In this document: positions 1-64,000 of the stretch, one piece after another
Position numbering within the stretch: position 1 is the stretch's first letter
Layout: the number at the start of each line of letters is the position of its first letter
Assembly (NCBI RefSeq): GCF_027942865.1
Contig: NC_134529.1
Span: 22,732,467 to 22,796,466 of the forward strand
Length of the DNA: 64,000 nucleotides
Reading direction: 5' to 3'
DNA from: Odontesthes bonariensis
Lineage: Eukaryota > Chordata > Actinopteri > Atheriniformes > Atherinopsidae
The notes under the pieces: generated by a model
What the model saw: the letters and a program-made list of their open reading frames with translations, nothing else
What the model was told of the DNA's origin: nothing
Database searches by the model: none
Program-made: the position numbers and the translations under genes

Positions 1-702
1 AAAACCCGAATAGGTTTCACGTCGGAGATGCATCTGGATTAAAGTCACTCGGAACGTATATCAAGTAGAATCATCACACATCCGAAGCGTATTTAACGAT
101 AACGTAGACGTTAAAAATGGGAAACTAAGGCCACGTGTCGTTCGGAGGAAATTCTAGTTGAACGTTTGCCAAGCGAACAATGACAGAGAGCAGTCTCCTC
201 TGTGAGCGGCTGTCTGTTTATCAGCGGAGTAGGAGTGGAAAGGGTGTGCAGACAATGGTACGAACCAGGTCATCACATTTCTTTTCAGTATAGAGACAAG
301 GGGACCATATGGAGATGAACATAATGGCCACAGTTGCTCTGCCACTCATTGGAATTGAGGCGGTTTTTCCACAGAGTTTCAGCAGTGGTTAAAGCCAAAG
401 TGAAGCATGTGGGTGTCATGTCATCAGGGTTGTGTCATCAGACGGACTTTGTTCCACAAGGCTGTGGCGGTGGTCATGAGTCAGTCCGGCCACACAGCCG
501 GTGCTTCTTACACTTCAGCGTCTCAGATTTAAGAAGAAAAAAAAACTGTCCCCAGAACAGTAATGATAAATATCTCAAAAATTTTTTCCTGAAACAGGAT
601 GTTTGGTTAGATGGTGCTCAAACTAAAAGTTTAATCGTTGCATAACAGACGTATCGGTGATCTGTTCTGCTGCAAGTGATGCGGCCATTTTTTTTTTTCC
701 AG
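1..702. other. Probable pla2g7 intron, no coding feature seen
   Basis: The stretch upstream of the first recognised pla2g7 exon contains no peptide resembling the missing PAF-AH exons and no clear repeat. It ends in a T-rich tract directly before the acceptor at 701-702. Confidence 0.5.
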
Positions 703-3700
703 GGACCAGTCGGCCTCGGCTACTTATTATTTCCGTGAGAAGACAGAGTCAGAGAAGGACAGTGGGCATCAGTCAAAGACATCGGCTTCACAGCAAGACG
801 ACTTGGTGCAGGAGTGGATGTTCTACAGAGCTCTGAAGCACGGAGAGATGGAGTTCCCCCTGAGAAACCACCAGGTGAGAGCAGTTTACTCCATTCAACC
901 GCACTTACTGCAGAGATCCACTCCAGCAGCGTGCCAGAGTCGCTGTGGGAGGGAAGTTAGAAAACACTGCTGTGTCATGCCTGGTCAGTATGAAGCTCAG
1001 TGCTGCTGAATTACTCAACAGACCCACTTCACACTTAGAATAGAATAGAATAGAAATAATAGAAAAATACTTTATCCATCCCCCATTGGGGGAAATTCAA
1101 ATTAGTCAAGTAGCTCAAAAAATTAGTAATATTTACAATGATTGTATATTAACAACAATAATAATACCAGTTCTAAAAAAATACTACTACTACTAAAATA
1201 TAATATATTTATAATAATTCATTATTATTATTATTATTATTACGATCCTACTACTTAAGAAGTAGTACCAACTTAACACTCAATCAAACCACATCATTGT
1301 TTATTCACCGACCCTTTCCCACATATTTAAGTCTTGTGTTTCTTTTCTTTTTCTTGTCCTTTTGTCTTCCTCAGGTGAAACAAAGAGCGAATGAATGCAT
1401 TCTGGCTCTGGATAAACTCACTGAAATCAACTCGGGAGTGGCTGTGCAGAATGTTTTGCAGACACAGTTCGACTGGACAACACTGGAGGTGATTGTTACA
1501 TCGACTCAAATCAAACCGACACGTGTGCTATCATAGTGCTTTTCACTCATTATCCGTCTGCCCTCGTCTCCTGGCCAACAGAACTCCATGGATCTGTGTA
1601 AGATCGCAGTGGTGGGGCATTCCTTCGGGGGAGCGACGGTTGTTGAAGCTCTGTGCAAAGAGGTTAAATTCAAGTAGGTGCTTTTGAAACATACATCCAT
1701 CATCCATACACGTGAGCAAACACGAGCGAAGCGATCCGTTTTTCCATCAGCGGGTTTGAAGCTGTGCAGTGTCACCAGAGGGTGGCGGTATAGGCTGCGT
1801 CACAAATAGTTTTGGTTCGGTAGAAGAAGTTGCCCTAACCAGAAACGAACCTCATGGAGGAAAAGAAACAACACCTGCGGTGGACATCCACAAGAGGCAC
1901 ATGCGTGGAAGGTTTTAGTTTCCATTCACCTTTTCTTAATCAGATTGTCTGAATGTGATCCATCCATCCATCCATTATCTATACCACTGAATCCGTCGAT
2001 CGGGTCGCGGGCGGGCTGGAGCCTATCCCAGCAGTCAATGGGCGAGAGGCGGGGTACACCATGGACAGGCCGCCAGTCCATCGCAGGGCCACATAGAGAC
2101 AAACAACCATGCACACTCACACCTAAGGACAATTTAGAGATGCCAATTAACCTAACATGCATGATTTTTTTGGACAGTGGGAGGAAGCCAGAGTACCCGG
2201 AGAGAACCCACGCATACACGGGGAGAACATGCAAACTCCACACAGAAAGGCCCCAGCTGGGTGTTGAACCTGAAACCTTCTTGCTGTGAGGTGACGGTGC
2301 TAACCACCACACCACCGTGCAGCCGTGTCTGAATGTGAATTAAAAAGAAAACTCCAAAGAAGCCCAGACACTGATGAAGAGATTCAAACTGTTCATGAGC
2401 AGAAAAAGAAAACCACGGTGCATTCAGTGGCTGCAGAAAATATCACTGTCTGTGAATCCACTCACTCCTCCAGTCAAGTAGCATTAAGACGCTTCTGCTT
2501 TGCTGTGGCCTTCTAAACTGTGTTCATATGCAGCCATTTAAAAAAAAAACTTGAAACGGGTGTAGAACCTGATTAGAGTCCACCTGTGACTATGATAGTG
2601 CAACCTGGAATTGAGATTGTTGCGTTTTGGGATTTTATGTAATGGGCAACTAAGTCCAAACTGAAGACTTTAAGAAAAATATTATTCCTAGAGAAATTCT
2701 AAAAAAAATATATATATATATAAAAAAAAAGTAGTGCTTTTGTATGTATTCTTTGCTTTGGAGCCCAAAATTAAGATCTGAAGGGCCTTTTTTTGTTTGT
2801 TGTCGTTATCTTGTTTTGCAGTTGAAACAGTTTTGCACCTTTAAAGTGCAAGCTGTGCTGTGTTGATCAGATAAAACAACACCCGGATACAATAACAACG
2901 GTATCAGTAACTGTGAAATGCAGGGAGGTTTTAACCACCAGCTGAACTGAGCAGCCAATCAGGAGGAATCATCATGGAGTCCTGCAGAACAGATGTTCTG
3001 CTACACTTTTATCAGTCCTTTCATTGAAACGGCACATAGAGTTTTTAAGAGTTTGCATGTTTGTGAGAGTTCGTTAGGGCTTGCGTGACATAAATGTCAC
3101 CATCAGATAGTGTGTGTGTGTGAGGCTCAGTGTGCACGTCCGCTTACACACACCGAGTTGTCGCAACAGTGTGGACGCCAGTTGACTTTCTTCATAATAC
3201 ACATGAAGTGTCAATCGACTACACGTTTGTTCGACAGTTTTCCAAGTGGGTGCTATAACAAGAACAGTGTGTGGTGTTGTCATCTGTCCGTCCAATCACA
3301 CGACGGCACACGTTACGACACAACTATGCGGTGCTGATTGGAGCAAGAGTCTGTACATAATTGAATAAGATTTTACATCAAGTCAGCTAAGTTTTTAGTA
3401 TTCAGCATAGTTCTCGCTCAGGGCCCAATGATCAGGGGCTTCTAATAAAGTTTTTTGGCCACGTCCCTTGCATATAAAGATGTTTCCGGAATCTTTTTAT
3501 ATATTTCACTGTAGATGTCTTGGCAATTGTACGTTGAGGAACGTTATTCCGTAATTGCTCGACAATGTGTGTGTGCGTGTTTTTTTTTTTTTGCAGGTTG
3601 CTGAACCTCTTCCCAATTTCACATCTGAGAGACTCTGCCTCTCTAAGTCCTTTTTTTCAATGCCTAGTCATGTTAATTAGCTGCATCTTGTTTCTCCAAC

Positions 3701-4794
3701 CTTTTGCTGCCTCCATCACAATTTTCTATGAGCTGTGTTGCTGCAATCAAATTAAGTGTGAGCGAACATTTTTCATGAAATAGTAAAATGTCTTGGGGGT
3801 CGGACAAGACAAAGGGTTTTTTTTTTTTTCAGAATATAGAAAAGGATAAACGCATCCAATCACAAGAAAGCAGGGCATCCCTCTTCACTGAAATGACTTC
3901 AGGAGTCCACACTGGAGGGATCTGAAGCAGTCCCGACACACTCACCATCTGATATTAAAGAATCCACTGAACCTTTAGACATTTTTATTTTTAGAAACAG
4001 ATAAACGGACAGAAACGCATACACAGATTGAATGTTTTTTTTTTTAGACTATTTATTTTTTTTACATATATGGTGTACAAAAACATCTAAACCAGTATAA
4101 TATTGCGTCTGAACTTTAGCCCTACGTTACTTCAGAGTTGAGAGCAATGTGGAGTAATAATCTGCCCCAAAGCCTCTAAACTCATGTCTCCCACTCAGGT
4201 GTGGAGTAGCACTCGATGCCTGGATGTTTCCTTTAGAGGAGGAGATCTTTCCTCGAGTGAAGCAACCCATATTCTTCATCAACTCAGAAAAGTTCCAGTG
4301 GGCAGGAAACATTAGTCGCATGAGGAAGCTGGACTCGGCCGTCATACCGAGGAAAATGATCACCATCAGGTATGGCAGAGAGCGCAGTGGTGGTGGATTT
4401 GATGCAATCTCATTGATGTAGAAAAAAAACCAACCCATCTGTTCATTTCCTGACTTCATTCTTTCAGAGGTACAGTCCACCAGAGCTTTCCAGACTTCAC
4501 CTTCCTGACAAGCAACTGGATTGGGAGGCTGTTGAAGTTGAAGGGAGAGATTGACCCAGAAGTCGCCATAGACCTCTGCAACAAAGCAACCTTAGCCTTT
4601 CTGCAGCGGCACCTTGGTAAGAGAATCCCCTCCTGTTCACTGCCAGCTTCAGGCCAAGTCGCTCTGCTTTAAAGATAATCTTGGATTTTGCAGGTCTGAA
4701 GAACAACTTTAATCAGTGGGACCCTCTGATCGATGGAGAAGATAAAGACCTCATTCAGGGAACTAATATAACCGTGCTTCAGTCTGCCATGTGA
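703..4794 (+). CDS. pla2g7: Platelet-activating factor acetylhydrolase (plasma PAF-AH), 3' exons only
   Basis: Secreted Ca-independent phospholipase A2 that removes the sn-2 acetyl or oxidised acyl group from PAF-like phospholipids. Six GT-AG exons are read: 703-874, 1375-1488, 1582-1673, 4199-4369, 4468-4616 and 4694-4794 (TGA). All join in consistent phase. The first begins after a poly-T/AG acceptor and completes a split codon before DQSASATYYF, a conserved PAF-AH stretch. The catalytic triad expected for the family is visible: Ser in GHSFGG (exon 3), Asp in LDAWMFP (exon 4) and His in GTVHQSF (start of exon 5). The C-terminus ends NITVLQSAM. The 5' exons (signal peptide and oxyanion-hole region) are not seen in 1-702 and should lie upstream of the window. 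Intron 3 (1674-4198) is the longest and contains a retroposed repeat. Its downstream neighbour tdrd6 is convergent, as in human. Identification is by recall of the family. Confidence 0.93.
1039..1110 (-). mobile_element. 3' tail of a LINE with an ATTCT pentamer tail
   Basis: Read on the minus strand, a G/C-rich hairpin (CCCCCATTGGGGG) is followed by ATAAAGTATTTTTC and then repeated TATTC units. The ATAAAGTATTTTT block is also present at the 3' end of the LINE ending at 61440, which supports a 5'-truncated LINE tail. AT-rich trinucleotide runs continue to about 1250. Confidence 0.6.
1959..2325 (-). mobile_element. 367-bp retroposed teleost repeat with a 13-bp target duplication
   Basis: The block begins (TCCA)n TTATCTATACC and includes GAGCCTATCCCAGC and CCAGTCCATCGCAGGGCC, a very common fish repeat. 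It is flanked by a perfect 13-bp direct repeat TGTCTGAATGTGA (1946-1958 and 2326-2338). A duplication of this length suggests target-primed reverse transcription. The simple (TGGA)n tail on the minus strand gives the orientation. An RTE-type LINE 3' end is my best guess, from memory. Diverged fragments of the same family occur at 33190-33270 and 52180-52290. Confidence 0.7.
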
Positions 4795-5475
4795 ACTGCC
4801 ACTGTGACTCAGACTGCACCACGAAACCTGGGACAACCCGATGGTCAGCTTTCGGCTTGTGCTCCGGAATTACTGTGACGATCCCAAAATGTCAGGCCAG
4901 GCTTACCTGGCCGAGCAATGTTATTGCAAAATAGACCGATGATCACATTTCGGAATAATCATGGAGAGGAAAGCAGGTCTACCTCATCAGGGAGGATTTG
5001 TTTTTCTTATAGATGAAGCACTCAAAGTGCGGTGGTGGTGTTTGTTTCATGAGGCCTGAATGTTGCAAACAAGCAACCAAAGACTTCCTTTCGCTGTTGG
5101 TGAAATCTTTTAAGCAGGAGTTTCTACAAGAATCCATGTTATCAGTTTAATCTTTGTATAGAATTCCTGAGCACATCATACATGATCCTCCAGCAGAGTC
5201 AATTACTACTTACTGTGCAATGAGACCTTTAATGAGAATATTATAATATAGGGCAAGGTGAGATAGGATTTAAAAAAATAATCAGATTTTCTTATCTTGC
5301 TGAGGTAACAAATATAAGGAATCCAGGAGAACTACTTCATGTTACAAAACACTAATAGGCAGCATTGCATGTGCCATGTACGGTTCATCCTCTGTGAAGA
5401 ATGGGACACTTTTATACACTTCTGGTCTGCCTTTTTACACGAGAGAAATCCAATAAACCTGGTTCGTATACCAAT
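4795..5475 (+). other. pla2g7: pla2g7 3' UTR with poly(A) signal
   Basis: No open frame continues after the stop. The first well-placed AATAAA is at 5452-5457, giving a predicted end near 5475. Confidence 0.6.
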
Positions 5476-5574
5476 GTTTAAGGCTTCGTCGTTTTTTTCT
5501 TTAATTTTTAGATAAGTGTTCATTCTTAACAACCGGCAAAGAAACGCCGACTTTGATTTAAGAAAGAAAAACAA

Positions 5575-6090
5575 TCCGCATAGACCTGTAATATTTATTG
5601 TGCCAACATAAAAAGATCAAAGCATGCATGTATACACACCAAATACAGAATTTCTTGCATTCCACACAACAGCCACTGAAATGAGTATATTCTGTTAAAC
5701 AAAAGATTTGATTCTTCAAAGAAACGTGTGGCAGCTTACCAAAACAGAGAATCTGTAACAACAGCGCTCCGAGCATAAAGACGCTGATAAACTCTGAATG
5801 TTTGGACAACTTTCACTGTACAGAGGTTTGTTTCCCCCTCCCCAAAAGAACAAACAAATTAAGAGATTAGGTCAAAGGTTAAGGATGACCTGATGAGTCA
5901 ACTCGAATCCAAGGCTGGCACTGAGCACACGGGGAACGAACACAACACAGCAAACTGATCTGAACCCGTTTGATTCAAAGTAAAGCAAATGTATTTTCTA
6001 AACTTCAATGTGAGGCGACACATAACGGAACCGAGGAGGCAGTTACTCCTCTGACTGCCGCTCAGCAGCAGGAACGTCAGCAGGAACGTC
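5575..6090 (-). other. tdrd6: tdrd6 3' UTR with poly(A) signal
   Basis: Downstream of the predicted tdrd6 stop (6091-6093, minus) the first clear AATAAA on the minus strand is at 5594-5599. A short run of tandem CAGGAACGT units spans the stop and the start of the UTR (6068-6100). The end would fall about 100 bp from the end of pla2g7. Confidence 0.5.
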
Positions 6091-6146
6091 AGCAGGAACG
6101 TCGGTGATGAGCAGAGAGAGATGTGTTACCTTCGACAGCTGGGCCT
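6091..6146 (-). CDS. tdrd6: tdrd6 terminal coding exon
   Basis: Acceptor CCTTTCAG and phase 1 entry give EAQLSKVTHLSAHHRRSC followed by TGA. No convincing further donor keeps the frame, although AAG|GTAACA at 6129 is possible. A poly(A) signal lies about 500 bp downstream. Confidence 0.5.
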
Positions 6147-9100
6147 CTGAAAGGAGGAGGAACAAAACTCGAGTTAATGGGACGCAGGCAGGTCATGTTA
6201 AAACCTGAAAAAAATGTTGAAAATTAGAATAAATTAGCTTCTCTCCTATTTTTTTTTTTAAATTCCATATTTAGAGTTCATGTTGGCCCCTTCAGAAGAC
6301 TTTTGTCCACAGCTACTTACCATTTAACTCAGGAGAGAAAGAAACATTCTGTATCCGCCTGTGTGTCACATTTTCACCGGGATCATTTACAAATGAAGTC
6401 AGTATGAAATACAGCCACCTCAAGGTATTAATGCGCCACAAAATGTTCAAGTTCTCAATCTTTGGTATAAATTATTGCACCATAGTCCACGTCGGAGCTC
6501 ATTTGTTAGGAAATTTCCTTCTGTTTTTTCCCCTCCCCTCGAGATTTGACACGAAGGTCAAACTTTTTAAATGAAATCTGATTTGCCTTGAAAACTCCTT
6601 TTCAGTGTGACAGGACATGAGAGCAGTGTTGCTTTTGGACCCTTTTTGAAGCTGTTAAATCACTTTCTCAGCCTAAAAGAAAACTATACAGACAATCCCC
6701 AACAACAGAGGCCCAAGCATGTATTACCGTGACCTCTTCCAACTCAAAGTTGTGTTTTAAGTTCATCTTTTTGTTTTTTTCTTCCCTTTCTCAGTGTGTG
6801 AGAACACAACTTACCAAAACTTTCCTCAGCAGAGGACGAGGTCTCCTCTGAGAAAACGCTGTCATTCAGATCCTGGAAAAATAAAAATAAAAAAATGATG
6901 CAAAATGCTTCAACACGTTCAGCTTTTTTCTTTTTTCTTTTTTTAACCTGTACAGTCCCTGTAAGCTTAATGAAGTCTGATTAAAAGATACAGTGTACTG
7001 TATCAGTCAAAAGTTTGGACATGTCTGCATATTCATTTGAAACGAGTAGGTCTTGTATATAAAATTGACTTTTATTATCCAAATGATCCGCCATCACTCT
7101 GGATGCTTAAACAAGTCTTAATGATGGCTGATGCTTATCTGACAGGCCCTGTGGTCAGTAAATACAGTTTAAGCACATTCTGAGCAGCAGATGGACATTA
7201 TATGATGTCAGTAAATCTACAGCCACGTAATACACTGACTGGCCCAAAAAGAAGACAAATCAATGAAGTTGCAGACGTGATGGTACTCTGTTTCAGAAGC
7301 ATCGAATCACTGAGCTGCATCACGCCAACAAAGCAACTAACAATACCGCAAAAAAAAAAAAATAAGATGGAGAAAACTCTCCTGTCATCAATAGAAGATC
7401 TTGGTAAAAAAATTTGTGCAACTACAGACGAAAAAGGGAATGTTGTGATATTATGTAATCTTGGGGAGATGGCGCCATGACAGACGAGTTAAAGCGAAAG
7501 GTGGTCCAACTAAACATTTCTAACTAAATGCATCCTGGGATCCTTTTAATTTTTACCTTTCCTTTGTTTTCCTCGCTCAGTTGTGGAGGAGGATTCACCT
7601 GCTGCTCACTGTCCTCAGACACCGTTTCAGCTTCTCTTCGGGAGTCTGATAGAATAAACGGGTATCAGCATCTGAGCTGCAGATAAGTCAGGACGCGGGT
7701 ATCGACTTCATTCCAAACGCTCACTGTCAAACATGTTTGTCTTTGGGAACTTTAACACCAGTGTGAACCTTTTATCTACGTCGTTGGCCTTTATTAAAAC
7801 AGTAAAGTTGCATTTCATTTAAGTGTCCGTGTCCACAGGCTGCAGCTGTTCTGTTGGAAGTGCTCGTTACCCGATTCTCATAATGCAAGAATCTGTTGCT
7901 CGCTTACCAAAAATAATAGCTGGTGTATCCGTCTCCTGTTCACCAATTTTGACATAGGTTATCTGTTAAATTCCACCCCTGTTGATTTGGTTTGATCTCG
8001 CTCAACAGTGAGATCAGCTGGGACGAAGAAGCTGAGAAGCCAAACTTCACGGGATTTGTGTGGATATAAATGCAGCCGGTACAAAACTAAAAATAACACG
8101 GCACGGCTTACAAATGTAGGTGTTTGAGTGCGATACCTCGGCAGAGGTCTGTCAAACAGATCTCTCCGACGAGACACGTCAAGTCTTCGCCCAGAGTCTT
8201 CTAACCGGCAAAAGAAAAAGAATTCAGTCAGAACGAATCATTTGCTGCATAATTTTCAACACGATTAGATCATTATTACCAGATTTGGGTCAGTTTGCGA
8301 CTCGGTATCTGCTGGTAAAGCTGCACAAGCTGCACAGAGACAAAACCAAAGAATGCAAACAAATCAAAGAGGAAAAGGCTCAAAATATGTTTGTTTTTTG
8401 GTTTGTTTTTTCAAAGTCTAGTTTGACGTGTGAAGAAATAAGATGACAAACCAGAAAGTTCATCCTGAGCCGATCTCTCGTCTTCAGTCATCGAGTTTCC
8501 CTGAAACAGACGTCAACACTTCAGCTTTCTCCATTTCACATCCGCTACATTACATGTCGAAGCAAAACAAACAAACAAAAACAAAAACAAAAAAACGCCA
8601 GTGATCGTGTTTGTACTCAAAAAGATTTCACGTGATTTTCTTACCTCGTGGGGGACAGAAATGTGAGGCACCTCATTCCGTTGGGCAACATCTCCCATCC
8701 CCCCTCTGCTCCCTGGAGGACGTTCTGCGAAGATAATGACACTCTGCATCTACTGTGCAGCTTCAGGGCATTTAATGTAAGGAAAAACTAGGCCTTTGGT
8801 TCTTTGGCTGGGGGCCTGGTAAGTAATCCAGTGTTTCCCGCAGCGCATTATAGTTAAGGCGGCCGCCTTAGCAAACGTTGCCTTGCCAACGTTCCCAAAA
8901 AAACCGAAGTAATAATGCTTTGCCAGGCTCTGACATTAAAAGACACCCGACGGAACGCTATCCGCGCAAAACCCCTGGTCCCGGCCGGCGACTCACCACC
9001 TTGACTAAGCAATTTCCTGCGGGAAACACTGTAATCTGTGGTCTGAATTATAAAAACACACTGCTGGTGAAAAAAATACTCACCAACTGAGTCATTCAGG

Positions 9101-12100
9101 ACCTGTAAAGGAAAAATTAATAAAACAAATACGTCATGTCACTAAATACAACAAAACTACTGGGAAAAAAAGTGTTAAATTGTCATTAAAGAAAAGTTTT
9201 TTTCATAACAACAGCAGTATTTTTATTGTTTTACCTCATTTGAGTCTTCAGCCTCACTTTGATCATCTCTGACCTCCGGACCAGCATCTCCCTGAGAAAT
9301 TAGATTAGATCAATTCACTTTTCATGTTGTGTTTATTGCTTATGAGCAGTCAGAGCGCGCCTTCACTTTGAAGAATCAGAAGGTTTCTTCACAGGCGAGC
9401 TAAACTAAAAGGTACCAAAAAGGTTTGGGCATGAGAAAAGCAACTTTTCTTGCGTCCCTGTCACAGTCTGCGTTCCAACACAGATGTTCTGCTGTCGTGG
9501 ACAAGCGAGTGGCTTTTAACTAGGCTCCCCTTTCAGAATTAAGGCTCTAGCATGATTGCCGCGTCTGCTAGCGTGAGCGGTGTTGATGACGTCACGTTTT
9601 TCGTGCCGGCTATATATAGTGGCGCAAGTCGATGCGCCAGTAGTTGCAATTTTCGAGGTGCCGCTGCTACGTGAAGATTACCGCTACTCTATAACCACGA
9701 AAGTCGAGAAGAAAACAATGAAGAGCAGGAGCACTGTCATCAATGACACTGCTGCAGTATCTGGAGAATTAACATATTTAATTCAGTTAAAAGAGGTGAA
9801 GGTCTGAAGCCCCTGGCATCACCACTTCGAGTCTCTGCCCTCTTCTTTGCCTTCACGTATCTGTCCCGTAGCTTCCTCCACACTCTCTTACAGAACTCTC
9901 CCTCTTTCCCCAAAGTTCTGACAATCTCTGTCCACCAGTTTTGGGAGTTTACGTGCTCCCTGTGCTGTTTCACTGCAGTTTCGTACAGGTGCTGTACAAA
10001 CGCACCTTCTGACTGAGCCTGGTCTCAAATTGGTCAATCCGGTCTGTTGTTCTCGGCGCAGCCAAGTTACAAAAATCGACTGGTGCACGACAACACGCTG
10101 CGCCGTCTTTTCAAGGCAAGCGCCAGGCCTGAAACGTCATTTTGACGTCACGGGTCGGCTGCCCCGTGAGCGACGCGTCAACTGTAAATCCGCCTTCAGT
10201 TTCTAAATCTCCAAACTGAGAGCACTTTAACTGCCGTCTACTGCAGGTAAGACACTGACTCACAACAACTGCACACAACCAGACTTTAAGAAAAAGAAAT
10301 GAGCCTTTAGGTCTTTACTTAGTTTAAATTTACTACAGATGTATATACTTGATGTGGAAACTCACCGTGATGCAAGCCGTCATTTCCTCTGCAGCCAGGC
10401 AAGCTGCTCGTGCGCTGGTCGTTTTTGCATCAACAACTGGCTCTTCTAAATCTAAAGTTCGAATGAATAAATGAACAAGTGCAACACCATTACTACTGAA
10501 CAGTGCAGTTTAAAGAGCACTAATGGTTCAGTGCTGTGCCCACTCCCACGCTGTGCGATACCTGTGCAGAAATCTGCTGAAAGGGCCTCTGCAACGTCGC
10601 CGCTCAGTTCTCCAACCTCATCACCCTGAACAGCAATAAAGACAACATTCACAACTCAAACACTGAATTATTTCAACTTATTTAGCAACTGGTATGCTAG
10701 AAATGTTCAGAAACTGCCATTTTTTATACCAAACAAAAATAGTTCCTGAAACAGGAAGATATTTAAGGTACAGAAACGTACTTCACATTTGTACGTTTCT
10801 AACCAACCAGGCAAGCTAGAGCTTACATCCATGTCTGCCGTCCAACGACACTGATGGGCTTTTGTTTGGTTATTGAAACAAAGGTGATAAAACAAAAGAG
10901 CAGCCATTGATTTTTGGAGCCAACAGCCACATTTTATAAACGAGTAAAGGGTAAGAATAACGGCAACAAAGTGTTTTCAGCGTTGTTCAAGTCATTTAAC
11001 TTCAACATCACAGTTGTGCTGTGCCAGTCAAATTTGGCCACTGAATTCAACTTGGGCTCAAATCGTCATAAAACAAAGTCAGTGAGGTAAAAGTAGCCAT
11101 TTACCTTTTCTGGAGAGAAAACCGAGGAGCTGTGCGGTTCACTTGTGGATGTGTCGGTGTCTGCAAGGAGGTCTGATGGAAAAAACGCACAATAAGCAAC
11201 AACTACCGGATCCTTTTAACTGTACTTCCAGACAGTTCTTTTAACATCGAGCATGTAAATATACACCAGAGCAAAATGATTGGGACACGTCTGTCAACAA
11301 ACCTAAATGTGTGCAGTGGTGAGCTGAGGCCGCTTCTTCCCTCGCTGAGTCACTCTGAAACAGATCATCCGTCACCATATTACGATCTATGTCTCAGCCA
11401 CGTTACTTACAGAAACTTCAACTAAACCCTAAACAGTCCAGCTGATAATCATCAGCCCCAAGAGAAGATTACTGGTTAACCTTCACAGGTTAAGTTTTGC
11501 ACTGTATCGGTGCACTACCTGCACGAGTGGGGGAGCGCGTGGCACCTCCTCCTGTGTGATGCCACCTCCAGCCTCACTTTCCTGCTTTCCTGTGGAGAAA
11601 ATCACTCGTACTTCAGAATTCAAAAGGCTCAAAATATGTTTGTTTTTTGGTTTGTTTTTTCAAAGTCTAGTTTGACGTGTGAAGAAATAAGATGACAAAC
11701 CAGAAAGTTCATCCAGAGCCGATCTCTCGTCTTCAGTCATCGAGTTTCCCTGAAACAGACGTCAAAACTTCAGTTTTCTCCATTTCACATCCGCTACATT
11801 ACATGTCGAGGCAAAACAAACAAAAACAAAAAAACGCCAGTAATCGTGTTTGTACTCAAAAAGATTTCAAGAGATTTTCATACCTCGTGGGGGACAGAAA
11901 TGTGAGGCACCTCATTCCGTTGGGCAACATCTCCCATCCCCCCTCTGCTCCCTGGAGGACGTTCTGCGAAGATAATGACACTCTGCATCTACTGTGCAGC
12001 TTCAGGGCATTTAATGTAAGGAAAAACTAGGCCTTTGGTTCTTTGGCTGGGGGCCTGGTAAGTAATCTGTGGTCTGAATTATAAAAACACACCACTGGTG

Positions 12101-15100
12101 AAAAAAATACTCACCAACTGAGTCATTCTGGACCTGTAAAGGAAAAATTAAATAAAACAAATACGTCATGTCACTAAATACAACAAAACTACTGGGGAAA
12201 AAAGTGTTAAATTGTCATTAAAGAAAAGTTTTCTTCATAACAACAGCAGTATTTTTATTTTTTTACCTCATTTGAGTCTTCAGCCTCACTTTGATCATCT
12301 CTGACCTCCGGACCAGCATGTTCCTGAGAAATTAGATTAGATCAATTCACTTTTCGTGTTGTGTTTATTGCTTATGAGCAGTCAGAGCGCGCCTTCACTT
12401 TGAAGAATCAGAAGGTTTCTTCACAGGCGAGCTAAACTAAAAGGTACCAAAAAAGTTTGGGCATGAGAAAAGCAACTTTTCTTGAAATGAGCCTTTAGGT
12501 CTTTACTTAGTTTAAATTTACTACAGATGTATATACTTGATGTGGAAACTCACCGTGATGCAAGCCGTCATTTCCTCTGCAGCCAGGCAAGCTGCTCGTG
12601 CGCTGGTCGTTTTTGCATCAACAACTGGCTCTTCTAAATCTAAAGTTCGAATGAATAAATGAACAAGTGCAACAGCATTGCTACTGAACAGTGCAGTTTA
12701 AAGAGCACTAATGGTTCAGTGCTGTGCCCACTCCCACGCTGTGCGATACCTGTGCAGAAATCTGCTGAAAGGGCCTCTGCAACGTCGCCGCTCAGTTCTC
12801 CAACCTCATCACCCTGAACAGCAATAAAGACAACATTCACAACTCAAACACTGAATTATTTCAACTTATTTAGCAACTGGTATGCTAGAAATGTTCAGAA
12901 ACTGCCATTTTTTATACCAAACAAAAAGAGTTCCTGAAACAGGAAGATATTTAAGGTACAGAAACGTACTTCACATTTGTACGTTTCTAACCAACCAGGC
13001 AAGCTAGAGCTTACATCCATGTCTGCCGTCCAACGACACTGATGGGCTTTTGTTTGGTTATTGAAACAAAGGTGATAAAACAAAAGAGCAGCCATTGATT
13101 TTTGGAGCCAACAGCCACGTTTTATACCCGAGTAAAGGGTAAGAATAACGGCAACAAAGTGTTTTCAGCGTTGTTCAAGTCATTTAACTTCAACATCACA
13201 GTTGTGCTGTGCCAGTCAAATTTGGCCACTGAATTCAACTTGGGCTCAAATCGTCATAAAACAAAGTCAGTGAGGTAAAAGTAGCCATTTACCTTTTCTG
13301 GAGAGAAAACCGAGGAGCTGTGCGGTTCACTTGTGGATGTGTCGGTGTCTGCAAGGAGGTCTGATGGAAAAAACGCACAATAAGCAACAACTACCGGATC
13401 CTTTTAACTGTACTTCCAGACAGTTCTTTTAACATCGAGCATGTAAATATACACCAGAGCAAAATGATTGGGACACGTCTGTCAACAAACCTAAATGTGT
13501 GCAGTGGTGAGCTGAGGCCGCTTCTTCCCTCGCTGAGTCACTCTGAAACAGATCATCCGTCACCATATTACGATCTATGTCTCAGCCACGTTACTTACAG
13601 AAACTTCAACTAAACCCTAAACAGTCCAGCTGATAATCATCAGCCCCAAGAGAAGATTATTGGTTAACCTTCACAGGTTAAGTTTTGCACTGTATCGGTG
13701 CACTACCTGCACGAGTGGGGGAGCGCGTGGCACCTCCTCCTGTGTGATGCCACCTCCAGCCTCACTTTCCTGCTTTCCTGTGGAGAAAATCAGTCGACTT
13801 TTCAGACACCCTCATCAAGTATGTCATTTTCTTCATTATGACTCAGTGGGGATTTTTGGGGGAGGTTTTCCAGAACTTTCCAGAATTGCTGTGGATTACG
13901 TCTAAAGGTGGTCTGATGCTGAGACGAGTATTCTTTTTCCTCGATGTGCAACATCATTTAACTACTTTTCGAACTGATGGGGACTAAGCGATGTAGCTGC
14001 GGAATAAACCAGATCACACAACCTAAATTTCATTCTATGTTGGCATTTTAACACCTTGAAAAGTTCCTGCTCACAGTGTACAGATGATTGTTACGGAACT
14101 ACTTTTATCCTGAAAAACTCTGGAGATTTGCAGAACTTCTGTTATGTGATGCACATCAGTAATAATAATAATAATAATATCCAATGTGTAAGTATCTGCT
14201 CAGCTTTGACTGAAATATAACAGCATGGAGGTTGTACAGCAGCTTGCAGCAATCAGGCATGAATTTTTTTTGGTTAGGAACATCAACTGCCTCCATGACC
14301 TCTGCGTCACAGCTAATGCTGCCGCTCCAACTGTGGACTGTGTCGGGATGCGATCCGAGATGCAATATGTAAAAACTACTGCACACTGACATACGTGTGT
14401 GTTCCTTTAGTTTCTCCCCATCTAAAACAAAACCTCTAATTATAAAGCAGCAGGGAAAAAAGTAGGAAGCGCTCACCACATAACTGCTGTGCTGGATGCA
14501 CACGGGAGGGCGGCACCGACTGAGCCTGATGAAAGAGCAAACACAAAATTAAACCAAATGTGCTACACAGGGATTAAAGCAAAAAAAAGTCCTCTGACTG
14601 AAATTTTTAGCGATTAAACATCAGATTGTTCCCCCCCTTGTACCCCTTCGGAAACCAATGTAGCCATACCTCTGCCCTCAGAACGTACATTGGTTCTATG
14701 CAAGCAATGGAGGGGTAATGCAGATACTTGATCAGATGCCTCAGCAGACTGTATGATTCTATAACATGTGAAAGTGTGGCCTTTATGCTGTCCTAGCCCA
14801 ATTTTACACATACCTTCCTAAGACCTAATGCAAGTGTTCAGTTTTGTTTCCAAGGGATAAAAAAAAGTTTTAGTCAATAGCCGCTTTCGGACAGACCGTT
14901 CTAAGAACGCAGTTATCAGAACTGTCCTACTCGAATTTCGTTCTGATAACTATCCTTCCCCAGCGGAACTGTTTCAGTCTGCATTCGCACATGAGTCGGG
15001 ACCTGATAGGGACTGATGCGCCGCGCGCAGCCGTCTGCGTCAGTGACGTGTTAGCCGTTAGCCGTTTAGCGCCACATTCAACAACAAAACAAAACCCGTA

Positions 15101-18100
15101 AAAGTAAGAGAGAAGAAAAAACACCACAAAGAAGCTAATATGGAGAGCGGGGAGGCCACCGTGTTCATGGTCTGCATGATGGTGATATTAATCATGGACG
15201 ATCACATCAGGCGTCTAATATCGAGGCTGGAAGAGCTCACAGAGAGTCAGGAGACGATACTTTTTCATTTCATGAAGGAAGAAAGGAGAGCAGAGAGCTG
15301 CAGACAAATGAGACCAGTGTAAGTTTAACTTATTAAACACCCGCCGGTTCTGTCTGTGTCTTATGAGGAAACATTTCAGCCGTGATAGCATGACAAGGGG
15401 CGTAGCTACCGACCACCACACACCTCCGTCAGAAGCGTTCTATAGAACTATGAAAAGACCCGACCTCGGAGAAGGAGCTAAATAGTTATAGGAAAGGGAG
15501 ATAGCCCCGAGTTCCTGTATGTCCGAACACGGGAGAAAACGGCCCCGCGGATTAAAAGGTTATTAGAACTGCCAAAGGTTCCTACAGTCTGAAAGCGGCT
15601 TATGCATTCTTGTGGCAGCACATTAGATAGCTATTCTGGCTATTTAATGGCATTCCACAGAGTGTTAGCTTTGTGAAAAGGCTAAGTAGGTTAGTTTATG
15701 ATGAACTGTAACTCCTGTAGTTGGCGCAGTGCAAAAATGCTACAATTCTATAGAATAGAATTCTACTGCATACCAAGTGGTTTTTAATTGAGCTGTGTTT
15801 ATGGAGGCCTACACTGTCATAGGTGCCCTTCTTTTTGTCTATCACCTACAAATGACAAAAAAAACAAACGAATTAAGTGCAGAGATTTATTGCTTTTGGG
15901 CTTGTTTTCAGGACGGCAGTCGCTTATTTCTCGTCCAAGATCTGGCAACAGTGCCCACCTGTCCAAGTCCAGGCTCCGCTGGAACACAAACATTCTATGA
16001 CTTTAGCTCTAACTCGCTGAGCTACTAGTTCTAGCCTAAAATCGAGGTGTGTGAATGTAGCTACAGGCAATCGTTTGGGTGAGCTCTTCAATTGAAATAA
16101 AATGCAATGGTCTTCCTGTTCAAGTAACGTCAACATTTCATTAAGACATTAGCGCATGTTTCCCCAAAACATTGCGTGAACCTGTTGTCGCATTCGCATT
16201 CCTTAATCAAATGCACTGCAGAACGACATAGCCTAAGGACCATTTCACGCTGTAGCATACCCTGTGTGGTAGGCTATATTATCAACCAACCTATTGTTGG
16301 CATGCGACGTCACTTCCTTGATCTGGGAGCTTCAAAGTAAGATGAGGGTTGATCTACTACTGTAGACAACAAAGTACATGCTATATTCTACATTAATTTT
16401 TATGTTGTAGAGTTGTGAATTTATTTTCTCAATGGAGAAATTGAGCAGCCTTGCTTTGTTGTCTACAGTAGTAGATCAACCCTCATCTTACATTGAAGCA
16501 CCCAGATCAAGGAAGTGACGTCGACGCAGCTTTAGCTGCAGAGAAGCTATCAGGCTTGTGTTGATAATAATAAACTCCTGGACTATGTACAAACTTCCAA
16601 ATGCATCGTTTTGTGAGTACAGACCATATTTGTACTACTGTAGAAGTTTGGTGTCATGGCATGTGATTTTAGTGTGGTAATTTTGGAGATACTGCCAGGG
16701 TCCATTAGCGCTTGTACTAAGCTATTCGGGATAACTCAGTAACTCAGCTGATGTTCAGCCAAGATCGGAAAAACTTCGGGTGGGCTACTTGGTTGGATGT
16801 CACGGTTCAAATGACCCTAGGGTGAATCTACTCCGAACTATCACTTTCACAGACTTGACAAACGCCGTGCGGTAACCAAGGTTTTTAAATCAATGCATTT
16901 GAGGAAAAAAAAAAAAAAAAATCGACAGGGCCAGATAATATGTCCACTTTTCTTTTAAAGACATTCGCAGAGGAATTGACTCCGGCATGGCACCCGCTGT
17001 TCCAACTCTCTATTGATAAACACACTGTACCTGAGATCTGGAAGAAGTCCATTATAATTCCAGTTCCAAAAAAGGCATGTCCTCGGGAGGAAAACGATTA
17101 CAGGCCTGTTGCATTAACTTCTAATGTCTTCAAGGCCCTCGAACGACTCATGTTAAATGCACTTCGTTCAGAGGTGGAGCCAGTGTTAGATAAATACCAG
17201 TTTGCATATACAAAGAAACGTAGTACAAGTGATGCCATATCGACTATAATGCACCTTATACTGAAACACCTTGAAACCCCGGGTGCATATGCCAGACTGC
17301 TCCTTATTGATTTTAGTTCTGCTTTTAATACAATCCAGCCACATATTCTTTTAAGGAAATTAGCTCTTCTGAATGTAAACCCATTCTTAATCAGGTGGTA
17401 TCACTCTTTCCTCACCAAGAGGGCACAGCAGGTCAAGTTTAACTCCTCCCTATCAAGCACAGAAATATGTAGTACTGGGGCCCCTCAGGGTTGTGTCAGT
17501 TCACCATTTTTGTTTATTCTGTATACAAATGACTGTGTTAGTTCCGAGCCTAATCAATATGTTGTGAAGTTTTCGGATGATACGGCTGTTCTTAGTCTGC
17601 TCACTAAGAACTTCGATTCATCCATCCACAAAGAGGCTGTAGACAGGTTTGTGGACTGGTGCGACAACCATAAACTACACATGTAAGACTGTAGAAATGC
17701 TCTTTGATCCCAGGTCAACTGGTGACCGTGGCCCTTTGACCATACACGGTAATAACATTAATCAGCTAACAGCATTCACATTGACAGCGACCTGAGCTGG
17801 CAGACACAGGTAGCCACTGTATGCTCTAGAATTCATCAGCGCCTCCACTTCTAACGCAGACTGCGGTTGTTTGGTGTCAGCAAAAACATAATGTTAATTT
17901 TCTACAGGGCAGCAATAGAGTCCATCTTACGGTACGGTATCACCAGTTGGTTCGGAAATCTAACTGTCAAATGTAAATCACAGATTCTCAGCTTGGTCAG
18001 AGTAGCGGGCAAGATTATGGGTCACTCCCCCCTTAACCTTCAGGAACTGTTCAATGAGGCTGTCATCACTCAGGCAAAAAACACTCTAAATGACAGTTCA

Positions 18101-21100
18101 CATGTGTTGTACAATAAATGCTCACAAATGCCCTCAGGGAGAAGATGTAGGGTCTCCTTATGCAAACACAACCGGTTCAAACATTCCTTTGTCCCAGTGT
18201 CAGTCAAGCTCATTAATGAGCAAATGTAGGGAGGTTTTGCAAGCACCAGAACGAGCAATTTATTGTGAATTGCACTCTATTGTAGCACTAGCATTTTATT
18301 GTGAATTGCACTTTAAATGTACATTAGAACCATAATTTATCCAAATCTGTACCAGCATTTTTAAAATATATGTACTAGCATTTTAACATGCACTGCACTT
18401 TAGGTGCATTAGCGTGTACTTTCAAGGCATACCTCTTGCACTTTGGTCCTTACCTGGCTGTCGGTTAATGTACCCTCCTGTTTGGATGGTTATACTGTTT
18501 TTACATAATGTTGTCTTGTATGTTCTGTCTGTCTATGCAGCAGTACCCTGTCTCTGAACCAAATTTCTCCCAAGGGAGACGAATAAACGTGCTTGACTTG
18601 ACTTGACTTGGCCTTTTCTAATGGGGGTTTCCAATATGTAAAGGCCTCAGGTACTGGTCCAGCATTCCTTCTATATTCCTGTAACGAAATACTATTTTAA
18701 GGCGTGTATTTGTAAATTAGGACTAATAATTATTGTAAGTCATTTTTCCATGCAGTTGTAGCCCCAGCCCCGCCCCCGCCTTTGACAACTCGTGGTCCTT
18801 TTTTTTTTTGCAGCACCTTACTTATCAGGGGAGGTCGCGGCTCAAACATAAAGGAATTAAAACAAATACTGCTGTTAATTTAATCTGTTACATCACATCA
18901 GTATTATAATAAAATCCATACACCAAACACCCGTCACAACCCACCCTCCCCTTTCTCGATCAGGACGATCTCCCAGTTGAGTTCAGCTGACGGAAATCCG
19001 TCACAGCTACGGAGAACTTTAATCCATGGCTACATGAAAAAGAAAATTGAACTTTTTCCCCACAGAAACTAGATGGAATGGAGTCCATGTCAGACTTAGG
19101 ATTCAAACAGAGTGTAAAGAGCGATAGAACTGGTCTTCTGTCTTTTTCCACAGACAATACATAAATATGATGTTACATAACCCGTTTCTTCTGTCAACCA
19201 GTGCCAGTGTTTATCTCTCTATAATCGCTCTTGGTCTGGGCCGTCAAACAAACACTGAGCTGCCACTTCTCCCTAGAGTTGTCAATTTAGTGACTTTTGT
19301 CGCTAGATTTCCACAGTAAAGCATCGAGTGATCATTTGGGAAACTTGTGGACAAACCTATAATCTCTCGCCGCTGTGCTCAGCCAGGGGCTGCAGCATAT
19401 TCAGAAATGAAAACATTAGATATATATACACCGACAGGTCTGACCTCTGCGGTGGCTAATCCAAGTGTAAAAGTGAGGTTTTGTGCTCCCTGAACCACTT
19501 CCACCAGTGAATTCTGGGAGTCATCTTGGAAAATGAAAAAGGTTTTACATTTCTTTCCGGTACCTGTTTGGCAAACTCCAAATTTGTATGTGTCGTCTCT
19601 TGAAGATCAGCTTTTCGGGGAACCTTAAGAAAAGGATGACCGTCAAAGTCTGTCTACACATATTTATCTTTCAATATATTATGGTCAAATTTTAATCTTG
19701 ATTTACCATTTTTACTGCAGTCCTAGAGGTACCCGGTGAAACGGCAGTTTCACTGTCATCTTTGACCATTGCTGGATCTTGGGGGGGAAAAAAAATGGTT
19801 TAATGTAATTATGAGAGAAATCATTCATATAAAGGGTATTTTTCCTGAGTCGTAACATTTTCATGGTAATTGTAGCAGCGTCATGCTGTGTGCTAAAGAA
19901 AAGTGGACAAAAGGAGAAATGGATGTGTTGCTTACCACAAGAATGCTCGACGTCCGGGCCATGGGCAGTTGGATGCATCTCTTCCTTATCGGCAGTTTCA
20001 TTCTCCAGTTCATCCATTGGTTCTGCAATGTCCTCCTCCAGTGGAGAATCTAAGTAATCTGTTCCAAGAGTATCCTCCTCAGTGTCTTTGACAGTGTCCA
20101 CAGTCACATCTTTGTCATCTTTGTTATCAAGTAGAAGAAACATGGTTTCACCTATGCCACTGTCGCATGGCAGATTATCTTTGGGAGACGTTAGTCTGGC
20201 GGAGATTACGTTCAGCCCCTCAAAGGAAATGGGTTCCTGCTTTGGAGACGCCATGGGAACAGAATCTTGGGAGCACTCAGAGTTCTTTGGACTACTAGCT
20301 AATTTTGAGTACCCGTCTCCTGTGTGAGGGTCAGCCATCTCCTCATCACTGTGGTCGCTCTGAGAGTGAATGCAGGCAGCAGTGCTACAGCTTATATCCA
20401 CATCTTGGATGTCGGGATACTCCGGTTGATCCTCCAGTACTGCAACAACTGAGTCAAGCTGAAGTGGTGTTTCAAATGAGTTTGTCAGCCCACCTCTGTC
20501 AGGCACGCCCTCCGTCCTGAAACATTTCCACCAGGTTTTCATTGCTTCGTTTATCACCTGGCCTTCACACTCCATCTGCACACAATATCTTATTTTCCCC
20601 TCCGCTGTTGTTGCTCTTGTGACAGTCAGCTGTAACAACTTGTCTGCTGTGAGCGTGGACAGCTCATCTGCGGCAGAGCTGTCCCAAGAACCACAGGAAG
20701 TATCAAAGCCTTCAAGCTCGCACATAAATGCCTGTGGTGGAACGTCCATGAGGGGTAGAGGCACTTCTCTCACATTTGAAATGTTTACTGGAGACTTGTT
20801 TCCGTAGTCCACAAAGAGAACAGACAGCTCGTCTCCATCTTTGTCAAGGACTTCTGCACGATACCAAAGCTGATCATCATCAAAGAGAGCAATGCACAGG
20901 CTCCCAGGGAAGAAAACATCTGGGTCAATATGTCTGGCACCTGTTTTATCCCCAACTTCTGCGACACTGAAAGTTATCTGATCAAGTTCCTCAGAGTTAG
21001 CGGACTGACACCAGAAGGTCTGAGCATCATTTATGGCCGTGATGTAGACCTCTAACTGCTGCCCTACTAAAGATTCTTGGTGGTGGTCATGTAGGAAACA

Positions 21101-24100
21101 AGTGTTCAGTTGCGACTTCTCCGAGTTTTCTACCTCTTGGCTGATGCCAGAGATCCTGGCCGGCTCCCCCTTCGCTTCCTTCTCTGCGACGGTTTCAGGA
21201 CATTCAGCGGGTACTTTACACACAACATCCACGCCGCCGTCTTCAAGTCTGACCTCCCACACAGATCCCACCTGTCGGATGAACTGGCATTTGAGCACCT
21301 TTTCCCCATCGCAGCCGACGTCTTCCTTGAAAGCAGACACCACCTCTGGATCGAGGGCTCTCTCTTCTCCAAGTACAGCAGCATCGCTCAGCGTACAGTG
21401 GGTGCTGTAAACGGGCAACTGCAAGAGGGGCTTCTGGAGTCGGACAATTTTGGAAATCTGTGTCACTGCTGCATTTCCAAAATCAACAAACTCAATGAGA
21501 GCCATTCCATTGTCATGGATTTCCTTCACGACTGCTCGGTACCACGAAGAATCGTCAGCAAATTCTGCTTGAATGAGGTCCCCTGGATGTACATCTTCAA
21601 CAGCATTAACTTTTGGGGTAAATTCTGGATCATTGAGCTTTTCAACAAGGGATATTATTTCACTCTCTTCGTTTACACATTGCACATAGAAACTCAATGG
21701 GCTGTCGCAGTGTGAGACATAAACTTCGGCTGTCATAGCAGGTGCGATGTGTTTAGACGGCAGGTCTGAGAGTTTCGGGAGTTTTTCAGCATCGCTTTCC
21801 TCCTGGGACACTGTACCAGCTGATTTGGACTCGAGCTGCCTGGTGTCAGGGGGAAGATTCTCTTTTCTTGCTTTCACCGGAGAACCAACAGACTCCGAAC
21901 TGTTATTTGGCATCGTTCCACGTGACTGCCTTTGATGTGGAGGTTTGTACAGCTCTAGAATAGCAGGCCTGATCTTCTGGCCATTTTCAGAAAGATGGTG
22001 TGCTGGCTTCTGTGCAGACTGCTGACTCACATCAGTAGATTTCCCCTCAAGCCTCAAATGGCGTGGAGGTTTCTGAGCAGAGAAATTACTCTTCTTCAAA
22101 GCTTGTTTATGGTTTTCGGTGTCTGCGAGTGGTTTCAGAAAAGACTTTGGTGTCTTTTGTGCATGATGCTCAAATGTTTTCCAGCCCTGATGGACAACCT
22201 GCTCTTCCGTTTTCATCTCAATCTGGAACATTTCCTTGATCTTTGCATTGATCTGAGTGTTTCCATGATACAGCTCTACCAGCAATTTCCCATCTGGTTC
22301 TCTGGCCACTATCAGTGCTCTGAATTTGCATTCTGTCGCTGTTGTCTCAAACCAGCTGTTCACCTCCCCGGGAACATTGGCGGGAACATCAGAGAGACCA
22401 CACATCACTGCTTGCACAGGCACAGACATGATATCATTTGCCTCTTTGGGAACTGGGAGCAAGTCAGATTTGTCCACCTCAATAGTGTCACCATAATCCA
22501 CAAAGTGAACCAGAATTGATGGCCTTGTGGTCTTGATCTGTGCCCTGTACCACTCCCCATCAGTGTATCTTGCGAAGCACAAAGTTCCAAAGACTGATGG
22601 GACCTTTATCTTCTTGAGCTGATGGCACAGATTAATCACTTTCCTCTTGAGATCTTTTATCACATCAATGTTCTTGTCGAGATGGCAATAGAACTGACTG
22701 ACATTGTTTACACATGCGACTGTGACTTGTTCCTCTGTCCCGGTTTTGAGATTGTGCGTTGAGTAGTAGTATGTGTCCAGACGGAAAGCTGGGCTAGTGG
22801 CTTTCTTGGGAGGCACACTTGTGACAAGATTGGTCATACTGGTGCAGATGCTCTCAAAGGGAGTCTCAAGATCCACAATGTTGTAAACAATCATCTGCTC
22901 ACTGTACATGATGGCATAAATGGTGCACTTCAAAATGATGAAGTTGGATGCGGCAGTTTCCACAAAGTTTTGGAACTTTGCCTTTGCTTCTTCGTTCCAC
23001 TCATTCACAGCAGAAGTGGGGTCAGCAGGATTTAAGAGACTGCATCGAAAAGCTTGGCCGTTCAGAGTGAGGAATTCTGGGCAGATTCTCCTCAGGTCAC
23101 AGATGGAGATGGTCACCGTCTGCCCATAGTCAACAAACAATATGTCCACGTGGGGGGTTTCATGTCTGTGAACCACAAGGCCTCTGTACCACATTCCATT
23201 ATCAGGGTGTCGAGCGACGCAAGCCATTTCAACATTAGGCTGAAACTCGCTGCCTGCATAATGAGCCTGTATGTCATGCATGAGCAACTTCAAGTGCTCT
23301 GCATTTTGTACCAGCTGGCACCAGAAGTCATTTGGGCTTTCGATGTAGGACACATTGATATCAAGGACACTTCCGATTGGAAACATATGCTCCTTAAAGG
23401 TGGGAACTTTTCTTTCTTTGCTGGTATTGCCAACCGTGCTTGGGGGTTGGAAAGAGGTTCCACTGTTCCTACAAACATCAAGGAGTCTTGCATCAGAGCG
23501 CTGTGTTGGACACATAATGGCAGATTGCAAGGCACTTTTGCTTTTGGGCTGTCTCTGCATCTCAGCCCTTTCAGCAAGGCCGGAACTACACATCAACGCA
23601 CTGACATCGTGTTCACCCTGTGCTTTGGGATCTCTAAGCTGGACAACATAGCTGTTATTGTACTTTGCTTTCACATGGACTTCCAGTACTTTATCTGTGA
23701 CTGCTTGGATGAAAAAATCAGAGGAACTTTGACTCCATGTCTCATCCTTCGGTCCGACACCAGCCAGAGTGCATTTCAGTGCCAGTTGTGGCAGCTTTTT
23801 GAACTCAGGAGGGAGGACCCTTATGTTACTCTTGTCAATCACTTCTGTGTTTCCATAGTCAACAAAGAACACTTCGACTTGAGTGTCACTGATTTTGGTC
23901 ACGGTTGCTCTGTAGAAGTCCCCATCTTCTGACTTGGCAGCACAGTAGAGCCCAATAGTTGGGTTTTTCACAACATTTTTAGTCGCCGAATCCTGGTAAA
24001 GGCGGTACATACTGTCCAACAGTTCAGCCAACTCCTTTCTGTAGTTCTCGGTTTGGATCCAAAACTCTGATGGGTTGGATATATAGTGAACAACTGCCAA

Positions 24101-25516
24101 GTGTGAAGAGTTTAGACAGAGATCTTCAGCAGGCAACATCTCTGTGATTGGCTTCCTTTCTTTTGTTACCATCTTTCCTTCTTGTTGGGATGGATACTGG
24201 CAGCTGTATGCAGCGTTTGGGATGGCATAATCCCCGAGTGCTTTCTCACACTCGAGCAAACCGCTATCCTTGGAACCAAATAAGTTGTTCATGTTGGTGT
24301 TGTCGTCACCATAGAGTGTGATGTAGTAAACTCCCTCAGTGATGCTTTGATACTCAAATTTGGCGATCATTCTCTTGTAGAGCAGGAGAGACCTGAGGAA
24401 GTCAATCTGGCTTGTTGTCCATCCCACTCCTTTGTCAATGATTCCATGGAGGGAGCAGATATAAGTGACAACTGGCATTCTGAAGAACTCTGCAGCCAGT
24501 GGTCTTATATTCTCCACTTGAACAAACTGTTTTGTTCCATAGTCAACATTCAGCACTTCCGCAACTTTATTGGTTGGGAATACCTGTTGAAGAACAGAGC
24601 GGTACCACCTGCCATCACTTCCTCTTGCTGCACATGGAAAGCCAATCATTTCACGGCTTATAGTGCAACTGGACATTCTGCCGTCACAGCTCTGTGTAAT
24701 TCGCTCAGAGAGTTTCTTCAGTTCTTGTGAGAAGACCTTCAACTGACAAAAAATTCTCTGCGGATTTGTCACTTCTGTTACAATGACTGTCTCCACAGTT
24801 CCTCCTGGCAGTTCTGGGTACAGAAACAGCTCATGCTTCTGCAGTCCTTCTCCTGTTCCCTTAGATAGCTGCTGAATCTCTACGGATGCTTCAGCTTCAC
24901 TGTGGGGGTTTAGTGACATGAGAACAAATTCCAGAAATCTCATTGGAGACAGCTTCTTTGCAAATCCCATCTCATACATTTGTTTGGATATGCAAGGGAT
25001 GTGCAGGAGAAATGTTCTCTGTGGTACCAGTACATCTTGCACTTGTGCAGTCACAGACTTCCCAGTAAGAGATTTCAGGTATTCAAGAGCCACTGTTGAC
25101 CATCTGTTCTCAGGTGAGAGTGGTAAAACATTGGCCAACACACAAAACTCTACTTCAGGAGGCAGTTGGAAATGCTCCTTCTTACCCCATGCTAGCTTGC
25201 TTGTTGTGGTACTGTGTGTCATCCCTTTGTCAATGAGAAAAACACTGTATTTCGAGCCATTTCTTGAGACTATGCGGGATCTGTACCAAGTTCCATCAAA
25301 CTGAACTAAGCATTGGTCACCAGGATTTCCTTCCAAGTCTTTAAATACAATTCCAGGACACTGAATGTCCTTAGCTAGGTTGTCGTAATCTGCTATCCGC
25401 TTCTGGCTAAATTTTCCCCAGAACTCTACTAAGACACATAGGGGATGCAAGTGGACCTTGGTTATAAGAGTTACTACATCTGATCCTGGGGTGGGAAGTC
25501 CTGGGATTGAAGACAT
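6091..25516 (-). CDS. tdrd6: Tudor domain-containing protein 6, whole gene model
   Basis: Germ-granule (nuage/chromatoid body) scaffold. Tudor domains of this family bind symmetrically dimethylated arginines on Piwi proteins, and zebrafish Tdrd6a organises Bucky ball germ plasm. Transcript order on the minus strand: exon 1 19936-25516; exon 2 19707-19777; 14477-14525; copy B exons 13707-13777, 13491-13542, 13293-13360, 13015-13038, 12750-12813, 12554-12633, 12267-12323, 12115-12133, 11884-11963, 11701-11749; then the same ten in copy A (11519-11589 down to 8452-8500); then 8280-8329, 8137-8200 (or an alternative), 7557-7645, 6815-6872 and 6091-6146 with a TGA. Every junction in this chain keeps phase (mostly 0 to 1, 1 to 0). 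Exon 1 is certain. The tail exons are inferred from splice signals plus phase and have low-complexity acidic/Ser-rich peptides with no known domain. Other exons may exist in 14526-19706. Confidence 0.75.
6815..6872 (-). CDS. tdrd6: tdrd6 penultimate exon (58 bp)
   Basis: Acceptor TTTTCCAG and donor GTAAGT flank DLNDSVFSEETSSSAEESF in phase 0, with exit in phase 1. The Ser/Glu-rich composition matches the other tail exons. Confidence 0.6.
6985..7556. other. tdrd6 intron with a probable DNA-transposon remnant
   Basis: Around 7005-7020 the sequence GTCAAAAGTTTGGACATG resembles an end motif I associate with short Tc1/mariner-derived repeats in fish. A 92-codon open frame on the plus strand (7202-7480) resembles nothing I know. 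Confidence 0.3.
7557..8329 (-). CDS. tdrd6: tdrd6 tail exons between the duplication and the 3' end
   Basis: Candidate exons on the minus strand: 8280-8329 (ACAALPADTESQTDPNL, phase 1 to 0), 8137-8200 (KTLGEDLTCLVGEICLTD..., 0 to 1, donor GTATCG; or extended to a stronger GTAAGC donor near 8111 and then read 1 to 0), 7908-7935 (ETDTPAIIF, 28 bp, 0 to 1, strong GTAAGC donor), and 7557-7645 (DSRREAETVSEDSEQQ..., 1 to 0). Three different combinations keep the frame, so the true path, or alternative splicing, cannot be settled from sequence. Confidence 0.5.
8829..9031. mobile_element. 203-bp MITE with 15-bp terminal inverted repeats
   Basis: The ends are CAGTGTTTCCCGCAG and its exact reverse complement, flanked by TAATC on both sides (8824-8828, 9032-9036). 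Copy B of the duplication has a single TAATC at the same position (12064-12068) and no element, so this is a clean insertion with its empty site. The TIR looks hAT-like, but the 5-bp duplication is shorter than the usual 8 bp, so the superfamily is left open. Confidence 0.85.
9453..10296 (-). mobile_element. 844-bp segment present only in copy A, with an MADF/Myb-like gene fragment
   Basis: Absent from copy B, where the flanks join directly at 12484/12485. On the minus strand about 9800-10000 encodes NWWTEIVRTLGKE and EFCKRVWRKLRDRYVKAKKR, the W-W-CkxxWxxLRDxY pattern of an MADF (SANT-like) DNA-binding domain of the kind carried as a second gene by PIF/Harbinger transposons. The core is bounded by weakly inverted ends (AAGGC near 9541 and GCCTT near 10196) containing GACGTCAC and GCGTC motifs. 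About 90-100 bp on each side is also copy-A specific, so copy B may have lost it by deletion. Confidence 0.55.
11622..13792 (-). repeat. tdrd6: Tandem duplication copy B: ten tdrd6 tail exons
   Basis: Nearly identical by eye to 8373-11604, apart from two segments missing here. Exons in transcript order with peptides: 13707-13777 (KQESEAGGGITQEEV...), 13491-13542 (SDSAREEAASAHHCTHL), 13293-13360 (DLLADTDTSTSEPHSS...), 13015-13038 (CRWTADMD, weak acceptor), 12750-12813 (GDEVGELSGDVAEAL...), 12554-12633 (EEPVVDAKTTSARAA...), 12267-12323 (EHAGPEVRDDQSEAEDSNE), 12115-12133 (VQNDSV, 19 bp), 11884-11963 (ERPPGSRGGMGDVAQ...), 11701-11749 (GNSMTEDERSALDELS). The exons sum to 564 bp. Entry and exit are both phase 1, so the block duplicates without breaking the frame. 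Confidence 0.85.
14477..14525 (-). CDS. tdrd6: Candidate tdrd6 exon 3 (49 bp)
   Basis: Acceptor GCTCTTTCATCAG and donor GTGAGC on the minus strand. Phase 0 entry and phase 1 exit fit exon 2 and the next exon at 13777. The peptide in that frame is AQSVPPSRVHPAQQLC. All three frames are open, so the frame rests on phase consistency only. Confidence 0.5.
14879..15600 (+). mobile_element. 722-bp TIR transposon, possibly Harbinger-like
   Basis: The ends AGCCGCTTTC and GAAAGCGGCT are inverted, with similarity extending inward (GGACAG...GTTCT against AGACTGTAGGAAC). It contains a 60-codon first exon starting at 15140 (MESGEATVFMVCMMVILIM...) that runs into a GTAAGT donor. A related, longer copy lies at 27072-29096. 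No clean target duplication is visible. Confidence 0.6.
16304..16524. mobile_element. Foldback element with arms of about 70 bp
   Basis: The left arm begins GACGTCACTTCCTTGATC and continues through GATGAGGGTTGATCTACTAC to about 16373. The right arm (about 16451-16524) is its near-perfect reverse complement. The loop is AT-rich. It contains no coding sequence. Confidence 0.8.
16922..18610 (+). mobile_element. 5'-truncated LINE, reverse transcriptase broken by a frameshift
   Basis: An open frame at 16940-17686 carries RT blocks RPVALTSNVFKALERL, LIDFSSAFNTIQP (catalytic Asp), GAPQGCVSSPFLF and KFSDDTAVL (YADD-type box as FSDD). The frame stops after HKLHM, where an LNV-KTKE block is expected. 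The thumb/C-terminal part continues at 17867-18229 (IFYRAAIESILRYGITSW...). The 3' UTR ends in AATAAA and four TTGAC units at 18593-18610. The endonuclease is absent. It belongs to the CR1/L2/Rex1-like Jockey group by motif; the exact clade is not assigned. It lies in the tdrd6 intron, antisense to the gene. Confidence 0.88.
18611..19706. other. tdrd6 intron, no feature recognised
   Basis: No exon with good splice signals on the minus strand and no clear TE ends were found. It includes a TATATATACA run near 19422. Confidence 0.35.
19707..19777 (-). CDS. tdrd6: tdrd6 exon 2 (71 bp)
   Basis: Minus-strand acceptor TTTTTTCCCCCCCAAG precedes ATCCAGCAATGG, and a donor GTAAAT follows. Phase 1 from exon 1 (G|AT) gives DPAMVKDDSETAVSPGTS, a Ser/Thr/Asp-rich peptide matching the acidic end of exon 1. 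The exit is phase 0. A second possible donor lies 12 bases earlier, also phase 0. Confidence 0.7.
19936..25516 (-). CDS. tdrd6: tdrd6 exon 1: seven Tudor domains in one 5.6-kb exon
   Basis: The ATG at 25514-25516 opens MSSIPGLPTPGSD, and 1860 codons follow to a donor G|GTAAG after HSC. Seven Tudor cores are visible by their WYR and VDYG-type motifs, starting at roughly residues 66 (WYRSRIV, but FLIDKG replaces VDYG, so degenerate), 292 (GRWYRSVL, NVDYG), 522 (DFYRATV, FVDYGN), 763 (MWYRGLV, FVDYG), 975 (EWYRAQI, FVDYGD), 1310 (SWYRAVV, FVDFGN) and 1538 (LWYRAEV, FVDYGN). A charged linker at about 1100-1250 (KPPRHL, KPAHHL repeats) and an acidic Asp/Glu-rich C-terminal part (about 1700-1860) contain no Tudor. 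Reading on past the donor gives 74 further codons that look non-coding, so I end the exon at the donor. A single giant coding exon is usual for TDRD6. Confidence 0.95.
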
Positions 25517-25662
25517 TCTGGTAGTTTCATGAATTCAAGCAACCCATGACCTTTCACCTTTCAACATTGATGGCTGAGTCCTGGAGGTTATCTGGAAAGC
25601 ACAAAAGCACACAAATAAACACACAAAAATGAGTCAGGATCTTCAACATTTGGATCAAATAC

Positions 25663-26602
25663 TAGTGATGCTCCGATCGATCGGCTGCCGATCATGATCG
25701 GCCGATAATGCCCAAAAATAGCCTGATCGGCGATCGGAAAAATATGCCGATCAAAATGCCGATCACGTGACGTAAATTACTAGCAACCACTTTCTAATGT
25801 GGTACGGGACGTGTGTACAAAACCGAACAGGCAAAACCTCTACAGTGCATCTCGACAACATGACCTCTCCTGTCTGGAATTTCTTCAAAGTGTGTCAGAA
25901 AGATGTGAAACTTACTGCGGTCACGCCATCTGCGCTTCGGAGAGGCACGGTCGCGCTAGCTACACTTGAAAATCGAGTGCCCGTTTACATCGCGTCGTAC
26001 GGTAAAGCGTGTGAGCGGATTTATGGTGCATTCAAGTGCACCCCGTAAACTCAGAAATCTATATCGAAGTGATTTTCATTTGTTGGAATACATACACCTG
26101 TCATTACTTGGTTGTTTTTTTACTACATTCTTTTTAATGATTAAAACAAAATGATAGAACAAAATTATTGAAGCATATTCAGAATCAAACTCATTTCTGT
26201 ATAGTCATATTTGAAAACTTCCTTTAGAACCAAATCAAAATGTTCTATGCCGACTCCACCAGATTCTTGTTCTACATGTCCCCAGCTACCTCTGTGGTGA
26301 TTTTCAAGTCATTTCACTGCATCATTGTTTAATAATCTGATGCTGAAATCATACCCAATGGATGATGTATATGGGCAGATTAAAATATTAATAGAAAATT
26401 AAAAAAAACAATTGTTTTCTGCAAACTCCACCAGATTCTTGTTCTACATGTCCCCAGCTACCTCTGGCGGTTTAATTTCTATAAATGGTGCACTCTCTGC
26501 TAGATGAAAGGCATGGAAATGTCCGATTCCTTCCGTGATCGGCAATCGGGCAGATCATGATTTTGGTGATCGGTCCAAAAAATGCTGATCGGAGCATCAC
26601 TA
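25663..26602 (+). mobile_element. hAT transposon relic upstream of tdrd6
   Basis: The terminal inverted repeats TAGTGATGCTCCGATC / GATCGGAGCATCACTA are flanked by a perfect 8-bp duplication TCAAATAC (25655-25662 and 26603-26610), the hAT hallmark. Inside, a short frame at 25861-25960 (SPVWNFFKVCQKD) resembles the start of a BED zinc finger, followed by nonsense. A direct repeat of about 45 bp, containing CCAGATTCTTGTTCTACATG, occurs twice (about 26258 and 26430). It begins only about 150 bp upstream of the tdrd6 start codon. Confidence 0.88.
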
Positions 26603-27468
26603 TCAAATACCTAATTAAAATGAAGGTCACTTAATGGTGTTACTTGATCAGATTTAGGCTACTAAATGGTCATCAACAACAACAAAACTCTATCATTTTA
26701 AAGGGGACATATTACAGAGAGGAAAAAAAAGAAGAAAAAAACCCCACTAACTTGGCCTAACACCAGCCTCAGAGATTATAAGAGCCCAGTGGATAAACTT
26801 TATATTTCAGGGGTAATGTCCAAGAGTTAGCAAAAGACTGCGTGTGTACGGAACCACTTTTTGAAAGTACTGTTTTACTAACTGGGTACAGTTCAACTGA
26901 ACTTCAGACAAGAGAAACATAAGTATTAGAGAAATAATTCATCGAGTTTTTTTTTTTTTGTTGTTGTGGTTTTTTGCCTTTAACCACAAACTAATACTAA
27001 CGACGACGTTTCTTGACTGCAATGCAAAGTTACCTCTGCCCAGTCCTCTAGTCATTCTAGATTGTTACAGTAGCCGCATTCGGACAGAGCAGTTCTAAGA
27101 ACAGTCCTCCTCGAATTCCGTTCTGAGAACTGTCCTTCCCCAGGGGAACGGCTTCATTTTGCATTTATTTTGCATGAGTCGAGACTGATGCGGCGCAACC
27201 AGTCTGCGACAATGCCGTGTTACTTTAGCGCCACATTCAACAACAAAACAAAACACCACAAAGAAGCTAATATGGCGAGCTTGGAGGTCACCGTGTTCAT
27301 GGTCTGCATGATGGTAATATTAATCATGGACGATCACATCGGGCGTCTAACATCGAGGCCGGAAGAACACACAGAGAGGGTCAGGATCGAGCGCAGGCGA
27401 TACTTCTTTGTTTCATGAAGGAAGGAGAGCAGAGCGCCGCAGACAAAGGAGACGACGTGTAAGTTTAA

Positions 27469-28893
27469 CCCTCTAACCGCCAAAGTCGCAGAATTGCGAC
27501 ATTACGTCAGCATAAACAAAACAGTCTGTAGATAAAATAAACGGGCTTTAACCCTCTAACCGCCAAAGTCGCAGAATTGCGACATTACGTCAGCATAAAC
27601 AAAACAGTCTGTAGATAAAATAAACGGGCTTTAAGGTGTTCAGTCCTCCTACCACTAGTTGGCAAACATGTTACCCTTTCAAACAAGACCAAGCTCACGT
27701 CATTTTGTAGTTCAGTGTTTTTATAAGGCAGTGCAAAAAAGCCGCGCTAGCTCAGACACGGAAGCAGTTATTCAGAGCTTTTCTGTAGAGACGTGCGAGT
27801 CGAATTTTTATTGTCAGCTAACTATTAGTGAGTTTTTAACACCATGGCTTGTAAGAAGTTGAACCGTGCGGAAGTATTGAGCATGCTATTTGCCGATTCC
27901 GACTCCGAAGGAGAGTTTTTACCTCGTGAGGAGGAGGATTGGACGAGCACTCATGCTTCCCACGGTGAAACTTCCGAAGGCAATGGTGCCGGCATGCGAA
28001 GCGAGGCTGTTCTCCAAGCACACACACACACACTCCAACTCATTCGGTGCCGTTATCCAACCTCAATGGAGTGGGTGGTAGTGGGGAACGCGGTCGCAGT
28101 GTCCGTAGAGGTGTTGGTCGAGGAATCAGGGGTGGGAGAAGTGGGTCTGGTATCTTTAGCATGCGCTCTCTCCATCCAGCCCCCGGTGCCGCGGCGCGCC
28201 TATCCGCCAGCGCAATGATCCTGACATTTTACCACTTGTTTTATTATTGTATTCCTCATTCCTGATCATTATGAATAAGGTTGAACAGGTTAAAAAAAAA
28301 AAAAAAAAAAAATCAATACAATGTCTTCCACTTCTTGCATGTGTTTTCCTACCCTATGGTAGCCTAATGATGACAGTATTTTACCACTTTCTCCTGTTTT
28401 ATTGTTGGTTTCCTCCTTATGAATGATGGTAAAAGACAGAAAAATGAAAATAAGTTCAAACATCAAGTCAATATCCACCATTTCCTGAAAAAATATAGGC
28501 AACTTTTCGCATGTGTTTTCCTACTATATGGTAATGATGATATAGTAATATTTTACTACATTATTCTGTTTTATTGTTGCTTTCCTGTTCCCTGATCATT
28601 ATAGATGATGATAAATAGACAAAAAGAAAAAAAAGTTTTAAAAAAACAAGTTCATAATCACTCAATTCCAATATTTCCTGAACATAATGAGATTCAAAAT
28701 GGCTGCCACCTGATGACGTCATAATATGCAAATTAGATCAATAATTTCATACCCCACATAAACTATGGATCATGGGCAACATTTTTCTAATGTACAGTAG
28801 GCATCTATCTTTAACCCCCTTTCAGCCACCAGCTTTTGAAATATTAATGTCAAAATCCAGTATTTTCAAAAAACAATCTTGGCGCCTAAAGGG
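27469..28893 (+). mobile_element. piggyBac-type element, 1425 bp, nested
   Basis: The ends CCCTCTAACCGCCAAAG and (reverse) CCCTTTAGGCGCCAAGA are inverted and sit inside TTAA (27465-27468 and 28894-28897), the piggyBac target. The first 83 bp are tandemly repeated (27469-27551, 27552-27634). A frame from 27844 encodes MACKKLNRAEVLSMLF then DSDSEGEFLP, like the acidic N-terminus of PGBD4-type transposases. The catalytic DDD domain is absent. The sister element at 14879-15600 has the intact single TTAA (GTAAGTTTAACTTATTAAAC). Confidence 0.85.
27844..28218 (+). pseudogene. piggyBac transposase N-terminal remnant
   Basis: A 124-codon frame starts MACKKLNRAEVLSML and contains the Asp/Ser/Glu-rich stretch DSDSEGEFLPREEEDW typical of the N-terminus of piggyBac transposases. 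The second half (an AC-repeat coding HTHT, then Val/Gly-rich sequence) does not continue the family, so the gene is truncated and non-functional. Confidence 0.6.
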
Positions 28894-29096
28894 TTAACTT
28901 ATTAAACACGCGCCGCTTGTGTCAGTGTCGTATGAGTAAATATTTCAGCCGTGACAACATGACAAGGGGCGTAGCTACCAACCACCAAACACCTACGTCA
29001 GATGTGTTCCTATAGAACCCAGAAAAGACCCAGCCTTGGAGAAGGAGCTAAAATGGTTATAGGAACTGAGGGCGATGGTCCCGAGTTCCTGTATGT

Positions 29097-30045
29097 GCAG
29101 CATTTAAAACTAAAAGTAAATGTTTGACAATGAACAGTAGTTTAGCCAACAGAAATAACACAATGTTTCATCTAAAAGAAGGGACTAACATTAGACTTTA
29201 AACCGAAAATCTCTCGTCATAGCATCATTGAATTTATCGTCACAAAACGGAAAGACGACACCACAACAAACCTGCGAAGAGAGCGCTGTGCACCAAAAAT
29301 CACAGACCACGCAAGGAGGGCATTAATCAGAAAGGCAACACGAGACCAACGGTAACCCTGAATGAGCAGGGAGGCTCCACAGGACCATTAGAAGCTCCAC
29401 AGAGCTGGGATTTACAGAAGAGTGGATAGAAAAAGAGGCATTTTTCAAAAGAAGATAGAATAAAAAGCTTGTTTAGTTATACCAAAGACATGTGGGGGAC
29501 TCCCTAAACATGAAAGAAGGTCCTCTGCTCAGATTAAATTTAACTTTTTGGTAGTCAAGGAAAAACGCTGTGTAACGCAAACCCAAACCTCTCACTACCC
29601 AAAGTGTCGAGATTAGTTATGCATACTCAATTTTTCTAGTTTTTTACCCCTGTTCGTTTATTTGTTTCAGGTATTGTTCATGTTTGCTTAATAACAAATA
29701 TTTTACATTTTCAAGGTTGTTAGCATGATGTGTAAATCAAATGATAAAACCTCCCCGAATACTCATTTTAACTCCAGGTTGTAAGGCAACAATATATGAA
29801 GAACGGCAAGGGCGATGAATGCTTCTGCAAGACACTGTACACAAGGTTAAAACCGTGACTTTTACTGAAGGGAACTTTAAAAACAAAAACAGTGGAATAC
29901 TTTAGCTAATCATTATACATTTTAGCACAAAATTAATTTTTATCCTCCTCGCTTTCCTCTGTAACTGCACTGCCATTTCAGAACTCTGGATATCAAAGTC
30001 TATATCAACAGTCAAGAAAAGCTTTCATGTGAACAACAAATATTG

Positions 30046-30097
<52 letters not shown>

Positions 30098-30943
30098 TAG
30101 CAGCAGTCATAACACAGATGTGTTTTACAACGATAAAACGTTCAAAACTTTCATCTCCATTTATTTTTTCACAGCTGAAATGATCTTTTAGCTCCTAAAC
30201 ACTACAACTGAGATATGCCTGTTACAGGCAAGTGCTCTCCTGATGTGTAGCTCAGGTACGATGGCCGTCCTTCACATGGAGGGATGAAGCAATGATCCCC
30301 GAATTTACCATTTCAACATGTTCAGGTGTTTTGGCAAAACACTTTTCCCAACATTACCGCCTCGAAAGTTACTTTAGAATAAAAGAGTTTGCTAAATGGA
30401 TAAAAATCTACTCGAAAAAACTATAGGGGCTAACGTGTCTCTTTACACAGACTCAGACCGCTGAAATGGAACTGTACTACTGAGCTGAATAACTAAACAA
30501 GCAGAAAATATATTTTCGTCACACTCTTTATTGCAAACACACTTTTGAACACTAAATTTGGTAACATGAGGAAAATGTATCTCTACCTCAAACTCACACT
30601 CGTTTGAAGGCTTCAAAGTGGCACAGAATTTCAATATTTTACTACACATATACATTTTAACCATTGGTGACATTATTCAAACCTATTTACTGTCCATTTG
30701 TTGGAGTGGCAAAATTACTTAGTAAACTATCAGTATGGCGTGGGGAGGGGTGTGGAAAGCGCGCGGACCATCTCCAATGTCAAACTGTGCTTTTATTCCC
30801 GTTTTTAACTTATCTGAATGAACTCAGCAAAACAAAAATAACATAACTGCCCTTCATAACACTGCTGTAAACTTCCGAACAGTCTACATCCGATGAGCTA
30901 TCTTTCCTTTTTCTTTTTTTTTTAGGTAAACACAACTGTTATA
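29097..30943. other. Intergenic, no gene seen
   Basis: AT-rich sequence without convincing exons. It contains a (TA)n microsatellite at about 30049-30095. Confidence 0.4.
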
Positions 30944-31240
30944 CTACGGAAGAGTATTAGGGCCAGGCATAAGAAAAAATATTTATATTTTGCCTGTCGA
31001 GAATAAAGTCGACATGTCGAGATTAAAGTCAAAATGTCGAAAATAAAGTAATTAGATGATGGACCAGAGGAGTTGACTTTTTTCTCGAAAATTCGACTAT
31101 TCTCGACATGTGGACTTTATTCTCGACATGTGGACTTTATTCTCGACATTTCGACTTTATTCTCGACATGTGGACTTCAATCTCGACTGGCAAAATATTA
31201 CTATTTTTTCTTATGCCTGGCCCTTAATACTCTTCCGTAG
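30944..31240. mobile_element. 297-bp MITE with long TIRs and TCGA-ATAAAGTC iterations
   Basis: The ends CTACGGAAGAGTATTAGGGC... and its reverse complement pair over about 50 bp. TTATA flanks both sides (30939-30943, 31241-31245). Inside, the phrase TCGAGAATAAAGTC and its complement GACTTTATTCTCGA recur several times in both orientations, so the whole element can fold back. Confidence 0.8.
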
Positions 31241-32323
31241 TTATACACCCTGCAAACCGAAGTCTTAGCGGGTAGTTTTTCTCTGGAATTAGTTTGATTG
31301 TTTACACAATTAATACTAATGAGTTTTTCAGTCGATGTAAGGTCTACACGTCGGTTTTTAATGCTAATAGCTAATACGCCATTCAGTCTTAGCTAGGGTT
31401 TAATACCAAGGCATTCTAAATCACTCCAATGAATTGGCAGTTACGCTGCAGGTGTGAATAAAGGTCTGATTAGCATTTTAATTGTAATGTAGCTTCATGT
31501 TCAACGATTTTTACAGTATTCAACCTCAAATGACTAACTCACCCTTTTATTGTTCGCGGCCCTGCTGAGTCTTCTTACACTTGCGGTGATGATAACTTAA
31601 GACACAAAGACCAGGTTAGCCAACTGAACTTCAGCTCAGATAATCCACCGGCAGAGATGCTAACGTCGTCCCAACCGCCGAAACTTTACGGTTTTTAAAT
31701 GAGCAACTAATGCTAGCACAGTAAGGAGTTTTGCTCGGAGCTTTTTCTGTTGTATCACATTAAACTTTTAGCACCTATCCACAGTATGTTGATGTGGCTT
31801 CGAAATCACACTACACAGCAAACCGACGTTGGAAACTGTTGGCAAAAGTTAGCTAACCTAACACCACACGACGCGCGTGAGGAACGTTTTTTTTTTTTTT
31901 TCCTTTTTTTCCCCCGTCACTCCCGACCCGGAACTACCGACTTCAACTAAAAGCATAAATTAAACTTTTTTTTTTTTCCTGTGCCCTCACTTTAGTACAC
32001 ATTTATGTGCGAAAAGGACCCAATGATTTTATTTTTTTTAGAAATATCCGAAGAAAATAGCAAGACAGAAGGTGTATGTAAAAAGTAACGGTTTAATAAA
32101 TTAATATAAGACAATGAAAAGACATATCAGATAATTAATTTCACCTTGCCAGAAACCTGACAACAACTCTGCAGTGGCTTTACAGCTATTTGTCATCACG
32201 CAGGAGCCATCTTTGAGTGTTTTATTTTTATAACTGAACCAGCCAGTCGCTTAACACCCAGATCATCCAGCACAATACGCCATTTTTAAAGTAAAAACAC
32301 AAATTTTCTTGGAAATACAGTAG
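31241..32323. other. Intergenic, no gene seen
   Basis: 31540-31950 is locally richer in CpG (for example CACACGACGCGCG and CCCGACCCGGAA) and could hold a promoter or an untranslated exon, but no start codon or splice evidence supports one. There are poly-T runs near 31887 and 31966. Confidence 0.3.
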
Positions 32324-32745
32324 AATCAAATCAAATCAAATTTATTTGTATTGCACATTTCATGTACAAAACAATACAAAGTGCTTCACATAAAATAAAA
32401 GCATTGCAACAGGGAGTGTAAGAGGCATTAAAAATACATAAAAGAATATAAAGAGAAACAAATAAAATAATTTAAATTAATTTAAAAACAAGCAACAGTC
32501 CAGATAAATGAAAAGATATCGTGCAGATTTCATGCATAGACACATGAGAAAAGAAATGTTTTTAACCTGGATTTAAAAATCTACATTTGGTAAAAGTTTA
32601 ATCTCCAATCTTTGTTCCACTTGTTTGCAGCATAACAGCTAAATGCTGCTTGTCCATGTTTAGTCTGGACTCAGGACTGGACCAGCTGACCTGAGTCCTT
32701 GGATCTAAGAGTTTCTCCTGGTCTAGAAATAGACACATAGTATGG
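32324..32745 (-). repeat. Interspersed fish repeat with a TTGAT pentamer tail
   Basis: Starts ATCAAATCAAATCAAATTT and continues through GCTTCACATAAAATAAAAGC and TTTTTAACCTGGATTTAAA, a sequence I recognise as high-copy in teleosts. On the minus strand the pentamer run is a 3' tail like those of the LINEs in this window. Its class is uncertain. Confidence 0.55.
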
Positions 32746-32989
32746 ATGAGGCCGTATAACTACAACAAATGAGAATAAGAACATTTGTAAAAAGAAACAT
32801 TTTAACCCACTATTGTTGTTACCCTTTTGTCTCAAAGTGACTTAATGTCTGCTGTAGTATGTTTATGCTAAAAGCCCTCTGGTGAGGTTGGGGTGAGGGA
32901 AGTGTTGCCTCAGGAGTTATTTCACCAGAGTCTTTCTATTACACAAACACTGTTTCGGCCATAGAGTGTTGTTGCTTTGTGCGGTTATT

Positions 32990-33074
<85 letters not shown>

Positions 33075-33083
33075 GTGTGTGTG
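32990..33083. repeat. (AT)n microsatellite passing into (GT)n
   Basis: About 35 uninterrupted AT dinucleotides are followed by GTATGTATGTGTGTGTGTG. Confidence 0.95.
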
Positions 33084-33189
33084 TTCTTGCAGCCTTCTTC
33101 TCCATTGTGAGCTTTAAACTTTCAGTGGGTTAGGAAGCTGATTGAGGAAGTCAATGGCAGCTGATTCTTGGGTTAAGTTGTAATGAGTC

Positions 33190-33270
33190 TGAGTATTTAT
33201 CCATCCACCCTTTTTTCTATACCGGCTTAGTCCGTCAGTCGGGTCGCGGGGGGGCTGGAGCCTATCCTGA
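33190..33270 (-). repeat. Fragment of the TCCATCC / GAGCCTATCC repeat
   Basis: Shares TTTATCCATCCACC..., TCTATACC, GGGTCGCGGG and GGCTGGAGCCTATCC with the complete copy at 1959-2325, then stops. Confidence 0.7.
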
Positions 33271-33687
33271 GTATTTATAAAGCTTAGAATTTTTCATCAC
33301 AGAGCCAGGCAGTGGCGTGAGGTTTTATCATTGTCGAACACTTAATGGCATTAAAGGTTATGCAACTTTTCTTTTTGAAACCATCAAACAAGAAGTAAAA
33401 TCAGCACTCATTGTGTGCAAGAGACCTCCACACAGAAAACACTCACAGCCTCAACAATCAGTATTAATCTTTAAAGATTCACATTCATTATCTCTGCCAC
33501 TGAGGATGTGAGAAGATGACAAGATAATGCTATGTTGCATAAGTTGCAGAAGCTGCCCTCTTGAATATATTGGATGAACTGGTGTCACATGGTGTTTATC
33601 AACCTAAAACCTGTCCCGCAAAACCAAAAAAATTACCCACTTTAATTCGGGTTTCGCATTATTCTTGCCCACTGTTAGATCCTTGAA

Positions 33688-33706
33688 GACCACAAGGGGG
33701 CAGCAC
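33688..33706 (+). promoter_or_regulatory. CTCF-like binding site upstream of sf3b6
   Basis: GACCACAAGGGGGCAGCAC matches the core of the vertebrate CTCF consensus (CCACNAGGGGGCAG). It lies about 145 bp upstream of the sf3b6 ATG, at the junction between the TE-rich intergenic region and an active housekeeping promoter. Confidence 0.6.
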
Positions 33707-33849
33707 TATGCTGTAGTTTGTCGGAAGCCGGAAGTTCGTCACAAGGGGTCGACGTATCGACGGATGCCATTTTGAGGTGAAGAGGGAAGCTTCAGGAGGC
33801 TGCGTGTTTGTTGTTCAGTGGGCCCATCTACACAAATTTAACACTCATC
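33707..33849 (+). promoter_or_regulatory. sf3b6: sf3b6 promoter / 5' UTR region
   Basis: A CpG-containing stretch with an ETS-type site (CCGGAAGT at about 33729) and no TATA box, directly before the start codon, as expected for a housekeeping splicing gene. The start site is not determined. Confidence 0.45.
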
Positions 33850-36658
33850 ATGGCTATGCAAGCAGCAAAACGTGCCAATGTAAGTTGAAATCGGTTTACT
33901 GGTATATTACGCAATGAGCGTATCATACTGATAAAAGCTCGGTATGGCTCCAAAGTGGCGTCTCCTAGAATTAGCATACAGTTATCTGTTAGCATGCTAG
34001 CGTTTTGAAAACAGCTACAATGTCCTATTTGAAACTTGCCTAATTTTTGCTTTTTTTGTCGTTGTTGTTGTTCGTTTGCTATTTATCAAATGTGCCTTTT
34101 CGTGTTGTGTTCTTGCTCTGTTAAAATCTTCGGGATGCACCGTCTTTATAAAGCACTTGCTCTTATAAATAAAGCAGAGTTTGAGTTTTGTTTAGGCAGT
34201 AAAACCCGTTCTGTTTCTGAGATGATGTATATTAAACAATAACCTGTGTGAAATGTGGTCTTGTTGGGCCTCTTAATTAAGATAGACTACGTTTTGTTAT
34301 TTTTGTGTAAATACAATACTTCTGTTGAATTTAGAAGTAGTTGTCAACGGCCTCTGACATACAAGAATTAATCATATCCAACCTTTAACATTAGTTAATT
34401 CTTACATTACAAAAGTTAAATATCCCAAAGTAATTTTTTTGGGGGGGTTAGGTAACCACTAACAGATATATTGTTTGTGTTTTATTTATTTGCATCATCA
34501 TTTCTTGTAACCTCTAGCCTATAAACTGTCCTTTATGTTTAACTGTGTTTTTCTTGATGTGTGCTGCAGATCCGATTACCTCCGGAGGTGAACAGAATCC
34601 TGTATGTGAGGAACCTGCCTTATAAGATCACAGCCGAGGAGATGTATGACATCTTTGGAAAGTACGGTCCAATACGTCAAATCCGAACGTAAGTTTACCG
34701 CTTTGAGGGTTTACATATATAACTCACTTCAAGTTTAAGAAAGCTTGTTTGTATTTGGAGTAGCTGGTAGCCTATATTTGTAAGGAAATACGTGTGTGTG
34801 AATGAGTGGGTAGTACCAACTGCTATAAAACCTAAATCCACATACTTTCGGTGTATAGTTTCTGGTATTGACCACAAACTGAAACACACATGAAAGACAA
34901 GAACAGCGTGAGGCACATGTGGATGGATGCATCGGTAGTATGGAACCAGATTTGTGTCAGAATGATCAAATGCAACCTTTTAAATATGAAAACCAAAAGA
35001 GATTTTTGAGGTCAAATAAGCCTCACGGATGAAAAATAAAAGTAATCTCAAAGGTAAAATGTTGGATTTTCAAAAATCTGTCTTTTCTTTGTTTGACAAT
35101 TTATACTTTGATTTTTATCCTCGTTGTCATTAATCACTGCTAATTGTTCTGACTGTCATCTGTCCAGTTGCTCTGATAGCTCTCTCCTTTGAGCCGTCCG
35201 ACTTCGTTTGAAGTTCTGGCACCAACGTCTCGGGCGCTAGAGTTATTTTTAGGGGTTTCATCTCTTTGGCTCGTGAGTGTTTGAGTGGCTGCTCGGTGCA
35301 GCTAACCAACTTTCCAGGTTTATTTTGGTGAACACTGTCTGAGCGGTTGTAACTCTGAGCTGTCATCACCCGTTAAGTAGCTATGGCAGGTTCCTATAAG
35401 ATTTAATCCGTGAGTGTTGGTCATATATTTGTCTTTGTGGTTGTAACTTTGAAGTAAAGCCAAGCTTTACAATGCAAGTCAGCTTACATTTGCTACCTTG
35501 TTATCTATTTCGAATGATAGCGAAGCAGTCGTGTTTTAAAAAGTGTAGTAGTGTTTTTGCCTTAATGAGTAGTTGCGATATTGGTGTGTGCATTAATGTG
35601 ACTGCCACTCTTCATGCAAGTGCAAGTCGTAGTAGCTTTTATTCCTATTCATTTTAATTAGCCAAGGAATCAATGGAACCTCATGGAGCCATCATCAGTG
35701 GAGGTAAGCCATCAGTGTTTTAAAACTCATCTAACTAACTGTGGAGCCAAACCTGAGACGCAGTCCCAGGGAGAGTCGGTAGAAGTTGACATAGATTGAT
35801 GTTATTTAATTTTATCAGGTAAAAGCGAACTTGCATTCTAAAGCTTGAGTTTCCTTCAGAGTTGAAGCCAGAAAACATCTCAGTGCAGTCAAATTGTGTG
35901 ACCAATACTCATCTTTAATGTTGTAGGAGTCCATTGTAGCTCATGAATGGGCGATAAGAAATCAGTGTTGCGGCTGCTCAGAGTAACACATCCACCGAAA
36001 CAAACATGGAAAGTTTGTTAGCTGCACTGAGCAACGCCACTCAAAAACTCACCGTCTAATGGGAATGATTCCTTTAAAAAGAAGACTCCCTCTTGAGAAG
36101 TTTGTGACAGAATGGCAGCACAAACGAGAGTAAAGGTCAGAGTAAAGGTCTGATCAGCGAAAACGAAGCCGAGGGAGCTCAGAACAAAGAATATTCTGTC
36201 AAACAAACACCCACAGATTTTTGTTTTATTTTTGCAGAGGGAACACACCCGAATCGAGAGGAACAGCATACGTTGTGTACGAAGACATCTTCGACGCCAA
36301 GAACGCCTGCGACCACTTGTCAGGCTTCAACGTGTGCAACCGTTACCTGGTGGTTCTCTACTACAATGCAAACAGAGTACGTATGAGCGCTACAGCAGAC
36401 GTTAGAATGTCACGGTCAGATCGAAAGGCAGAGAAAACATTCCTCTGGAAAGATTAAAGTTGTATTTATTCAGAGAATGAAGTGCGTTTTCTCTCGTGTG
36501 ATTGAAAGTGAAATAAATGAAGCATTTCTTCTCAACTCATAACAACTTTTTTTTTTTTTTTTTTTCAGGCTTTCCAGAAAATGGACACAAAGAAGAAAGA
36601 GGAGCAGCTGAAGCTTTTAAAAGAGAAATACGGTATCAACACAGACCCTCCAAAGTAG
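33850..36658 (+). CDS. sf3b6: Splicing factor 3B subunit 6 (p14, branch-point RRM protein)
   Basis: SF3b subunit of U2 snRNP. It binds SF3B1 and contacts the branch-site adenosine. Four exons: 33850-33879 ([10 protein letters not shown]), 34570-34688, 36238-36376 and 36569-36658 (TAG), giving 125 aa, the normal length of the family. All donors and acceptors are GT-AG and phases match. RRM motifs are visible: RNP2 ILYVRNL in exon 2 and RNP1 region [10 protein letters not shown] in exon 3, followed by the C-terminal helix [20 protein letters not shown] and the ending NTDPPK. The protein is close to invariant among vertebrates. Here IRT|GN is the only notable change near the exon 2/3 junction. 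Intron 2 (34689-36237) shows no further feature. Confidence 0.97.
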
Positions 36659-37140
36659 CGTCCCGGATACCTCCAGCCTTTCCACCTTCGATTTTTCTTG
36701 ATCTGTAAAAACTTGCTTGGTTTATGCTTGTAATGATTTCCCAACACATTTATTGATAATATCTTCTTTTTGTGTTGTTGCATTATAAAATACGTACAGA
36801 GTCTGGTTAAACTGGCAGCATCTGATGTCAGGCCAGTGCAGAGAGAAAAAATTTTCTCTAAATTTGCCTGTCAGTCTGATTCCTTCAGATGAGGACGTTG
36901 CCTTCTTTTTTCTTTTTTTTTGTATTCTGTCAAAATGATTGAGAGTAAAAACAAACTCTTCAGCAGAAAACAGGATAGCGACATGATGATAATCTTAACT
37001 CTCTGCAACATGTTTCTTTATCTACAAACTTTTAATTTAAAGTTATCCGTGGTCCACAGTGTGAGACAGGAGCTTAAGTTGATGTCCATCGCCCTTGTAA
37101 AGAATCTAATTTCTGTCAAATAAATGCTCTTTTTAAAATC
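36659..37140 (+). other. sf3b6: sf3b6 3' UTR
   Basis: Non-coding, with an AATAAA inside AAATAAATGCTC near 37120, giving a likely end around 37140. Confidence 0.55.
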
Positions 37141-37839
37141 TTGCATCCTATTTTTATTTAGTAGATATGACTTGAAAGCGCTGTCCTCTGTGTGAACCCA
37201 GTGCTTCAATAGGCTGTGCATGTTCCACATTTCCACAAGGGTTAAGGGGTCACCCAGTCCTTAGTTTGCCTGAACCGCTGGTTGTGACACATTCCCTACC
37301 GTGGCCACCTTTGTGTATGGACGCCAGCATCAATGAGCCTGCTGCAGGCAGAGGGGTGGCGCTAATGATTCCTGAGTAACTGCTGCAGGCATTTGCACAG
37401 AAAAGTCTTTCTGTGTAACGTTACCGTGTTCCCACCTACTTCTGTTTCTGTCCATATGGTAAATAAAGATGTCACCAGAGAAATAATGTACGAGTAAAAC
37501 CATCCTTGTACAGATTTTTAACAAAAAGAAGAATACGTCTCAATTGGGACATCTGGTGGTTGTACATGAGCATTATTTTAGGGATACTGACCTGTGGTAA
37601 AAAGTAGCTCACTTTTCAATACAAGCTTTTGGTATATATACTCCTAAGTAGAGATGTTGAGTAAACAATAGGGTGGGGGTGGGTAATTGGTAATGGACTT
37701 GTGAATAAGGAAGGTATGGCTAAATGGTTTGAATATACATCTCATAAAAAGCAGTTTTCTGTGATATCAATCTGTCCAGGAATGATGCATCAGTGTTTCT
37801 GAATCGGTTTCATAAGGTTTGGTACAAATGAAATCAGCA

Positions 37840-38575
37840 GCATGTGGACAGGAGAGTCAACAGCGTGACAGTCGCCCCAAAAAGGGAATGTTTTTATGGT
37901 GCTGGCACTGCTACAGCCTTACGACATGATCTCCAGCAGGCTACACCTGCGCATGTTTCAGACCAAACTGTTAAGAGACAGACAGGTGGCATGGATGCCA
38001 GACATCTTCTGGTGTGGCCTGTGCCCGCATCCCCAGCATCTTGCTGCTCAATTAGCATTAAGAAAAGACTAGAATTGGCAGCTCTGGCTGTTGGCACCCT
38101 GTTCTGTTCACACTGAGCAAATGCGACAGGTGTGAAAGAATTTGGAGAGGCCGTGGTGAACCTGATGCTGACTGCAATGTCATCCAACACAACTCATTTG
38201 GCAGTCTCAGGAGGTATATCTTCACAGGGTTGCACAAACCTTCGTGTGCTCCCTGACAGCTGCTCAGTCCCCCCATCATCAGACTTTACGCTGCTGCAGG
38301 GGGCCATGACTTTCCTCTAGGTTCACAACAATACCCACCCTCATGTGGCCACGGTCGTTGGCAATTCCTGGTTGACGAAGGCAATGATGCCACTTGCTCA
38401 TGAGCCCGAGACCTGAATCCAACTTAACTTTATTTTTCACAGTATCCAGGGCTGCCAAGTAGCACCGCAGACTCTCCAGGCCTAGGAGGTGATGCCCCAG
38501 GACACTATCCACTGTGTAATGAAAAGCATGTGCAGATGTATGAGTCATGAGTCTATACAGGCACATGTGAGGGGG
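37840..38575 (+). pseudogene. Degraded Tc1/IS630-like transposase
   Basis: Across shifting frames the sequence preserves the order of a Tc1/mariner-type DDE transposase. At 37940-38060 a helix-turn-helix-like part reads HVSDQTV, then GGMDAR and a GPV-like segment. At 38120-38200 an acidic/Arg-rich segment precedes a CNVIQH-like segment. At 38320-38360 VHNN then HPHVA stands where the family has its second Asp box (Asp replaced by Asn). At 38400 PRDLNP appears near the expected SPDLNP motif. Several stops and frameshifts make it dead. Identification is by remembered motif order, not alignment. Confidence 0.6.
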
Positions 38576-41046
38576 GGGTGACTTGTGACAAAATCAAGGC
38601 AAGTCTGATCAATCTGTGATTCAAATTCTTTCATTTGATTCTGGTCTGATTTGAATCCACTGACTGTTCAAACACAGTTTGATTTATTCATTTATTTTTT
38701 GTGCACTGTAGTTATCGCTTGCAATGGTTAAACCGAAATAAAGAATACACATTCAAACCGTTAACCTCAAGTTTGTATAGCCAGTCAAAAATTTGGTTGA
38801 CAGTTCAAAATGAGAATTAGTTCAAAGTATTGGTTGCCACCTGAAAGAGGTCAGTGTAGTTGGATAAAAGTATGCTGGAATGGCAAAAGGCCCGGAACAA
38901 TGAAATGGACTAACGTCCACCGATTTTCCACCTTGTGTTAGCTAACATTAGCTTTAAGCTCAAGTTAGGAAGATGGAACCGCTCATGATGAAGAGGTGCT
39001 TGAGCTAGTCGCACAGGGTTGCGGGGCTTGAGAAGAAGGTTTGTCGAGTTATCAGACGAGACAACAGCCCATAGAGTTCCTTTTATTAGATTAAATCACA
39101 ACACAGGGAGTAGTGCAGCCATGTCGTCAGGGACACAATACATGCTACAAAAGAATCCTTGTACACGGTCGCCATTGCTTACATTTGGTATCTTGAAATA
39201 GCAGAAATAGTAATAACAGAGTTAGTAATTAGAAACATGATTTGGCCCAAAGATGTTCATGTAAAGAAGTTGAGATTAGAAACTTGACAGCGACAATACA
39301 TACTGCTGAGGGATAATGATGATGGACTGGTACGATGTGGCTTTATTGCAGTACTGTGTATTATGACATGTCCCATCTTTCCCATCCTCCCAATAGCTCA
39401 CAAAACACTGGTAATATTCAAGCAGTTTGGAATATGTCAGGGCCAGGCAAAACTATTTAGGGATACAAGCGGTTGCTCCCAAGACACTCTTCGGAGGTAC
39501 CACACTTCATTGGACTTCTCTACATTTGGTTTGCATCAGTACATGTGTAACGTGTGAGAGAGGGGAGTAAAAAAGTACAAAAAGACTGACTGATTGGTAA
39601 AAGAGAAGTACTTTGAAGGATTTAGGAGGGCGAATTGTCCAACCTACTAAACGCAAGATTTTACACCAGGGACTGTCCTTTAGTGTTCAGAGTGTGTGAT
39701 GAAATGCCATCCACTGCTACTCTCATTAGTTTAGCACTCATTTACTTCCATCAAAGACAAACAAAAAAGTTACAGACTTATCTCAGATTTTTTTTCTTGA
39801 ACACTCCAAGACTCTTAAGAAAGCTCCATTAAACTCAATGTAATGATATGCAACCTGTGAGCTATTTGGAATTAAATGTGGATGCGATAGTAGCATAAAA
39901 CCTATAGGTCTTCCAACTATTTCTGAACACCTTTTTCCTTCTCTTTTCTAATCTTAGCTCCAGCTTTTGCTTTCATCAAGGAATCTTGATTTAAACGATC
40001 TCACTGGCCTCAGGCCTGCTCGCTTGAAAAAAAGTATGCCAATTTATCTCTGTTTTATAAGCCGCAGTCGTCCGCGGTCTGCTAATTTGTGATGAGATAG
40101 TGCGGCTGAACGCACACGGGGCAGGGATTTATTTCGTAGCAACGTATAGCACAGCTAATCTACAAGGAAACATGCTCCCACAGTTAAAGCAGTCAAAAGA
40201 AAGACGTGTCAACAGATCACAAAATGTACATCCCATATGACAATAACTTGTAGGAGGACCTACTGCGTTGTGATTATTTTTTATTTTCTCCCCAGTGAGT
40301 AAAAATCTTCTCCCCGTGAGTCACTACACTGTGTTGATAAGGCTCTCTTGTCTCAGTCGCCGGGATGAAAATTAGATCTTTAAGGCAGAACCTAAAGGCA
40401 TGCAAATTAACTACGTTTATAGTACTTAGTGATGGTACAAGCATGTTTCAGGAGGAAAAGTTGGACAAACGCTGATCCATCTCTTCTCGAGCTAATATCA
40501 GACAAGATGGATAGTGTGTCTTGGTGGAGTCGGGTACGTTATTTTAGGAACTTGGTTCGGTTGACGTTACTCAATATTATGAAACACATACAGCTAGCAT
40601 CGGTAAACTCGGAACAATAAATAGGGTAGCGGCAAATTCAACGTAGCACATCACTGATGCGCAAGCTCCAGTAGAATGAAACTGTATGGAAAATATTTTG
40701 CACACTTCACATTTTGGCAGTTGATCTTTAAATAATTTGAATATATTCATATTTATATATCTATATATCTGTGCGAGGTGTTTATGCGTAGTGAGATTGT
40801 GTGCGTGTCTGTATGCGAGTCTGTGGTGTGAGTGCGCACCCGCACACTGTCGTATGTCGTGTGTAGATCTTTTTTTTTTTTATAGCAAATAACATTCTCA
40901 TGCACACAAGTGTTTCAAACACAAGAAGCAGATCCATTGAAAGGTAGTCCAAGCATTTTTTTTTTTCAGTGGAAATAGCTGCAAACTGAATGGAACATGA
41001 AATTCTTTCTGTGCAGTCCGTTGGCGCGCTCCGCTCGCACTTCGGC
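38576..41046. other. Intergenic plus vsnl1 3' UTR
   Basis: No gene is recognised. The minus-strand 3' UTR of vsnl1 should occupy the right end. A candidate AATAAA (minus) lies near 40130. The segment 40740-40880 has TATA-rich and GTGT-rich simple sequence. Confidence 0.35.
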
Positions 41047-43396
<2,350 letters not shown>

Positions 43397-44715
43397 CTGT
43401 AAGGAAACAGCAAAAGTACATTTTATGAAATTTTTATGTCTTTCTTGAGTAATTTCGAATTGCAGCCTTGGGTCCTGTTTCCCCAATACATCTTTCAGCC
43501 ATTTGTATGTGTCAGAATGATGAAAACAAATGGTGTTACTTTGGTACATAATGACAAAGAATAATTTGCATTTACAAACAGTAAAGACACTGATTGTCTA
43601 AAGGGATTTAATTAAGTTCGATTTCCCAGTCTGATCCAGTATTGATCTGGTTTCACGCAACCATCTATTCTGTAGGGATGTATATCCACCTAAAACATAA
43701 TTTGTCCTTTCAAACTGTTTACATCCATGTTTATCCATGGAGATAAATGGGAATTTTCTTTCTAGAACGGGCAAAAACAATTACATTCCAGTATTCATTG
43801 ATCCCCGAGAGTGAGGCTGTCTTTTCCCGTGAGCCTCTAATCGGGAAGGTCAAGGTCTCTGCTGCTATGAGTTCACACATAAACCTATTTGACTTGGATA
43901 TGGGTCCTCCAGTTACATGGACGTTTCCGTCAGAGCTCTACACAGCGGCATTTCGCTGCTGCGCCCGTACACAGGTTGGCTATCGAATAAATTCATATCG
44001 CTTAAAACTAGATTAATTGGTTTTTAAACATATTGCATATGTGGGTGTCACCTTGAGGCTAAAATGACTGTTTAGTCGATTTACAGAAATTTGGCAGTAT
44101 AGAGTCTTTTTGGTTTGCCTGACCCCATAACCTCACTGTCCTACTATTAACTTCTAATATTTTGTAATCACTTTGCTGATCTCTTTCATTTCCTGCTGCA
44201 GCCTGACCTGAATTTTAATTGCTCCAATAACTGGAGTGTTTGGTAGAAAATTCTTAACGTACTCGCAGACGCTGTTGGTCTGAAAGTATCTCAGGGACAG
44301 AGAGGATGCCAGCATGCAGACGACGATATATATTGAGATACAAAACACGCGTTGTTGCCTTTAACATCCAGACACAATAAAATGAATCAACAGGGCAGTG
44401 GGGCCCCAGAAGTGAGTCACTAAAATCAAGGCAAAACACTGCAAGAAAACACTATCGATCAGTTATGTCTAAAACTTAACTTTCCTCTATTGTGTTGACA
44501 GGCCAAGCTGTCCATGCCATCCCTGCACGAACACAGGTTTAGAGGTTAATGCAGTGCCTGTAAAAAAAACCCACTAAGCTCCAGCTTGGCGCATCAACCG
44601 CCAACCGCAAATGGGGTTGCTAATTTTGCTGCTTATTAGATTTGATTGTGATCATATTACAACTAATTGGATTGCAATTGGCTCGAGTTGGACTGAGTCT
44701 TAAGTGCCTCGAGAT

Positions 44716-45205
44716 TAGGGCTGAGCAATTTTATCGATCCTGCGATATATATTGATATTTCGTTTCCCGATAAAGTATTGATTTTGCAGCCGCGAGTATC
44801 GATTAAAACATTTTTTTTTTTAAAGTAAACTTTATTGAAAAGTCAGACGTTACAATTTGTGAAAACACAGAACATTAAGGTAATACAATACAATGCCAGG
44901 GGGTCACATTATACAAAACAGTGATAAATTAGTTCATAAAAATATTGAATAAAGTGCATAGCTCTGACGTTTGTGACATGTTCGTTTGTTTCTGTTTGTC
45001 TGGCTGTGTTGTTCTTCCGGTTTAAAGGTTGGAGCACCAGTCCAATCAGCGACGATTCATGTCAAATCACACTGTCCCTTTTTCCCCCCCAGAAAATGAT
45101 GTAAGTGTATAGAATCGTATCGAACCGTATCGAATCGTATCGTACCGTAGGCTGAATATCATGTATTGTATCGTATCGTGAGATTAGGGTATCGCTACAG
45201 CCCTA
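44716..45205. mobile_element. hAT-type MITE, 490 bp
   Basis: The ends TAGGGCTGAGCAAT and CGCTACAGCCCTA are inverted. A perfect 8-bp duplication CTCGAGAT flanks it (44708-44715, 45206-45213). Near the right end GTATCGAATCGTATCG-type units repeat. Non-coding. Confidence 0.88.
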
Positions 45206-48200
45206 CTCGAGATGTCATTTGTTGTGATTTGGCACTTTATAAATAAAACTGAATTGGACTAAACAGTGAATTAAAAATCATTATGGTGCATCACTTTGGA
45301 AGTTGAGGTGGCTCATGCATTTATTCAGAAGTAGGCTTTTGTACACCTGTTTAATCGGAGCAAACCACACTGTGTGTGAAAAAATAGCTGATTTCTCAAT
45401 TATTTTTTTTAACTAGACAGTTGTTATTCATATATCTGACATTAGCAGGTATAGTGGGTTTTCGAAAGTTTGTCATTGCACTTCACAACTGTAGATAATC
45501 TGGATAAGAGTGGTGAGCAGAAATCACAACAATGGAGTTGGGGCAGTACATCTCAATGTGCAAAAAGATGTGGCGTTTAAGTACTATAGATAACGGTGGT
45601 ATCACATCAGTATTTGCAAATCCACTGCACTGATTAAAGAAAAAAAACCCCGAATCAGAGCAACTGTAATCTCTAAAACAGAAAAACAAGATCTGCTTTA
45701 GTTTATGCACCATGCCATCGAACCCATGTACTTTTGCTTCAGGCACGATTACTCCCCACAGTGTCCTTGTCCATGTGTGACAGACGGTCTCATCACACAC
45801 AGTAAAAGGTGAGGATGCTCCCTTGCCCTCTCCTGAAAGTAACACCTCCTGCATGCGCAAAATGTCTGGAGTCTCAACAGGGGGGGTACCATCCTGATAG
45901 CAAAGAAGACTGCAGTAGATGGAAGGTAAACAAAAGACAGATGAGGTAGGAAAGAAACAGAGAAGAAAGGTTGAGGATAGTTATGAAAGGCTGAGACAGT
46001 TTAAGTCAGTTAAGCCTGCATCACGGCCCATCTGCAATGAGATCCCTCCCACTGCAGATGGGCGAATTATCCATGTGAATTCTGCTGCAGTAGCAAACTG
46101 ATCAGACTGCAGTGAGAAGTTAAGAGAAGTAATGACAGAAGGCAAAGCGATGTGGGGGAGGTGAGTGCCAACGAGCAAAGACAGGAGGAGAGACTGAAAG
46201 CATTGAAGACGAAATGGAAAGGCAGTCTAAAATGAGCGTGACAGAGAAAGTGACAAACGGAACATGGCAGAGATACAGCCCAGACCTCTGGTCCAGGTCC
46301 CTATCTAATCCGTCTGCTGCGGAGAGACCGATCTAATTTAAGCAGGGAGGCCCCTCGGGACTCGGAGGACCAGCGTGAAGCTGTTAGGATGCACAGGACA
46401 CTTTCTGCACAAATGTGATGTGGCTTCCTTCTCATGAAAGCCGCCTCCCCCGCCCCCGTGTGGCCCTGCCGCAGTTCATCTGCCCGGCCCCGGTGGAGTG
46501 GCAGGAGGCACGTGGACGGGCAGAGCGATGTGAGAACACGAAGGAAGGAAAAGTGAGAAAGGAGAGGGAAAAGTGTCAGGGAAGTGATGCGGGAGAAATG
46601 TTTAAGTGATGGGAGGGGGAGAGAAAGCCTCTGCAGCGCCTTAACAATCTGGCAAGTTATGAAACCCTTTTGTTATGTAGAAAAAAAGTGGAGCGAAAGA
46701 CAAAAAGCAGCAACCGCTGTGGATATAATAAGCTAAACGCTCACTAGATGGCACACTGTTGCCATTTAGCAACCAAAAGGACCCAGTGAGGGCTTAACAG
46801 CCACAGATATTAGGCTGTTTACATTTCCAGTAAGTTTTAGCTCTTCCCTGATCTGGCCCCTATTTACTTTCATGGCCTTTTGATATGGCTGTTTGGATTC
46901 AGACATCAAAGCACAGGCTGAACGCCAGACTGCTTCTGTCCACTGTGGGACCAGGCAGGCAGGCACATGGGGTTTAATTTGGGCTAATGCCACCGTGTTT
47001 GTGTGTGGGAGAGTGTATGGCAAGAGATATTATGTCTAACAGCTACTCTGCCCCTACATCCAAGCTCCTCACACACACACGCATCACACAGATAACCCCA
47101 AAACACGAGGCTGTTAAATGGAACATTAAAGCCTTCATAGCCGGCCTGCAAGCTGGCACTGGTGTTGGTTCCAGAAGCTAAGAGAGGGAAGGCCAATGAG
47201 AGGGGAGGGGAAAGGGGGGGGGGGGGGGGGAGAAATAAGGAAAAAGAAAGACAAGAAAGGCAGCAAGAGAAAATGAAAATGCAAAAGAGAGGGACGCTTC
47301 CCTGGACACACTCAACTGAAGGCCGTTTCACACGAACAGAAGAGTGACTGACTGCAAGTTCATGTAACGGCTGAATTTACAGCTCAAAACAGTGTGAAAC
47401 AGCACAAAGAGGTGATTCAACAGCAAGCCTCCACTGAGCTCATCAGTTACAGGCAACAAATCACTTCGGTTTGATTAGAAAATAACTTCGGTGTAAGAGC
47501 ATTTTTGATCCACACGCACTGCCAGAACTACAGATAACAGTTAAGCTGGACAGACGTATTGCAGCTTAAAAGCTCCGAGCTAGGAGCATGTGGGTTGTGA
47601 CTTGAAGGCAATTAGGATGTATTTACTACACTGCCATTCTGTTGCAGTTTGGGAACTGCCTTTACTGGATTAATGTTATCTAAGAAACAAAACAGTTATT
47701 TTTAGTTTTAGAGTGATCAGAAAGCACACTAACTATTTTAAGGCTCATTCTAACTCTCTTCAGAATCCTCACTGATGCAGTTTGAAGGCGTTTTTCAAAG
47801 AACCGACACATCCTGCAATCAGATTTACAAATTTCTTGGACCATCAATAAGGAATTAATAAAAATTTCTATTGATTTCTTGATAACATTATCAGCTACTT
47901 CACTAATTACTTTATGTCGATATCTATCATTTTGATCAGTTATGTAAATGTCCGATTGGCATCTCCTGAGCTTTTTAATTAGAATACATTAATCTCCATG
48001 ACAACTGAGAAAAATTGTTCCACAGAGTAGGACCGCAAGATACAGTGGTGAGCTCGGGAAAAAAGATATTTAGTGGACGTTGAGTTAAGATCACACATGG
48101 AGCCAGCTTAGTTACTTAGGAAAATGTGTAAAAGGAACTTTTGCTTCCATCTAAAAAACATTGTATCATCACAACCCAGATTGTGAGGTGGCAAAATTCC

Positions 48201-49071
48201 CTTTCCCCCTTACAAGCGTAAGACATGTAAGGTGGACGTGAAGACATACGTAGTGAGATGCGGAATGCGATCTAGGGACGATCACGATCTAGGGAAATGC
48301 ACTAAGAGGTGGAGCATGAACGTCATTGCTTCGCTAAATGAATGAAGACGTTGAACATCAACGTAAAGATGTAAGAGAGACGTAAGCTTATTCTCTCTAT
48401 GGGACCGATTAGTGATAAAGTCATCACTGTGCCATTGTTGAGTCTTTAAAATGAAACTGCGACGTATTGAGCTGTGGACCAATGTAGCTACCACAGTGAG
48501 ATGAGGTTGACTGAACATGAGTGAACTCAGGCACCACGAGTCCACCGCTGATTTGTGAGCCAACATTTTGATACATTGAGTCTGGCCTTTGGCCATCGTC
48601 ATCTCGGGTTTTTGGGGCAGCAAGTGACCATATTTGATAAAAAGGTTGGAGCTGGAGAGAAATACCGGAAACCTAATTGGATTGGGAAGAAGAAAAAAAA
48701 GAAGAAAAAAAACTCTGTAAAACCTAATCTAATATCCATGTAATCATGGATTCATTTTCAGAAGGAAGACGAGCATACACCTCCCATATGGAATGATTAA
48801 GCTCTTAACATCATAATGACTACATTTATTGACTTAGTCCTTCCTGAGCAACGTTCCAGCTTTTTAAATTCTACTGTCTGAGACCTTTAGCAGCCAGCCT
48901 TTGATAAACCTAAGTGGCTTAGCACCTCAGTGAACCCCCCCTTCCCCCAATCAATCTAGAGTGCCCTCTAGTGGCCTTAATGTGTAACTAAAGTGCAATA
49001 TTATTTTTTTCTAAGCTTTTCAATCTTACTTTAAAGTCTAACATTAGGTCTATGTTTGTATATGAATAAAT

Positions 49072-49463
49072 TAAAGCTGCCGTCGGCAACTTTTTTTTAG
49101 TCATATTAGCTTGAACTGTCATGGGATTCTGGAAGTAGAATATTAAATAGGCTGTTTAGGAAAAATCCCGAATTCTGTAGCTCCCTCTAAAGCCTGTAAT
49201 CGTGCTTGCAAATATCGAGCGCTCCCGGCTGTTTTTAACCAATCACGTTAGGTTTACTATTGATCTATTATCTGAGCAGAACAGTCACCAACCACATCTT
49301 CCATGCTGAGCGTGAGTCTGCCCCCAGCTTGTGTGCGGGCACACTGGTGTGAACTCACGTGCACAACCTCGTCCACAGAGGGGGAGGGACCTGAAAGTTG
49401 TATCAGTTAGAATTTTTCGACTTTAGACTGGGAATTTTGAAAACCTGCCGACAGCAGCTTTAA
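49072..49463. mobile_element. MITE with TTAAAGCTGC-GTCGGCA inverted ends
   Basis: The left end TTAAAGCTGCCGTCGGCA pairs with the right end TGCCGACAGCAGCTTTAA with one mismatch. It is 392 bp and non-coding. No target duplication is resolvable because the right flank is a (TA)n run. Confidence 0.75.
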
Positions 49464-52179
49464 TATATATATATATATATATATATGTATAACTTATATA
49501 CATTATCAATTACATCTGACAAAGGGAGCAGAAATGAAGGTCAATGGACTGCAGGCCTACACTAACAGAAAACCACATACACACACATGCACTCCCAGTA
49601 AATGACCTTATATCTGATCATTCATGCATTCACTGTTCCATAGAGCCTGTTCTGGACTGCTGCCAAGTCGATGCCATGTTATGACGTATGTTCCTCAGTT
49701 TTACATCAACTGAGTCCAAAAATCTATCTGGCTCCATATTGTTCCACCTGCTGCTTCCATGTGCAGAGAACACACACTGAAACCACGAGTGCACGCAAAC
49801 ACACAAATATATGCATTGAGCACATTCTAAATACTTCTTGTCCTTGGATTCCCTCTCTCACTAAGCAACAGAAATGATTCAATATCATTACGCCCCTTGA
49901 ATAAATGTTACCGCGACCTGCAGGATTAGTTCCGAATGAAACATTTTCTAAAGGATCCTGCAGTACCGAGCAGATGTGCTATTATCTAGTCATCTCCCTA
50001 GCAGACAACTACAGATTAGACTTAAGCTTTGACTTGTCTCTTATGGTCTCCATAATTACACTGTGGTGGAATTACACAGAGAGCTGAGTAAATAATGCCT
50101 TATGTTTCAAGCATCGCTTTGCTAATATTGTCAGATGCAGCAACGGCTTATTTGGAGAAGCAAACTCGTAAACCTTGGCCGTAAAGGAGTGGCGGTCCCT
50201 GCACATGGCTGTTTACCCCGCAGCTTTGTCAAAGCACCAAATAGATACTGCATCATGGAGCAGAGCACAAGGGCTTGAGAGGGAGAAAGGGAGGGAAAAT
50301 GTATATAATCCAGTGTGAGTCTCTGGTTGTGTGTGCGCGTGTCTGACTGAGAGAAACGATGTCTGCATGTGCTCTTACATAAACTGCAATGACATGCCAG
50401 GAAGCAACAGAAATGGAGCCAGAGCAAATCTGTGGCGGCTGCTGCTTCCAAGCCTCCAGGGTCCACACAGACCGGGCGAACCCACACACACACATTCACA
50501 AACATATAATCACACAATTGCTCTGCTTAATATGTGTTTAATCATCCTCTTGTTACTTTCATTTGTGTGTCTATTAGTATGACCAAAGCCTCTAAAGTTA
50601 GGAGTTCTTTGTTCATGAGAATGTTTCGACCACGATTTACTAACAGTGTATCGATAGGCTCTTTGACAAGAATCTTTCACACATTATGTTGATTGAGATA
50701 TTGAAATAATAGATTTGTTTGGTTTTGTTTTAACGTTAAACTTTCATTCAAATTCTTCTCCGAATACACACTTTCATTCATGGAGAAAGAGGCCATTCCG
50801 AAGATGGATCGCCTATTAATGTGTGATGCATATGTGCAATGCTGTACAACCATCATTTTCTCTAATCAGTACCAGAAACCTTGTTTACTCTTCACAGTAG
50901 GGTGCAGCCAGACTGTGCAAGACCCTGCAGTTACCATCAACTGACTTTCTTCTGTTAAACAACAGGAGTTTGGCCTCGTTGTAAACACATACACTAGTTG
51001 CTGCTGCTGCGTGTCTGACAAAGCTGCCCAAATAATGTTTGATGTATTATTAAACCACATTTGCTGTTACCATGGTAATCACTAGAGCTGCCAAATCAAG
51101 CTGGCCGGTGTTGAGGATTTTTCATTTTAAGGAGGGTAAATCAGTTTGCTTTTAGCAGGAAGTTGGTGTGAATCTGGAAGAAGTGACTCAGATATCTGTG
51201 AAGTTCATGCCAATGAAACATTGTGCGTGAAGCCATCTACCACTGGCCACTGTGCTGGAGACATTATGCCCTATTTTCACAAGCAGACCCGATTTTCCTG
51301 AGGTTTTAATGGCATTTTTGAGACACACTTTAATCAAATTACTACAGAGAGACAGAAAAAAAAAATCATTTAGTTAACCCTGACTTTACATCTCTGTTCA
51401 TAGCTGATGGTTTTAATGGGTGAAGTGAGCCACTTGACACCACACCAACCCTCATTTCAGTGGGGTGCGTCTTATTTCAGAACAATGGTACAGCTCTGTG
51501 CGACCATGCAAACATACGTTTAGAAACAAATTACACTCAATAACCCTTTGAAGCACGTTTTTACTGTATGACGGAGCATACGATACCCAGCCAGCAAGCT
51601 CACACTAGCACACGCAGCAAACCAGAAAACCAGGTTTGATAAGCACACACACTGAAATATGACTGCCCTGTTTTCTACAGTGTGTATCAATGCGTTTGCT
51701 GGTTTGTGATTCCCTTAGATGTTGTAGTTCCTCCTATATTTCTATCCATGTTGAGTCTTTCTTGGTGCAGTCATTTTCTGAGCTGGAGCACACATCATAC
51801 AGACATGACTTCTGGCTTGTCATTTTTTACCAAAATCAAAGATAGGACATTGATTCTTTCACGTTGGTCATATTTCATCCAGGATAGTAGAGACTTGCAC
51901 AGTGTATACCGTGCTTTAGGCACAATTTGTCAGATTTGGTGACCTGGGTCAGGTTTTGAAACTACTGCACCGCAGAAAGGGAAGCTAAACTAAGCTAATG
52001 GCCAGCTGGCAAGTCTAATAAGTCAATCAAATATTATGTCGTAACTCCTCGCTCACATAGAGGTCCATCACTCTGTGTTTTTAGAAGCAAACATTAAAAA
52101 CTGTTGCTTATATGAACAAAGTTTCACTGGCATGTAATTAGGATTTGTTTGGGGAGGAGGCGATTGGTTGGACTGGTAA

Positions 52180-52290
52180 TCTGTTCAGGGTGTACCTGAA
52201 CAGATTAACTAGCTGTCGCCCAATGACAGCTAGGATAGGGTCCAGCCCCCCCTCGACCCCGAGTTGGATTAATATAGAAAATGAATGGAA
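52180..52290 (+). repeat. Diverged copy of the 1959-2325 repeat, opposite orientation
   Basis: Contains CTGTTCAGGGTGTACC, CGCCCAATGACAGCTAGGAT and TCCAGCCCCCC, the reverse complement of the complete copy. Confidence 0.65.
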
Positions 52291-52420
52291 GGGGGTAATT
52301 GGTATTCAAAACTGAAGTTGAGTGACTGCTGTGTATTCAATGACAAATTGGAACTCAGAACAACAAGAAGTCGGATAATTCTTCTCTGAACCGGGTCTGT
52401 GACTTTACAGTGCCCTACAG

Positions 52421-52964
52421 CAGCGGTCCTCAACCGTTTTTGCGCCACGGACCAGTTTAATGTCAGACAATATTTTCATGGACCGGCCTTTAAGGTGAGA
52501 ACTGGTCGCCACATATTATGGAGAGTGGGCTTGGTGCGTCGGAATCACCTGTCGTGATAAATCCATATTTCAAGTAGGTCTTCTGGTATTGTCTGTTAAA
52601 TTCAGGTTTCTTTTTCTTGGTGGTCATAGGCTCTTCTTTTGTCTCCGCACTGGGCCTTTTCCCCTTTGCAAAGAAACTTTCCAAAGACATCCATTTTTTA
52701 CCCATTTTGCTGGCTTGTGGGTTTAATATTAGCATTAATTTATCACGTGACCGAGACAAGTATCTTGACACGTGTCAAGAGTGAGTCATAGACGGATGTA
52801 ACGGAGAGAATTTGGTAATTTTTCAAAATAAAACATTGTTCAGACTCCGATAATAAATAAAAAATAATAAATAAAACTTCTTAATAAAAATCTTTCTGTG
52901 TTGCCCGGTACCAAACGACCCACGGACCGGTACCGGTCTGGGGCCCGGGGGTTGGGGACCACTG
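52421..52964 (-). mobile_element. hAT (Charlie-like) element with a ZBED5-like N-terminal frame
   Basis: The ends CAGCGGTCCTCAACC and GGTTGGGGACCACTG form TIRs. The perfect 8-bp duplication CCCTACAG lies at 52413-52420 and 52965-52972. A minus-strand frame (52490-52771) encodes KKWMSLESFFAKGKRPS, QYQKTYLKYGFITTGD and SPLSIICGDQ, the N-terminal region of ZBED5/FAM200-like hAT transposases, with one CxxC-type pair reduced to a single Cys. It stops at the element end without a catalytic domain. Confidence 0.88.
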
Positions 52965-55054
52965 CCCTACAGAGCTGAACATCTCACTGATGGAGATATT
53001 ATCAGACCAAGGTGGCTGCAAACAATGACAGCACTGTGTTATATCAGAGTTTCTGAGTCTGATGTAACTTCAAATACCCAAATATATCTTTTGAGCACAA
53101 AAAAATGGATTTGTTTCCTAATATGTCGACTTTAAAATACATACCGTCTGACCTTTTTCTTGTCTTTGTGTCTGTGTGGCAAATATAGCTTCAGTCTTGA
53201 GGATTTTTGCTTAAAGGGGCTTTCAAGAGGAGTGAGCCCTTTATAGAAACTTAAATCCCACCCACTAACTCTAATTAGCACTAGCTTTGACATCACATGC
53301 AAACCATAGATTGATCAAACAGAACATTTAACCTGCTTCTGAGGCCTGACGAGATGCTCCTGCATATCTGTGTGACACAGAGGACTTGGTTTAAACAGAT
53401 TCCTCAAATGCTCCCAGTCATGCAAGCATGTGATTTAAGAGGAATTTGGCACGGACCCGTCTCTGACCCTGGTTATCTATGGTTACAAAACACCCATCTG
53501 GCAGCACTAACTCTGCACTGAGGAGTGTACATGACAGCACAACAGCAGATGGCACTATTGAGTGTGAAGGCATATTTCATGCAGTAGGGGATGGAGAAGA
53601 GAGAGCAGTTATTGGCACTGAGGTAGAAATTAGTGGAGGAGGCTTCCCACGCAGAAAAATTACAATAATCCCAATCAGAACTGCTCACTCTGTTATTGAC
53701 ATAGGATTAAAAAAAAAAAAAAAAAGAAAAAAGGTATTTATCATCATGTAAAATGACATGCCCGGCGCATTCCACCGAGGCCACTTTTCTTATGCTTTCT
53801 CATTTCTGATTGATCTAAATAAGAATCGGAAAAGCAGCCAAGGATGTCCGGAAGCAGAGACTGATTCACCGTTGGCCGCTAGGTTTGGCAGGTGGACCTA
53901 AGGGCTACCCTCTGATCCATGTGACGCAATTTAAAGTGAGGCAGAACAACAGAGAAAAAAAAGTAAGAACCTTCTTGCTTATCTCTCCTCGCCAGTGGTG
54001 TGTCGGGAATGGTTCGTCTCTTAAGTGCTTGTCAGATAAACCTGCAGACTCGTTTTAATTTTGAAGTCGCCTTCTAGAAAGGAGGCCCGCAAGCACCTCC
54101 AGCTCAGCCGCGGCCAAAAGACAGCGGCAAAGCGGAGGAATGAAAAACAAAAAAAAACAAAACAAAACAAAGGAGCAATATGGCAGTGAGGTAACATTGA
54201 GATGTAGTGTGAGGAACCGAGACAGTGAGGATATACCACATGACAAAACACGGCACGCAACCTCCTTTGAGTCTTCTCTGGATGTCTACAGTATGCTTCA
54301 TTACTCAGATTGTGCCTCCATTTCACATGATTCATCGAACCTCTTTGACTTCTCCTCCCCGAGCGGGAATTCATTATTCATAACCGCTCAATCACGTCTG
54401 TGTCTGTGCACGCGTGAGAAAGGTCCCATCTCTAAAACTGCATGCAAACGTTGGTGCGTTTGTGCTCCCTGCTGCAGCTACGTTCAGACGGAGCCGAAGC
54501 ACAAACAAGACGCCCGAATGGCTTAAATAATCTCCCCCATATGCGAGTCTTTTTTTATTTTCAACGTGTATTGTGAGCCTGAGGTGCATTAAAACATAAA
54601 GCAGGCAGCAAATCCCATCACGTGGAGACCAAAGAGTAACAGACAAGTCTGTGGCCCATTTTTAAAGCAACTGCATTACCCACCTTATAGCTTTGCTGGC
54701 TGGCTACCAGTGCTCTGATTTCGCTGTTTTTTTTGTTTTTTTTACTTCAGTAATTTGAAAGAGAAAGTGAGCCCTCTTCAGATTTGAAGGTTTTACATAT
54801 CCAAAGATCATAAAAAGCTTCAATCTATGGAAAAACAACCTCAGATGAATAAGGGCACATAATATATGACACCATGCTGTTATTGAACAAAAACCAAGTC
54901 AAAATGCACAAACTAAGGAGTTGATAAGGTAAGTAGCACTGATGCGCTGCTGATCAAATTCACTTAATTGATCATCATCTGTGCGAGCCCCCCTGCAACT
55001 GCAAAAAAATAAAAAGAGCTACATCTCAGACTCTACAGGCCTCAGCTAGCATGC

Positions 55055-55935
55055 TAAATGTTAAAGTTCAAGACAGTATATTTAGAAAAAGATGAAGAGT
55101 ATGGCTTGTTTGGAGCTATGCAGGAGAAAGCCTCTTTTCCCTTAAAAGAAGATGGCGGCATGGCTTTGGATTGTAACGTTGCATCTGAACAAACTACAAG
55201 ACTTCTGGAGCAATGTCCTTCAGACAGACTAAACCAAAGTGAAGGTGTTTGGTTATAACACAGAGTACCACATGTGGACATTTGCACAAACATCTCATAC
55301 CAACTGTCAAGCACGTTGGTGGTGCGGTGATAATTTGGGCTTGTTTTGCAGCCACAGGACCTGGGCACCTTGCAGTCATTGAGTCCACCACAAACTCATC
55401 TGTGCACCCAAGTATTCTGGAGTCAAATGTGTGCTAAAGCTTGGCTAAAACCGGGTCGTGCAACAGGACGATGACCCCAAACAACAGCAGCAAATCTACA
55501 ACAAAATGGCTATAACAGAAAAGAATCAGTGGGTGGCAATGTTCCGGTCACAGTCCAGACCTCAAACTGATTGAAATGCTGTGGTGAGATCTTAAGAGGG
55601 CTGTACATAAACCAATGCTGCAGACCTCAATGAACTGAAGCAACGCTGTCAAGATGAGAGGGCCAAAATTCTTCTGCAACAATATGAGACAGTGATAATG
55701 TTATCCAAAGAATGATTACTTCAAGTTATTGTTGCTAAAGGTGGTTTGACGTGTTAATGAATCATGGGGTGTTCTTATTTTATATCACATTCATTCTTTC
55801 ATTTTTTTCGTTGTTGTTTAATAAATAATGTTATGGCTATTTTTCATCTGAGGTTGTATTCATTATCATTATCATTATGTCCTGATTTTCTAAAAACCAT
55901 AAAAGGGTCCACTTTCTTTCTCATGGGACTGTAGA
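55055..55935 (+). pseudogene. Tc1-like transposase relic
   Basis: At 55249-55437 a frame carries KHVGGAVIIWACFAATGPGH, the conserved GG-V--WG-like block of fish Tc1 transposases. Further on, in other frames, come QQDDDPK-like (second Asp box), KSTTKWL-like and ADLNELKQRCQDE segments. Multiple stops and indels make it inactive. The 3' end CTTTCTCATGGGACTGTA near 55930 may be the remains of a TIR; the left TIR was not found. Confidence 0.75.
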
Positions 55936-56292
55936 AGCCATCTTCTTTCCTCCTCAAGTTTGTCAGCGGGATAATAAAGTGCTCGGGTCTCTGTCGCTTC
56001 TCTGTTGGATTCATCGTTTAAAGACAAATAATAAATACATATTGTTTATTTCTGCATTCTTTACCCTTTTGCAATTTGTTGTGTATCACCCTCACAGATG
56101 ATCATATGCACCAACACCTCCACAGTTGGTGTGCATGCTGTTAGCGACGCACTCTTTGAATACAGAGCTACACTCACCACACATGCTAATAGATGAGCAA
56201 ATGTGCAAATCCTTACCAGATTGTGACTGGTGACTGCAACTGGTGGGGCTGGTGTATTGTCTCAGCTTACACTGAATTAAAAACCCTGAAGG

Positions 56293-56329
<37 letters not shown>

Positions 56330-56966
56330 GTATCATAGATTATTGTCCAAGTTTATTACCGTGAATGAATCAGATTGTGTGCCTGTTATCTGTCTTACTC
56401 ATGGTAGTAAATGCCAAGATTCAGCTCAACTCGTATAAACTGCAACATTTTGCAATGTTTTAGACCCTTCCGTTACAATAAAAAAAGCACTTGGCTATAA
56501 ATCTTGTGACTTTTTCCACAGGCAGTCAGCAGTACTTCCCCATGAGTGCCAAATCTTGCTCTCCTGCCACTTGCACTCATCTTTCTGTTTCTGCTCGGTT
56601 CAGTCGGTGGCCAAGAGTAGCAGGCAGCAGCATCAGTGTTGTTTTTGTGCTTTGTTACCCAGATGCAGGCTCAGGATGGTAATCTGACAATTGTCAAATG
56701 GCCCGGTAGATTTGATTCCGCAAAACTGAATTGTCGAGAAAAAAATTGTTTCGATGGGTTGCAGCCCAGCTGATGCTGGAACAGCACTTCTGAGGTACCC
56801 CTCAGCTCTCTGTCACTGTGTTCCCCCTGTTTGCTTGAAGTAAATGGCATTCATCCTTTGTAAAAGCAGCATTTCAAACTTGACCTCTCTCATCACGCTG
56901 TTTTCAACTTTTAAATCAATTCAAAATAAAAAAGATGCTGTGTTTATTGTTTAGTTTGCTTCATAT

Positions 56967-57578
56967 TAGGGCTGGGTGAGTTAACTCGTTATTATCGCGT
57001 TAAGTTGTTAATTATTTAACGCCGATAAATATTTTATCGCGCATTAACGCAGGTTTTATTATTTATTTTATTATTGTAAAAGTCTGTTGCTATCTGTAGC
57101 GTCATCGTTACAGGTGCTCCTCGGTCTCTGTGTGAAGATCACGGAGCTAACCGGCGCTACTTCCTGTTTTACTTGTTTCAACTTAAAAGCACGTATTTCA
57201 TAAGAAATTTAAAAAAAAACTCCTGCATTTACAGCCAAGTAGAATTGTCTTATCACCGTAGTAGTTCCAGTCTAAAATATCACTAAAAGGCAAAACACAC
57301 AACTGATACCAGCAAGTCATTCAAGGAAACAGACAGTGGAGCGAGGCTTCTAAATAAAAACTACATAAAAATGCTGATGTTAAAAGTGTGTTTGCACAAC
57401 AAATGTTATGGCACTTTCATTTATATGGCAGCACATTTAAAATAAAACTAAATGCTAAAAGCTATACACTACTTTTTAATTCATTTTTGGATTTTGGTTA
57501 CAAATGCGATTAATCGTGACTAATCAGGGAAATCATGTGATTAATTAGATTAAAAATTTTAATCATTGCCCAGCCCTA
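56967..57578. mobile_element. hAT-type MITE, 612 bp
   Basis: The ends TAGGGCTGGGTGAG and TGCCCAGCCCTA are inverted and flanked by a perfect 8-bp duplication CTTCATAT (56959-56966, 57579-57586). It shares the TAGGGCTG terminus with the element at 44716 but has a different interior (GTTAACTCG, ATTATCGCGTTAA). Non-coding. Confidence 0.9.
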
Positions 57579-59049
57579 CTTCATATATTTAATATCGTAT
57601 TAACAGCAGCATAACAACAATGTTATTTGAAGAAACCAGAGGCAGATTAAAGTCTGAACAAACAACAAAGGAATAAATTGTAACAGACCATTCTTTGGCA
57701 CCGGTTTCCTTCCCAAGCACAAATAAACACGTCTACGCTTCCACACGACCTCAGGGGAAGCTACTGCCACCACAGAATTTTTGCCAAACTCAAAGTTGTC
57801 CCAACAAAGTGTGATTGAGCGTGTGATGACATAAACGGACTGCTGTGTGATTTTATGGCCCTAACACCTGCACTACACTAAATTCGACATCTTCATTGTT
57901 GGTTGGTTGGTGTCCTCACACCCGCCGCCAAAAAAACCTGCAGCTGAAAAACATCCGACCTCAGTAAAATATAAAGAAATAATAATAAAACGGAGGGCTG
58001 ATTCTCTGCAGAAAAATAAACCGCCACACATTTCTATTAGACAGGAATGAGAGGGATTCGTTTGCTATCAGCCAATAGGTTATTCTCTAGAATAATTTTG
58101 CTTAGCATGCCCTTAAATTTAGCGCCTTTGACTATATATACAGTGATGTTTTAAACCCCACTTATTCACTACAAATATAACGATATGATTGTATTTGTAG
58201 ACGGTGGTGGAAGAGCTGTTTGAGTTTAGCTGAAATGGTGAGGAAATCCCTGAAACAACCAGCGTAATGCACAAATATATCACCACCCTTAGTTTTCTTA
58301 AAAAGGTTTTCACATGCTCAGTGTGCTGTGATGATGGTGACAGGTGTGTGCAGGTAAAAGGATGATTATTTGTGCTCTCTGGTGTATTTCTTCATTATAC
58401 TGTAGTCATGCTGCAATGTGCATCTGCCCAGTCTTAGAAAGGATATTTTTACCTTGACATGAAACAAATGAAGCCCTGGCTCGATAAATCTTAAAATTGT
58501 ATCATATTACTCTAGTTTGCACTCTTCCATACTAAAATGATGGCATGTGTAGTCTATATGATCGCAAAGCTCTAGCTCTATGCTGTATGGTTCTATGGGT
58601 GTTTATTCTCTTAATCTCATCTCAGTTATCACAGCAGTCAGCTATTTCAATATGTTCAGATTAGCCTCCATAATTAAATGTCGCAACTATGTTCTGAAAA
58701 ATCTACTGTTTATCTTCCACTATGTACTCATGGGGAATAAAATTCAGATGCTGCTGATTGAGGCACACTCAACAGAAGCACAAATGGATTTGCAAAATTT
58801 AACTAATGTCCTCCTCAACTGTTCAGCTCTGACGGATACAATTACGCCACAATCTGAAGCACGACATGAACTGTAATGCTGTTTGTGTCATTCCGTGGCA
58901 GAACAAAGCCTTTGGCTCTGATGGTTTCTCTTCCACAATGGCCCTGTTCTCTTATCCCTCAGTTTAAGAATGCTTTCACTCAGTCCAAAAGTCATGTTTG
59001 GTTATTCTAATTGGACAGCTGGGTCGGTGAGGACTCCTGCCTCTGATGC

Positions 59050-61440
59050 CGATGGAAGACACAACACCCCAATTCTTTTGTGGCAATATCTGGTGATTTT
59101 AATCATGCCTCACTCTCTGCTACACTGCCAACTTTTCAACAGTTTGTCAGCTGCTCTACCAGAGAAAACAAGACATTGGATTTGTTTTACACAAATGTCA
59201 AGGATTCATACATTTCCAAATCAAGACCTCCCCTGGGTAAATCAGATCACAACCTTGTTTTTCTCTGTTCGGCATATAAACCCCTTGTCCAGAGACTACC
59301 TGTCACAAAAAGGACTGTTAGAAAGTGGTCACATAAAGCTGAAGAAGCCTTACAGGGTTGTTTTGATGCAACCAATTGAATTTCTCTTTGTAAGCCACAT
59401 GGAGAGGACAGTAATGCCATGACTGAGTGTGTGACTGACTATATAAACTTCTGTGTGGACAACACCATCCCCACCAGAACAGTGAGATGCTTCCCTAATA
59501 ACAAACCCTGGATCACCAGTGAGCTAAAGGAACTATTGAACAAGAAAAAAAGAGCCTTTAGGGAGCGAGACAGGGAGTTACTGAGGAGTATACAGAAGCA
59601 GCTCAAAGTCAAGATCAGAGAGAGCAAGGAGGTGTATAGAAAGAAGCTTGAGAGTAAACTGCAGAGGAACAATATCAGAGATGTGTGGTCAGGAATGAAG
59701 AAGATCACAGGCCTCAAACAGAGGGAGGATCGGATGGATGGAAGTCTGGACAGAGCAAATGAGCTGAACACATTCTTCAACAGGTTCAGTTCAGGAACAA
59801 GCTCACTATCCTCCCCTCCTGTTCCCAGCCAAAGAGACATCCCACCCTCCTCTGACCCACAGCTTTCCTGTAACATCTCCACCTCCACCTCAGTCATGGA
59901 TTCTTCTGCTTCCACTAGTTTGTCTTCAACCCAATCAGGAGATGCTGCTGTCCCCTTTGCCTCCCCCTCCCACTTTTCTGTTTCTAGAAGTCAGGTGAAG
60001 AGGCAGTTGGAGAGACTGAACCGGAACAAGGCTGTAGGTCCAGATGGTGTCAGCCCCCAAGTCCTGAAGGCCTGTGCAGAGCAGCTCTGTGGGATTCTGC
60101 AACACCTTTTCAACCTTAGCTTGATCCAAGAGAAGGTACCACTGTTGTGGAAGACATCCTGTCTGGTTCCGGTACCAAAGAAAACTCACCCTTCAGACAT
60201 CAATGACTACAGACCTGTTGCCCTGACATCCCACATCATGAAGGTCCTGGAGAGACTCCTCTTGACCCACCTGTGTAAGCAAACCAGCACATATCAGGAC
60301 CCCCTGCAGTTTGCTTATCGCCATGGAGTTGGAGTTGAAGACGCTATCATACACCTGCTTCAACAAACCCACTGTCATCTGGACAAAACAGGCAGCACTG
60401 TGAGGATCATGTTCTTTGATTTCTCCAGTGCATTTAACACAATTCAGCCTGATCTGCTTCGTCTGAAACTCCAGAAGACTCAGGTGGAGGCCTCAACAAT
60501 CACCTGGATTAATGACTACCTGACAAACAGACCACAGTTTGTCAGACTGAAGAATTGTGTGTCTAACCAGGTGATCAGCAGCACAGGAGCACCACAGGGG
60601 ACTGTACTCTCACCATTCCTTTTCACTCTGTACACTTCAGACTTCCAGTACAAGTCAGACTCCTGTCATCTACAGAAATATTCAGATGACTCTGCAGTTG
60701 TCGAGTGTATCAGAGATGGACAAGAAGCTGAGTACAGAGAGCTGGTGGACCGCTTTGTGGCATGGTGTGGGAACAATCATCTCATCTTGAATGTTAACAA
60801 AACAAAGGAGATGATTGTAGATTTCAGGAGAAACAGGGTCAGATCAAACCCTGTTTCCATCATGGGAGAAGAAGTGGAGGTGGTTGAGGAATATAAATAC
60901 CTTGGTGTTCATCTGGACAACAGACGGGACTGGAGACACAACAGTGAAGCCATCTACAAGAAAGGACAGAGCAGACTGTACTTCTTGAGGAAGCTAAGGT
61001 CCTTCAAGGTTTGCAACAAGATGTTGCAGATCTTCTACAAGTCTGTTGTTGAGAGCGTCATTTCCTCTTGCGTCATCTGTTGGGGCAGCAGCATCAGAAC
61101 CAGGGACCTAAAAAGACTCAACAACCTGATAAGGAAGGCTGGTTCTGTTCTGGGGACGACTGTGAAACCTCTGGAGACAATAATGCAAAGAAGGATTTTG
61201 CATAAAATCAAGAGAATTATGGACAACCCTGAACATCCTCTCCATGAGACTGTTATCGGAAAACAAAGTCTCTTCAGTCAAAGGCTTCTTCAGTTTGGAT
61301 GCAAAACGGACCGCTACAGGAGATCTTTCCTGCCCACAGCCATCAGCATCTATAATAACTCCTTGATTTAATTGAGTTACATCAACATTTAATTTCCCTC
61401 TGGGATAAATAAAGTATTTTTAAATTGAATTGAATTTAAT
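59050..61440 (+). mobile_element. LINE with nearly intact endonuclease C-terminus and complete reverse transcriptase
   Basis: The end of the APE-type endonuclease is read from 59080 (ISGDFNHASL, then GKSDHNLVF with the catalytic SDH). The same frame continues after a single TGA at 59377-59379 into a 650-codon frame (59419-61371). RT blocks: RPVALTSHIMKVLERL, FFDFSSAFNTIQP, GAPQGTVLSPFLFTLYTSD, KYSDDSAVV, LNVNKTKEMIVDFRR and YKYLGVHLD. The tail GGGATAAATAAAGTATTTTT is followed by ATTGA pentamers (61424-61437). It is 5'-truncated near 59050. It belongs to the CR1/L2/Rex1-like Jockey group. Compared with the LINE at 16922, its frame is far better preserved, suggesting later insertion. Confidence 0.92.
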
Positions 61441-63669
61441 AACGAGAGCTACAAACTGTGAAAATATAAATGTCAGCGTTTCATCTCAAGATCACGACAA
61501 ATAAAGCGACAGCGGCGGCATCGTAGGGAGGCCCCCAAACTAAGCAAGGCGCTAGATATTAACGATACAAAACATAGAAGCTTACACACCCCCCTACCCA
61601 CATATTGCAGCTTGCATGCGCGTTACGTTAGTCTCTGAGGACGTGCACAACCGACGCACCAAATGAACGCAGTTAATGCGAGGCAGCCACAATAAACATG
61701 CATGTGCGTAGTTAACGGCAACCGTATATCAAGCTTACAAATTACAGAGCAAATTTCAGAGTAATTTTTCCAACATTGAGTTGCAAAAAACTTTTGAATA
61801 TCCCTTCATGTTCACATTATAATATTAACAAAAGATTCCAAGAATTTGGAGACATCTCTGTCTGCAATCGACAAAAATCAGTACTAGATGTACCTAATCT
61901 TCTGTCCCTCAGGCAGCGCTGCATTAAGAACAGGCAAAATTCTGTCACGGAAATCCCCACATGGGCTTAAGAAATCCTTGTCTGTGAACACAGTTTGCCG
62001 TCCCATCCACAAATGCAGATTAAAGCTCTATCAGGTAAAGACAAAGCCATATGTGAACGTGATCCGGAAATGCTGCCATCTTCATGGGTTCATAGTTTGA
62101 TAAATGGACTGAGGCAAAGTAGAAAACTATTCTGTGGTCAAACAACAACTAAAGGAGAGGGACTATCTGGCCAGACAGCAGAGCTCAGTTCTAAAGCCTG
62201 TATGGTAAGTGGATGCATTAGTGCGTATGGAACTGGCAGCCTGCACATCTAGAAAGACATCATCGGTGCTGAAACGTTTGTAGAACGTTTAGAACGACGG
62301 ACGCTCACACCCAGACAAAATCTTTGTCATATACTTTTTTTTCTAACTTGCATATTTCAACAAGACATTCCTAAGCTACATCCCACATCTATTACAACAG
62401 CGTAGGTCCGTAGCAGAGGAGTCTGGGTACCTTCACCAGTTAAAAGCATGAAACACAAAATATTACAAAGAAGATCCTGGAGTATTCAGCAGCTAGAATC
62501 CCATATCAGACAAAAAATAGGACAACATTCCTCTCTGGTTTACTCAGTTCCCTGAGTTATCCCAGCCTGCTATCTAAAGAAGAGAGGATGCTACACAGTG
62601 GTGAACATGCCCTTTTCCCAACTTGTGAGACGTGCAGTTACTATCATATTCAAGATGAGCTAATATTTTTCATGATATAGTGATATGTCTCACTTTCAAC
62701 ATTCGATATGTTTTCCTTGTTGTATTGTGAAAATAATCTTGGTTCATGGGATTTACAAAGGCTATTTCAGTTTTTCCAAGTGCGGTTGAGTGAAGTACTT
62801 ATGGGCAGTCAGTGCCTTACCTGCAGTAGCCAGTGCTAAGTGCTCTTAGTTTGCAGAAACAGGGAGGGATTCTAACAGGGGAGCTAAGCTAAAAGCTTCT
62901 CCAAAGCGGGCCTAAGATGAACAAATAAGATAATTACCATCTAAAACAACTCGAACTCAATTTTTAAACCTTGTTAACGAGTCCATAAAATGTGTTACAA
63001 GACAAATAACGAGAAGGCACTGATGCAATACCTGGGGATTTCTGCTTTGACCCCGCAGAGTGCCACCTACAATCTAAAAAAAGGGGAGGTCAGACAGCCC
63101 ATATGTCCAACACAGAACACTGGAAAATCTCTCTCTTCGTCTCTCTCTGTCCCACTTTTATTCACAATTATTGTACCCGAGTGGTTAGTCTCTGGGAACG
63201 CAGGTGTTTGGGTGACTGAGCGTGCCAGGAGCTGCCGAGCTGGAGAAAAATACCCCGCTCCATTTCTAATATGGCTGAAAGCTACAGAAGCTGGAAAAAA
63301 AAGCGAAAGAAAGGGAAAATATTACCATTTTGAAACGTACAGTTGCACGCAACCTGGCATGATTTTCCTTTCTCATCTCTGGTTCAAATGTGTCATTGCC
63401 CCGGCATTAGTCTTCGCTGCTGCACAGCGGAGCCAGACAGTGTCAGCTGCCGGCGGGCGCAGATATGGACAAGGTTAACATATTCACAGATAGCCATTTA
63501 CCCAAGCTATTTTATTCATGCCATTTTAGCTGCAAGTGTTTGAGCCAAAATTCAAAGCGTACATTTTTTGAGGAACACAAATGAGTTGATCTACTACTGT
63601 GATTGGGACTTAAGTGTCATATCCGGCACCAAATTATGAAGAATAGTATCGATAAGCAAAATCACTTTA

Positions 63670-63725
63670 TAGAATAGAATAGAAAAATACTTTATGCATC
63701 CGCTTTGGATAATTCCATCAAATAT
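63670..63725 (-). mobile_element. Short LINE 3' tail with ATTCT units
   Basis: Read on the minus strand: GGATGCATAAAGTATTTTTC and then TATTC repeats, the same tail type as at 1039-1110. Confidence 0.6.
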
Positions 63726-64000
63726 AATTCTAATCATACCCATTACTAGTTCCTTTTCCCTTGGCAGGGTCCAAATAAACTTCGACTGAATTGGGACAGC
63801 AGTCTCACAGAATATATTAAACCGTAACTCTTTGCCTGGTGAGCTGTCCTGATTCATCAACATGCTTCAAAAAAGCAAAGAAAGGGCCACATTAAGAACC
63901 ATGCAAGAGATCCAGCGTTATCATGTTAACAGTACTGATATTTAATTTTACTGAGCAATGATATTATTTCAAGTTATCCATCAACACGTGAAAAAAACGG

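Follow-up and report, generated by a model that had tools for sequence, protein, structure and literature searches.

Has a tdrd6-like gene of Odontesthes bonariensis truly doubled a portion near its 3′ end, and would its transcript read both copies in series? The window, by which we mean the whole 64,000-nucleotide stretch of DNA analysed, contains a minus-strand gene with seven PF00567 (Tudor) stretches in a single 5,581-bp exon. A single long exon carrying seven Tudor domains is regarded as the hallmark of tdrd6, and the N-terminus of the multi-Tudor protein presumably resembles TDRD6; other multi-Tudor genes, for example TDRD15, are the alternative. The gene is probably tdrd6, a name for which the sequence searches gave generic Tudor hits. 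Like tdrd6 and zebrafish Tdrd6a, it has seven Tudor stretches in a large exon; here, however, the tail is doubled. Downstream of the large Tudor exon the gene is predicted to encode an acidic, disordered tail. The exons that frame the doubled block are:

19936..25516, minus strand: first coding exon, large and bearing the seven Tudor stretches (PF00567), tdrd6-like
14477..14525, minus strand: exon adjoining the block upstream, ends in phase 1
8280..8329, minus strand: exon adjoining the block downstream, enters in phase 1
6043..6146, minus strand: last coding exon, which contains the stop codon

The first-pass annotation had placed two near-identical, head-to-tail copies here, separated by 17 bp. 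Self-alignment agrees on the copies and their ends, and the separator lies between them:

8373..11604, minus strand: copy A of the duplicated unit, the downstream copy in the gene (self-alignment)
11605..11621, no strand: 17-bp junction filler between the copies
11622..13792, minus strand: copy B of the duplicated unit, the upstream copy in the gene (self-alignment)

Self-BLAST recovers the unit in pieces of 1,318, 456 and 423 bp with E = 0.0, so the match is not due to chance, and at the level of sequence the tandem duplication is genuine. The blocks are adjacent, same-orientation copies of the same exons with high identity, as in an intragenic tandem exon duplication. Whole-assembly searches (945 Mb) found the two copies and no third. 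The description ‘near-identical’ holds for the aligned bases, which show 25 substitutions in 2,170 (an overall divergence of 1.15%), a 10-bp indel and a 1-bp indel. It does not hold for two large segments, of 208 bp and 844 bp, by which the copies differ more than had been claimed:

8829..9031, no strand: 203-bp terminal-inverted-repeat element, copy A only, flanked by a duplicated TAATC target; the corresponding site in copy B is empty
9453..10296, no strand: 844-bp segment, copy A only
9539..10198, minus strand: DNA transposon, old and high-copy, that carries a MADF-like ORF and lies within the 844-bp segment

The 208-bp surplus of copy A consists of the 203-bp element and its 5-bp target duplication; a target duplication of 5 bp likewise accompanies both full-length relatives observed. 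No target duplication is found at the ends of the 844-bp segment, and loss of the segment from copy B is for that reason the likeliest account of this difference. The transposon inside the segment lies 5.9% from the consensus of 19 relatives. The density of substitutions between the copies is uneven, at 2.1% or 0.5% depending on the part. Exons and introns differ at 4 of 546 and 21 of 1,624 positions, respectively (Fisher p = 0.36), a contrast that says nothing on selection, and all four exonic differences alter the protein, which gives no sign of selection preserving it.

A divergence of 1.15% accompanied by two structural variants is also haplotype-like. The assembler may have placed two haplotypes of one single-copy region in series, in which case the 17 bp would stem from gap filling or from noise at read ends. 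False exon gain inside genes is an assembly error described in PMC9516828, likewise with near-identical adjacent exons in one gene and heterozygosity-like differences; the same paper ties false duplications to divergent heterozygous regions, and depth gaps to incorrect gap filling. The filler also resembles the right flank at a borderline level (equalled by 174 of 5000 shuffles and by 101 of 5000 random 20-mers from the window), as false duplication might leave it. Unlike the cases in that paper, however, the join here contains no N, and the assembly is very contiguous, with 187 contigs (possibly scaffolds rather than gap-free contigs). No N marks an assembly gap between or beside the copies, or anywhere else in the window, and a 304-bp AT-rich dinucleotide array in the window suggests long-read assembly. 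A misjoin would require invented sequence at the join, and one part of the copies, at 2.1%, diverges more than is usual between alleles. We consider false duplication unlikely; were it nevertheless the cause, the locus would be a good example of an artefact mimicking a functional doubling. A real germline duplication, with the copies used in series and the tail lengthened, appears probable.

If the duplication is real, a single germline event would have copied 2 to 3 kb near the 3′ end of the gene in head-to-tail orientation, and both breakpoints would lie in introns of equal phase. The join was probably made via end-joining or replication template switching, which are likelier than unequal crossing-over because there is no sizeable homology between the flanks and the join carries a 17-bp filler. 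When 301 bp to the left of the unit were compared with 701 bp around the right end, the longest common word was 10 bp, in opposite orientation. PMC3484663 invokes unequal crossover to explain how exons were amplified in teleost piccolo b; at this locus, where the tested flanks share no word longer than that and filler stands at the join, crossing-over between flanking repeats is scarcely credible. A templated origin of the filler was considered and rejected: no word of it that recurs in the window exceeds 10 bp, and its likeness to the right flank is borderline. After the duplication, copy A would have acquired the short transposon, and copy B most likely lost 844 bp of intron; the uneven substitutions suggest that gene conversion possibly kept one part of the copies alike.

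Ten exons, 564 bp and 188 codons had been claimed for each copy. The best exon chain in copy B instead gives nine exons, 546 bp and 182 codons; it enters and leaves in phase 1, as the first-pass annotation had it. The block measures 534 bp if exon 8 takes an alternative acceptor, and a low-penalty chain of ten exons totals 540 bp; each of the three lengths is divisible by three. The nine-exon model was made partly by eye, and the exon-chain search, whose splice-site weights are approximations, then arrived at an identical set of nine, exon 8 taking its 68-bp form. The best chain in copy B reaches a score of 104.1. None of 200 resampled sequences exceeded 44.7, the opposite strand gave 27.8, and four other stretches gave 18.1, 22.9, 28.0 and 37.1; the chain is far above chance. 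Of nine phase combinations compared in copy B, nine exons running from phase 1 to phase 1 came out best under each of three penalties. The modelled exons of copy B and copy A are:

13707..13777, minus strand: B exon 1, 71 bp, phase 1 to 0 (exon chain)
13491..13542, minus strand: B exon 2, 52 bp, phase 0 to 1, the weakest (acceptor 3.9, donor 3.0, coding -3.1)
13293..13360, minus strand: B exon 3, 68 bp, phase 1 to 0
12750..12813, minus strand: B exon 4, 64 bp, phase 0 to 1
12554..12639, minus strand: B exon 5, 86 bp, phase 1 to 0
12267..12323, minus strand: B exon 6, 57 bp, phase 0 to 0, accounts for two of the four amino-acid changes relative to copy A
12115..12133, minus strand: B exon 7, 19 bp, phase 0 to 1, one amino-acid difference from copy A
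11884..11963, minus strand: B exon 8, 80 bp (68 bp if from 11951), phase 1 to 0
11701..11749, minus strand: B exon 9, 49 bp, phase 0 to 1, one amino-acid difference from copy A
11519..11589, minus strand: A exon 1, 71 bp
11303..11354, minus strand: A exon 2
11105..11172, minus strand: A exon 3
10562..10625, minus strand: A exon 4
10366..10451, minus strand: A exon 5
9235..9291, minus strand: A exon 6
9084..9102, minus strand: A exon 7
8645..8724, minus strand: A exon 8
8452..8500, minus strand: A exon 9

All nine acceptor and donor pairs are retained in each copy and the frame is open through both, so that the two copies can be read with the same exon set, as had been proposed. Exon 2 is weakly supported in both. 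The model of copy A leans on that of copy B, since the unconstrained best chain in copy A has 10 to 12 exons and exits in phase 2; same-phase boundaries and a kept frame are found in copy B, and in copy A by way of the same boundaries.

With splice sites and frame intact in both copies, the transcript is predicted to read the nine exons twice. The predicted frame is open from ATG to stop, running through the seven-Tudor exon and both copies to a single stop (2,428 aa); support is uncertain for the small exons near 19.5 kb, where the model implies an intron as short as 50 bp. The join from 11701 to 11589, which the first-pass annotation had named as one to look for in RNA, is in frame in the model, as a predicted join. 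The acidic disordered tail would be lengthened from ~386 to ~568 residues (about 180 aa added). A real duplication might instead leave the copies not jointly used, with one block skipped, serving as an alternative, or lying in a tail that splices poorly. Because the block is frame-neutral, either copy could drop out without a frameshift. Exon 1 of copy A has been deprived of most of its natural upstream intron: its acceptor (8.3 versus 10.0) is retained with just 15 bp of that intron, the remainder being junction-derived. Transposon sequence in copy A also brings competing splice sites. Against separate use stand the full set of site pairs in each copy, a model without stop or frameshift, and a TCTGAA word, in our own reading a candidate branch point, upstream of the acceptor in both copies. 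Separate use seems to us improbable, and use of the two copies in series is preferred.

All 18 modelled introns are of phase 0 or phase 1 and 73 of the 153 intron pairs are frame-neutral, so the frame neutrality of the duplication is unremarkable. The doubling had been called recent, frame-neutral and unusual; the first two descriptions fit the evidence and the third finds little support. The same intron phases would keep many block duplications in frame, and the tail could on that account be viewed as a freely expandable acidic spacer, repeatedly lengthened by exon duplication, with segregating length alleles that tune germ-granule assembly within the species. We hold this to be very doubtful.

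The peptides of the 18 tail exons (153 pairs) show a weak excess of mutual similarity, which fits an expandable spacer. No individual pair is exceptional, the top score being reached by 117 of 400 full shuffles; 14 pairs had p ≤0.025 against 3.08 expected, with as many in none of the 400 shuffles; and the summed score was reached by 3 of 400. Shuffling destroys local acidic runs, so the excess may not mean common descent.

The duplication resembles other intragenic tandem exon and multi-exon duplications of vertebrates in being adjacent, phase-symmetric, intron-bounded and within one gene. It differs from them in that nine exons are doubled together and very recently, with no evidence for mutually exclusive use. 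In teleost piccolo b, in-frame exon copies likewise lengthen one fish protein, but single zinc-finger exons are amplified 8 to 16 times, which PMC3484663 attributes to unequal crossovers, whereas here one block is present in two copies, in a disordered tail, and no flank homology was found. Among the literature matches listed, judged by their titles, none concerns a tdrd6 exon duplication. No Rfam family matched the window at gathering thresholds. A search for tdrd6 relatives in collections of microbes and viruses gave two pattern matches in genome_contigs, none confirmed, and no relative in viral_contigs; it is uninformative on fish.

The doubling, recent as it is, belongs to an ordinary class of mutation. 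If it has any effect, this would be a quantitative one, either through a lengthened linker or through additional weak contacts within germ granules. Zebrafish Tdrd6a is reported, in the review PMC9624338, to tune the aggregation of the germ-plasm organiser Buc. If real, the locus would represent a multi-exon duplication young enough not yet to have decayed, in a relative of Tdrd6a, and would offer a natural tail-length variant with which to probe whether the disordered tail matters.

Contig 29 of the assembly (945 Mb in 187 contigs) contributes the window at 22,732,467-22,796,466, with no N bases within it. Two of its segments lie head to tail in one gene, the main features being as follows:

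11622-13792, minus-strand gene, copy B (upstream), head to tail with copy A
8373-11604, minus-strand gene, copy A (downstream), head to tail with copy B
25516-19936, minus strand, large exon encoding seven Tudor stretches (Pfam PF00567, E = 5.6e-154)

The first-pass annotation described these copies as near-identical, but they differ more than it stated. They are spaced by 17 bp and differ by 25 substitutions in 2,170 aligned bases (1.15%; 13 transitions and 12 transversions), by one 10-bp and one 1-bp indel, and by two large differences. Used as query against the whole assembly, copy B yielded ten matches (seven of seven candidates scored). One is its own locus, three are pieces of copy A, and the other six are short (56-63 bits) and all map to a single ~130-bp stretch of copy B that resembles a dispersed repeat. 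Elsewhere in the window, an 83-bp unit occurs as two perfect tandem copies (27464-27629), and stretches of 40 to 134 bp recur at 15065-15482 and 27224-29052, 12 to 13.6 kb apart and 86-91% alike, apparently as one repeat family. An EF-hand ORF on the minus strand (43148-43597) best matches hippocalcin-like and neurocalcin chains.

The gene runs on the minus strand and its tail is built of many small exons. Most of its 32 matches among solved structures are to named Tudor-domain proteins (Drosophila Tudor, TDRD1, the Tudor and KH protein, SND1 and TDRD3 among them), while a few carry clone names only. The gene is putatively tdrd6, on resemblance to the N-terminus of TDRD6 and to its single large exon; no search result names tdrd6. 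The terminal coding exon contains three 12-bp tandem repeats (6066-6102), giving a VPAD-type repeat near the C-terminus. LINE-like reverse-transcriptase ORFs (PF00078) lie at 16889-17683, inside an intron and opposite in orientation to the gene, and at 59380-61368.

Scores for exon chains combined splice sites (with approximate weights), phase continuity, and a codon-use profile trained on the large exon. The best chain in copy B has nine exons with phase 1 at both its entry and its exit, and whichever of the three penalties is applied, this phase combination outranks the other eight. It scores 104.1, against a mean of 19.1 and a maximum of 44.7 in 200 Markov-resampled sequences, 27.8 on the opposite strand, 37.1 in the LINE-bearing intron of the same gene, and 18.1, 22.9 and 28.0 in three other stretches. 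The model exons measure 71, 52, 68, 64, 86, 57, 19, 80 and 49 bp, 546 bp per copy; exon 2 is weak, and for exon 8 the chain search prefers a 68-bp alternative by 0.6 score units, giving 534 bp. The ten exons and 564 bp per copy proposed previously were not reproduced; one low-penalty chain has ten exons, at 540 bp. The proposed phase 1 entry and exit stands in copy B. Copy A keeps the same splice sites, but its model leans on copy B, because its own best chains have 10 to 12 exons and the top, unconstrained one exits in phase 2. At the middle penalty, its best phase-1 exit chain includes an extra in-frame, transposon-derived pseudo-exon of 135 bp, a possible exonisation in one copy alone; it lies at 9884-10018, inside the old MADF transposon described below.

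A 203-bp element present only in copy A has 15-bp inverted ends and a 5-bp target duplication, and copy B has the empty site; it was therefore inserted after the copies separated. Both ends were found in two of 11 relatives retrieved from the genome, each with a 5-bp target duplication. A further 844 bp, absent from copy B, shows no target duplication at its ends. Within it lies a high-copy transposon whose ORF is of MADF type (PF10545, E = 5.9e-10); the 40 candidates scored, out of 2,199 at first look, comprise this copy itself plus 39 more that are 88-91% identical. The transposon in A departs from the consensus of 19 relatives at 39 of 659 bases (5.9%), those relatives themselves being 3.1-5.9% off. 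Because 5.9% far exceeds the divergence between copies, the transposon most likely predates the duplication and was lost from B by deletion. Substitutions are uneven along the copies (18/862 on one side versus 7/1,308 on the other; Fisher p = 0.0015), a pattern suggestive of either gene conversion or mosaic ancestry.

Two haplotypes could show the same 1% divergence and two structural variants, and the copies would then be a false duplication. One study (PMC9516828) describes false exon gains as a class of assembly error, and separates them from genuine duplications on the evidence of haploid read depth, gaps and discordant read pairs. Here the join of the copies is free of N, contiguity of the assembly is very high, and the window includes an assembled 304-bp dinucleotide array. 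Assembly error appears unlikely, although its probability is appreciable, and the copies are probably a real, recent and frame-neutral intragenic duplication, a known class of event.

Comparison of 301 bp left of the unit with 701 bp around its right end found no shared word longer than 10 bp, and that in opposite orientation. Because the flanks share so little and the join carries filler, end-joining or template switching would account for the duplication better than unequal crossing-over. Copy A retains just 15 bp of the intron that precedes exon 1, and the exon 1 acceptor score falls from 10.0 in B to 8.3 in A; TCTGAA, upstream of this acceptor in both copies, reads to us as branch-point-like.

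The frame-neutral doubling was earlier called unusual; frame neutrality itself is not very remarkable here. In the single-copy model the 18 introns, which lie in the tail (6043-19936), are all phase 0 or 1, mostly alternating, and none is phase 2; 73 of 153 intron pairs share a phase, and seven of nine possible nine-exon blocks are neutral. Among exon peptides, 14 pairs reach p <= 0.025 against 3.08 expected, a number attained in none of 400 shuffles, and the summed similarity score was equalled in three of 400. No single pair is significant, the top score being matched in 117 of 400. These counts hint that the peptides as a whole resemble one another slightly more than expected, no more than a lead, which with the 0/1 phase pattern makes earlier rounds of exon duplication in the tail possible.

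The full model with both copies encodes 2,428 residues with a single terminal stop; omitting copy A shortens it by 182 residues and leaves the frame open. Near 19.5 kb the small exons are uncertain, since they imply an intron of only 50 bp; an alternative pair there (45 and 80 bp) would by its lengths also arrive in phase 0, so the phase at the block would be unchanged. Four amino-acid differences (B to A: E115G, H116D, Q135L, L178Q) separate the two 182-residue repeats. A charge-hydropathy rule classes the repeats and the remainder of the tail as disordered and acidic, in contrast to the Tudor part. The predicted effect of the duplication on the protein is a tail of 568 residues, in place of 386 in the model without it.
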